A DNA stretch of 64,000 bases from Gonium pectorale (lineage: Eukaryota > Chlorophyta > Chlorophyceae > Chlamydomonadales > Volvocaceae), in NCBI GenBank assembly GCA_001584585.1, contig LSYV01000008.1:1834429-1898428 (forward strand), written 5' to 3'. The position numbers were made by a program, and so were the translations under genes. The notes beneath the pieces are model-generated. The model did no database searches. It had not been told where the DNA came from and worked only from the letters and a program-made list of their open reading frames with translations. This document shows positions 1 through 64,000 of this stretch, piece by piece (within the stretch, counting starts at the first letter, position 1; each line of letters starts with the position of its first letter).

Positions 1-844
1 TTTATCGTCGCTTGAGTAAGCGCAGACAGTCACGGGGACTAATGACCACCTTTTGATTTCCCTCGGCAAGCACAGATCTCAGAACACGCTGCGGTGTGAC
101 AGTGTCACCGGGAGCATAGGGATTTTTCAGGGTGTGAAGGACTTCGTACTCAAATCAACAACTCCCTGCAGGGCATGACGGGGAGCAACCACACGCACCT
201 CTGGCATGGCACACGGTGTTTGCCATGCCAGAGTTGTTAGAGCTGTTAGAGGGAGATTTCCCCAGATCGGGCCCTCGCGGCGATATCAGAACACATGGAA
301 ACACTCTGACTTTGTGGGAGAGCGTGGGCGATCAGGGACCAGGCCTGCGGTCAGCGACTCAAGTGGGGGTCCGCGGTCTTGGTTGTCGGTTTTACATCCT
401 CTGTGCCATCCTCCTGCAGGCTCCTCCCAACCTCAGGCGGAACTGAACGTCCGTATTCATGCCGTATGCGCCCCTCCGGCCGCTCGGGCACAAACTGTGG
501 AGCAGCCGAACACCAGGTCTGCAACGGGGTACGCTCGGGCTGCTCGGGTGCCCTAGTTACGACGGCGGTTACGGCGGCTAGGACACGCTGGTTGCTCGGT
601 CGCTCCGTTGGCAACTCCATCGTACTTTGATCCCTGCAAAGACTGCATTCAATTGATGGCGAAGACATCCTGCGCGTGAACCCCTGTTACCACCCTGCCT
701 ATCCTTCCTGCCAAGACCGTCGGTCATCCAGAATACAACCTTTTTAGTTTGTCGGCTGCTAAGCTAGGTTTTTTACGGGTTCAGGACCACCACGTCTCGG
801 CTTCCTTTCCCGCCGAGCTGCCGTTTTAGTTGCAACCTCTCAAC
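1..844. other. Gene-free left edge of window
   Basis: No open frame here has coding-like composition or a recognisable motif. It may be the far end of a neighbouring gene's UTR plus the promoter of the gene starting at 902. The only structure noted is a 13-bp inverted repeat at 199-233. Confidence 0.5.
199..233. repeat. 13-bp perfect inverted repeat (hairpin)
   Basis: Bases 199-211 (CTCTGGCATGGCA) are exactly reverse-complementary to 221-233, with a 9-nt loop. As RNA this would fold as a short stem-loop. It lies about 670 bp upstream of the first gene and no function is assigned. Confidence 0.85.
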
Positions 845-889
845 ATGTTATTCATTCTTGCTTGGTGATCAGCAATGGGGGACAGGTAG
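845..889 (+). promoter_or_regulatory. Two short upstream ORFs in the 5' leader
   Basis: ATG at 845 reads 7 codons to a TGA at 866-868. A second ATG at 875 reads 4 codons to a TAG at 887-889. Both end before the proposed start at 902. If the leader includes them they could lower initiation on the main frame; this is inference because the transcript start is not known. Confidence 0.4.
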
Positions 890-901
890 TCTTCTTCGGA
901 A

Positions 902-3900
902 ATGGCTGTCGAGGCGGAGGTGGATTTGGTGGCGAGCTTGCGAGAAGGTAAGCTCGGGAAGAATTTTACACTTTGAATTTCCTTGGAAGCGGCCGGCGGC
1001 GGTATTGAGTAACAAGTGATGGTCCCATTTGTGCACTCTCTCACGCAGAGTATCGACAGCTACAACAACAGCTCCCGGCTGCATTGCGAACCGAGAGTCC
1101 CGATGTGCTGATTGAGTACATCGCGTGCGTGTTTGGTGAAGGGGATGGCGACATCGCCACGGGGTGAGTCGGGCAGAGCCGCCGAGCCCGGCGGGCGCAC
1201 AGGCGGCACTAACCGTGACCGAAACGTTTCCCCGTTGCAGCCTCACCAAAGTCGGAAGCGGCACCGTGGCCAATAACACACACGGAATGCCGGACTGCGC
1301 AGTGGTTGCGGCCCCGGAAGGCTCCAAAACCGACTCGGACGTGTGCCTCTCAAAACCGCCATCCCCCATTACAAGCCTTAGTGAGCGGGAGGTCTCTGAA
1401 GGGATGGTCCTCATTGAGCGGCTGCGGGAAGAGGTGCACGTTTCGGAGGAGACAGTGACCACCTCTGTCAGTGAACTCGGCTGGCTGGGCGTCGTGACAC
1501 ATGCGCTGTCGGGCCAGCCCGACAACATGGCCCTTACTCGGTGCCCGGAATGCCACCGCACGGTGTTGGTCTGCCGTATGGCCCTGCACCGATCCGTCTG
1601 CGTCCCGCAGCCGCAACCGGTTCGGGCCAAGGCCGCCACGGCAGCACCCAAGGCGCCGCGCGGCAACCCCAGCGGCTCGCGCGGCAGCGGGGGCGCCGCG
1701 GCGGGCAGGGCCGCCTCGGGACGGGGCTCCGGGGGCCGGGCGGCCGGTGGCAGTGGCAGAGGATCGGGCCGCGGGCCTGGGCGGCCACCCGCTCTCGGCA
1801 CCAGCAAGGTGGGTGCGGCTGTTCACCAGCAAATGACGACAAGCCCGTCATCGCTGCCTGAGGAGCTGCCCATGGGTCCCTTAGTTTGCGGACACTCCTG
1901 AAGCCATAATGTTTGGCTGTCCCCGTGTTCCCCTTGAAGCTGAACAAGGTCACCTTCCCGGGCAGCGCGGCGGCCAGCGGGCTGGACGAGCCGCTTGAGC
2001 CGGTTCAACAGGCAGCAGCCGAGCTGCGCGGCGAGCCGCCGCAGCCGGCTGAGCGGCTGCCCGTGCAAGCGGCGCCGGACGGCCTCCTGGATGCACCGCT
2101 CCGGGCTGACGGCAGCGGCGGCGGTGGCGTTGCGGCGGGCGCCGCCGCGGCATTGCCGGCGGAAGCCAGTGGCCTACCGGCGGCGGCAGCGGCAACGGGG
2201 GCGGCCGCACCGGCGCCCGAGGGCCCGCTTGCGCGGTCGCCGTGGGGGCGCCGACCGGATAACAGTCTGGTGGGGCAGTTCTTCAGGGGACTGGCGGGGC
2301 CGCTGGTCTTTCCACCAGCGAGCCGGCGGGCCAGGTCTACGGAGCCGGGCAGGTGGGAAACCTCTCGTTGAGCGCTGTGCTGTTGATGCGACCAGGGGGT
2401 CTCAGGCTGAGAAGCTTGCGTGAAACCTCAACCTCGACATATAAAATATGTGGTGCACTGGCTGTTGCTAGCAAGGTAACCTGTGGCCATAGGCACAACT
2501 GAGGAAGATGCCTGCTAGCGTCTTCAACCTGGTACTTTGCGGCTTTGGGCCCGTTTCGTCATATGAGGCTCTTTGCCTGTCAAGATGTTGAAGCCTCTCA
2601 CGAGTTTCGGAAACTTTACGGTCGCTTTCGGTGCTACAGCTGCATCTGCTCCTCCCTCATCCCTTTCAGTCCGTGCACATAAAGCATATCTTGACAAACT
2701 CACATACCCTCCATTCCTTGGGTCCTGCAGGCGCAAGCGGCCCATAGCCGCAACGGACCCGTTCATCCGGTCGCTGGAGGAGGTGGCCGCGGGCCTCCGT
2801 ACCTCCAAGCTGGCGGCCATGCTACCGACCGCCGCCAAGCGGATCATCAAGCTTAAAGCCTCGCCCGCCGGTTTCTCCGGATCCGCGGGCAGCGCTGCCG
2901 GAGCCGTGCAGGCCAACGGCGGGCCCGGCGCTGGAGGGGTCGCCGGCGCTGCAGTGCCAGTCGCTGGTGCGGCGGCCGTGGGCCGTGGGCACGCTGACGC
3001 AGGGCCGGCCGCTGCTGCTCGCCAAGGTGGGGCGGCGGGTGGCGAGCACGCTGGTGCGGAGGCCACGCGCCTGTCGGTTCGGATCGGGGCTCAACAGCAG
3101 CAATTGATGCAGAAGCGGCAGCTCCTGGCACAGCAGCGGCAGCAGCAGCAGCATCAACTGCAGCAGCGACAGCGACATCCCACGTCTCCCGCTGGGACGG
3201 CTGGGGCGGGAGCAGCGCTCGGTTCCCCGCGCAGCCAAGGCGTGGCCGCTGCGGCGGCTGCGAGCCCTTCCAGCCCACACACCCGCCGGGGCAACCCGGT
3301 GCCAGGCGTGCTTGGCCACCCGACGCCATCCCCTGGCGGCCCCTCTGGAGCGAAGCCGTTCCCTCCCAATCCCCAGCTTCCACAGCAGCAACAGCAGCAG
3401 CGGCCGACCGGCGCAGCCCCTTCGGCACAGCAGCCGTCCGCGTCTCCCGCCGGCGTCGCTGGGCGCAAGCGTCCTGCAGTCCAAGAGCTGCAGCGGCCCG
3501 GCACACGGATCCGGGGCCAGGTGCTCGCCTCGCCCACGGTGGCAAGCACAGGGCAGGGTGCTGCGGCCGCACCGGCGGCCTCGCAGCAGCGGGCCGCAGC
3601 CGGCGGCAAGGAAAAGCCCAAGCCTGTCGCGCGCGAGGCGCAGCACACCGGAACGCCACACGATAAAAACCACTCGGCGGCAACTGCAGGGAACGAGGCT
3701 GGTGCTCAGGCATCGGGTGCCGCCGCGGTGCCGCATGCACCGCACTACGGCGCGGGCAGCGCGCGGCCGGCGCACGGGCCGGCCGGTTTGGCGGCGCCAG
3801 CGCCGGGTGTCGGCGGTGTTGCAGCGGGGATGCTGCGGCAGGCGTCCTCCAGCCTGCCACCGGGCATGATGCCGACCCCCGGCAGCGGCTCGGCCGTCCT

Positions 3901-5117
3901 TGGCCAGCAGAATCCGGGGCCCGGGATGATTCCGACACCCGGCGGAGGCAGCGGCATGATGCCCATTCCCACCGACGTCGGGCGGGGCATGATGCCGACG
4001 CCAGCAGGGTGCGGCCCGGGGATGATGCCAACGCCGGGTTTGGGAGCCATGGTGCCGACCCCTGGTAGCGCACCGGGCATGCCTGGAAAGCCTGGCAACG
4101 GCTCCGGATGCGGCATGATGCCGACGCCAGGCTCGGGTCCCGCGGCTCAGCCGGCTTATGGCATGGTCCCGACGCCGGGCGGGGCGAGCGGACAGCAGCC
4201 GATGGCCCGGGGCATGATGCCCACACCCGGCATGATGCCGACGCCAGGCATGATGCCGACCCCAGGCATGATGCCGAGCACGGCGCCGGCAGAGGCCCCG
4301 GGCGGAAGACCGGCCTCGAGCACCGGACAGCCTCCCGTCCATCTCCAGCAGCAGCACCAACTGCAGCAGCAGCAGCAGCGCCCCGTGAATCAGCAACAAG
4401 TTCCCCAGCGTTACATGCCAAATCAACACGTCTCCGCCGTGCAGCCACACCAGCAGCAGCAGCATTATCCTCCGGCCAGCGCACAACAGGTCGTACAACA
4501 TGTGCAGCACTCGCAACACCCACATCAAGCTCAAGGGACGCAGCCGCAGCAACCCCAGCCGCAGGCTCAGGCGCAGCAGCCACCAACACAGCAGCAACCC
4601 GGGCAGGGGCAGCCGGGCCACATGCCCCAGGGGCCTCTGCCACAACCCTTGGCGCAGGCGCAGCAGACGCAGCAGATGCGCTACATGTTTCAGCAGCCGC
4701 CACAGCAACCAGCCCCATACGAGCAGCAGCAACAGATGCAACAGCAGCAGCAGGCACAGCAGCAGAACCTGCAGCAGCAACAGCAGCAGTTCCGGTCGCC
4801 CACACACGGGCAGCCGGAGCAACAGCAGCGGCAGCCGCAGCCGCAGCCGCAGCCGCAGCCGCACCATCAGCCCGGGCAGCCACAGCAGCAACAAGGGCAG
4901 CTTCCGCAGCAGCGGCAGCAGCCGCAGCCGCAAGGGCAGGGAGGTACGGGTGTCCTATCGGGAATGCCCGTACCTCAGCCATCTCAGTCGCCACACATGC
5001 GGCCAGGCATCGCACCAATGAGCATGGCACCAGGCATGGCACCCGGCCCCGCCGCGCCCACCGCTGCAGCACCCAGCCAAGGTGGTGCCCCGCCCGCTTA
5101 TAGCCAACTCATGCAGC

Positions 5118-5166
<49 letters not shown>

Positions 5167-6946
5167 GCAGCAGCAGCGGCCGGCGGGCGCGTTCTCCCCG
5201 CAGGTTGGCGGTGTGAGGCCCGCTGCCCCTGCTGCCGCTCCGTCTGCGCCGCAGCCGGCCGGGCCGGGCTCGGTTCCTGCGGTGGGGCCTCTGGGCCCAC
5301 AGCAGCTTCTCCAGCAGCAGTACATGGCCTCCTTGGCGCAGGCTCAAGCGGCAAGGGGCGCTCTGCCGCCGCAGCAGCCACAGCCACAGGTGCCTGGCGC
5401 AGGGGCTACGCCTGGCGCACCGCAGTTGCAAGGTAGGTTGTGATGGCTTTGACAAAGGCGCGCCCAGGGGTGCCCTGCCCGTACGCCTGTATGGCGGTTG
5501 GGGCGAACTAAGCCATTATGTGTCTCAACGCTCTGGGCAGCAGCAGTTGCCCCTACCGAAAGCAGTCCATTAAAGCGTTCCATGGCATCGTCCGCTACTT
5601 ACGCCCTTACAGGGGTGCCTCAGGCCGGCGCTGTGCAGACTGCGGGCAACGGTGCCAAGGCCGCGGCGGCTGGTATCACGGCCACCGCGCCGGGCGTGTT
5701 TGGCCTGACGCCCGCGCAGCTGCAGGCGACGGCGCAGGCGGTGTTATCTCAGCAGCAGCATGTGCAGATTGCGGCGCAGCTGCAGAAGGCCCAGGAGCAG
5801 CTGCAACACGCGACGCAGCTGCACATGCAGTCACCCAACGGCCAGCCGTCGGCGCAGCTGCAACAGGCGCAGCTGCAGTTGCAGCACGCGCAGCAGCTGT
5901 TCCACGCGCAGGTTCAGATGCAGCTCCAGCAGCGCATTGGCGCTCTTGCCGCGCAGGTGGGCTGGCGTTGGGGCGTCGAGGGTAAATCGACGACGACGTG
6001 AGGAGGTTGGCTTTTGGCTTATGGGTCTGCACCCCTGGGTTGCATGCACGTTGTTTGCAGCATGGCTGGCAGTTTGCCGTTAGGTCTGTCAGGGCCCGGT
6101 TGCTGTTGCAGCCAACTATTGGAATCGGACGCATGGCTGCGTGCCAGGCGGCAACTGTGTGCGGTCGCTACCGTGCAACTCATGCGTTCCGTACCAGTGC
6201 ATTGACGTTTCTGTACGGCTTCTACGATGCCTGATTTGCAGGCGCAGGCGCAGGCACAAGCGCACGCGCAGCTGCAACAGCAGGTGCAAGCGCAGGGCCA
6301 GGTGCAGGGCCCGCAGCAGCAGTTACAGACCCCGCCGCACAACACCAGCGCCGCCTTTCCGGGCAGTCAGCCCAGCGTGCCCCACTACGCAACCGTCCCA
6401 CACAACACAGGGCCTCCGCAGCCGCAGGAGCACGGGCAAGGCCAGATGGCTCGCCAATCCTCTGCGCATCTTCCGTCCCAGCAGCAGACTCAGTACGCTC
6501 CCCATCCAGCGCAACCCAGCGGCGGGCAGCAGTTTGCGCCGCCTCCAGTGCAGCAGTTCTCCCAGCCGCCCACACAGCTGCCGCAGCAGCAGCACCAGCA
6601 CCAGCAGCAAGTGCCGTATGCAAGCCCGGACAAGATGCAGCAGATGCTGAACACGCAGGCGATCATGCGGCAACAACAGCAATCGCAACAACAGCCGCAA
6701 CTGCAATCGTTCCAACCGCAATCGCAGCCGCAGCACTTCCAGCATCAGCCACAGATGGTTCAGGTGCAGTACCCTGTGCAGGGTGTGCCTCAGGTCCAGC
6801 TGCAGGGCCCGCCGCACCTATACTCACCACATGGCTACATGCCCATGCAGCCGCAGCGGCTGCAGCCGGGGCTGCCCGCGGGCATGGTGCCCGTCACGAA
6901 CGGCGTGCACCAGCAGCCACCTCACGGGCACCAACCCGCTCGGTAG
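902..6946 (+). CDS. Gln-rich protein with Sgf11-type C2HC zinc finger
   Basis: Exons 902-947, 1049-1163, 1241-1808, 1940-2352, 2731-5432, 5613-5956 and 6242-6946 join in frame to 1,630 aa. A zinc finger lies near residues 155-174: C-x2-C-x11-H-x3-C with an R-x-A-x-H core, the pattern I know from Sgf11-like subunits of the SAGA deubiquitinase module. A basic segment follows at about 381-420 ([11 protein letters not shown]). Then come Gly/Ala-rich sequence, about ten MMPTPG-type repeats (residues 759-897), and a Gln-rich C-terminal half with a 21-Gln run at 1175-1196. The overall look is a nuclear transcription co-regulator, possibly SAGA or mediator related. The SAGA link rests on the finger alone; the remainder is low complexity and could belong to another adaptor family. 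The start at 902 was chosen because it opens the only frame that splices into the zinc-finger exon. Confidence 0.72.
3864..4284 (+). repeat. Tandem MMPTPG peptide repeats
   Basis: Within exon 5 of the Gln-rich gene, a motif of the form M-[MIV]-P-T-P-G recurs about ten times. Spacing is irregular at first, then three near-perfect copies are directly adjacent at about 4212-4271. Similar MIPTPG motifs occur in the N-terminal regions of plant CBP-type acetyltransferases as I recall them, but no acetyltransferase domain is present here. Confidence 0.8.
5114..5176 (+). repeat. CAA/CAG microsatellite encoding 21 Gln
   Basis: The run reads one CAG, sixteen consecutive CAA and four CAG codons. Other Gln stretches in the same gene are mostly CAG, so the pure CAA block stands out and probably expanded recently by slippage. 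Confidence 0.95.
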
Positions 6947-8979
6947 CGCCACGCCCAGCGCCTCGTGCGTTCACGGGCTGCCTGCAGGCTGTGCTGGATG
7001 TCTCTGCCAGGTGGCATGTTGCGAGGCTTCCTTGTAGAGAGAGGTGGCTGCCCCTGGCTGCGAGCGACGCGGCAGCGAGGCAAAGGGCAAGTGCTTGCAC
7101 GACGGCAGCAGACGCCGCGTCGCCGCCTCTCTGCGGGTTGTTGTAGAGAGCAGTTCCGCGCCGACGGCATTGGCGGCGTGTAGGATGCCATTAGACTGCT
7201 AGAAGTATCAAGGTTGGTGCTTGTTAGAATCCTTAGCAGTTGCAAAAATAGAAGAACGAATCTATGGGCTTGTTCTTAGCGGCATCCTCCGCAGCGGGCG
7301 CTGCTCGGCCCCTGGGCAGCCGTGTAGGGACGTCCTGGCCGGGGCAGGTGCACTTGCGCAGGTAATGGGGAAGTGGTTATATAAGTTCAGAACACGTGTT
7401 GAAGGGGTCGTACTAAGTCGCGAGCAGTGTCAATGTAGGAAGTGTCCTGGGAACGTAGCTCGCTCGACGTCCGTGTGACCGTAGTTGGAGGATCCACTGG
7501 CGGCCCGGCGAAGCTAAGGAGTGTTGCATGGTACATGGCATGGGGATAGGCTTTAGGAAGGCTCTTTTTTTTGCAGGTGAGAGCAGTACAAGCGGGCGAA
7601 GAGTGATGCCGGCGCTGGGTTTGAAGGGTAGGTAGGCCAGATTCGGGGTGCAGTACATCATGGGCAAACGAGCTACGGGGCATCGGCGGCGCACCACTTG
7701 CCAGGCAGCGTCTTGGCCAGGCTAACAGCATCGCACTCGTGTGCACTCATTATCCCTCTTCATTACTTTTGAAGTACGTAGGCCATTCCTTACGACATGG
7801 TCGTGTTTTCACTACTGTATTGCCGTATAGCGCCTACCGTACCACATGTTGCAGGGTCGGAACTGGGTAGAGTAAATGCTTCGTGGAGCAGTCACGGGGT
7901 CGAGCTTGAGTTGGGCAGCCGTGTATCGCGTATGCCGCAAGAGGCCGGGCAGTCAGTGCTGCACGGACGGTTAATGCTGGCTACAAGGCAGCACGGGTGT
8001 TTTCACATGTCGCCTTGTCTGCTGTGAGGCAAGCGCGTTGTAAGAATGCCCCTGGTCGGCTCCATACTGTGCTGTACTTTCTACGAAGGGTAATGCACTG
8101 AGAAAGGCGGTGTGGTGTAAATGGGGTACACCAATCCGAGCCCAGGCAGATACTGCAAGGGCGGGAGGAACGTCCCTTAGGTCCCTTCACCGGCCTTGCT
8201 TTGTACCCGCCCGCCCTACTGGAAGAGCTGGAAGCGTCGCGCCTTCGGGTGAGTACATCCGTAGAGGCAGGCTCCCTGTATGTTCTCCCTTTTACCAGAA
8301 GAGCTCGTTGGCTCATGCGAACACTGGATGGAGGCCATGATTCAAGGACGACGTTCTAGGCAAGCTAGGCAAGGTTCTCCGAGGAAGGGAGGTAGGGAGC
8401 CGTTGAACTGCAAGCGGCCTGGTATACGAATGACGGGGTCCTTCAAGGAATACATGGGAATACACCAGTTCTGCGCAGCGAGGGGTGAAGGATCTAGGAG
8501 AGCCAACGATACTTTACTCCCTGTTTGGGATGCTACGTTAGCGCAGGCGCGGGCTCGACCACGGCTAGTATAACCCCCAGATACAGAAGCCCGTGGCACG
8601 CTGATGGATGGATAGATGGATGGCGTGCAGTCACTCGTCGTACGGTATCATGTCTTACCCAATCCGGGGTTTGCACGAAGTGGGCTCCATCCCTTCGACA
8701 TAGTACTCTCCCTGCACTTCTCGACTTGTGAACTGTGTAAGGAACTGTCTCTTAACAGGAAACCCTGACGAAACGCCAGCACGATGCAGCTCGAAGGCAG
8801 GGAGTGCATACTTGTATTTGAATCACCTAGCACCTAACAGAGCCAGTTCTGTTGTCGAGATGACATTGGACGCTTCTTCACGCTGCGACTGGGGATGCCA
8901 ACTCACAAGTTTTCGAAACCCAGCGCTGGGACGTAGCGCAGCTTAGGTTCATAGAGACGGAAACAGTGGACGAAGCAGC
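6947..8979. other. Intergenic region with 3' UTR and upstream leader
   Basis: No convincing gene was found. The first TGTAA motifs after the Gln-rich gene's stop are at 8039-8043 and 8116-8120, which would imply a 3' UTR of about 1.1 kb. A TATA-like stretch (TTATATAAG) is at about 7377. A short GATG/GATA microsatellite is at about 8602-8623. The last few hundred bases are presumably promoter and leader of the HECT gene. Confidence 0.5.
8039..8043 (+). terminator. Candidate TGTAA poly(A) signal, Gln-rich gene
   Basis: First TGTAA on the plus strand after the stop at 6946; a second copy lies at 8116-8120. The distance (about 1.1 kb) is long but usable for a volvocine 3' UTR. Confidence 0.35.
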
Positions 8980-11900
8980 ATGGGGTGCAGCTGCTCTAAG
9001 GCCTTGGTAGTGGCCCCAGCCGCGGCAGACGCCCCGCAGCAGTCCGACGGGAGCAGCAAGCCCTGGAAGAAGAATCAAGTGGTACCTGCGCCGCAGGATG
9101 GCGCGTTGGGCGAACACGCGGGTTCGGCTTCAGGGCCCAAAGCGCCTCCGCCTGCTGCCAGCATTGCGTTTGCTGACAAAGGCGAGGATACGGCCGCGGC
9201 AAGCGACCAAATTCCATCGGACGCCCTCGCGGAGCTCAGGGTCTTGTGCGGGAACCGAGTCGAAGGCGCAGGGCTGACCAGCCTTGCTGAGCGGCTACAC
9301 ACGTCGCTTAAGCAGCACCTGGCTGCTGCGCTGCGTTCTCATGCGCAGCAGGAGGACGGTGCGCTTCTTAAGGAGGTGCTGCGAGGCGCAGTTAGTTGCT
9401 GCAACGCTGTTTTGCAGCCGGTTCTGGCGCACATCAACCGCATCTTGAGCGGTCGGCAAGCAAGCTCCTCGTGGTCAGAGTCGACGAGCTGGGAGCATGT
9501 CGAGTTTGCGGACTTCTTGAGCATGCTCGAGGGCGCCTGCAACGCGACCTACGACCTAGGCGTAATGGAAGTAGGGCGGCCGGTCGCGCTGCTGATGGAC
9601 ATCCTTCACGAACTCCGGCAGCACTGCGACGCCCACTCCATACCCATCGACGCGTCAGCGCGGGTAAGGGCGTCCCTCACCCTTGCTTCCCGGTCCCCCC
9701 CCCTTGACCAGCTTATCGACTCCTTGCAGGTGCCTGCTCTGGACGAGCTAATGGCCATGCTAGCCATTATTTACTTCCGGAAGGTGGTGTTGGAGACCTC
9801 AGAGGCGGCGCAGAGCAAGCTGGAGCAGTACCAGCAGCTGCAGGAGCAGATCGGCTGGTCAGACGCGCAGCTGGCAACGTGCACGGGGCCTGAGGCACGC
9901 GCCATGCTACTGTACCTGCACCAGGTGTCATCTGCGGGTGAGTTGGACAGCCCGAGGCCGCAGCGGACCGCTGCCTGCTGCTGCCAAGCATGCGGGCACA
10001 TGCGCAGCCTGTAGATGTGTGGTTGCGCGCATACATCCAAGACGGACCGTTTGGTGAACTCATGTCTCCGCGTGGTTTTCCGACTGCGAGCTTCTGTGGC
10101 CCTCGACTGCTCCGACGAGTAACCTTTCCGCCTGACGCCTGCTGCCGACCTGCCTCTCTGCCTGCGTTGTGTCGCATCCAGGCGAGAAGCGACTAAATGT
10201 GACCGTGCGGCGCTCGTCGGCCTTTTGGGACGCCTTCGAAAGCGCCCGCAAGGACGGGCTGTTGCCGTCACCCGCGGGGGCCATGTGCCACAAATACTTT
10301 CCCAGCTTCGTGGACGAGTTCACGGAGTCACAGGTGTGTGCGGAGCGCGGCGGTGGGCCTCCGCAAGCCGCAATGCTGAGCAGGGAAGATGCTGGTTGAA
10401 GAAGTGGAGTGCGAAGTCGGTGTTAGGTTAATGGGTCATGTGCGTTGCCGAGCTTAAGAGAAGAGTCATCCGCAGCCAACCCGTCAAAATAGAGAGTCCT
10501 ACATGCACCGAGTGGGCCATCACGCTCCGTGGTCTTTTTAACGACTGTGATGTTGGCTGTGTTGCTCCAGCAGCGATAGGTAAGGCTTGAGCGACACCTC
10601 GGCCGTATCAACATTGCCGCCCGCAGGCCCGAGCTGATGCGGGCAGTGCCGGGAGGAAGCCTGCTGTGGAGGCGGGTGAGGGGCACGGGCCGCGCAAGGA
10701 GTTCTTTGAGCTGGCCGGGCTGGACATGGCAGGGCAGCAGCCCACGCAGCCGCTCGCAGCCGGTAGCAGCCGGTTTAGCACGCCTGACGTGCCTGTGGAG
10801 TCTGAAGCGGCTACCGCCCCTGGCGCCGGTACCGGAAGCAGCAGCAGCAGCAGCAAGCCACGACGGCCGGCTCTCTGGGTCTTCAACCGCACCGCCGGGG
10901 CCTTCTGGTACAACACGCAGCTGCAGGAGACGCCTGAGCTGAAGGGGGCCTACGCCTTTGCGGGCTGGCTTCTGGGCCAGTCCCTGCTGAACCGAGCGCC
11001 TCTCGGGCTCCGGCTGCCGCCCGTGCTGTTCCAGGCGCTGCTTGAGGGCGCACCTGGGTCCGACGGCGCCGGCGGCTTCCAGCCCACGTTGGAGGTGCTG
11101 GCGGATTTTGACCCAGATGCGGCAGCTAGCGTGCGCAACGCGGCGGCCCTGCCGCAGGATCAATTGGCGGCGGTGCTCGAGCTGGACGGACTGCCGTCCA
11201 CCTGGACGTCCGAACAGTACGTGCGGCACTCGGTGGCGCAGATCCTGCGAGACGGCGTGGCGTGGCAGTCGGCTGCCCTCGCGGCGGGCTTCTTCGCCGC
11301 GCTGGACCGCCGGCTGCTGCGCGCCTGGCAGCTGGGGCCAGCGGCTCTTGCAGCCCTCGTGGCAGGTGGTGGCGCCACCGGCGGCGCCGGCGATGCGCCG
11401 GCGGACCTCTCCTCCCTCTTCCGCCTGGTGTTGGATGAGGAGCTGTCGGGGCCCAGCTCGATCCTGGTGGAGCTTTTGTGGGAGGTGCTGGCAAACTGGC
11501 CGGCGGAGCGGCGGCTGCGATTCGTGGAGTTTGTGACGGGCACGTCGCGCCTGCCGCTGCCGGGCAGTGAACTACTCAAGATCCAGGCGCCCTTTGTGGC
11601 GATGGGTGCGTCCGAGCACAAGGCGACACTGGGGATGCTTCCGCAGGTGGGTCGGCCGTGTAGCCCGTAAATCATTGGGGAAGTGTGCCCGCAAGGGATG
11701 TCGCTACGCATAGTCCATTATCGCTTTATGCAAGCTGTTACTGCGTAGGAAAGTTGACTCCTGTACTCATGTCATGTCCCGTGCGGCTCTTGATGGGGGC
11801 GTAGCTCGTCGATCCGTGCCGCAGTCTGTGCATTCACACACGCTGCCGTTATGGCTCCCGCTGTGAGTGCGACAGATGCACGTGGCGTTTTGCCCTGCAA

Positions 11901-12960
11901 GCTCATTTTGCCCGGACCACACTCCACGCACGCAGGCTCACACCTGCGACAACCTTTTGGAGCTGCCAAATTACTGGGAGAGCCTGCTGGCAGTTCGGGG
12001 CGTGCGGGGCGGGCCGGCGGCGATAGCCCGAGGGACGACGACGGTGACGGACGGGCAGCTGGCGGAGCTCAGGGCGGAGGCGCGGCGCATACTGGACGAC
12101 CGGCTGGAGATTGCGGTCTCCAACTTCCAGGGCTACGGCCTAGACGAACGGTCCGGCCCCGATGACGATGACTATGGGGAAGGACCCGACGGGCGGAAAC
12201 TGTGAGTCGTTCGTGCTCTTGACGCGCTGTGCCTTTATGCTGGGACGGGCTGATCAGTGTGCAACGAGGGTCTGCTTAAGACTGGATGCAAAGGGCCGCG
12301 CTCGGGTTCGTGTTCGGGTAGTGGAGGCGCCCCTGCCTGCTTGCCTGGTAATCTGACTCCCGCGTCTTTATGCAAGCATGCCCCCCCCTTCTTCCTGGCG
12401 CCCTGCGCCTTTGCCCTTGCTGGCGTAGGAACCCTCCCGAGCTCTCCCCGGAGCCCGAAGTGCCGCTGACGCCCGCGGCCCTGACGGCGGACAGCCTCGC
12501 CTCGCTGGCGCGTTTCTCAGCCGCCAGCAGCAGCATGCTCCATTCCTCCCACCCACTTGCATTTAGTGCAGCTGTCGCAGCCGCCGCCGCGGCCAGCCAG
12601 CCCCTGGCGCAGCGCGGCAATCGCATGCCGCCCCTGCCCGTTGCACACGACGCCGCGACGGCGGCGACAGCGGGCGTTTCGGTGTGCGTGCCGGTGGCGC
12701 CGCACAGTCCCGTCCCCAGCCGCCAGCCGCTCCTCTCGGCCTCCGGAGCACCCCAGCGGCTGGCCCTGGGCAGTGAGTCGCTGCCGCCGCCCCCGGTGCC
12801 CCATGTACTGACGGATGCTGAGCGGCAGGCCAACATCCTTGCGCGCTTTGAGGTGGACCTGAACGACCGAAGTCGCCTCAGCGGCGGGGGCGCCCCGTAC
12901 CAGGCGCCGGCGGTGAAGCGCGAGTCAACGAGCGAGGGCAGCAACGATGCATTCAAGTGA
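8980..12960 (+). CDS. HECT-type E3 ubiquitin ligase with acylated N-terminus
   Basis: Exons 8980-9663, 9730-9937, 10182-10333, 10627-11646, 11936-12201 and 12429-12960 encode 953 aa. HECT ligases take ubiquitin from E2 onto a cysteine and pass it to substrate. HECT landmarks in order: VRRSSAFWDAF (about residue 305), FVDEFTE, GPRKEFFEL, a Ser-rich insert, FAGWLLGQSLLNR, YVRHSVAQILRDGV, a WEVLANW...FVTGTSRLPLPG block, then HTCDNLLELPNYW with catalytic Cys692. The N-terminus MGCSCSK fits N-myristoylation at Gly2 and palmitoylation at Cys3/Cys5, suggesting membrane or flagellar location. Residues 1-300 have no domain I recognise. Oddly, about 260 residues follow the catalytic Cys, whereas HECT proteins normally end 30-40 residues after it. 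The 66-nt intron 9664-9729 is in frame and stop-free, so retention would add 22 residues. Confidence 0.86.
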
Positions 12961-15190
12961 TTTATCGGGGTGGGCGCTTCGCGGCGCAACGCTGCACCAG
13001 CACAGAGGCCAGTACTTGACACCGGGATCAGTACTTGCGTGTGCCCGTCCCACGCCGGGCCTATCTTCACACCGCACCGTCCAGTGTTTGCGTCCCCCGT
13101 TCATTGCGTTGGGCGTACATGCGTTCATTGGCTGGGGCGCTTGATCTTGGACCTTCATCCATGTCCCTAGCGGGCTTGTTCCCTCTACGTCCGCGGTGGG
13201 CGATGACGTATTTGCAGCCTCCTTGGTTATCTAGTGCCTTGTGCTACCTCTGTTGCGAGCCGTACGCGGCTGTGAATTTATTATCATAGACATTGGACCT
13301 CCTTCTTGGTGTGTTGTGTTGTTGCGGGCTATGAATTATACCCCGGCAATTATGTTGTATGCCCGATGGCACAGTATGGGCCGCCTGAGGACGCAGCGTG
13401 AACGAACGGCTTGCAGGCTTGGTCCACGCGTGCAGGTGGGGCACTCACAGACACCAGTGTTGTGCAGGTCCGTGTATGGCTGTGGGGCTGATGGAAGAAA
13501 GATTATAAATGGCCACCGTACCAGGGCCAGGCTGGACCAGGGGGCGGTCGTACCTCGCGCTGGTTACAAGTATAGCGGCTTTCGCGGTTGGATGAGCGGA
13601 GCCATTGTAGATAATTGGTTCTGCACGGAACCCAAGCTGCCGGTACGACAAGAGGTTGCATCGGCGGCATTGCATTAATGCCTATCTACATGTACGGGTC
13701 CACACGGATTCAGGTGCTTTTGTACGCGCCCAGGCTACGCCTGCGAGCGGGGTTATAGCATGCGAATATATGGCATGACCTTCTGTAACAACGGTAATGT
13801 TCTTGCCGTGTAAGGGAAACCTGGATGGCGGGAACACCTGTAACACTGGCACTACTCGTCGCGTTAGAGGTACTTGTGCGCGATACAATTATCTTGCAGA
13901 ACATCACATTCACGGCAGCAACTGGGGCCAGATCGATCGCTTGCCACTTTCACACAACAAATACGAACTCCGGACAGCAAACGCCGCCTGGGCACGTGGC
14001 ACGGAGGGACCTGCATCTCAGGTGGACGCACTGCAAGCATTGCCGCGGAGGGCAGCTCGACCCTGCCTGCACATAGCCAACGGCATTCGATGCGTAGGTA
14101 ACCCGACCCTGTCCGCCCACAACCACCCTCAACAACGCCCTGCGACACACACAATGACGCAGACATAGACGCACCGTTGGGCACTGCCCTGTGTACACCA
14201 ATAGCCACAGCAACAGCGTTCGATTGCGCAGTTCCGCCAAGACCCTGAACTAAGCGACGCAGCACCGCGACGAGGCCCACGCAACAGCAGTGCAATACCT
14301 GCTAAGACTGCTGTGATGAGGTCCTCCGAATAACAAGGCTTCCACCATGCAGCAGCACAATACGGTAGCACGCCCAGTCCGGCACCTCATACTTCCAGCC
14401 GCCAGAATGCAGTATAACTAACAGCTCACCTCACCTCCCGACATGCCTCCCACCAAATCCATGACGAGAATACATGAATGGGTTCGGCTCGAGCATCCAC
14501 CCTGCCTGCCTGCAGAGACTCGAATGCTCAACCAACAGAAAACAAACGGGCCCAGGGCGTGACTCGCCATAGTTTCCGATACAAAATGATGTGCATCGTG
14601 CCGCATAAATATCCGGGGCTCCCGCACCTCCCAACGGTTACCACGCGCCGTGCCCGGGGCACGCTAGGTATCGTAGGAAAATGCTGCAACAGGGGTGCCC
14701 ATCCGAAACGTATCGCCCCCGACGAATTTCTCAAAAGCTCCCATGATGCCAAGTGTAAGCGACCCATATCGCAAACCATAGGCAGGGGACCCGACCCCTA
14801 CTGCCCCATTATTACCCACACATTCCCAAAGACCCTGTGGTGTGTAAGACCACGACCCGCAAACAGTTGCGGCTCCCACACACGATGCTCGACCAAACCC
14901 GAACACGCCCGAAACAGCTTCACCATGACCAAGGCACCACGACCAAGGATGCAACGAAACCAGCTTAAAGAGCATTGAAAGAACGAGAGACGCAAAAGGC
15001 CCAGCTCCGATGCATCGGACACGAAGTTCCTCACCCCAGCTATACGGCGCTTGGCGCTTTGTACGCTGGGCGCGGCGCGAACGCCGCCCGGCCGCACCCG
15101 CGGGTGCACATCAAGCACGTAACGCTGCGCGCGCCGTACCCACCCGCCTCCTCAGGACCCGGCACAGCCGCAACATGTTCCAGGGGACGA
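12961..15190. other. Convergent intergenic region
   Basis: This lies between the 3' ends of the HECT gene and the minus-strand cyclase gene. Three TGTAA motifs cluster at 13784, 13809 and 13839 on the plus strand. A TTACA (TGTAA on the minus strand) at about 13562 is the nearest candidate signal for the cyclase. Open frames here lack coding composition and motifs. Confidence 0.5.
13784..13843 (+). terminator. Cluster of three TGTAA motifs, HECT gene
   Basis: TGTAA occurs at 13784-13788, 13809-13813 and 13839-13843, about 820-880 nt after the HECT stop codon. The clustering supports these as poly(A) signals for that gene. Confidence 0.45.
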
Positions 15191-18100
15191 TCACATCACG
15201 TAATCGTACGACAGGTTCCGGACGGACGATCCCTGGTCCGCAGCGTACACACCGCCCTCCCGCACCACCATCGCGGGCATGCCTGGCAGGAGCGCCTCCG
15301 AAGGTATGCAGCCAGTTGTTCCGCCAGTCGCCCCGCCTGCTTCACTGGTGTTGATCGAAGTCACGTTGGTTACTGTCAGGCCCTCGAATGGCAGGGGCTC
15401 GGGCGGCCCCATGAGCTTCATGACCCGGACGCTAGTCGGCGGGTCTCCGCTGGCCGCCCGAGTCACGCCCTGGCCACCGGGGCCCTGGCCCGGGCCCTGC
15501 TCTAACGCCGCTGCCTGTCGGGCCCGCGCCGCCGGGCTCGCAGTTGACATGGCCGCTGCCAGCACCTGCGCCGCCGTGGGCCCTCGCACGTGCGGGAGGT
15601 TCCCCGCCTGCGCCAGGGTTTGTACGACGCTGTTCGTGTCGACCGCGGTATGATGCCCGGTAGCCATGGGGGACGACGGTCCAGTTGACGGAAGTCGAAG
15701 GTAGCCCGAATTGGTGGCCAAGCAAGGCAGCTCAGTGCCTGATAGAGCGCGCCACGGAGCCGCGGCGGCCGGAGCCGGAGGCCCAGGTATGGGTATGTTG
15801 GGCCCGTTGGCGTGGGATGAGGCCGGGGAGACCTTGGCGGCGATGGCTGCTGCTGCCGCCGCCGCGGCCGCGGCCGCCGCCTTGACCAGTGAGCGATTGC
15901 TTGGTTGCCGAGAACCGCCGCTGCCACCACGCCACCAGGCGCCACCACCGCTGCCGCCACCGCTGACTCCAGCTCCCGGCGGGTCGTGGGCACCGTGACC
16001 GATATGAACGCCACTTGAGATGGCGCTGGACAGAGGCACGTGCCCGGACGGGGCGGCGCTGGAGGGGGCCAGATCGTACACGCTGTCACTCCCTGCCTGA
16101 TCCGGCAGCGGCACCGCGCCCGTGCCCCCGTGGATATAGGTCCGCATGATGCCCTTGCCCTTGGCCTGCGTTGGGGTGCAGCAAAACGCCTGCTTACGAC
16201 AGCTGACGACACCGCAATGCCCGCACGGTGCTCTTGCCAATAAGTGAAGTGCATTGGCGATAAGCCTGAAATGACGCGGTATCGAACGTCTTTGAATCGT
16301 GCAGCGGCGGGCCTGAGCTGCTCCTTTTCGCAGCTTGTGTCATCATTGGGGGTCGGGGGTGCCCTCGTGCGCAGGCCTCATTATTGACATTAAGCCAAGT
16401 ATCTGGGACGCAGATTAATCTAAGCTGTGCGCCGAGGCAGGCGCCATGGGTTGCGCAGCAGCCGCCCCCGATCCCCCGCCTACGCACCATGACGCCACCA
16501 GTGGGCACCCAGGGCTCCTCGGGCACCAGGTCCCGCACGGACGTGGAGACGTGGATGGCGCCGGGCGGGCAGGTCGATTCGCAGCGGCTGGCTGTGTTGA
16601 TGGTGTCGCCGAAAAGGCAGAAGCGCGGCATGCGGGTTCCCACCACGCCGCTCATTGCGGGGCCGCTGTGGATGCCCACTCGGACCTGCAGCGGCTGGCC
16701 GTTGGGCATCCGCATGTCCTTCACCACCGAGAGCACCGCCTGTGGGAGCGGGGGCGGGATGATCGCGTCGAGGACTGAAGTCGAGCGAAGAGGTCCGGTC
16801 GCAGTGCAGGTGGCCGCGGGCGCCAACGCTGCCGGTTGGGGGCCGGCATTGGCCCGCGAAAGGCTTCAAGATGGGAGCAGGACGGAAGCGTGACATGGCT
16901 CGACATACAAGTGTATGACGTTCTCATGGAAGATCCAACACTTCCCCAAGAGCGCAGATACGGTCCGCACACGGCGTCATGAAGACAGGCCTCGGCGGCA
17001 CCCAAGCGGCAAGTGCAGCCAGGGGGCACAGGGGCGACGCGCAATCGCCCACGCACCTTGGCAAAGTTGACCACCTTGCGCGCGTGCTCGGTATCCACCT
17101 CGCCAGGCTCCAGCAGCGCAGCCACACCGTCCGCGCCGCGGCGCACCAGACCACCAGCCACCATATAACAGTCGCCTACATGGGGCACGCGAGGTGGAAC
17201 GCTTAGGGGCCATGGGGAGCTCAAATGGTCTGGAAGTCCGCAAGAGCGCCAGCCATCGGTGCGCAGACGTTGAGTAGCGCCAGGCGTTGGCAGGGCAGCG
17301 TAAGGAGTTGACAGGACAGCGGACGACAGGAACACGTCGGCGGTCTTTGGACTCACCAATGGTCTCCACTATATCAGCCAGCGACAAGGGAGACGACATG
17401 AAGAGCCAGGCACGGGCCACGAAGAAGCACAAGCGGGGGTGAAAGTTTAAATCCAGATGGAACACAATGGATTAAGTCCCATACTAGGCGCGCAAGGATG
17501 TGGAGAGCTGGAACCTTAACCAATGCCCATGCCTCAATGCAGGTCCCTAACTCAAAAAAGGAGGCAACCTCCTTGGCCCAGCTGTGCCCAGCTGCCCTCC
17601 TGCTGCGCTTTTATGGGCCCTAGCACGGCTGAGATTGCTGAACAAGAGCCCCATGAATATGATACGCGCAAGACAAACGCAGGATTCATAAGCCCTACAC
17701 CCCAATGCTACAACACTAGAATCCAATGCCCCAGATGATCGCCGCAATACCCACCCTTGTACACGTCGTGCACGTAAAGCAGCGAGTCGAACTGCGTATA
17801 GAGGCAGTTGAGAAACGACATGACGACAGCCGGCTCCACGGACGAACACATGGCCTGAGAGAGGGGCATGAAGTAGCCCGAGGCCAACAAGCGGAAGCCA
17901 TCAGGGTGTGAGGGTCACGGCAGTGGGGCAAGACGCACGTGGGCGTGCCACACTGTAAGCTTTAGCACAGGCCGAACCGGAGCCGCGAGCCCCACTGCTA
18001 CCAGACAAGTCACCGTTGTATGCCCCTCTCCAGCATCGTTGGTGACGCAGGCTGGGTGCAGCCCAGTGCGGATCCCAATCGAATCAGCCACGCAAATGCG

Positions 18101-21100
18101 CACGGTCGCGACGCCTTACCGTGAATCCTTTCACATCGCAGAAGAGGATAGTGATCTGCGTGTACCATTGATGCCGGATGGGCAGGCGCAGCGGCGATGC
18201 GTGAGCGGCAACATAAGGCAACGGGTCGGGTAACAGACCAGGTAACGTGTCAATGAGTGGCAAGCCATTCCGAGAAGTACTGGGTGCAGCTCTTCCAAGT
18301 TTTACGCAACCAAAAGTAGCATGCCGCGGCAACATATGGCGTCACGCCACTTCATGCGGGGCATCAGCAGGCACGGTTCAGGGCAACGTGAGGCCCCCAC
18401 ATGGCGGCGCCCGTACCTGCTCGTGGTGGTGCGCCAGCTGGCTGCAGTCGTGGCTCTTGAGCAGGTCGAACTGGGACTTGCGCCGTTGCCGCCGGCCCTG
18501 GTTCCCCATGGATGCGCACACGCCGCTGATATTCTGCATGGCGATGTACTCCAGCACGTGGCGAGGGAAGATCTGCGCGCCAGGACAGGTGTTGAGGAGC
18601 GGTATGCACTAAAACACCGGGTTAAGAGAGAATTGAGGACGGCCAGGTGGGAGACCCGGGTGCTGTCAATTCCTCAACAGGATGGATATGTTATGGGCCA
18701 AGCCCAGTTGGGTAAACTGGTGCCTGCCTGCTGCAATCAACCCGTCCAGCGTCCAGCGACCTGCGTCCGCCGTGGGGCAGTGTAGGCTTCCACAAGGGCG
18801 CCACTCCTCAACAACGGACACTTCACCACACTTGCGCATGTCACGCAGCTGCGCTTCACGTCTGCACGCGGCGGGTATGGGCCACCCTCTCTGAGACTAC
18901 CGTACCGCGCCATGCTAACCGGCCACCATGACCGGACCCAGCGAAAGCCCCAAAGCCTTGGACCTGCCTGCTCCAAAAGGCGGTGCTCCACCTCCATCAG
19001 CTCCGTCAGCTGCATCTCCGTCTCCACCTTCTCGCTCACGTCGTTCTGCGGCACGGAGACAGTGTGATTGACACATCGTCAGGGACACTCACTGCCGATA
19101 GAGATACTGCACAGCCCCCCACACAGCATGGCGAGCGTGACACACGCACGGACGCCCCCGGCCACCAGCAAGCAGCTCACACTAGGTGTCAAGAGATGCC
19201 AACCCAGTACTGGCTCGCATAACATCCAGAGCCAGGGTAGCAGCCGAGACCGGCGCAACAGCCAGGTAGGTAGAGCTGCTAGGAAAGTACAGGAATACAA
19301 CGCTCGACGGAAGGAGCCACCCCTCCGTTCTGCTTTGCACACACCTGCACCAGTGCCACGACCCGCGTCCCGGTGACCGGGTCCGTGAAGCTCGTCGCCG
19401 CCACCTCGTGCCATGCCATGCCCACACGGCGCGCCATGTCAACCGGAGTCATCTCTCGCGGCGACACCATGCGCACACCAGGGTTGTGGTCGGCGTCCTC
19501 CTGACCCCGCACCCGGCCCAGCTGCGCCGGCAGCAGTGGGGGCATATCATACGTGCTGTTGTCTCTGGTGCCCGCTGGCGAGCAGCATCCCGCTCCAGAG
19601 CCATCTTCATGCGTGCCTGGCTCTGAGACCGCGGCGGCCGCCACATCGTTGGCCGCCCCTCCTGCTGCAGGTTCCGTCGCCTGGGTGATGGGGCTCACCG
19701 GCGCTGCAGTGCGCAACGCTGCCTCGGAGGACGGCCCTGACTGCGCGAGCGACGTCGGAGACCGTGAGGCCGACTCCCGCCCCATGCGGGCCATGGCCGA
19801 GTGCAGCACTGGGCGCTCCCGCTGCGACAGCGGGAAGGAGCCCATGCCTGCGCCGCCGACGTTGCTGCCCTCCGAGGAGCCCGCGCTGGCGTGACGCCTC
19901 GGCGGCGTGCGAGTCCCCGTCACACCGCCGCCCTCAGTGACGGCGGCCTGCTGTAACTCGAGCATGCGCTTTGAGGCGCGCATGAAGCTGAAGATCCGCG
20001 GCACCGCCAGGCGCGGCTCTGCCGCCGAGAGCTGCAGGGAGTTGGACCGGCAGCCCGCCAAGCCCTCCGACACCACGCTGGTCCGGCCGCGTAGCCTGCC
20101 CGAGGCGGAACACACCCCGCCGGTGGCGGAGCTGGCGTGGCCGCCAGTCTCTTCCTCCTCACCAGAAGAACCGGCGCCGTTTACCGCTCGCTGCGAGTGC
20201 ACGCGCCCCAGGACGTTGAGCGTTGAGGTGGGCAGCGCAGTCATGAGATAGGTCCGGGTGGAGCTGCGGCTGAGCGGCCGCTTCAGCGCGTTGAGCTGCC
20301 GCCGCACGGCGCCGCGCTGATGCACGCCGGGGCTGCCGCCAGCACCGCGCGGCAAGCCGCTGGTGCTGTGATACAGCCCGCCCACACCGCGGGAGGCGCC
20401 CTCTGCGCCGTCGACCGCGCCGCTGACGTCGTCTGGCGCCGAGGAGCGCGCGCGGTGGAGAGGCACGCTGTGGTGGGGGCGGGTGGACGTGTCGTCGGGG
20501 CCCGCGTCTGCCTCACTGGGAGTCGTATGCAGGGTTACGGCGTCTGCAGTAATAAGCGGCGAGCGCAGCGCCTGGGCTCCGTTAGTGGCCGCCGCCTCAA
20601 CCTTCTTGAGGTTTCTACCAACTGGCAGTGGCTCCGGCTCTACTTCTGCAAAAGGCGTGCAGAGGCGGTGGCTGCGAGCCGGCAGAGGAGTCGGCTGGCT
20701 CGTGCCCACTTGACTGCCGCCACCATCACCGCCGCCACCATGGCTAGGACCAACACCACCGCCGCTTGTGGCCGTCCCTGGCGACGCACTCCTAATTGCT
20801 GTCTCCTTCTGCCGCAGCGCAGCCGGTTGGAACGCGACGGGGTCGACCGGAACGGGGACAGGCATAGGCTGCGGTTGCGGGGAACGGAGAGCCTCTGGCA
20901 ACTGCAGCGCTGCCGAAGACGTCTGCGCCGCCAGCCCATGTGCCGGAGCCGCCGCCGGCAATATCGTTGAGGCGTCCACGACACCAGCGAACTCCCCTTG
21001 CTCCTGCCTGAGCTCAAGCACCCCTGAACCCCTGAGACTGACACCAGCACCGGCCTGTTCCGCACGGCTGCCAGTCAAGTCATTAGGGGCTGCACTCTCC

Positions 21101-24100
21101 ACGCCCGGAGCAAGCGCGTCGTCAACCTGGGTGCTGGCTCGCCGCACTGTCCCGTCAGGACCTGACATGTATGACAGGCCGCTCTGCATACGCCTGGGGG
21201 CACGGCGCGGCCCACTGGACGCCCCAGTTCCACCGCCGATGCCACTGCTCCCCGGCAGGCGCCCACTGCGCAGGCGCTCCACGAACGCGAGGACTGCTGA
21301 CGTGGGCTTGGAGCTGCCAGAGCGAGTCATGGTCTGACTCTGGCCGAGCCCCGGGCGAGCCGGCAGGCTGACGGAGGCATCTTCAGGTGTCGACCCCATC
21401 GATGACCTTGCGTTCGCGTGCAGGCCGCGCGTGCTCGTGGCCGAGCGTTCAAACAACGAGGGAGCGGTAGCTGTCGAGAAGCTGTGGAAGTGCACGTCCC
21501 CGCCGCCTAGCCCGGGGCGCAGCGGCGGCCTCTGCTGGAGGAGCGCAGGCGGGATCCCCAGGGTGCCGCACGATGGCAGCGCCGCCGTCCTCTGCCCCCA
21601 CGCCACGTCGGCTGTCTCCGGCGGCGCAAGCAAATGCGGCTGATACGCAGCCGCTGTTGGCGGGGCCCGGGTCATGGGCGGCGCCGGCTCTGGTGCAGGG
21701 CCCACCTCAGGCCCCCGCGCATCTGACACTGCGGCAGGACCCGAGGGGGCCCGGCCGCCAACCACTGAATGGAGCCGGTGTTGATGGGGCGAGGGCCGCG
21801 ACAGGGACGAGACGTGAGTGAAGCTGCTGGAGACAGGCCCAATCAGGCCCCGCAGGGAGTAGCTCCGTGGGGGCGGCCTCCGCAGCCTGCTGGAGCTCTG
21901 GGGCAGTCGCGAGATCCGATCTGGGTCATCCTCGTTGTCTGAGACGGCAGTCAACGTTGAAGCCGCAAACTTTGGGGTCAGAGCCGCTGCGGTTGCGGCC
22001 AGGGGCGAGGCCTGTTGCGGATGCCACGGGGGCCTGCCGCTGCGTGCTCCTGCGCTCGCCGCGCGCACCGGCGTGTCGTGATGGCGCTCAAGGACAGGGT
22101 TGCTTTGCACCACGTTGCTGGGGGCGCTAACGATAGGACCCGGCAAGTTGACATCGGCAGTGGTGTCGGAGACATCCCCGCGAGGGGCCGGCTGCTGTGC
22201 GTGCTGCGGCGAGGCCTGCCGGGGTGAAGGCGGCACGGGCGGGGCCTCGGGTGCGGAGGCCGTCGCCGGCGTGCGCGGCGTGTACGCCCTTGCCGCCGGG
22301 GGCTGCGCTCCTCTCGGAGCATTGCTGCCACACGGAGCCTCAGCGCCAGCGCTCTCGCGCGTGCTGCTGGCCCTGGCTGCCGCGTGAGTGCTGCCAAGGC
22401 CCTGCTGGTAGTCGCAGCTCATGCCCGCAGGGCTGGCGCCGCCGCCAGCGGTCATGCCGGCGGTGCTGCTGCGCGCACCACAGCGCTGGGCCGCACGGAT
22501 GCACGGCCGCATTACCCGCGGGACTTGCACGATGCCTCGCCACATGTTGCCGCAGATTACCTCCTCCAGCATCTCGTCCAGAAGGTCGGGACACAAACAG
22601 AACAGTACCGACAAGACGTCAACTTCCGAGGCTTCAAGCATGCTGGCCGCGCCGAAGCGTCCCGCCGCTGAGCCGACTCCTGCTCCTCCAGCTGCGGCCG
22701 CGGCGCCGGCCTTGCCCGCGACCTCCGCCTCGGCCTTTGCCATAAAAGCAACCGACTCACGGGCCTCCGCCGGAACGCCAGAGGAGGACATGGGGCCGTG
22801 GGACGCGGCCGCTGGATCGGCCGGCTCGCCAGTGACCTCCCCGAGGTATTCGACGCTTCCCTGCCGTTGAGAGGGTGATCACACGCGGAGGCAAATACAC
22901 AATATGGCAATTCAACGCGAGCCAAGGTCTGAGGCGGCTTAACGAGTGTAAGGCTCCACGCTGCTGCGGCGAAGTGGGCAATCTCAGACAGCGACATTAA
23001 GTGTTGCGCACCTGGTTTTGCTGGAGAACACGACCCTGGCAATCGAACAGTGTGATTGCGTAGGGCACAGACGCCAGGAGAAGGTGGTGCCGCTGCCAGG
23101 TCTGAATGACGTAGAGCAGCTCAGCTCCTGCCAGCGGAGCAAGCTCGGGGCCGCTCGCCGCTGCGCCGTCCGCTGCGCCCCCGCTGCTGAGAGGCCTAGT
23201 GCTGGCACCAGCCGCAGCGACGCCAGCAGTGTCAGCCGCGGCATCAACACCAGCACAGCCGCCCGCCGCCGGTTCCATCCCGCTCGCGACGGCAGGCGCT
23301 CTGTCCCCTGCAGCATGCCCATCAGCTCCAGCGTCCTGCGGGCCCAGAGCACCCGCCATGCCAAAGGACAACGACGGTACCGACGCCGACCGCATGGCGG
23401 CATCGCTGCCGGTGTGGATGACAGGCGGATGGCCGGCGGTGGACGCTATGAGGTGGCCGCCCTCCAGCGTCAGCGCCGCGGACGATGTGGTGCCGTCGTT
23501 GTCCAGGAAGTGCAGCCGCAGCTGCGCGTTGCTTAGAGGGCCTCGCGGCGCGGGCGCCGGTGCTGACATCATGGCATAGCTCAGCGCCGAGAAGGGCGTC
23601 GCGGCCGGCAACGGCGGCAGAGCCGACATTGACACCGTCCGCGACGCCGCTGGCCACTCCAGCACGATTGCGGGCTGCCAAGCGTGCCCCAGCGTCGCGG
23701 AGCTCTCCCTGCTCCCTGCAGCTCCCGTTTCCGCCTGCGGTACCGCCGCCGGCGGCTGGTAGGCGCACACGTGCACCCTCACCTGCCCAGTTTGAACCGC
23801 CGCCTGCAGCGCGGCCGCTCCCAAAAAGCCAACCTGCCGGGTCCCATTGTTGGCGCCGAGGGACGACGCTCCGCCCGCTGCGGCTGCGGCCACGGCCGCG
23901 GGGTCCCGGCCGCCCAACAAGGCGCTGTAGGTGGAGAGGTGCACGGTGTGCGCCATCGGCGGCGCGTGCCCGGGCCTGGTCGCCGCTTGCCGCAGCATGT
24001 CCTTGGCCAACAGCAACAGGCATGGGTCTTCCTCAAAGAGCTCGCGAAGCACGCACAGCACAGCTGACGTCTCGCCGTCGTGGCCGGTGCCACCTGCGGC

Positions 24101-26488
24101 CGCCGCTCCAAAGTCTCCCAGGCGCTCCCCGTTGCCCGTGGTGCCGCCAGCCGCAGCGACCATAGTGGCCATGAGTGCACCTGCAGCACTGTTGTGCCAG
24201 GCATGGACCAGCCCCACCTCTCCACCTGCGGCACCCTGCAGGGCCGCCGCCAGTTCCGCGTGCGCGAGCTTGCTGTCCCGATCCATGTCCGGGTGGTGGT
24301 GGTGGTGGTGGTGCAGCTGGGCAGCATACTTAGCGCCGAGTCGCGACTGGCGGCCTCTGCGCTTCGCTGTGTGGCGTGGTATCTCAAGATGCATGGTGGC
24401 TACAACAGGATTGCCCGGCGCTCCGCCACTGGCGCGGCTGGCGCGGTCCAGCGTATCACCCGTGCCGCCGCCGCTTTTGTCCCTGCAAGAGGCCGCCGCA
24501 TGCCCTCCGCCGCTGTTCGCTCGCATGCCTTCCGGGGACACAAGCTCCGCCGAGCCCATGGCCTCGTCGTCCTCCTTATCCTCCTGTGCCCCGTCGGCCG
24601 TGGGCCGGATTGCAAGTATGACCAGCGGCGCAGCGAGCCCGGCTGCGCGTTCGCAGGCTTGACGATTGAAGAGCAGGGCAGGGTACGTGGCTTGCACGGC
24701 ACCGCCAACCCCGTGATGCGACGTTAAAGCCGTGGGCAGAGGCGGCGGAATCGGCCCAGGGGAAGAGCGCGCGCTCTCCCAATCAATCGAGGGCCGACCA
24801 GGCACGGTGCTGCTCGAAATCACGTGCGAGGGCGGGCCGGGCGGGGAGGCTACAGCCGAGATGCCCGAATGATGGGACGCCAGCAACGCCAGAGGCGGCT
24901 GCTGCGCAGCGCTGGTCACAGGGACCTGCGAGTTGGAGAGCATCCTCTGCGCCGCGGTCGGCCCGCCCATCGAGGGTGGCCGAAAGACGTTCTGCAGCAG
25001 CCATGGCTCTGCAGCGCCCAGTGAAGCTGCCGGCCCGCCCATAGGTGCCCCCGCCCCACCGCGCAGGAAGGAATGACCAAGTGCCAGCTGCAGCGGGGCT
25101 TTGCTGAAGTCCACATCCATCAGCGATGCGCGCCGGCTAGCCACGCCCGAGTTGTTGAAAGCGTTCAGACGGCTAACGCTCCGTGCAAACGTCATGCTGC
25201 GATGCGAAAGCGGGGGTAGCGAAGATGTAAAACGGGTCGTAACGCGTGACGCCGGCAGCTGGGGATTCTGAGCAATGCAGCATACATAGGAGCGGGAAGG
25301 CACACACGTCAGTGCCATGAACGCCTTCTGGTGCAACGGGGACCTAAGTTGCCAACGAGAACGCGAGGGAATGGTACAGATTAACACCAAGGGCATCCGT
25401 CAGCCAGCTACACGAGGCCATGGGCCCATGGCTCGCCACCCTCCCCTCAGGTGCGCATACACATGCTTCCAGCCGCAGTTAACAAAGCACAGATCACCTG
25501 GTGCTCCCTCCACTGCCAGCACCCACGCTGCCTGAGGTAAAGCCGGTAAAGCCTGTCGCTGAAGCACCGAGGCGCGATGGGTACTGCGCGCCCCCCATGG
25601 GGTCATGCAGCGGCTTAACCTCCTGCACAGCGCCAGGTGCGGATGGCAGGTGGTGAGAGAAGGGGACGGGAACAGGTGTTGTAACGAAACATGAAGTGGC
25701 AGGCGCGTCTCAGGGTGGGATGGTGGCCATGTGCCATGTCGCCCCATACGGCCACGGTGCCGACGATGGAAGAAGCACAACCGGGGAGGTGCTTACAAAA
25801 GCTTCCGCCCGTGTGATTCGCAGAGCGTGCTACTCTGTGTGAAGCAGCCCTGCCCGCCCAGGTGCTGCCCCTACGCATGCTGTTATCACACCTGAAATAG
25901 CAGTCCCGTGCTAGTGTGGTGCGGTCCACCGTCGGGCCTCGCCTCCGTGTTGACCCAGCGCTGTCCTACTGATCCCCCGAAAGATGATGACTGCACGCAA
26001 CACGCAACATGGTTAGGATGACCCGCGGCAGCCCCGCGCCAGATCATTGTCGTCCATACGGTCGCTGCAACACCGCCAAGGGCCCTATGACTCTCCGTCG
26101 TGTGACACTGCGTCATGACTCCCCCTCCTCCTCCTGGTCAGCGAAACCCCGGGCCCCGTCCCACCTGCATCTTCGCCCGTATGGAGGAAGCCCTGCTGCT
26201 GGGCTGCCGCTCCAGTAGCGTCCGCGCCAATCTGCTGGTCGAGGGCTGGCGGACGGCCTCCATATCATCTTCAGCTCCACGCAGGGGACTATCCGCCAGC
26301 CTGCTGTTCCTGGCAGCGTCCCAATTCGCACCGCCACCATCGGGACCCGAGGCAGGCCTCCTACTGCCGCTGCCCGGCCGCCCTGTACCAAACGAATCGC
26401 GTGAAGTCCGCCTTGGCGAGGTTTTATCGTCATCTGCTCTGGGCCGGAGACACAGGCCAGGGAGGCACGAACAGAGCACGTCCTTCAT
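15191..26488 (-). CDS. PAS-linked guanylate cyclase (class III, CYG-type)
   Basis: Exons in gene order: 26488-26165, 25267-23012, 22860-19345, 19045-18968, 18572-18417, 18155-18120, 17854-17755, 17368-17357, 17175-17057, 16739-16488, 16165-15191; 2,607 aa. It makes cGMP from GTP. A PAS domain begins near residue 838 ([10 protein letters not shown]) and reaches WRGIVQVP (967). About 1,030 low-complexity residues follow, then the PAS closing strands at 2010 ([15 protein letters not shown]) and a linker helix ending [15 protein letters not shown]. In the catalytic domain (about 2111-2290) metal-binding aspartates are D2117 (FCDVKGFT) and D2161. Glu2157 (VETIGD) and Cys2240 (RFCLFGD) form the GTP-specific pair. 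Asn2247 and Arg2251 are the catalytic pair. All key residues are present, so it should be active. The tail from 2284 is Ala/Gly rich. The N-terminus ([13 protein letters not shown]) has cysteines that may be acylated. No membrane span was seen. Intron 4 is GC-AG. Confidence 0.92.
17357..17368 (-). other. 12-nt microexon of the guanylate cyclase
   Basis: The exon TGGAGACCATTG is flanked on the minus strand by ATAG upstream and GTGAGT downstream. It joins a phase-1 exon end (17755) to a phase-2 exon start (17175) and restores the invariant cyclase motif K-VETIG-DCYM. Without it the motif is missing four residues, so the assignment is strong. Confidence 0.9.
18581..18967 (-). other. GC-AG intron in the cyclase gene (5' part)
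   Basis: The intron runs from 18967 down to 18573. The exon ends GAG-CAG at 18968 and the next bases are GCAGGT. The only phase-compatible continuation is the acceptor GCGCAG before ATC at 18572, giving [15 protein letters not shown], the conserved linker of algal cyclases. No GT donor in the right phase gives this junction. Confidence 0.75.
24291..24315 (-). repeat. CAC run encoding seven His
   Basis: In exon 2 of the cyclase, a trinucleotide repeat (GGT on the plus strand) encodes seven consecutive histidines followed by PDMDRD. Low-complexity homopolymer runs are common in this protein. Confidence 0.8.
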
Positions 26489-26764
26489 TAGGATACCAGA
26501 TAAGCCTATGAATGCTCATGCCGCGGCCTGGCTGGCATGGTGTCCAGAACAAAGTTCTTTGGCGTCTTGATCAAAGCGCCCCCATCTTTACCAGCGGTAT
26601 GCGAACAAGTGTTATAATATTAGATCTTTAGGTTCCATTAACTACCAAAAGAGGCTACAAAGAAGTACGGACGGTTTCCAACCGGCCCTTGAATACAACC
26701 CGAGAGCTAAATTCACGTTCACGGATGTGTTCCAAGCACACGAAGCGGGAAGGCTAAAGGCATA
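26489..26764. promoter_or_regulatory. Divergent promoter region
   Basis: The start codons of the minus-strand cyclase (26488) and the plus-strand unidentified gene (26765) are separated by only 276 bp. Both leaders and promoters must lie here. The middle is relatively AT-rich (about 26605-26640, with TTATAATATTAG), unlike the flanking exons. Confidence 0.6.
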
Positions 26765-29700
26765 ATGAAACGCTCTGCGGCTGATGCCCCGGCAGAAGTA
26801 AGGGTCGGTTGCGGCGTAGCAATGGCTGATCATGGCGTTTTATATCGTTTCTTCGTTTGGTCCGTGCAGGAGGCGCCAACCCGGAAGCGCACATTCTGCC
26901 CACCTGTGGTTGGCCGGACCGCAAAGGTGACGGTGACATGGAGTGCGTGGCACGCATGATGGTTTCATTTGGCTGTTTGGGCTTGGGTTTCGTGCCCCGG
27001 CAGCATGTAGCACCCTCGTAGCCCCCACCGCCAGGGTCCAACACCTTGTTCCTGCCTGCTCAACATCGAACGTAAATCGTGCAGCTTCTACAACACCCTC
27101 TCACGCCCTCCTTGCTCGTTGCTGCACCTGCCTGCAGGTTCCTGTGGCGGCGTGCGCGGTAGCGGCTGCGGCCGGGGCAACCGCTTCTGCACATAGTGGG
27201 CCCTCCGCAAAGGTTCCTGCGGCCTCCAAGCTACTCTTCCAACCACCAGGCGTTGCTGGTTCAACGATGGCATGTCGCGCACCAGAGCGGCCCTTCGGCG
27301 CTAACAGGCTTCTGGGGGTGGGCCTGCGCCGTCCGGTAGCTGATGGCCTCGGGACTGCAGCGGCCAAGGCGGGGTTGCTCACCAGCGCAGCCGCAGAGAA
27401 GGCCCCCGGGGGCACCACGCTGGCCGCCAAGTCGGCTTCGGCCGTGGCGAAGGCGGCACTTCGACGTCCTCCAGCCGCAGATAGCCCAATACCGCAAGTT
27501 AAGGCAAGCATTGTAGCTGCTAAATCGTCGTGTAAAGCCGGGAGCGGAAGGATGCCGGGCAAGGGCGTCGTCATAGCACCGCGCCAGGGTGCCGCGAAGA
27601 AGGGCGTCAGCGGCTCAGCACCCCCTTTTGTGCCCTATGCCGCCGACTTCGCTGACGGTTCCGCGCGCAACCCAGATCAGGATCATCGCCAGGAGTGTCA
27701 AGCAGCGCGCTTTTCCGCTCGCCCGCTCGGCTTGGGCCGTGCCGGTGACGTGGCCGTGCCCTCGACAGTAGCCAAGGCGCATGACTCAACCCACATGACC
27801 GCTGCCCAAGAAATCCCGCCTGCGCCAGCCGAAGTCACCGGAGAAGCCACCGCGGCACAGCAGCCTTCGGGCCACGCCATCATCTCCAGCCCCGTCCCCA
27901 GCCCAATCCATGCCGAGGGTGAAGTCGAGCATGGAGGCCTCGCGCCCGATTTGCCCGCGCCGCTTAACATGTCCATCGTGCTAGAGCAGGTGCCGTTGCC
28001 GTCGTGGGCCGGGGATCCTCCGGAGCTGGGGCCAACGACAACGAAGACCCGCGCTGCCGGCGGGGCTGATGGGGAGGCATCATCGCGGGGGCAGGGAGCC
28101 CATGCAGCTGGTGCTAAGAAACAGAAGACTGAGGGCGACTTCGTCGTGCAGGTACGGCAGTGGATGATCATCGATACCGCTTGGTGTTTAGTGTGTAGGA
28201 CCGCTGGATGGTGGAATATTCTGGTCGCGCTCTTTGTGCATGAAAGCCACATACCCTTCAGGATTCTTTGCGGTGTACCCTGCGGGCGTGTCAATGCAAC
28301 TCGCACACGGAGCAGCCGCTGTACATCGGCATATAACCGATCTGTAAACTTACTGCTGGGTGCACGCATGTGTCTGCAGAGGCTGCCAACGGTGGTCATG
28401 CCCCCTAACAGCCAACGACTCCCGGTCTCACAACCCTTTATGCAGCTCCTGGGTATGTTTTGGGTGAACTCGGGAGGGGCGGGTACTTGCCTGTCGATGA
28501 GCTACACTTGAAACTGTCATGTCTTAATGCCGTCTCTGACCGAATTCTACTCACCTACCTAGCTGGTTTGCATACCCAGTACTGGCACTGCCTTGTCCAA
28601 CTATGTTTCATGAACGCCAAGTTGTCTGTGCCACAGAAGCCGCAGACTGATTAGCATCCAATGTTCCTTTGCTCTTCTGGTCAACGGACAGCTCCCAGCG
28701 GTTGCGTGTCCTCAAGTAGCCGTCCTGTGATGCTTGGGCAGCATGGACAGGACTACCAGAAGCCAATGCGTAGCTCGCCATTGATTAATGTTCACTACCT
28801 GTCCCTCGTTTCGCCCCCGGCACCCAGGCCCCCTGCAGCTCCCCCACCTCGTCATGGCGTTGCCGTCGGCGGAGTCCGGTCAGCTCCGCGTCGCGGACGC
28901 AGCCGCGGCGCGCGCGATGCAGGCCTCCCTGCGGCCGGTCGCGGTGCTGAGCCCCTCCTGCGAGGCTTTGCAGCAGGATGGCGCAGGCACTGCAGCTGCC
29001 GTCGGTGGCTTGCGGTCGCTAGAACGGCATGGCGCAACGGGCAGCCACCCTGGCGGCGGCAGTGGTGGTGGCTTCCAGCAGTTCCGCCTGGTCCTCCACC
29101 CGAGCGGCCTGCTGGGCGCCATGCGGCTGGCCCGGCGGAATGTGCTATCCCACTTCGTGCAGCCCAGCAAGAATGCGGGCATGCCCGTGACCGGGCACCT
29201 GGTCCGCCCGTCACCCGAACGCGCCAGGTGTGGCTTCATGCTGACCTGTTTAACGTATATTTTTTTCCAATGAGCGCGTTAAGGACCATGCGCTTGGTTT
29301 GGGAAGGACGGGAGCAGACTCTCCGAGCGTGGGCAGCGGGGTCTCTCTGGCCGGTTTCGACTCGCACGCGGGACCCGGTTCGTCGGCTCCAAGCAGCACG
29401 TACGCTTCGCTAGTCCGCCTTGTCCTGGCCTGGCACTGACAATCATCGGCCTTCGCATAAATGACCGCTTACTTGCTGACTGCCCTGTCGCTTGCCGAAT
29501 GTACCTGCGCAGCGAGGAAGCCGCTCCGGCCGTGTCGGGGGCTGTTTCGGGCGGTGGTGCCGATGATCTGGTAACCGCTCTGGGCTCTGCAAAAGACGAC
29601 ATAATAGGTGGAGCGGGACCCGCAGACGATACGCGCGGCAACCCGGGCAGCGCGTCTAAGGCAACAGGGGGTGAGCAAGGGCATGTTTGCGGCGTGCTGC

Positions 29701-29973
29701 CATGCGAATCATGCTGCAGGCTAAATGAGGTACCTAGAACAGAAAGCGTTTGTTGCCCCTTCGGAGCCCACACATCGAAGTCCAGACAGCTGCGCCACCT
29801 GCCGGGTGAACATCGCGACCGCTGTTTGTGCATCTTCCTCAGGGCAAGTTGGAGAGGAGCAGCACGTCATCCTCGACACCCCCACACTCCATGAGGGAGC
29901 ACATGCCGACTTCTGCGGTGACGTCCTTCTGTGGAGCGGGCTGTCTGCAGACTTTCTGGCGTCACTGGCATGA
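26765..29973 (+). CDS. Unidentified Ala/Pro-rich protein
   Basis: Exons 26765-26797, 26870-26926, 27138-28151, 28839-29227, 29513-29670 and 29843-29973 join with matching phases to 593 aa. No family is recognised. The N-terminus is basic (MKRSAADAPAE, TRKRTFCPP). The large third exon is rich in Ala, Pro, Gly and Lys and ends with a KKQK cluster, suggesting a nuclear or intrinsically disordered protein. Exon 4 carries a less repetitive stretch (HPSGLLGAMRLARRNVLSHF) that could be helical and conserved. The C-terminus is acidic (GEEQHVILDTPTL, then LLWSGLSADFLASLA). It is transcribed divergently from the cyclase. Support comes from frame continuity across five introns and coding-like composition, not homology, so exon ends may need revision. 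Confidence 0.62.
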
Positions 29974-31773
29974 CTCTCTAATGACGTGTCTGGGCTGAGT
30001 TGAAATGATATGCTGATCTGGCATGCCACGGCCAAGACGGCTGTGCTAGTACAGCTGTGCTAGTACGGACGTGTGCGTGCTGTGCTGGTACGGCGTCTCC
30101 GTGACGTGCGACTGCAAATGTACATTGTGCTCATACAAGACAGAGAGTGTTCGCCTTCAAGAGTCAATAATCGATCTACGTTTGCGCTTCGTATACATCA
30201 GGATGCTCACAGCACAAGATCTCGATTCTCCTTTAATGTGACCATCTCTGGCCACACGGTACCCTAAACACTGCGTTCTGATGTATACTCGTCGGACTGG
30301 TAAGGAATGTCCATAACTACCTCTGGCCCAAGGACCTGCTCTTCGTTCCCGGTGAACACTGGCCTGTTTGTTGTGAGGGTTTGAACTGCCCGTCGGCCCT
30401 GAACCTGGCCGCATGCCGGGTGTTACGTGTTTCACTGATTGTACATGATTCGAGCCCTAGTATCGAGAGGAATGCGGCATTTGCTTGGAATGAGTAAGTT
30501 ACTTACAAGTCCTGATGTGGCATGGTTACAGCGTGGCCGGTTGGCAACTGTTAGTGCATTGCACATTTTGTAGACTAATCAGGCGTAGATGAAAATGTGG
30601 AGGGCGGTTCCCAGCGCTTGAACGGGTGCTTACACTGACTTCACTGCTGCAGCATGCCTAGCATGAGTGACGTCTGCGACGGGTTTCGAGTATCTGAAGG
30701 GGTCAGGCTCTGGCTCTATGTGCAACTGGGCCCAGCGCTTACAGCAACAACACTATCTCTGTTGCGGCGCAAGCATTCTGCCATGGAACCGGCCATTCTA
30801 ATGCGTGCCCTTGCATAATGCCAGGATTATCGGCATTGCTAACGTGTACATTTTGCCGCGGCTGGGCGCGCTTCATTCGATCCGATCTGGGAGCGTCCAG
30901 TGTGATAGCGCTGGTTTGAACGTGTTTTGAACATATATTCGGTGCGTGGGGTACACATGCGTTGCTGTGCCGCATGTGATGCGATGTGGCATGTTAGGGT
31001 AGTCGGCTTTGTGCAGCAATGCGCATTTCCTGGAATAAGGTGCCGGCAAGAAGTTTGATCGCGTGCATAGGTCGTGCCCTGTCAGAGCGTGTTCAAAGGG
31101 TTGCGCGGTCCATGGTGGGCTGCATGGAGTCTTGCGGCCGTAGGTGTGTCACCTCGTGCTTCTGCCGTCTCCAGGGCAGCTGCCCATGCTTTACTAGACC
31201 GTTATATTCCGGACTTCGGGATACTTACGCCAATGACCCCCGTGTGCATTTGCAAACACTATTCACGCTGACTTTGTACGGCCTTTCTGCAGCGTAGTTA
31301 TGTGGGGCTAATTTGCGGGAGAGCTTAGGCGAGCATAGGGTGGGCATGCCATCAGTCAGCCACCCGGCACCTGCACCACATGGGAAACTGGATCAACCAC
31401 TGGGAGAACTACTGAGCCTCCTGTGCCATCCATCTCGGCTGGCAAGTAGTTTTTCCCCATCGGGCGCGAAACATCGCGGAAGGGGATTGGACCCCATCGC
31501 ACGGAGGATGCCTACACATCTTTCATTAAACCATTGTTTCCAGCCTCTACGACAGCCGAGCCACAAAAGGCCCCCGAAAACGGCCAAACCTCTGCTCCGG
31601 AACCCACCGGTGAATCACGATACAAAATGCTGGCCGCCTCCCAATTATAGTGGGCTTATGCCCTGTTTTACAAGTGCAGGCTCTCAAGTCTTCACAAGAC
31701 CTCCCAACGACCAGGACCAGACACCGCTTCGCGGCTGGAGCTTTCGGAGTGCGATTAAGCTGCAGCGGCCGCC
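29974..31773. other. Intergenic region, no gene seen
   Basis: 1.8 kb of lower-GC sequence with only short random frames and no TGTAA recognised. A 13-14-bp tandem repeat (GCTGTGCTAGTAC, two copies) lies at 30040-30066. The right end must contain the UTP10 promoter. Confidence 0.5.
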
Positions 31774-34700
31774 ATGGCTACGGCTTTGGCGAGCCAGTTG
31801 CAGGCGCTTGCCCGGCAGCGCCAGGCAGCCCTTCCGGCGGCTGTGAAGAAGGGCAAGGCCTCGCTCTTGTTCGACTTTCAGAAGGCTGCGGACGTGGATG
31901 TGCAGACTATCTACGATATCGCCTGCCAGGGTAAGTTCTGTCCGTGAGGGACGATCTTGTACCAAATGTGTGCCGGCGGCCGGCCGGCGGCTGGCGGCTT
32001 TGGCTGTCCTACTCATTGTGCGCAACGTGCACTGCTATGTATGGTATCCGGTCTGCTGTGCAACCAGGGCACGTTCCGGCGGCGGCAGTTGTTGGCCCCC
32101 TGCCTGCCATCCTCTCGTTGACTTCGTGCGTTACCTTCCCCGCACGGCTCTGCAGGCCTTGACGATCTCATTCGCTTGGAGCCCCGCTTCCGGTCATACC
32201 GCGACAACCTGTTCAGCCGCGGCAGCGTGGAGCTCAACCCCGACCTGCAGTCGGCGGAGTTCCTGGCCAAGGTCGATGAGCGCGTCCAGGGCTTCTGCAG
32301 GCTGTTGAGCAACCACTTCCTTACGCCAGCTGCATTCAAGGCTCTTGAGTACCTCATCCGGCGATACAAGTAAGCACCGACTCATGGCGCTGTCGTCCCG
32401 CCGCCGGTCCGCTCCTCTCTCGCCTTCCGTTGTACTCCCTAGTACGTGCACCGAGAAAACTTGCCGGGGAGTGCCCGCGCGCCTGCATCCAGCGTCCTAT
32501 CGCTATTTCGCTCAGCGCTTTTCGGCCGTGACCCGCTACTCGTTATAGGTCACCTTAGTACGGTCCTCGCACTGACCCTGTATGTGCCTTTCCCCCACGC
32601 CCGCCCCCCGTGCTATGTACTCTCCCGCAGAGCCAATGAGCGCAACGTCGACGCCCTGATGGTGGCCGCTCTGCCCTACCACGCCACGAACGAGTTTGTA
32701 CGCCTGGTGCAGACGCTGGCCCTCGGCCCCGCCGGCAGCCTCTGGGGCTGGCTAGCGAAAATGCAGTCCTCTGGCGCCGCCCTCCCGCGAGACCTCCTTG
32801 CGCGGCGCTGCGCCAATGAGCGGCAACTCTTGCTGTTCATCTGCAAGACCGCCGGGCACTTGGGCAGCACCAACGCCAACGCCGGCTCAGCGGCGGCGGC
32901 CGGCGGCAGCGGCGGCACGTCCCAACCGGCCAACCGCACCTTCCTGTCGTTTTACGCTGTGCTGCTGTGCGAGGTGTTGGCCGTGACGCCGGAGCTCAAG
33001 GAAGACTTCCTTTCGGCGCTGCTGCCGCACCTGCTGGATGGTCTGGGCCGCAGTGCCGGGCAGGACTACCGCGCTGCGACGATGATGGCTGTGGCCGAGC
33101 TTTGCAGCCGGACCAATCTGGCGCGCGAGTTCGTCAAGGGTGGGTCCTGACCTAATGGGCTGTGCGCCAACTACACTGAATGGTAGTTTGCAGTGTTGCG
33201 CCACGCTATTGTTGCTGCAACACGCTAGCTTCTGGCCAATATTAAGCAGCTGTGTCGTTTGTGGCCCGAACGCGGATTGCGCGGCGCCGGTGCGGCTCAG
33301 GGGGCAAGGTGGTTGCCGTTGATGAGGAATTCTATTGGCGAGGCTTGGGTCTCCCCGAGCGCTGCGCGACAAATTACAGTTTGTATTCCCTGAGGCACCA
33401 CTTACCTGCCCACCCTCGTGTGCCATTCTAGCACCGTGTCGGCGGCTTCTTGCCTTCTTCGGCCTGCTGTCTAATCCCGTCTCGCCTTTCCCTCTGATTG
33501 TGCGCAGTGCTGCTCAACGGCATGATCCAACACACCGAGCCGGTTTCGGAGCACATCCGTACGGTACTGCTTGTGATGGCCCATCTTGCCGTCACGCAGC
33601 CGCACATCAAGACACTGTCGGAAAAGACGCTCAAGGTGGGCTAGTGCTTGCGTTTGACCCATGGACGCAGCTCTCGCGGTACTTAAGAGTCTTGTTTGTG
33701 TGCCGGTGTGCAGTCTTGGTCTTACCCGGCTGGTCTAGCACATGTCTGCACTTAAACAACGACGCGGTGGGTCGCGGGTTGACGTGCCTCGTCCCCGCGG
33801 CTCTCCAGCGGGAGCACCCGGTGGCCCTTCGGGGCCGCCCATGTGGGTGTATGGTCCCGGAGAACACCGTAGACTGACTGCGCGCCGGTGCGCTCTGGTT
33901 CCCCTCTGCGGCGCCCTCGGGCCTGCAGCTGGGTTGAGCCGGGCAGCCTGCGTGGCTCCAGTGCTGATTCCATCGCCTTGGGGAGCCCCGTCGGGGCAGT
34001 TACCCTTTGGGTCTTACCCAGCAGAGGACACCTCTTTCCGCTTCGCACTTTGCATCACTGCCAGTCTGCCGCTCGCGCGTGCACACCACTGCTCCATGCA
34101 TGCGCCAGCACGTGGAGTAAGTCTACTGCATTGTATGAACTGCAATCTTTGCTGCATGCACAAAATGTGAATATGCCACCATCTTCATGCCCCGCAGTAT
34201 CTATTCGCCCTGCCTAACGTGGTGTCGGAGCTCGGCTCACTGGCGCAGCGCGGCAACATCCGCCTCGGCCCCCTCCTCGCGCTGCTCGCGCGCTCGCTGA
34301 CCTCGGTCGTCGCTGCCTCCACCGGCAGCGAGGGGCCCCGCGGCCGCTCCGAGGCGGACCTGCTCGCACTGGCGCATGCGGGCTTGCTGAAGGGCGCCCC
34401 CGCGCAGCTGGTTGCATCTGCCCTGCTGGAGGCTGGCGGCGCTCCCCAGGTGGATGCGCACGTGAAGGCAAGCTGCCGCAAGCTTCTTAAGTGAGTGCAT
34501 GCTGCGTGGATAGCTTCGTGACTTTCGACGGGGGAGACTTTTGTTCTGTGGCTTTGTGACTTTAACTACGGGTGCATGGGTTTCATGTGTGCTTGACGTC
34601 CGGTTCGGGCCACCTGTGGGCCTACGGGCGTTAGGGCCTGGGACAAGCTGCATGATGACAACGCATATGGCAGGCATATGGCAGGCATATGGCAGGCATA

Positions 34701-37700
34701 TGGCAGGGCGTGCGCATACAGTCCTTGCTCGTGAGCACATGGCATGGACGCCAACGGGAGTGCTTGAGCAAGCAGAGTCAGATGATTAAACAACACCCTT
34801 TGCGGCCTGAACCCTGAGGGCGCATTCTTCCCTTATCTCTGATGACTCTATGCTCGGCACTGATAACCATGCATGTCCGATGCATTTGCGCACACTATTG
34901 CGCACACCATCTATGTGCGCTCGGTTTTATCGCTGCCCTGCTTCTTACGGTTGTCCCTTCCAACTCATCGTCTTCCTAGGGTCCTTGACCAGCGGTACCC
35001 TGAGACCACGGACGCTGCTGTCAACGCCTTCTTGGAGCCCATTCGCAACCACCGCAAGGCCAAGGGCCCTGACGCCGCCGCCGGCGCCAAGTCGAAGCGC
35101 CGCAAAACCCACCACGGCGCCTCTGCTGCCTCTGACTCGGACAGCGATGACGATGGCGCCGCCGAGACGGTGGAGGCGGCCGCCGCTGGCCTGACGCCCG
35201 AGGACCGCGCCCGCTTTGACTTCGTGTGCTCGACCTTCGCATCGGGCGGCTGCTTCTCGGCGCCGTGCGGCGGGACGATGATGACCCTAACGGCGGCGCT
35301 GGCGGCGCCGCAGGCGGCCGTCCGGCGCATGGCCCTTCAGCAGCTGGACTCCGGTCTCTCGTCTGCTGCTGGTGCCGAGGGCGCTGAGGTGGCCAGCGAG
35401 GCGCGGTCTGCCCTGACGGCGGCGGCGCTGGCCCGCCTTCGCGACGACGACTTAAGCGTCGTGGTGGCGGCGCTGGGCCTCTCCTGCCTCCGCCAGCTTT
35501 CCCCGACGGTGCTGCTCGATACACTGCAGCCGCTGGTCCACCGCCTGGGAGAGTTCCTGTATGGCGCCGCCAGGCTGCCGCAGCTTAAGGCCGCCCGTAA
35601 GGCTGCCCGCAAGGTGGCGTCCCTTGTTCGCCATGCTGACTTGGAGGCGGCGTCCGTGGAGCTGCGCGAGGCCGCGGCTCTGCAGCTAAGCAGCCTGCTG
35701 CTCCCCAGCTATCGCGACCCGCGGGTCGCTGTCGAGGCGGCTCGCGCCACGGCCGCCCTCAAGCTTCCTGTCTTTTCGGGGCTGTCGGGCGCTGCATCTG
35801 CATTGGACGCTCACGTCAAGGAGGCAGCCGGGGCCGCCGATGGTGACGGCGACGGCAAGAAGTCGGACAAGAGCAAGGCCAAGAAGGCGGCTCAGCGGGC
35901 CGCTGCGGCGGCCATTGAGCGGGACGTTGTTGCCGTGCTCGCCAAGTCGCTGGCAGCTGACCCCGCGGCCCGCGCCGCTGACGTACTGCGTCTGGTTCAG
36001 GCGAGCGCATCGTCGTCGTCGGACGGCGCCGCCGCCGCAGCAGCTGCGCTGCGGTCCCAGCACGTCCTCCTCCTCGCCTCGCACGCAGCCGTCGGCTCTG
36101 CCTCTAGCAGTGGCGGCCCAGGCTCGTCGCGAGCGGCCAAACAGACCGCCGCCGCTGCGGCGGTCGTTGCTGAGCTGGCGCGCTCCGCCATTCACCTCGC
36201 GGAGATTCTGCTGCCCTATGCGCGCTTCACCGACAGCGCGTCCTCGGCCTTTGACGGCGGCCAGCAGCAGTGGGATGCTGCCTTCGCCGATCAGCTCTCC
36301 ACCGAGGACGGCCTGCCCACAGAGTCCCACGCGGCGGCGATCCAGGCGTCTGCGCCCGCTGCACACGCCGCGCTCATTCTCGGCACGCTGCGCGCCAACC
36401 TCCTGCGCCTGCCCGCTGCGACTGAGGCCACGGCCGACCACGCCACTGCGGAGCGCGTCCTGGGCCAGCTCTCTTCCCTCGAGGTCCCGGCCGAGAAGCT
36501 GCTAGACCTGCCCTTGTTGGTCGTGACGCGGCGCGTCCCCGGCCCGGCCCGCGGCGCCTTCCTCGCCCGTCTGTATGCCTCCCCCATCAAGGATGCCAAC
36601 GCACCCCAGGCGGCGCTGCGCTGCCTGGCGCTGCACGTCCAGGCACAGCTAGTTACCGAGTCGGCCGCCGGCAGTCGCAGCGCCCACGCGGTTAACGTGG
36701 GTGGCTGGTTTGCTACGCTGCTGCCAGCGTTGGCGAGCTCCGAGTCGTCGGTCCGGGCCGCGGCGGTCGACTGCCTGGAAGTGCTGGGCACGCTGCTCGA
36801 GGCGGGCAAAGCCTCTGCTGGCGACCGCCTGTCTGCCGATGTCGCCGCCGCCCTGTGCACCAGCTTCGTGTCCCAGCGCAAGCTCCTAACCCGGGACGCC
36901 GAGGCTGTCGTGACGCTCCTCCGCTCTGCTCTCGACGTGTCTGGTGGCGGCGCTCCTGCCGATGCGGCCGTCGCTGCCTCAGCGCCTCTGCCCACGCCTA
37001 GCAAGAGGCGGGGATCCGCCAAGGCGGCCGCCGAGGGCCATGCCCTCTCTGGCGCCCCGCCCGCGGCTGAGTTGATTGCCTACATGACCTGGTGCCTGCG
37101 CAGCCTGGAGGCCGACCCCGTGGGCATCAACACTGCCGGCGTTCTGCTCGCGTGCCTGCTGCCGTCCGCCCCCGAGATGCCTGTCGTCGGCCCCGAGCTC
37201 TTCACCGCCGGAGCCGCCATGCTCCACCGCATCAATGACTCGCTCCACGTCCTTGCGGCTGCCGGCACGACGATGGCTCTGGGGGCTCACGTGGCGCAGC
37301 AGCTGCTGCGGCTCTACACGCCCAAGGCGGTGGCGGCTGCCGCCGCCGCCGGGCTGGCGGACCAGCTGTCGCAGCTCGCCGAGGCAATGGACTTCCAGCT
37401 CCGGCCCTCGGTGGGCTCGGCGGCTGCGGAGCCTGTGCCGCTGGCTGTTTCGGAGGCGCTCGCGTCAATTCGCCTGGCGGCCGTCCGGGCCACGACGCCC
37501 GAGGTGTTTGCTGCGCTGCCCCCTAACGGCACTAATGTCCGGGAGCTCTTCGCCGTACTGCTGGGCCGTTATGGCGGTGATCCAGATGAGGCGGTTCGCG
37601 GTGCCGCGCGGGCGTGCCTGGAGACCCTGCCCTTGACGGCGGAGCTCATTACCCCGCTGCTGGAGCCAGCCCACCTGTCGACGCCGTTGCCGGCGGCGGC

Positions 37701-40700
37701 ACAGACGGCGCCATCGCCGGACCCGTCGGCCCGGTCAAAGAAGAAGACCAAGAAGGCGGACGGTGACGCTACTGCCGCGGCACAAGCGGCAGCGGCGACG
37801 CTGCCGCCACTGGACCCGCTATCCCTCCGCGATGCCGTGGTCGCTCTGGAGCTCCTGCAGTGGCGCGGCGGCATTGCCAAGCCCGGCTTGCTGGCTGCGG
37901 CGCTGCAGTCGCTGCTTCGGCGGCAGCTGCCGGTGGTTGGAAGCATCGCCACCGTTGCATCTGCAGAGGGCGAGGGCGATGAGGAAGCTGACGCGGCAGC
38001 GCCATTGGCGGCCGCCGACAGCACTGATGATGGAGCCCAGTCGTCTCTCTCCGGCTATGCTGTGACGCTTGCGCTGACGGCCCTGGCGTCGCTCGCGGAG
38101 CAGGCGGGTGCTGACGGAGACGACGAGGAGCAGCATGTGATGCTGGCTTCGATGGACATCGGGCTGGCGGTCCGTGCCGCTCGCGAGGCGCCCGACGCGG
38201 CGGTTCGCAACGGGGCGCTGCGGCTGTTGTCGGGCCTGGCCTCTCGCATGCCCGAGGCGGCGCTGGCGCACGTGCTGCAGGTGGGCTGTGCGGGTTGGGG
38301 TCTGGCCGCCTGGGCTTGGTGTGTGGTTGCTTGCCGCTGCCGTGCGCACTTCACGAGCGGATGGACTGTCGTTGAGCCCTGAATGGCTCGGACATGAGAG
38401 TCGGCACGAAGGTGCTGGGGCGCCTGGGTTCATGGGCCGGACCAATGATTAAACAGATTTTGACATTGCTTTCACAGTTTCTGAAGCTCAGTGCTGATTA
38501 TTTCTTCATATGAGGTCCGAAGGCCAGCTCGTTATACCACTCGATGCCCGTGCCATGAGCCCCCATCCGTAACCCGAAGCCATCCACCTTCGATTCATCA
38601 ACCCTTCACCCCAACTTTACTCGTACCCGCCTCAGGTTCTGGCCGTCATTAACGCGTCCGCGGCTCTCCAGGACGACGAGCACAGTCGCGCTGTGGGCGC
38701 TGCAGCCTTGGCGGCGGTGGTGCCAGCCTGGGTGGCGGCAGGCCAGAAGCCGGCGGCGCTGTGGGATCAAGTGGCGGCTGCACTGCCCTCGCTGCCGCCC
38801 CACCGGCGACTGGACCTGCTGCTGGCGCTGATGCGAGCCCTGCCAGTAAGTTAGAAAAGGTCTGCAGTTGTGGTCCGATGGCTTGTGTGCCTGCACTCCT
38901 GCCGTGAGCTGTTATGGACGCTTGGGCGCATTCATGACGCACGCAAGAGCTGCAGTTGTGGTCCGATAGCTTGTGTGCCTGCACTCCTGCCGTGAGCTGT
39001 TATGGACGCTTGGGCGCATTCATGACGCACGCACGAGCACGCATTCCAGCGGCCGTATGATGACTTCTTAGATGACGAATCCGAGCGGCACTTATGCAGC
39101 ACCTCGACGTTCTGTCGACGCTGTCGCCGACCGAGACGACAATCGAGGCATTTGTCTGACGGCTTGCTGAATGCGCTTATGCGCTGTCGCTTCCTCACGC
39201 TTGCATGGTCCTGATGAAGATCATATTTTTGGAAATATAGCGAATCCGCATGAATGAGATAGTTACAATCTGCGGTTTCCCTTGTTTGTTCTGGCCCAAC
39301 GAAAGCGCGGCGAGGCCTAACCCTTCTGCGGTCATGTTCCCTGCTACACAGGAGGAGGGTCTGGCGGACGGGTTACTGGTCCTCATGCAGCATGCGGCGG
39401 ACCCCAAGGCTCAGGCTCAGGCGCCTCCAACGCCGGCAGTGGCCGCAGCCCCAGGGGCGAAGACGCCCAAGTCTGCAGCCAAGATGGCGCGCGTTGGCAC
39501 GGCTGCAGAGGCCCAGACGGACGCGGGCGCGGAGCAAGTGGCGATGGCCGGGCCGCCACCCTCAGAGTGGCTGCCGGAGCTCGCTTCGCAGCTGGCGTTG
39601 CAGGTCAGTCCGAGAGGGAGGGCGGCGCGCATTTCTTTGGTGCATGCACTGGTTGCACTGTGTTTCCACAGAACCTTATGTGGCGGGCAAGCGAGGCCGG
39701 TGACGACAAAACTATCTTATTTGCACGTCAGTCTTAGACACCCGTGCTGACTCTTACTACGGTTGCTGAGGCCTCGCCTGCCCGCCCGCCTGCCAGCCCG
39801 CGAGCACAATCCCGGCATCTTGCTTGCCTTGCTCCGACGTCTGCCATCCATCACGCTGTGGATCGTAACCCCTTGACCTGTGCTGGCCATTGCGCTATAT
39901 CAAATTTTGCAACCTTGCCTCGAAACTTCCAGGTCGGGCTTTCGGTGCGCCTGGCCTGCTGCGCCCGCGTCATGGAGCTGGCTCTGGCTGCCAGCCGTCA
40001 GCAGCCGCACACGCCCCTCCCGCGCCTGGTCGTGGCCTTCGTCACTGCACAGCTCAAGGTGTGTGCGTTGCCGACGTGCTAGGCTCAACTGCCTTCTTGC
40101 AGTGCCATGCACGTCGTTTTGGGCACGTTGCAACATGCCAATCTCCGTTGCCTTCGGAGTGTTAGTCGCCGAAGTGCTACAGTTCACGGCTGGCAAGGCA
40201 GTTGCTGTATGGAACTGGCCGATGATATTATCCATGTTACACACACCGATGTGGCAACCCTACGGGGCGGCTACAGCTAATGACGAAAAACATTAGCGGA
40301 TTTCTCTGAGGCCAAGTTTCCATTCCGCTTGCATACTCGACGCCGTTGGCGCATTGACACACTTTTCACCTGCCGAATCCCTCCCTCACGGGCAGCCCTT
40401 CCGTCCGATGCCTCCAAATTTTTTGGCTGACCGCTAACAACTGCCCGCCGTCCGTCATCTTGTGCAGCTCAAGGTGGCCGTTGCCGCTGCGGGTGCTTCG
40501 CTGCGCCGTCCGGAGGCCGACCCCGTCCTAGAGGCCGCCTGCCGCCGCCTCATGGAGGCAGCCCTCGCGCAGATGCAGCTTCTCCAGCCGGACGCTGTTG
40601 CCGCTGACCGGGGCAGCGATGCCGCATCACCCAGCGGCGCCGCCGGGCGCCTCAACCGCGCCGTCCTGGCCGCCAGCCGCGGCCTGTACGCCCTCTTTGC

Positions 40701-42822
40701 AGCCCTACAGGGTGTCATGGCTGCGGATACATATCTGCATGCCCTCCTCTCGCTGGCAGAGCACCCCAGCGACAAGGTCAAGCGCCGCGCCGTCAAGCTC
40801 TTCACCGACAAGGTCCGCGGCGTCAAGGCCGAGATCCAGGACCAGATCGAGCTGCCTCAGCGCGTCCGGGACGCCAAGGTCCGTCAGGCGTCTGACGCTG
40901 CGGCGCGGGCCTGCGGCCTCTTCCCCAAGCTGCTGGGCGTGGAGGGCACCGGCGCAAGCGCGTCGCCGCTGACGCGACAGCTGGCGCTGGTCTCGCTGTC
41001 TGCTATCGCGACCGAGTTTGGGATGCAGCAGCACGCGACGCTGCTGGCGGGTGTGCCGCCGGTGCTGGCGGCGACCAAGGACTCGCACGCAAGCATCCGC
41101 GCCAGCGCGCTCGCTGCAGTGGCCTCCTTTGTGCGGGCCCTGGGCTCGCGGCTCGTGCCGGTGCTGCCCGCCACTGTGGCGGCGGCCGTGGCAGCGGCTG
41201 ATGCTGCGTGGGCGCGCCTTTCCCGGGCCAGCGTGGCTGCCGGTGGCAGTGGCACCGGCGGGGACGTGGATATGGAGGAGGGCGCCGGCGCTGCTGGTAA
41301 TGGCGATGCCGCCGGCAGCAGCAGTGGTGCAGAGAGTTCGGACGATGAGGACGGCGTCGAGGGTAGCGGCGGCAGGCGTGGCCGCTCGCGCCGGAGCGAC
41401 GAGGACGATGCGGCGCTTGAGCTGTCCAGCGCGCTTGCCTGCCTGAACGCTCTGGTGGAGACGCTTGGCGGCTTCCTCAGCCCGCACCTGCCCTCGGTGC
41501 TTTCCATCCTGCTCAACCCTCGCGTCCTGGCCTGCCGCGTTGCGGGCTGTGACAAGTTCGCCGCTGCTATCCGCGGCCGCCTGCCCGCGGCTGTGCCGCC
41601 CCGCCTGCTGCTGCCGGCGCTTTATGACCGGCTGCAGCCGTGCCTCGACGCTGCCGCGGACGCCGCGGACGCGTCGGCGGCGGCTGCCCCGGCGGAGGCC
41701 CTGATGGAGATGGTGGCGGCGGCGGCGACGTCTATGGAGCCCAAGGTGGCGGCGCAGTACCATGAGCTCATGTTCGCGTTCCTGCTGAGGGCGCTCGATG
41801 TACGGCAGCGGCGGCCGCCGCCGCTGGCGGCCCATGGCGACGCCGCCATTGATGCTGTGGAGGCGGCGGCGACGCGCGCCCTGGTGGCGCTGGTGATGAA
41901 GCTGAGTGAGGCGCGCTTCAAGCCACTTTTCCTTCGCATGCTCGAGTGGGCGTCGACGGTGTCGGTCCCAGAGGGCCCCGGCGGCGAGCCGTCATACCTG
42001 GGCCGCATGGTGGCGCTGTTTGGCGCAGTCAACGCCCTGATTGACCGGCTACGCTCCGTACTTGTGCCGTACTACCGGTACCTGCTCGACTCGTGCATCC
42101 AGCACCTGACCGGCGACGACGGCATTAGCGGCAGCAAGGGCCGCAGTAAGAAGAAGCAGAGGAAGGGCATTGTTGCCGCCGCCGCTGGCGACGATGCCGC
42201 TGGTGGCGCCGCCTCGTCCCAACAGGAGACGCAGGCGCGGCTGGCGTGGCTGCTGCGGCTCCGCGTCGTGCGCGCACTGCATCGCTGCTTCCTGCACGAC
42301 TCTGTCGGCTTCGTCGACTCGGAGCGCTTTGCCCGCCTGCAGCCCGCGCTGGTCTCGCAGCTGGACGCTGAGCCGCCCGCCTCGGTCGTCGCCTTCTTGC
42401 TCTCTCCCTCCCACGCCGACCCCGAGCTCGCCGCGTACGTCTCACTGGGCAAGGCGACCCGAGCCTACACGGCCGCCGATGGCGCCGCCTCGGCCGGGCC
42501 CCTGGGCGCCGCTGCCGTGGGCTGCCTGCTCGCGTTGGCGGTTGCCGCCAACAGCGACGTTCTGTGGAAGCCGCTCAACCACGCCGCGCTGATGCTGACG
42601 CGCAGCGCCTCTGTACGAGTTCGCGCCCTGGCGCTGGAGGTTGTGGCACAGCTGGTGGACCGGCTGCGAGAGGAGTATCTGGTGCTGCTGCCAGAGAGCC
42701 TGCCCTTCGTGAGCGAGCTGCTGGAGGATGTGGACGGCGCGGTGGCAGCGCGGGTGCGGGAGGTGGTTGCGCAGCTAGAGGAGATCAGCGGAGAGAAGCT
42801 GGACGAATATTTGAAAGTGTGA
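31774..42822 (+). CDS. UTP10: UTP10/HEATR1, small-subunit processome protein
   Basis: Exons 31774-31930, 32156-32369, 32631-33139, 33508-33635, 34198-34490, 34980-38280, 38636-38845, 39352-39603, 39933-40058 and 40468-42822 encode 2,514 aa (human HEATR1 is about 2,140). UTP10 is a HEAT-repeat scaffold of the t-UTP/UtpA complex, needed for rDNA transcription and early pre-18S processing in the nucleolus. The N-terminus matches the family closely (MATALASQLQAL, SLLFDFQKAADVD, then VAALPYHATNEFVRLVQTL). The middle is helical, HEAT-like, with Ala-rich expansions and a basic-acidic insert (KSKRRKTHHG, then SDSDSDDD) typical of nucleolar proteins. The C-terminal exon is the BP28CT region and ends LLPESLPFVSELLEDVDGA, close to other UTP10 proteins. 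The junction 40058/40468 is ambiguous: AG before CTCAAG or AG before GTGGCC (six bases later) are both in frame. Confidence 0.93.
34663..34706. repeat. 11-bp tandem repeat, four copies
   Basis: The unit GCATATGGCAG is repeated four times without change inside UTP10 intron 5. It looks like a minisatellite with no coding role. Confidence 0.9.
38862..39037. repeat. 88-bp tandem duplication in a UTP10 intron
   Basis: Bases 38862-38949 and 38950-39037 are two adjacent copies of an 88-bp unit that differ at only about two positions. The duplication lies within intron 7 (38846-39351) and does not touch splice sites. Confidence 0.9.
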
Positions 42823-43714
42823 GGAGCTGCGTTGCCGGGTACGAATGTTTGATGTAACCAAATCACTGTGGGGGAAGTTGTCATGACGCTGCGAGGGCGA
42901 GGGCAGTAAAGCGTCGAGATGCGGGACTGATACAGGATCAAGCCTTCAGTCGGTGGTCGACGGTATCAGGCCGTGCAATTGGCTTCGCACATTTTTGCCA
43001 GAGCATTCATTTGGAGTATTGTGCCGGGTATCAGAGCTGCATGGATTCTGCATTGGACGTGAGCTGGTATGCTGGCCTCATGTATTACGTGTTTCTAGGT
43101 GTTCAGCAGTAAGCTCTGACAGTGACAGGCGTGCAATACTATAAGGAGGAATGACGCAGGGCAAGCGAGGGTTAGTCGAGTATCCTGAATGCAACGGTGT
43201 ATGCCTAGCATTGCGCAGTTCGCTCACCGCGTTAGGGCTGAGCCCGATGCGTGCGCGCGTGAGCCGAATGTAAGCGGACTCGCATCACTGCTCCCCTATT
43301 GCCACGTGCTGCGTGGGCCAACTGCATTGAAGTTCGTCTCGGATTAGCGGAATGCTGCAGCAGCCATGCATTCCTCATCTCATCGTGCTGCAGATGTCCT
43401 TGCCAAACATCATGTAGGTACCCAGCGCGCGGCAGTGTCATCAGCACATCAATCCATGTAATTCTATGATCAGATCAAGATCGCTCGTTTACCCTTCATA
43501 CGGTCACGATCATAAACAGCAAGCACCAAAGAAAGTCAGATAGCCCACCGCAACCATCATGTGTGGAATGGCACAAGGCATGGTGGGCGCAGGAGAACAC
43601 GCGACCGGGCGCTCCCGTCGCCTTAGAACCATGAATGGATGTGAACTGGAAACGCTGCAGTTGGGGAGCCACGTAAACTTTGCCGGAGCATGTCTGAGTG
43701 TGTGGAGACGCGCA
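42823..43714. other. Convergent intergenic region
   Basis: This separates the 3' ends of UTP10 (plus) and the Smr gene (minus). TGTAA occurs on the plus strand at 42853-42857 and about 43268. No minus-strand TGTAA was seen for the Smr gene. No gene is supported. Confidence 0.5.
42853..42857 (+). terminator. Candidate TGTAA poly(A) signal, UTP10
   Basis: TGTAA begins 31 nt after the stop codon. This gives a very short 3' UTR; the copy near 43268 is the alternative. Confidence 0.4.
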
Positions 43715-44909
43715 TCAGCAAATAACGCATCCGCCGCCGAACAGCCACTCCACCCAGCCTCTCTCCGCCGCGCTCACGAACTCCACCGTGATGCAGCCCT
43801 GGTTGGGCACGCCGGGCGTCACGCGCAGGTTGTGCCGCCGCACCAGGCCCTCCACTGCCGGCCGCAGCCGCGACACGCCGCCCTCGCTGTGCAAGCCCCT
43901 GCCCACAATCAGGACCATCTTTTGCAGCCCCGCGGCCCGCGCCCTGGCCAGCGCCGCCTCCACGGCCTGCACCGCCTCGGCCACGCGCAGGCCGTGGAGG
44001 TCCAGCTCGGAGGGCGCACGGCTCGCGTTGTTGCGTTCCAGCAGCAGGGCCGCCGCACGTGCGTGAGCCTCGGTGGCCTGTTTGAAACAGCACGTCGTGC
44101 ACGGAAGCCGTGCAGGCGGGCGGTCAGTGAATAGGTAACGGCCACAGGCCTTTGACCCTAGGGGACAGCTTTGCCGGCCTTCGTGCTCCCAGAGCCCCTG
44201 CTTGTGGGGTGTCGTGCACGGTTGCCGTGCCTTGAGTATGGGGTGCCGGCCCGGACCGACATCAAGGTATGTCGCGCTACAGACGCTCGTTCGTGTGGCC
44301 CACCGGCTGCGACGTCCCAGCACCCGCAGGTTCCCACTAGCAGCCTTGCGAATCGCGACATCTTACATTGCCCGCCAGGCGCTTTCCCTCCTCCGACAGC
44401 TGCTTGGCGCGAGCGCCGTCCCGGGACCTGCGTGGTCACGCACGCAGCGTCGTGTAAGGCCATGGTGCAGGCTTCCGTTATTTAACTGACTTTCGTGGAT
44501 TCCAGCGTGGCTCAGGGTGCACCGGCAGCACCGGTATCAGGAACAGGGGGCATCTGACTTGACCTGAGACCTTGGGTTAATGTGGGCGCCCTTTCCCCGC
44601 GTTTCCCGCGCCTCCATCGCCCCGCGTTTCGTTGCACGCGCACACCGTAGGCTGGAAGTCACGCTACTGGGTCCCGCATTGCAGCGCTTCAGCGGCATTT
44701 ATTGACAGCCCAAGCATCCAAGCGACGGTGCAGCACGGCCCGTGTCCACTGCGAGCCTGCTCATACCTGTATGCGGCCTGGCTTGCCGCAAATGCAGAGT
44801 TACGCGCCTGCGCGTATGCGTCGCCCTTTCGCCGCCAGAAGTCGGGGTCATTGGGGTCGCCGGTGATGGCAGACGGGTCCGGCCCGCTGTTGGAGTAGCT
44901 GTTGCCCAT
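43715..44909 (-). CDS. DUF1771-Smr domain protein, N-myristoylated
   Basis: Exons in gene order 44909-44767, 44427-44367 and 44077-43715 give 188 aa. Smr domains bind or cut nucleic acid. Eukaryotic DUF1771-Smr proteins are linked to RNA surveillance and endonuclease activity. Residues 25-85 are a DUF1771-like helical pair (WRRKGDAYAQARNSAF, then KQLSEEGKRLAG, EAHARAAALLLERNN). The Smr domain follows with the LDLHGL motif (ELDLHGLRVAEA) and the VGRGLHSEGG loop, both canonical. The protein starts MGNSYSNSG, a fit to the N-myristoylation consensus, which would tether it to membranes; this is unusual for an RNA-acting protein. The middle exon is only 61 nt and was found by frame and family pattern (phase 2 in, phase 0 out). 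No minus-strand TGTAA lies close downstream. Confidence 0.9.
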
Positions 44910-45533
44910 GGCGGCAGCAGCTGTACCCTACTTTGGAAGGGCACTATCGCAGCTGGGCCTGATGCGGTGGTGGAGGCGTCACTGCACGTTGACACGAGTG
45001 GCCCGCGCCAAGGCGCTCGCGTATGCGCAGTCCGCCATGGGGATGCCAGCGACAGGGTAGTGCCTTCTCAAGAGGCAAGGTGGAGCAAGGGGACGGCGAT
45101 GGTACGCGGCGGTGCCTAAATGCATATAGTAGATGGCTGCCTCAGCAATATTAGGTAGGTGCGGGGCTGCGGGCTCGTGAGTTGGGTATGAGGGTTTACG
45201 GCCTCTTGGATTGGGTAGAGTGACGACGTCCACAGCAATTCTCAGCTCCCCGTGGCCAAGTGTGCAAGCGAGGGCCAGGACAAGGATTCCGCGCAAAGTA
45301 CGGTGGTACGTGAGTTTGAGTCACAAGCTTCGTTATACCTCACTATTATGCAACTTAAACAGTTTAAACTGTTTATTGCGCTACGTAAGGCCTTTACGGT
45401 GCGCTTTTATAGTCGATACAACGCCACGTAAACGACTCTCGTTGTATCTTCTCCTGACCCAGCGGGGTGCACGCACTGGACTGTCAACGCTCATGCGCGT
45501 GAAAGCAGGAGCGACACCTGATTGGGCTGCACG
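44910..45533. promoter_or_regulatory. Divergent promoter region, Smr and carrier genes
   Basis: 624 bp separate the start codons of the minus-strand Smr gene and the plus-strand carrier gene. The region includes a 20-bp perfect palindrome at 45356-45375 in an AT-rich patch. Confidence 0.5.
45356..45375. promoter_or_regulatory. 20-bp perfect palindrome
   Basis: TAAACAGTTTAAACTGTTTA is identical to its reverse complement over all 20 bases. It lies 159 bp before the carrier start codon in otherwise GC-rich DNA. A dimeric transcription-factor site is a reasonable guess. Confidence 0.7.
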
Positions 45534-47398
45534 ATGAGGGGGACGGCGGAGCGAGCGCTTCCACCAATAGCACAGGCAAACACCGTCTGGAGCCGGGCGT
45601 GTTCGACGGTGGATGCACATGGGCGAGGAGTCAACCGGGGGCAGACGGCCGAATCAGATGCCACCGACGAGACGGCCCTGACTTTGCTCACAGATGAGAC
45701 CGTCGCAAGCGAGGCGGCGCCACTTGTGTCGCACAACGCCGCGAAGCTCGCCTTCTGCGGCGGGTTCTCGGGGGCGCTGGCCAAAACGTGCACGGCGCCG
45801 CTAGCGCGCCTTACCATCCTCTACCAGGTACGTCGCCACGCGTTTGCCTCCTGCGTCGGCACCGCACCGCATCTCAGAGGGCTTATGCCCGGGTTCTAGG
45901 TGCGCGCGCTGGCTGTCGGTGGACCAGGAGCCGCTGGAGGCCAGCAGCTCGGTCTGACGGCGGCCCTCCGGCATGTGGTGGCAACTGAGGGGCTGCGCTC
46001 CCTATGGAAGGGGAACCTCGTCACCATCATGCACCGAGTACCCTACTCGGCGACCAACTTCTGGACCTACGAGGCGACGAAGAAGGCCTTGCAGGGGCGG
46101 CTGGGGAATGACGTGGCGCGCGCCTGGGCGGCGGGCGCTACCTCGGGCCTCGTGGCGTGCACGGCGGTGGGTCCCCCTCGCTGGGTGGTGGCAAACTACT
46201 GCTTGAAGACAGCGGACCCTTTCCCTTCCCAAGCCCGCTGACAGTCCACAGGCTTCCAAGCAGTATGTCAGCGGCGCCCTCCTGCTATGCACCGCCTGCG
46301 AGCAGAATACGATTGCTGCTGCCTTGCTTCTGGCCCTATCCACCTGTTCTCTGAATCCACCGCCGCTGTCGCGTCCCTTCCTCCATCCTCCGTACGCAGG
46401 CGTACCCGCTGGACCTGCTGCGCACGCGGGTAGCCGCCGAGACGCAGTGCGGTGCGGCGCAGCAGTACCGGCGCCTGCCGGCTGCGCTGCGGCGCATCGT
46501 AGCGGAACAGGGCGTGCTGGGCCTGTACAAGGGCCTGGGCGCCACGCTAGCGCAGGTGGTCCCCGGCCTGGCCTTCAACTTCTGCTTTTACGACTCCTTC
46601 AAGCGCCTGGCGCTGACGCAGCAGCAGCGCTACCAGGACTTTTTGGAGCGGGGGCATCGGGAGCAGCAGCAGCAGCTTGGGGAGCGGGAACCTGCGGGCG
46701 CTCTGGAGCGCTCTGGAGTGTGCAGACCGCACGCGCACGAGTGCCAGGGGCGGCACCTAGCAGCTGCGCAGCAGGAGCGGAGTGCGGGGGATGCTTACGC
46801 GTCGTGCTACCAGGCGCAGGCGGCGCATGCCAGGACAATGCGGGCGGAGGCCGGCGCGCCGCCGTCGCCGTCGCCCCTGACGAGTGCGTTCTGCGCCTGC
46901 GCGTCGGGGTTTTGCACCTCTACCCTTACGTTCCCTCTCGACGTGGTGCGGAGGCGGCTGCAGGTGCGTGATCGCCTGTGGAGAAGCGACCAACCGCATG
47001 TGCCCGTGTTGGGCGGCTTTGGCTAGTGCCAGTCAGCTCCGGGTCTCCCGCTGCACGCGCTGCAGCCGGCCCCCTTCCTTTGGCAGTGCCCATGTTTTGT
47101 GACCATGTACGGCACTCCGCACCAGTCGCTTGCAATCATGTAGCACATCGCCGCACTCTTGACCACCTGTAACCCTGGACGGTCCTTGCTCGTGGCGGGG
47201 CTGGACCGGCAGGTCTATGAGCGCGGTCCGCTGGCGCGCCTGCGCTACGGCGACGTGGTGCGGGCGGTGTACTCGGAGGGCGGCTTCAAGGCCTTCTACC
47301 GGGGCATCGGACCCGAGTACGCCAAGGTGCTACCCGGCATGGCTATCGCCTTCACCACCTACGAGGCGCTCAAGCGCCTCACGGGGGCGGCGCCGTGA
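45534..47398 (+). CDS. Mitochondrial carrier family (SLC25) transporter
   Basis: Exons 45534-45827, 45900-46166, 46400-46963 and a last exon from 47213 (or 47144) to 47398 give about 436 aa (or 459). SLC25 carriers exchange metabolites across the inner mitochondrial membrane. Three repeats are present: repeat 1 GGFSGALAKTCTAPLARLTILYQ with LWKGNLVTIMHRVPYSA; repeat 2 AYPLDLLRTRV with LYKGLGATLAQVVPGLAFNF; repeat 3 FPLDVVRRRLQ with FYRGIGPEYAKVLPGMAIAF. The PLARL form of repeat 1 is typical of the CoA/adenine-nucleotide branch; the substrate is inferred only at that level. Oddities are a 70-residue N-terminal extension and an insertion of about 80 residues, Gln/Glu then Ala/Cys rich, between helices 4 and 5. 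All introns are phase 0. The last acceptor is uncertain: CAG at 47210-47212 keeps family length, TAG before 47144 adds 23 residues. Confidence 0.85.
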
Positions 47399-47709
47399 GA
47401 GCTGAAGCCATGGGGCTGTAGGGCGCGGTGCTGCGGCGCGGCGGGGCTGTGTCGGCCCACCCGGGCGAGCGGGTTAGGGTTCACCGGGCGCGATACCGAG
47501 GGACGCATGCGCCCGAGGGCCCATCAGTGCCCCCGCTGCCGTGCAGCCGGCCATGCGGGGTTGCGTCTGCCCGCCCGAGCTACCAGCGTCTGCTGCAATG
47601 GTGGGGTTTCGTCGACGGCACCGGGTGCATTCTGCCGACTTCGAGTTCAAGGTGATACGTGGGATGTTGTTCGTAGTGGTAGCAGTGGCAAAACGGTAAG
47701 CCAAGGGGA

Positions 47710-47714
47710 TGTAA
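47710..47714 (+). terminator. Candidate TGTAA poly(A) signal, carrier gene
   Basis: First TGTAA after the carrier stop at 47398, giving a 3' UTR of roughly 330 nt. Confidence 0.5.
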
Positions 47715-49686
47715 GAGATGGTCTCCTGAGACGGCGCCGCACCTGCACCATACGGCACTGTTGCCCGCACGCAGTGCAGAGCTGCTGCATGTTCCCGTTG
47801 ATGTGTTTGCATTTTTTGTGTGCGTCGTCGCAGTGTGGTGCCTGTGTGTGGTGGCCCAACCGATTGCGGTGTCAGGGAATGACGTAAGGGGGGAAAGTGT
47901 TGGCCCTGCCTCCCATAACTTGCAGGAAATGGTGCAGTACCGTTGGTCCGCCTTGGTGCGAATCTTGGAGGTTAGTTCTGTCTTCCAATGTACCGTAGTC
48001 TTGGTTGTGGGCTGTTATTTGATCCCCGTGCTCCCTTCGCACCCATGCTTACATGGTTACTTGAGACGCGGCCCCGATCCGAAGTATTGTGGCGTTTTGT
48101 TCGGTTGCTGCTTGGTCCTTTAGGCGTTTGTATGCTAGTGCAAATTGTCCAGCGGGGCGTGCCCATGTGGGCTAGGCCTTGCCCAGGTAGCGATTTTTAT
48201 TGTTTCTTTGGGGGGGGCCGCCTGACGGCATGTATTGTTGCCTGTGAATGCAACCGTACATTGGACACTTGGCGTTCCGTTGCTGAGTGAAGGGTGCACA
48301 TGCGGGGGGCGTAACGGCCGCCGTTATGACATGATGCAGTCCCGGCACTGGGTGAGAGGTTTCATCCCGGCAGTAAATGGCCGCGGACACTAGTAAGCCT
48401 ATGAGCGGTGATGAGAGCGAAGAGAGATTCATTGAGAGGCAGTGTGTGCTGCACGCAGAGAAAATTGCTGGTTGCTGGTTGAGGCGTCGACCCAAGAGGC
48501 ATTCCTCCCGGGTTTAGGATCTAGGGCTCAGTAATGATGGACGTGATGCCCTCCGTGCTACTTTTAGAAGGACCGCGATTGGTCAATGTGGTTTTGGGGG
48601 CGGCTGTTGTAACCGCGCCAAGGTACCGGTATGCACTTCCTGTTAGTGCCCATCGACGGTGGATTTTGTTGACGCAGAGAACCTTATATCCCATTCTGGC
48701 GGCACGTGCATACCGCTTCACGATCACATGCTGGAGCGTAAAGCGGCAAAGAAAATTGGCGGGTGCCGGAAATCAGTTGGACTCGTGTGGGTTATACCTA
48801 GTGAGGCGTAACGCGGGAGTTGCGCCATTCGGGCCACGAGATGCGGGATGTGATACGTGGGCGCAGCCCCGCACCTCACCAGCACGCACTGCGCCGCCTC
48901 CCTCTCAAACCCTCCATCCGGCTCTCTCCAGCGCTTCGCCTTTTAGGCCCTGCACGAACAAGAGAACAGACGGGAACTTGCGAGCCCCGCTGAGACATAC
49001 TGTTCTTTGGCTGCATGCGCACCATCGCTCAATTACACGCCTGCAGGCTCTTCCCCCGCACCATTGTGGTGATGGCGGCCTGAAAATCCGCAAGTCTGCA
49101 AACACCTTGCGGAGAATAAAACGTCCTACGAAGGAATTCAGCAGGCTCGGCACTCAGTAAAAAAGAGAACCAGAAACGGGGAACTCTGTGGCCAGGGCCA
49201 CTCCAAGCAGCCGCAGCGCCAGGAAACCCTCGCGGGCCCCGATATCACAAACTCAGGCTAGTGTACCGTAATACGGTAGCACCGCACGAAGCTTAACAAA
49301 ACCACATGCCTCACAGCATCTTAGCTTCCTCTTGGACTGTATGTGCCAGCACGTGCATGCAAGAAAGGGCGTGGCCCGCCGAAGTTCGCCGCTTGCCTCT
49401 TCGACAAACCGTACGTGTTCCTTTCCACTGTACGGGGTACAAGCCGTGCAGCCTGCCTTCGAGGTAATTGGTCCACACTGTGTACGGCGCAAACAGCGAC
49501 ATAAATAACAGCCGTACGGGGCCAGCCACGAGCATTGAGAAAGAGCAATTGTAGCCTGACGTCACCCCTTCGGCGACGTATCCTCCGTCCACGAGGCCAC
49601 CCTGCATGAGCGTCCTCGCCAGGGGATATGCAGACCGTTGGCCGTCCCTTGATCTCCTCTCTGCAAGCGCCTGCCTGCTGCCCACT

Positions 49687-49691
49687 TTACA
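49687..49691 (-). terminator. Candidate TGTAA poly(A) signal, 134-aa protein gene
   Basis: TTACA on the plus strand is TGTAA on the minus strand, about 150 nt after the stop at 49838. Confidence 0.5.
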
Positions 49692-49837
49692 ACGTGGTGA
49701 GCTGGGCGCCCCCGGGTCTACTAGAGTAATCGCTGGTCGCTGCCTTCCTCGCGGCGCGCCCCATGTCTTTCAGGTAATGCCCCCCGCCATGTTGCGTCCC
49801 GGTTACCACCTCCCCCACCCCTACCGCCCCGCGGCCT

Positions 49838-50701
49838 CTAAGGCGACATGCTGCCACTACTGACGATCTGGTTGACTCGCTCAATGCGCTCGCGGTCCTG
49901 CTCCGAGGTGCAGCACACGTCGCAGCCGTCACGAAGCATCACCGTTTCGCACAGTTTGTTGGACACCTCGAACGGGTCCGTGAAAGAGGCGCGGAAGGCG
50001 GGCTGCAGCTCGGTCCGCAGCAGCTCGCTCGCGATCGCCAGCACCAAGCTGCCCATGTCGTCGTCGCCGCTCTGCCGCAGGCCCACATAAGCATCAGCCG
50101 CCGCCTTGCCTGCAGCACGGTATCGGGGGCAGGGCGGGGAACAGAGGGCGTGACGAGTGGAGGGTGAGCCACGATGCCAGCATGTTCAAGACAGCGCGGA
50201 CAAACTTCGAGCAAGTGTGCGGAACTGCAAAGACACGCTGTGATGTGGCTAGGAGCATGGGGCCCTGGGGAGGAGCATGGCAGGCATGTGGGTGCACTGG
50301 GTTTGGGGTCGGGGGGTCGCGAACACATTTCCGGGAGAGAACCGAACACCTGAAGACACAGGAAAGTGCCACAAGGAGGCCTACAGGTCCCACTATGATA
50401 ATCAAAACACTGTCCGACTCGCCCGTTCCCAGTCCCACCGAGGAGTTCGTGCTCTGGGAGGGGGCACCACTCCTCATCCAACCAGGTCCGAATGGCTGTG
50501 GACAGCCCTGCATATTGCAGGGCCACGAGCGGTGGGGACAGCCTTCGCGAGGGGCGCCATTACTTTGGCGTTGCGGCGGGGTGGGGTCACCGTGTGCAGC
50601 ATGGGCAAAGATGCAGCTGGGTCAGCAGGGTACCCACATAATCGCTCCGCCTCAAGAGTAGTATCGTCTGTCAAGGGTTTGAGCATGTAGCTTTCCGGCA
50701 T
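49838..50701 (-). CDS. Small unidentified protein with WLDEEW motif
   Basis: Exons in gene order 50701-50638, 50507-50439 and 50109-49838 give 134 aa with matching phases (both introns phase 1). No domain name is claimed. The sequence looks folded and helical rather than low complexity: LSTAIRTWLDEEWCPLPEHELLG, then AAADAYVGLRQSGDDDMGSL, AIASELLRTELQ and FTDPFEVSNKLCETVML. Spaced acidic and aromatic residues suggest a conserved helical bundle. A Cys-rich spot (GCDVCC) lies near the C-terminus. No signal peptide, transit peptide or membrane span was seen. It lies downstream of, and on the same strand as, the TTLL gene, with a TGTAA for that gene at 50882 in between, so it is a separate transcript. 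Exon 1 and its start are the least certain part. Confidence 0.68.
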
Positions 50702-51567
50702 GCTTTCCGGCACGGCCCGATGCAGCGCATGCGATTGAGGGCGTCGAGCTGGCGCTAGACCGCGCAAAAATGTCCGTATAGGGCGCAGTCTATGACAATA
50801 CACACGCAGGCCTGTACGCAACATTGTGTGTAGGAGGAACTTCAGGAGCTGTCTAGGCCGGTGCAGCTAGGTGGCCAAGTGTTACAAGCTCACAAGGTTT
50901 TTCATTAGGCATTGGCGAAAGCCTCTATAACGGCAAACAAACACCAATTGTACAGCATGCATCGTACTCAGTGCACACATTAGTACAGGCCCCCTTCCTA
51001 GGCCGCGCCTTCCAACGCGATTGACCTCAAAACCCGATGATGCAACACGCCATGACACACAACCCTAAGCGTGCCCTAAGGCAAGGCATGCTATCTGTGG
51101 ACTAAGGATGGTTGTCCACAGGAGACACGGGAGACACTACTATTTCCGCCACGCCTTCACACCTCCACGTCTACCCAATACATGGGTGCCTGGCGTAAGG
51201 GGGGCTGGCAAACCATTGCGGGCAGTACCACTCTGCTCCTTACCGGCTGCATTGACCACCGTTATATGCAGCATCATATCACACCTTCTCCTCCCCAGTC
51301 ACAAGATTTGCGCCCCCTGTCAGCGACCGCCTGATCTGCTGAGCGTTCACTTCTCATGTCAGTAAACGGTCGCAGGGGCCAAGTAGCGCGTCTGTCGCAA
51401 GATCAAGTCAGCAGAAGTTCGCAAACATCAATCAGGCTGATCACTCGGAAGGAGCACAATCACATCCGGCCCCGGAGTCCTCCCTGCCTCCTCTGCATGC
51501 CGGCTGCGGGGCTGGCTGGCAGGCTACCAGCAGTCCGCAGCGTGGACGATCTTGTGTTGTGTCTCGT
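50702..51567. other. Intergenic region between two minus-strand genes
   Basis: Holds the presumed 3' UTR of the TTLL gene (TTACA at 50882-50886, about 690 nt after its stop) and, in the 180 bp beyond it, the promoter of the 134-aa protein gene. No other gene seen. Confidence 0.5.
50882..50886 (-). terminator. Candidate TGTAA poly(A) signal, TTLL gene
   Basis: TTACA on the plus strand. It is the nearest minus-strand TGTAA after the TTLL stop at 51568 that I found. Confidence 0.45.
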
Positions 51568-54500
51568 TCAGTCGTCGTCGCTCTCGTCGTCCAGCCCCTC
51601 ACCCTCGCACATCGCGTCGTCACCGTCCGCCTCCCCGGGCCCGCCGCGGCTCTGTCGGCCTTTCCCAGCGTCCGCGGCGGCCTCCTCTGCCCCCTCCGCC
51701 TCTCCATTTGCGCTGCTGGCGCCCGCGCCGAAGGGCGACGACGGCAGCGACCAGGACGACACGGGGGTGTCCATCAGCCGCCGCAGCTCGTGGTCCCGTG
51801 GGTCCCAGGGAACGGTCGCCAGCTCCAGCGGCATTAGCGGCATCAGCGGCTCGAAGCGGCCCCGGTTGGTCAGCTCGGCCGCCACCCGAGCCATCACACC
51901 GGCGTCAGACGTGGGCTGCATCTGCTCCCGGAACTTGCGGGTCAGGGTTGCGGACGGTTTGGCGGCCGCCGCCGCCGAGGCGCTGGCCATGGCCGCCGCC
52001 AGGGTGTCGCTGCCGGCGGCGGCCGCGGCGGCGACGGCGGCGCTGATGGCCTGCTGCTTGGCTTTGGCGGCGGCGCGCAGGGCGGCGTAGCGCGGCTTGA
52101 AGCGGTCCCGGATGCCCAGCAGTGTCATCAGGTCCTGGGGCATCGCCAAGTTGGCAGCAGTGAAGGTAATCGCAGACCGACCCGTTGTACACATAAAGCG
52201 AGCATGGGTGCTGATGTGAGGTTTCCTGGCACTGGGCCTGCATTAAAGCTGGCAGCGATGCATCCGGACTGAATGTCGCAGAACCCGACCCTGATGCTTG
52301 ACCGGACGTCATCGCCCCACCAGCGCACCTGCACCATGCCGAACTTCTGTTCGTGTATGAGCTGCTCCACCTGGGCGTCCTCGTGCTCCACCTGCGCCCA
52401 GGGGGGCGGGGGGCGGCACAACTGGAGGAACTCACGATGGGCTAAGGTGCACGAGTTGCGCGTATCAAAGACCAAGCGTCCGCCAGACGGTCGGTTGGGT
52501 ACCGGGCGGGCGCCAGATGGCGCTCTCGTGTCCTGGTCCCTGGCCCTGTCTCCGAGTGAGAAGCACATAGCCCAGGTGGGTAGGCCGGGAAACGCTGAAA
52601 CCAAGCTCCCATCCCATTCTGGTGCTGCACCAAGCACCCGAAGGGCAAAATAGTTGGCCTGAAACCAACTGCGGCTCCGTCCCTGACTTCTGTGCGGCCC
52701 CAACCAGAGGAGAAGTTACAAGTATGCACCCTTGCGTGGCCGTACCTGCAACGACGGCGTGCCGTTGACCTCCAGCAGCCAGGGGTGCAGGTCCGCATCG
52801 ATCAGGTAGTCCAGCCCCACCAGCTGGGATGGAGAGGGGGAGGGGGCCAGGAGGCGAGTGTCAAGGACCAACTCAACGGGGAAATGTGAAGGCAGCACCT
52901 TCATGCCGTGTCACGTCCCCCATGAGCTCATTGCCCCGGCTCCGACGGACAGCGCACGCGCTCCGTGTCGTTAGCTTCCAGGTGGACTGGGTTCACCTCG
53001 CAAGTCATGCCGCTCTGCGCCTTCATGGCCTCGTGGTCCGCCTGGAGAGCGGCAAGGACGAGGGAGCGGGGCATCGGGAGGCGCGTCAAGACACGCAGGA
53101 TTCGTAATGCAATGCCAGAAGTGGCAACATTGACGCAAGTCCTCCCACCCCAACACAGCCGCGGCGAGGCTTCTCAGCATGGCTGCATCACGCAACCCTG
53201 ATTCCCGCAACGGCCCACCTTGATGTGCTGGAGCGCGGCCGCAATGACGAGTGCGCTGTTCCGCTGCACCTTGCTCCACATCTTGCCGTACGCCTCCGCA
53301 CCTGGAGCGGGATGCATACAAGGCGGCCATCATGGATGCGTCATAGAGGCCCGCAGGCCTTATCCAACCATGCCCGCCGTGTTTTGGAACCACTACAACC
53401 AGCTAATCCACTACACATTGAGACGCTTCACTTACGCAAGCCTGCCGCACGTCCGCCTTCTCCAGAAGAATGCTCTCCAACCCTTGGCCCCCAACACTCA
53501 ACCTACTCATCCACCCACACGCTCGGCCCTCACCCATGTGCTCCTCCAGCTGGCGCAGGTCCCACACCCGTCCGTCCATGTTCTGCGCGTAGTTGGTCAC
53601 ATGGCCCAGCGCCACCTCGCCCGCCTCCGTCCGCCACGTCTTGCTGTCATACCTGTCGTACGGTACGGTACATGTTTGGTGGCAGTAGGCGAAGCAGGGC
53701 GCGCTCTTAACGATGGGATTACGTCAATCATGGATTCATATCATGGCAGCATCAAAATGGGACTACTGGAGGATGCACACTGATCAAGTAAAAGACAGTT
53801 GAGGGACTGGGGACGATTCCGGGTGAAGGGGGTGTCTTCTCAAAGGATAGATGCAAGGTGCATTGACCTCAAGGGCATTTGGTCTCAGAGAAATCCGCTA
53901 ATGTCCTTCGTCAGGAGCTTCAGCCCACCCATTGGGTCGCCACATTGGTGTGTGTAACAAAGGAATCAGCCCTCGGCCATTAGTGCGCCAAAGAGCTACC
54001 GTGAGCACGTCATGGCATCCGTCGTGCCCGGTGTGCTTCACAGCACCCTCTACAGCATTGCGCCCCCCCCCCGAACCACTACAGGGCGCACTACATTTGG
54101 TGACGCCTCTCTTATGTGCCCCGTGTCGTAAGCCCCTCGCACCCCACGCCCAAGCCCCCTCCTAATTCAGTTCCAGCCCGGTGGCTGTGCGCGTAGTGAA
54201 CGCGTGTCGCGCAGCAAGAGGCAACACGCGCACATCCCACCGCGCTATCTTTTCATGCGTGCCGCACATGCATCCACACCAGCCGGATGGGCACTGCCAG
54301 ACTTGCACACACGCCATAACTTGTTAATTCCCTAGGCGCTGACCACCTTGCGCCCCCCCCCCCGCGCGGCCTGCTAACCCACTGTCCCCTGCACCGCCTC
54401 ACCCATGTGTGCTGAAGAGCACCAGCCCGTTGGCGTGCAGGTAGGCCCGCAGCGGGTTGAAGCCCGTCACCGCCACCCACACGCGGATACCAAACTTGCG

Positions 54501-55736
54501 GCCCTCCACCAGCAACGGCCGGTCCACGTAGCGCTGCGCCAGCACGTAGGGCTTCTGGGTCGGCCTGCGGGTGGGGCGGGCATGCAGCGGGCGTCAGGGC
54601 ACTGGCCACCCAATGCATACGCGCACGAGCAATGCGCGTAGCGATGTACGGTACGCAGCATACCCAGTACGGGCGTGAGAAAGCTCTGCAAAGCCCTTGC
54701 AGTTGATGAGGCGAGAAAGCCACTTGCACTCAACATTCGGCCGCCGGTATTGGCGAAGCGACGCCCCTCAGGCACGGCCCTCAGCCCAGCTCACCGCCGC
54801 CGCGTCCGCCCCGCCTCCAGCGCCACCGTGTCCAGCGGCACGAGCTTGAGGCCCTTGCCCAGGTGTTGAGCCGTCTTGAGAATCCACAGCTCAGTGGGGT
54901 TCCCCCGGGGCCCCGAGCTGCCCGGCAGCCGCTCCCGGATGGCGGCTGCGTGCGCAGCCAGCAGCTGCAGCTCCTCCGGCAGGCTGAACGAGTGCGGGAC
55001 GATGTCCCAGGCCAGAGCCTCGCCCAACGCCTCCTTCAGGGTCGCGGGCAGTCGCCGCTGCGCGCATGTGCACATTTTCCTGTGTTGCGAGGTTCTTACA
55101 TGTGCGGGAAGCCCCAACGGCCCTATCTGGACAGAGCAACACTTGCGCAGCAGCTGCATAAACTGCTACCGTCATAGGAGTCATAACAAGTGATTCCACA
55201 GTCCTGTACTTGCCTTTTTGGTGATGCTCATAAGGCCGGGGCAAGCTGATACAAGCTGACCCGGTTTGAGGTGAGGCACTGCTTTGAGGGCGAGGCGCGC
55301 AGGCGCCCAAAGGAAGTCCCAATCGCCCGGCCGCTGCCAGCCTAAAGGCCCGGGAACCGGTGCTGACTTCGGGTAGCCGCCTATGCGGACGCCGCCTGCA
55401 AAAGCGAGAACAAGGCTGGGTATTGCGCAGCTGCGCATGTCCTGCAGCGCCGCCAAAGACTTTTTGGCCCGGAATCTCCGGCAGACAGTACTGATTGACA
55501 GCAAAGGACTACTACCTGAGCACCCGCGTGAGCACCGTCGTGTGTGGGATGGGTATGTGATGCCAGACGCACGCTCCTGCCCACCCCCACCCTCTGCCCC
55601 CACCGTGCTCAAACAGCGCCCTCTGAACGATGCATCGCTCGCCACTGCCCTTGAAGCGCCGCTCCTCGTGCCAGAAGCGAAAGGTGCCACGCGGGCTACT
55701 CGTGCTGGTGCTGGGGGCGTTCGCCTGCAGTTGCAT
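51568..55736 (-). CDS. Tubulin-tyrosine-ligase-like (TTLL) enzyme
   Basis: Exons in gene order 55736-55604, 55395-55214, 55057-54795, 54564-54403, 53652-53534, 53301-53219, 53041-52997, 52823-52746, 52391-52329 and 52134-51568 give 564 aa. TTLL enzymes are ATP-grasp ligases adding amino acids, often Glu or Gly, to tubulin tails in axonemes. Landmarks: WDFLWAPARLALK (about residue 75), FDIVP-like WDIVPHSFSLP, ATP-binding LWILKTAQHLGKG (Lys in ILK), QRYVDRPLLVEGRKFGIRVWV, GHVTNYAQN in place of the usual HLTNYS, and LVGLDYLIDADLHPWLLEVNGTPSL with the metal-binding Glu and Asn. All core residues are present. The modification type (glutamylase or glycylase) cannot be decided. The last 188 residues are an Ala-rich helix-like region ending in an acidic DDESDDD tail. 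Intron 2 uses a GC donor (AAG then GCAAGT). The start is the first ATG of the first exon with family-like sequence. Confidence 0.86.
55058..55213 (-). other. GC-AG intron in the TTLL gene
   Basis: The exon ends ITKK (AAAAAG at 55214) and continues GCAAGT, the best GC-donor consensus. The acceptor GCGCAG before 55057 restores the family motif order, and phase 0 on both sides fits only this choice. Confidence 0.75.
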
Positions 55737-57869
55737 GGGGGCGGCTGAGAGCTGATGCTGCCTGCTACCTCAAACCATTGCCAGCATGGACGAACCTCCT
55801 GCTCTTCAGACGAGGCTGGGCCCCCAACTGCGCTTTGCGGGTGGCGAGGTACCGCTGACCGAGTCTGGTCAACTTTTTGCCTCTTCGTGGGCATGCTTCC
55901 TGCTGCTGAACGAGCTGTGCACGAGCTCAGGAGCAAGCGCGCGGGCTGCCGTCTGGCAAGGAAAATGGGCGGTGTCAACAATCCATCTCTCAATACTACC
56001 TGCATAGCTGAATGTGTATGTTATGAACTAAGGCTATGAAGGACATTGGTTTGGGCGCGCAAATTTAAGTTTCAAGACAAGTCCGGCAGACCCTGGCGGC
56101 GCCGCACTAGGCTTGAAGACAGCCTGCCGAGATTGCTTATGCAATCCTGAACATGAATTCGCTGGTGGAGCCAAGGCCCGACCCACCGACCCGCAGACAT
56201 GCATCCGGGGAGTGGACATGCAGCTCCGTGGATGGCGAGTGCACGCCCTCGGCAGATGTGGGGCACGGGCGTATCTCTCCGGCTCTGGGATAGTGTATCG
56301 GTTGTGGGGGTAGTCAGTGCAAACTTACGGGGTCCACACACGGATTCGCAAAAACAGGGAGGCACCTCTACGGACATCGGGTGCGATGCTTACAGTAGGG
56401 CACCGCGGGGACCTTTACGAACTGATGATGCCAGGACTTGCGACGTAACCAGCAGGGTGGGTTGGTACATTGCAAGGCGCCGTGACCAGATGGACCCTCC
56501 AGTCTGTGACAGACCAGCTTGCATCATAATGGTGAAGGCCTGTTGTCTGAAGCCTTTTGTGATGGGAACGGGCATAGAAAGGGTTCGTGCTGTGTGCCCG
56601 GCGCCCTACTGGCAACGTCGTGCCATCGGGTGTGATGGGTGTGTATGATTGTGGAGGTGGCAGAGGTGACCTTACCTGCCTCTGTTTTGCTGTTTACGTA
56701 GACAGGGGCCATAGCAGCACCGGGTATCGCCGGGGACTATCACCACAAAGCAGAAACAGGGTACACCACGAGCCGCACCCCATACACCATCTTGACACGA
56801 ACAGCCCTAACGATCAGGATGCACGATCCCTTCAGTTCTGAGTATAGATGCCGGCGCGCAACCCCATATATTTACCGGAATGCTGATCAGAGCCACTACC
56901 CTATTGGCCCTTCATGGAAAGTGCAGTGCCTGGCATCCAGGCGTGTTCAAGCTGGACGTCACCGGACAAGCAACACCGCAACACTAGAGCAATAAGCCAA
57001 TGACGCTACACCACCATTGCTACCTCCGTCATTGCCTCACGACTGCCCTAAGGCCTTATGACACAGCTCTTGGGGGTTTGGACAGCAGTGGGTCGACGTC
57101 CATGGAGGACACGCCTTGTAGACAGCTAACGGATTGCCTGCTTGCACACCTTACATGAGGTCGCCATTCGCATTGCTGATTCCGTGGGGCGATGGGGGCC
57201 TCACGGACATGGAGATCAGCCGTCCATCTGGAACAGACCGCCGCTGCTAGACCATCACGCAATGACAGGCGCTGCCGCTTCCCAGCCTATCGTGCACCTG
57301 GGCAACCGTGTGTTCGCAACTGGACACGGGCTTGCGGCCCGGCCGAGTCACATCCAGCCGCTCGCCAGTATACGTTGTGAAACCCATCAACCCAGTCAGC
57401 CTGAACCTGCCCGGATCCAAAACGATGCCCGGAATCTTTGATGCGAAACCGACTCCTGCATGCACAGGGCCATGGCGACGCAGCGTCCCTTTCCGTCTCG
57501 CACCAATCGCTTCACTCCATATACACTCCATTTGCTGCCACGCTGTCAGACATAGAGAATACGCACTCCATTCTGCTTGCATTGCCAACATGCCCGGGGC
57601 TCTACCGCAGGCATCGCCCTATTCCACAGCTCCGCTCCATACCTACGGCACCCGCGTCGCTGACAACCACGGTAGGCGCACAGCTAGGGCACGCAAGTAT
57701 GCAGCATTCACGCTCGACGTCCAGCCCATAATGCGCCGTCACCCGGCCGAAACCGGCCGCATACGAACCGGAGAACCCCTGTGACCGTCCCTGCATTATC
57801 CCTTCTGCGCAGCTACCTGTTATTACCCCGAAGGTCCATATTGCATTTTGCAGCAAAGTCCCGGAACCG
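55737..57869. other. Intergenic region between minus-strand genes
   Basis: 2.1 kb without a supported gene. A minus-strand TGTAA (TTACA at 57151-57155) may serve the plastid membrane protein gene ending at 57870. Frames such as 57308-57784 (plus) show no motif or codon bias. Confidence 0.5.
57151..57155 (-). terminator. Candidate TGTAA poly(A) signal, plastid protein gene
   Basis: TTACA on the plus strand, about 715 nt after the stop at 57870, with no nearer copy seen. Confidence 0.4.
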
Positions 57870-58429
57870 CTATTGCTTAAAGGGTGCCGTGGTCCACATC
57901 AGCGCCGCATAGGCTGCGGGAGGTCCAAACACAAGGAGCATAGCCAGGACGCCGTTCGCTTGGAAGGGCGCGTCGATCAGCAGCGAGCCGTACTTGATAG
58001 CAGCAGCACCTGCGGGCGCCGGGAACATTAGGGTGGGGTAGGGCGGTAGCTGGGCCACAGCCTTGCCCAGGGTACCCCACGATCTAAGCCCTCAAGGCGA
58101 CGCCGGATACATACCCCCGCGTTGAGTCGTATCTACGTCCCATATCCCAACAGGTAGTCCGGTTCCACCCACGAACCTGCGAAGCTGATAACCGCCAGCT
58201 TTCCTACGAAGAGCAGGTCACTGCTGCCGCCATCTACGCCAAAGGAACCCGGACCACGGTCGGGGTTTGTGGCACGGGCAGCCACCAGGCCACGGGGAGG
58301 TGTCCAGCGCTGCGTCGAGGGCTGCTGTACACGGATACATAATCGACGACATCCGAGGAGAGCAATGCGACCAGGCACATGCGCAGCGGCTACAGGCCTC
58401 TGCGAGGCGCAAGGTTTGGACGCCTGCAT
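57870..58429 (-). CDS. Small plastid-targeted membrane protein
   Basis: Exons in gene order 58429-58177 and 58009-57870 give 130 aa. The first 55 residues are rich in Ala, Arg, Ser and Gln with almost no acidic residues, ending VAARATN, a good chloroplast transit peptide with a V-x-A type cleavage site. The mature part has two hydrophobic segments: one spanning the splice junction (LLFVGKLAVISFAG, then AAAIKYGSLLI) and a second (GVLAMLLVFGPPAAYAALMW), joined by a short loop DAPFQAN. This fits a small thylakoid or envelope protein; function unknown. The donor GTTCGT is weak, but only this phase-1 junction gives an uninterrupted hydrophobic segment. An acceptor at CAG before CTACCG with a GTGGAA donor is the alternative. 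Confidence 0.7.
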
Positions 58430-58786
58430 CGCGTCTGGACAGCGCCGCAATGACTGTGGTACTTAAGAAACAGCTCTAATATTTCTGCCGTTTCATGAGC
58501 CAGTTCCATTCCATTGTCTAAAATACGGCGAACGGGAGTTTAGTGAACTCTTTTGCCGGTGCCCATTGCCGTTATAATTAGGTCAAATCGATAGTAAAAA
58601 ACGATGAACCTTGCCGATCGACAGCCTAATGCAAGGAAGAACCTTCAGGTGTGATAGTACTTCAAACTAACAGCAATATATGATAGCCATCGATAATACA
58701 CAGAATTCCCGCATGCAAACATGCCGAAAATGAGCAGTCAACGGTCCGGTTGTCCGTTCCATGCACGTTGAGCGCCGGCCTTGATT
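58430..58786. promoter_or_regulatory. Divergent promoter region
   Basis: 357 bp between the start codons of the minus-strand plastid protein and the plus-strand coiled-coil gene. The centre (about 58480-58700) is clearly AT-rich for this genome, as expected for a shared promoter. Confidence 0.5.
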
Positions 58787-61700
58787 ATGGCTCCAAGAGA
58801 GGACCCACGCGGCAGCGGTGGCCATGGTTTTGATGAGCGGAGGTCCGCCGGTCTGGACGACGCCGTGCGCAAGCTGGAGACGTTCAAGCACCTGTACAGC
58901 AGCTACCGCAAGGAGGAGCTCACCTCGCAGCTCGCCAGGTCCATGCTGCTCCAGCGCGACGACTCGAGTCCTGCCGCAGCAGCCCTGCTGCCGGAGGCCC
59001 CGTCCCTGCCGCTGTCCAACCGGACAAGCCACACCGCCACCCGCCGCACACGCCGGCGCTCATCGTCCTCATCAATCCAGTACCGTCCGCTCCAGGATCA
59101 AGCTCGTGCCTGGCAGGCTTCTCTTTCCTCCGTTGGAGCCGACCTGGCTAGCGACCGGCCATCGATTGTGCAGCGGTTGCTGACGGAGCCGGATCGCAAG
59201 GAGCACACATTGACAAGCGTGCACAGCAGGCGCAGCAGGCCAAAGGGCTCGCAGCGCTCTTCACCAGAGCGGAGACTCGGCGATGAGCGCACGGGCCAGC
59301 TTCAGATCCAGGTTGGCTCGGCCTGACATTGTCTCTTCCATAGGAAATGCGCACACTGAGCGATACTGACCAGAGACTCACCGGGGCCCGCGATGATTCT
59401 GGGAGAGTAGGTGACAGCGGTAGGGCTGGAAAGACACTTACTCGGCCTGATGGTGGATGGCCAAGTCTTGATGATGCCCTGTTGCTGGCGGGCGGATGCC
59501 CTGTTGCTGGGTGCGACCTTGCTGGACGGTGCACTCTCATAGCATAAGCGTCACACTTGGCCCATGAGCGCCGCCCCGGGCTCGGTACTGTGGTCGCTGT
59601 CACGTGCAGGGCCTACAGGACAGGCCGGCTGCATCGTCGGCCCAGTTGCATGCCCTTGAATCGGAGCCGTGGGATATGCTCGATGCGATTTCCAACATGG
59701 CGGCTGAGTCGGCGCAGAGAGATCGCGAGCATCGGGAGCTTGAGCGCGCGAGGCTGGCGCTGGTCGACAAGCAGAGGGAGGCCGCGGCTCGGGAGGCGTT
59801 GATGCAAGTAGCCTCACAGGTAGTCCGCATGGTTCAGAAAGTACAGAACGTAAGGCTGAAGAGGAATGCAGGCCAGGGGTGCTGTGCCAGCCAGGAGCCG
59901 CCAGACCACTGATCGTGCTGTGCTTGCAGTGGTAGGGTTTGCTAATGCTGGTCGACCCTCTCCCGCTGTAGATGTCCAGCCATCCCGAGCGACTATCGCG
60001 GGATGATGTGGCGGGTCTCGCGTCCCACTACGCGGATTGCGAGGTGGCGCTGAGCCGCACTGATGCGGCGGTGCGCCGCCGCTTATCGCTGCTGTCTTCC
60101 TATGAGTCGGAAGGCGGCTTCAAGCCGGGAAGCGCTGCAGGGGCATCTGCAGGAGGTGCAAGCCTCAGGGGCGGTGGCGGGGACGACGTCTCCAACAGCG
60201 CCTGCCTGAGCTACGTCAAGGTAGGCGGAGGCAGCTGCAGGGCTGCCGGATGTCGATTGCGCTTGCACATTCACAGGCTCCCACGACCGCCCTGGTGTCC
60301 ATATGCGCTATGAAGGCCTTCAGGCGCAGCTTTTCTCAAGGCAATGTGGCTTCTGACCGGCTCGGTGATTTCGCGTCCCCTACTTTGAACCCGTGTGCTC
60401 ACAGGAAGTGCGCGATAGTCTTGTCGCCGCTACCGCGTACCTGGCAACACACGTCAGCGCAGACCGGCCAATAAGTCAGATGTCCGTCATGCCGGTGCTA
60501 GCACACTTGCAGCAGCAGGCTGCTGGGCTCGGCCGGGCTCTGGCACAGCTTGCTAGCGAGACAGCGGAGGATGCTTCTAGGCTGGCGCGGGCAGAGGTAA
60601 GCCAAGCTTTGTGGCCTGTTCCGATGCCTGCTTGGACATCAGCACACATACCTAGCCGGCTGCTACTATATGCATGTTCAATAACATGGCTTAATCTTGC
60701 TACATACGTGTTCTCAAATGTGCCATGCGTGTCCTGGGTGTTGCCCAGGCTAAGGACCGGGAGCGCGAATCGCAGCTGGCTTCCTTGATGGCCGAGAAGG
60801 CCAGGCTGGCGTCGCAGGCCGCTGGTGCTGCTCAGACCGAAACACTTGCACGGCAGTTGCAGGAGCAGCGGCAGGTGGGGTGTTACTCGTGGTACCTCTC
60901 GGCCCAGGAGAAATGCCACGACGGGAAATGGGCATTGTGCCTTGTACAGATACCCGCATAAGGGGAGCGGGCATATCTAACAGTCGACTGTGCGCATGTT
61001 CCTGTGCTGCTAGGCATTCACGTACTCGCCGCTTCATCAGACGTCGTTGCCGGGGTTCTGTTGCAAGGCTTTGGAGGTCACGTACCAGCAGGACAGGGAG
61101 CTTTTTGGGCAAGTCCCAGCAATCCGCCCATTCCCGTTGCACCCTGCCCTCCGCGGCCTGCCTGTCACAGGAGAACGAGGCCCTGCACACTCGCATGCGG
61201 ACAATGCGCAAAAAGCTAAAAGTGGCCTTCGAGGAAATGGTGGCACATAACAAGGAGCTGCGAGACAAGCTGGCGGCGGCACAGGTGGGGAGGGCATACG
61301 AAGGACGCTGGGTAGTGCGAGGACGCAGACAGGGTAACGCAAACTGCAATGTTTTACGCTAATAGTTCCTGAAGTGAACAGCAGGGAACATGTGCAACGC
61401 AGGCAAAAACTGACGATGGCAGCCGGCTCGTGGACCAGGCGCAGCGGCTGAAAGACGAGCTGGGCTTGGCATCGGAGAACCTCAAAGTGCGTATGAAAGC
61501 TTCCAAACCTGTGAGAGGTGTGCCCGGTATTAATCAGGGTTCCAGTGATGCCTCACTGTACAAAATCCACAACCAGTACCCAAGCGCGCGCGCCTCTATT
61601 CGCCACGTACAGGCACAGCAGCTGCGTGACATGGAGCTGGTCTCGGAGCTGAAGGAGGCACGACAGCAGGTCACAGCGGCTGCGGAGCAGGTCCAGAAGC

Positions 61701-64000
61701 TGCAGGCAGACGTACAGACGGCCGAGGCGCGTGCGGCGGTGAGTTCAGGTGGTGCAGTGGTACCGTGTACAGTTGTGGTACGGCGCTACTGCATGGAAGT
61801 ATGTTGGCAGTTTCTCTCGTAGTGCCTTCCTGGGCAAATGCCATCTGAGTAGACGCTCAGGCTCAAGTGAATCATTCCTCCCTGACGGCTGTCCGTTTTA
61901 GGAGCTGGAGGCTGACTTGAACGCGGAACGTGACCGTGCCGTAAGGATTAGGGCTGATCACGGAACGCAGGTGAGCTTCCGTGTGTCCGCTTGGGCAAAG
62001 TGGCAGGAATGGGCACTTGCACCATACGTCACTTTTATATGCCTACATGTGTGGAGCCAACGCCCCAACCATGTTCGCATCCTCCTTTCAGTTGGCGGAC
62101 TTGCGTGCGGACGTCCGGCAGCAGCTGCAACTGGTTGTGGACGCGTACAGCGAGGAGTTGGCAGCTCTTCACGCGCAGTTGGCGCGCGTCGAACATGCGC
62201 AGCAAGCAGCCACGGCCTCACCACGGTCACGCAGCGTCACGGGCCCGGCTGCAGCTGCGGCAGCAGCTGCGACGGCGGGGCGGGCTGAGGCTTGGCGCCT
62301 TGCCTACGAGGTATGGCAGCCAGTCTTACCATTTGCATGGACCGCAGTTCCATGCCGTTGCTGCTTCTCTGCAGAGGCGAGGCTTTCTCGCGAACGTGCC
62401 GTTTCCTCATGTGTTGCGCAGGAAGTCCGGGAACTGGCGCACTCGCTTAAGGCGCAGCTTGACGCGGCCGAGACCGAAAACACGCGATTGCAGGTCAGTG
62501 CTGCACATCAGAGTTACAATCTGCCTTCGGCCTTTCGTACCCATTGCTCCTGCTCAGAGCATGCATCCTTCCTGTGCAAGTCGTATGGGTTCGCTTATTC
62601 TCTATCGTACTATCAATCAAGACCCCTACCGTGTCACCGTTTGCTCACCTGCAGCTTCAACTTCAACGCCTGACAGCAGCGGCAGTTGCGTCGGCTGCTG
62701 CCTCCATTGGCCACAGCGTGGGCGTGAAGGAGCCACAACGGCAGATGCTGGCGGCGCAGCAGCCACACCAACAGAGCCCCGCACGCGCACAACGTGCGGC
62801 TGGCATCCTGCGTGGCAGTACGGTGCAGCAGCCGCACCCCGCCGCCACACCGGTCGGCTCAGCTGCGGCCGCGGCCACACCGCTGCACCTCCAGCCACGC
62901 CGCCCAGGGACTGCACCCGCGGCAGGTGGCACAAAACCTGCAGGGACCGGCCGGCCTGTGACCGCTGCCGCTGGGGCTGCTCGCGCCGTGGCAGCGAAGG
63001 CCGAGCAGCGTACTATGCCTTCTGCAAGGGAGCTGTCGTCCCCGCGATCCTCGGTGATGATCAGCACCCGAACAGACGCAGCTGCTGCGACGGACCATGC
63101 TGAGACCCGGCAGCAGGGCGCTCAGACAGAAGCGCCAAGCTCTCCACAGGTATTGGGTAGCATGCACGTGTGAGAGCCAAGCGTGTATGAGCCTGCGGGG
63201 GAACAGTCAAAGCTACTCGTGTCACGTATGCAATTGATGGTTTGATTTACGCGATCACTCTCAGCGGTGGGGACTGCGCGTTGGCGTGAAGTAAATACGC
63301 TTGCCCACCGCTCGCCCTTCCTTCTCCCTCACCTCTGCCATCTGCATCTGCAGCCCGCCTCCTCGCCAGTCCCAGCGGAGAAAGCAACAAACAAGCTGGT
63401 CATCGTGCTGAGGCAGGAGGGCCCCTCCGCAGCTCGGGCCGCCATCACCCGCGTCGCCCTTGAGCGCATGGGCGACAGCAGCAGCATTGGAAATAGCGGC
63501 TCACCATCTAGCCCCACGTCCGGCACCGCCGACGATGGCCACCATAAGTATACTCGCAATCGCAGCCCCTGTAGCGGCAGCAGGAGAGCAGAGACCAAAC
63601 GTGGCAGTAGCCGGCGGGGTGGCGGCAGCCGTGTGAGCAGCCCCGGTAGAGGTGCTTCGAGCGGCTACGGCTGGCAACACCGTGAGCCGCACAGCAGCGA
63701 GGGCAGCGCCGGAAGCGGGAGTGGTAGTGGGGAGGGATACACAGAAGACGGCCTCGGCACTCGGGCGCTTGGCGAGCACGTGACGGCGCTGCAGGAGCAG
63801 CTTGCCGCCCTCACGTACCAGAATTCTATCATTACCACCCAGGCAAGCGTATCCTACGACCACTACAGATGTTATGACGTTAAATCGGGCTTATACTGGT
63901 ATTGATGGCAAACCTTCGCATGCATTAGGCATCAGGGCAAGTGGGGTGTGCGGGGCAGCTTGATTGAGTTTGATCCCGCGCATGCAAGAGAGCCTATGAT
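58787..64000 (+). CDS. Large coiled-coil protein, 3' end beyond window
   Basis: Exons 58787-59311, 59610-59849, 59972-60220, 60405-60596, 60749-60874, 61171-61284, 61403-61486, 61613-61738, 61902-61970, 62092-62310, 62422-62493, 62655-63149 and 63354-about 63842 give about 1,000 aa so far. The N-terminal 175 residues are basic and Ser-rich. Then follow heptad-like coiled-coil exons (RDREHRELERARLALVDKQ; EVRDSLVAATAYL; LMAEKARLASQAAG; RMRTMRKKLKVAFEEM; ELVSELKEARQQV; LADLRADVRQQLQ). Next come a Gln/Ala-rich disordered exon and a Ser/Gly/Arg-rich exon ending in a new helix (ALGEHVTALQEQLAALTYQN). Such architecture is common in centrosomal, basal-body or cytoskeletal scaffolds, but no family is recognised. 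All twelve internal introns are phase 0. The last visible exon either uses a GC donor at 63843 (CAG then GCAAGC) or extends to a stop at 63903-63905; the former is preferred because the helix is cut abruptly. Confidence 0.8.

Follow-up and report, generated by a model that had tools for sequence, protein, structure and literature searches.

A 12-nt exon carries the predicted guanine-recognition glutamate of a class III guanylate cyclase gene in Gonium pectorale

Introduction

Can an exon of only 12 nt hold the residue by which a guanylate cyclase chooses its substrate, and does its inclusion serve as a switch or is it an inherited by-product of intron placement? The question is raised by a gene on the minus strand of a 64,000-nt stretch of Gonium pectorale contig LSYV01000008.1, referred to here as the window. 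A sequence-only reading of the window had placed the Glu that selects GTP in such a microexon and had suggested that its skipping, which would keep the frame, could act as an on/off control. Here the gene, its orthologs in other volvocine algae and its paralogs in the same genome were compared at this motif.

Results

Structure of the gene and of the microexon

The gene was modelled with ten exons on the minus strand from 25195 to 15191, encoding 2475 residues with no internal stop, the 5′ end being taken as modelled (Table 1). Positions 17368–17357 read TGGAGACCATTG on this strand, a 12-nt exon with AG before it (tgatatag) and GTGAGT after it. Exon 6 ends with GAC GTG TAC AAG G followed by gtgggt, exon 8 begins with GC GAC TGT TAT ATG preceded by ccatgtag, and splicing of the two with the microexon in between restores the VETIGD motif of class III cyclases. 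The borders, the frame and the motif proposed for 17357..17368 were thereby confirmed. The exon falls within the size definition applied (an internal coding exon of at most 15 nt with canonical splice sites). All introns of the model are in phase 0 save the two that flank it, both of which are in phase 1. The skipped form would read K G D with the frame kept, in agreement with the earlier claim. The PF00211 score of the domain was 174.7 bits with the four residues and 153.3 bits without them, a gain of 21.4 bits.

Table 1. Exons of the modelled cyclase gene and the two introns flanking its 12-nt exon (intron types as defined in the survey of paralogs)
Feature	Coordinates	Strand	Basis
Exon 1, as modelled	23012..25195	-	Open reading frame; putative 5′ end
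Exon 2, long low-complexity region	19345..22860	-	Open reading frame and splice borders
Exon 3	18968..19045	-	Same sequence in the aligned models of Volvox (two) and Pleodorina
Exon 4	18417..18572	-	Ten-exon model
Exon 5, first metal-binding Asp	18120..18155	-	Aligned with CYG12 Asp482
Exon 6	17755..17854	-	Ten-exon model
Upstream intron, 386 nt, type A1 (AAG G/GT...TAG/TG)	17369..17754	-	TAG acceptor
Microexon (exon 7), TG GAG ACC ATT G, phase 1 on both sides, encodes VETI(G)	17357..17368	-	AG/GT borders
Downstream intron, 181 nt, type B0 (ATT G/GTGAGT...GTAG/GC GAC)	17176..17356	-	
Exon 8, second metal-binding Asp	17057..17175	-	Ten-exon model
Exon 9, second base-reading residue (Cys), ribose Asn, transition-state Arg	16488..16739	-	PF00211 on open frame; 3et6 alignment
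Exon 10 and stop, low-complexity tail	15191..16165	-	Ten-exon model

VETIG occurs once in the 2475-residue model, and a script found no second copy in window positions 12000–30000. Mutually exclusive exons were ruled out over the same range, as neither the gene model nor its introns hold a second VETIG exon. On this sequence evidence, the 12-nt exon is genuine.

The flanking introns were also searched as possible introners or repeats, and this origin was rejected since each matched only itself in the genome, in a search that passes over simple repeats and words of very high frequency. Only short imperfect repeats were seen in 15000–19500, and no RNA family reached the gathering threshold in 15000–26000. 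Elsewhere in the model, the intron between exons 3 and 4 (18573–18967, minus strand) has an apparent GC donor (GAGCAG/GCAGGT), a nearby GT being one that would break the frame. Exon 3 presumably encodes a signalling-helix-like linker. At a distance, on the plus strand, an open frame at 40438–42822 carries a BP28CT (NUC211) domain (113.5 bits); its product is likely a UTP10/HEATR1-type protein of ribosome biogenesis.

The active site and the class of the cyclase

The spliced domain matched PF00211 with 174.7 bits, the curated cut-off being 21.9, which places it among class III cyclases, and it matched PDB entry 3et6, the catalytic domain of CYG12 of Chlamydomonas reinhardtii, with an E value of 1.3e-36. 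In CYG12, the base is recognized by Glu523 and Cys592, while Asp482 and Asp527 bind the metal; a single loop supplies Asp527 to one active site and Glu523 to the opposite one, as described in the structural report (PMC2576301). The Glu of the microexon, Glu2025 in the ten-exon model, aligns with the guanine-reading Glu523, and Cys2108 of exon 9 aligns with Cys592. The identification of this Glu as the base-recognition residue of a class III guanylate cyclase was thus borne out; the number it had been given, 2157, depends on the start codon assumed. The metal pair is present as Asp1985 and Asp2029, aligned with Asp482 and Asp527, and the distance from the first metal Asp to the Glu is 41 residues, alike in the 3et6 chain and in the numbering of the paper. 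The Glu had been said to sit next to the second metal Asp; that Asp is indeed close, four residues on, and lies outside the microexon, in exon 8. Counting along the 3et6 alignment, the ribose Asn2115, the transition-state Arg2119, the triphosphate Arg2087 and Lys2153 were matched to CYG12 Asn599, Arg603, Arg571 and Lys640. The guanine-reading pair is Glu plus Cys, where adenylate cyclases have Lys plus Asp. These alignments support the assignment of the gene to the class III guanylate cyclases, that is, to predicted makers of cGMP.

Orthologs in volvocine algae

The catalytic region, used as a protein query, had 675 matches, led by Volvox africanus and including many volvocine cyclases, and the best 120 were examined. 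The motif [VIL]ETIG was present in 118 of these best 120, the exceptions being P0004 and P0053. The closest models were Vafri_9957 and VaNZ11_003827 of V. africanus (83% and 82% identity) and PLESTB_001159300 of Pleodorina starrii (83%), the three orthologs being 82–83% identical over 91–98% of the queried region, with the V. africanus match extending over 98%. The four genes form one clade with support of 1.0.

The comparison with related algae that had been proposed gave a divided answer. At the protein level, both V. africanus models keep VETI(G); transcriptome data are described as having aided the gene prediction for the VaNZ11 genome (PMC10291315). In P. starrii, the model (P0004, a cluster of two members on two contigs, of which the representative was read) reads HDVYK-GDCYM: precisely VETI is missing, and the flanks are conserved. 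At least 163 distinct proteins stood among the matches listed, ten of them without [VIL]ETIG: eight had substitutions, the exact four-residue gap was seen in P0004 only, and for P0123, also among the ten, the script showed no junction. Since the gap corresponds exactly to VETI, the simplest reading of this protein model is that introns lie at the same two places and that the exon was left out, which suggests that the intron positions of P. starrii are the same as those of the window gene. We favour an annotation that missed a tiny exon as the cause of the gap; it could also be a real skipped transcript, or the gene may have lost 12 bases. In the Pleodorina and V. africanus loci, a conserved microexon between the two junctions would be expected to show the pattern AG-TGGAGACNATHG-GT.

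In another species, Tetrabaena socialis, the second cyclase domain of a protein model (P0003) bears an insert of six residues, ASGLGS, placed precisely where the intron lies between Lys and Val, which looks like a misplaced acceptor.

Introns at the motif among the paralogs

PF00211 gave 105 exon matches in the genome. The survey covered 60 of 70 loci (59 of 69 paralog regions and the window gene), 55 of which gave a readable motif, three of them with odd versions (METIG in L049, LETIG in L054, VETVG in L059); it was not found in L023, L037, L039, L057 and L060. The family is very large, with at least 55 loci bearing a VETIG-type motif in one 129-Mb genome. Two sites were seen for intron A, directly behind the Lys codon (A0, phase 0) and 1 nt further on (A1); intron B lies after ATH G, before GN (B0), or 3 (B3), 6 (B6) or, in L055 alone, 9 bases further on, making six intron positions among the 55 loci. 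Thirty loci have A0 only, one has A1 only, ten have B only (six B3, two B0, one B6 and one at nine bases), six have neither and eight have both. For nine of the 30 A0-only loci the call is based on the acceptor, with no donor matched after the Lys (L027, L034, L038, L049, L054, L056, L058, L059, L065), and for four B-only loci it is based on the donor only (L020, L031, L036 and L055, the last read by eye). The four sites of intron B are exactly 3 nt apart and always follow the first base of a codon (e.g. window 17356, L020, L036, L042, L055), as if the intron had moved codon by codon or had been gained repeatedly.

A microexon is present in eight of the 55 loci, namely in all eight that have both introns. 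Its length is 12 nt in the window gene; L024 and L025 have one of 16 nt, and five tandem genes have one of 18 nt, the downstream acceptor of this last class having been seen in one of the five (L044 with L066). The exons of these seven paralogs hold the same residues as that of the window gene and differ from it in length, their introns being displaced by up to 1 nt (A) and by 3 or 6 nt (B). The 16-nt exon is not a multiple of three and its in-frame skipping is impossible; on account of these two paralogs, the idea that the family keeps such exons to multiples of three was rejected.

The five tandem genes (L042, L043, L044, L067, L068) belong to an array of at least five cyclase genes on contig C8, at 1.966–2.022 Mb, on the contig and strand of the window gene and 115–170 kb from it, each with its 18-nt microexon over VETIGD.

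The sizes were also sought as patterns in the whole 128.9-Mb genome. The degenerate pattern AG-TNGARACNATHG-GT had three matches and its backwards control none. All three matches lie in cyclase genes: the window microexon, the sole true 12-nt microexon of the three; a part of an 18-nt microexon at C8:2021983; and an exon of the L031 cyclase on C52, where the motif follows directly after TACAA with no intron. The 18-nt pattern gave five matches, all in the C8 array, and the 16-nt pattern seven, with a preceding intron only in the pair on C18 (L024 and L025).

Splice signals and distribution on the paralog tree

The acceptor of the upstream intron of the window gene is TAG, where 34 of the 39 intron-A acceptors read in the family are CAG. 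Non-CAG acceptors were found in four of the eight microexon genes (the window gene at 17369, L024, L043 and L068) and in one of the 31 others (Fisher p 0.004), a contrast that is a hint and not a test, since the five array genes are related. The less usual TAG acceptor would favour partial skipping.

In the tree of paralogs, whose rows are composite and may hold intron read-through, the partner of the window gene is L028 (support 0.96), whose motif is free of introns. Other branches hold the 16-nt pair and L044, the one gene of the 18-nt class with enough sequence, which places microexons on three branches. Among the 48 labelled tips, the presence of the microexon required three changes versus a mean of 3.9 with shuffled labels, indicating that it is not clustered beyond chance. 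The same holds for intron B (9 changes versus 10.5), while intron A is clustered (9 versus 14.4, the lowest shuffle giving 11). Six rows with fewer than 60 aligned residues (L026, L031, L036, L042, L043 and the unclassified L060) were left out of the tree, and L067 and L068 are likewise not in it. The 12-, 16- and 18-nt classes may have been gained separately, or they may be remnants of an ancestral two-intron state followed by shifts and losses.

Discussion

These results suggest that the microexon is an inherited and recurring oddity of this cyclase family. We consider it probable that it is a genuine 12-nt microexon, left as an inherited by-product of introns entering the motif at several positions, and that its inclusion is required for a working guanylate cyclase. 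As read from the sequence, two putative phase-1 introns lie 12 nt apart within the VETIGD of the catalytic domain. By alignment to the solved enzyme, the Glu of the microexon would recognize the guanine at one of the two active sites of the dimer, and the Asp that follows four residues later would bind the metal at the other. Skipping would give an in-frame protein without VETI, which should make no cGMP and could poison the dimer. As one loop of CYG12 serves both active sites, skipping would be expected to damage both, and because it also shifts the metal Asp, the probable outcome would be a loss of activity and not an altered nucleotide preference. Any skipped transcript would then mostly represent a loss by splicing and not a dedicated switch. 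That the segment is no exon at all, the match being due to chance or the motif being formed by another splice pattern, is hardly conceivable: splicing in this genome is known from the sequence alone, which leaves some room for it, yet all three pattern matches in the 128.9 Mb lie in cyclase genes with none in the control, no other VETIG exists in the gene model or in 12000–30000, the P. starrii model marks both junctions, and paralogs have 16- and 18-nt versions. Nor is the gene likely to be a decaying or non-catalytic cyclase that tolerates the loss of VETI. The P. starrii model without the motif would fit this, but the seven other active-site residues named for CYG12 (PMC2576301) are present at the aligned positions, the frame is open through ten exons and the queried region shares 82–83% identity with V. 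africanus along 98% of its extent, which together make it highly improbable.

A regulated on/off switch between the active cyclase and an in-frame inactive form without VETI, perhaps a dominant-negative one, has more in its favour, and we rate it as unlikely. The 12- and 18-nt classes keep the frame, the upstream acceptor is of the less usual type, and the P. starrii model, which is exactly the skipped form, comes from genomes described as annotated by Funannotate with RNA-seq reads (PMC10256686). More exon skipping is also reported for Volvox carteri than for other algae (PMC6142364), and the CYG12 loop, whose Glu523 and Asp527 serve opposite sites (PMC2576301), would suit a dominant-negative subunit. 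The 16-nt exons speak against a switch: they cannot be skipped in frame, thus in-frame skipping is not a shared purpose of these microexons, and that two of the three size classes are divisible by three is not noteworthy. VETI is present in both V. africanus models, the nearest paralog L028 has no intron there, and plant annotation is reported to miss exons of 15 nt or less commonly (PMC8831610). Given the 16-nt relatives and the V. africanus models, constant inclusion of the exon is more likely than a switch. More doubtful still is a wider scheme, in which volvocine algae would switch cGMP signalling by microexons in the catalytic motif (the 12-nt exon or the 18-nt exons of the tandem genes), the skipped subunit being inactive and possibly dominant-negative and the P. 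starrii protein a real isoform.

With the required, inherited microexon as the preferred explanation, two consequences deserve mention. A 12-nt exon with the substrate-choosing residue is easily lost in annotation, and one public ortholog model thus depicts what should be a dead enzyme. Furthermore, one genome offers a natural experiment, in which the same motif occurs with no, one or two introns, the last giving microexons of 12, 16 or 18 nt; the cost and control of microexon splicing could therefore be compared directly in green algae.

In the literature searched, no report linking microexons with Chlamydomonas cyclases was found, nor one on micro-exons in Chlamydomonas and Volvox, and when the search was widened to microexons and guanylate cyclases in general, none of the best 15 of 351 matches mentioned a microexon. 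The 45 microexon clusters of land plants are reported absent from the Chlorophyta examined in that study, V. carteri and C. reinhardtii (PMC11096116).

The closest system of known structure is CYG12, which is like the window gene in domain family and motif, Glu523 and Asp527 aligning with Glu2025 and Asp2029; its PDB entry describes a soluble guanylyl cyclase, and the solved chain is the 190-residue domain only. Among known microexons, the nearest parallels are the 9-nt exon of land-plant AP2 genes, encoding VYLG, and the 9-nt exon of invertase genes, which contributes to the beta-fructosidase motif. Both are described as tiny, in phase 1, part of a core motif and often omitted from gene models, like the exon described here (PMC8831610), while the gene families in which they lie differ from that of the cyclase.
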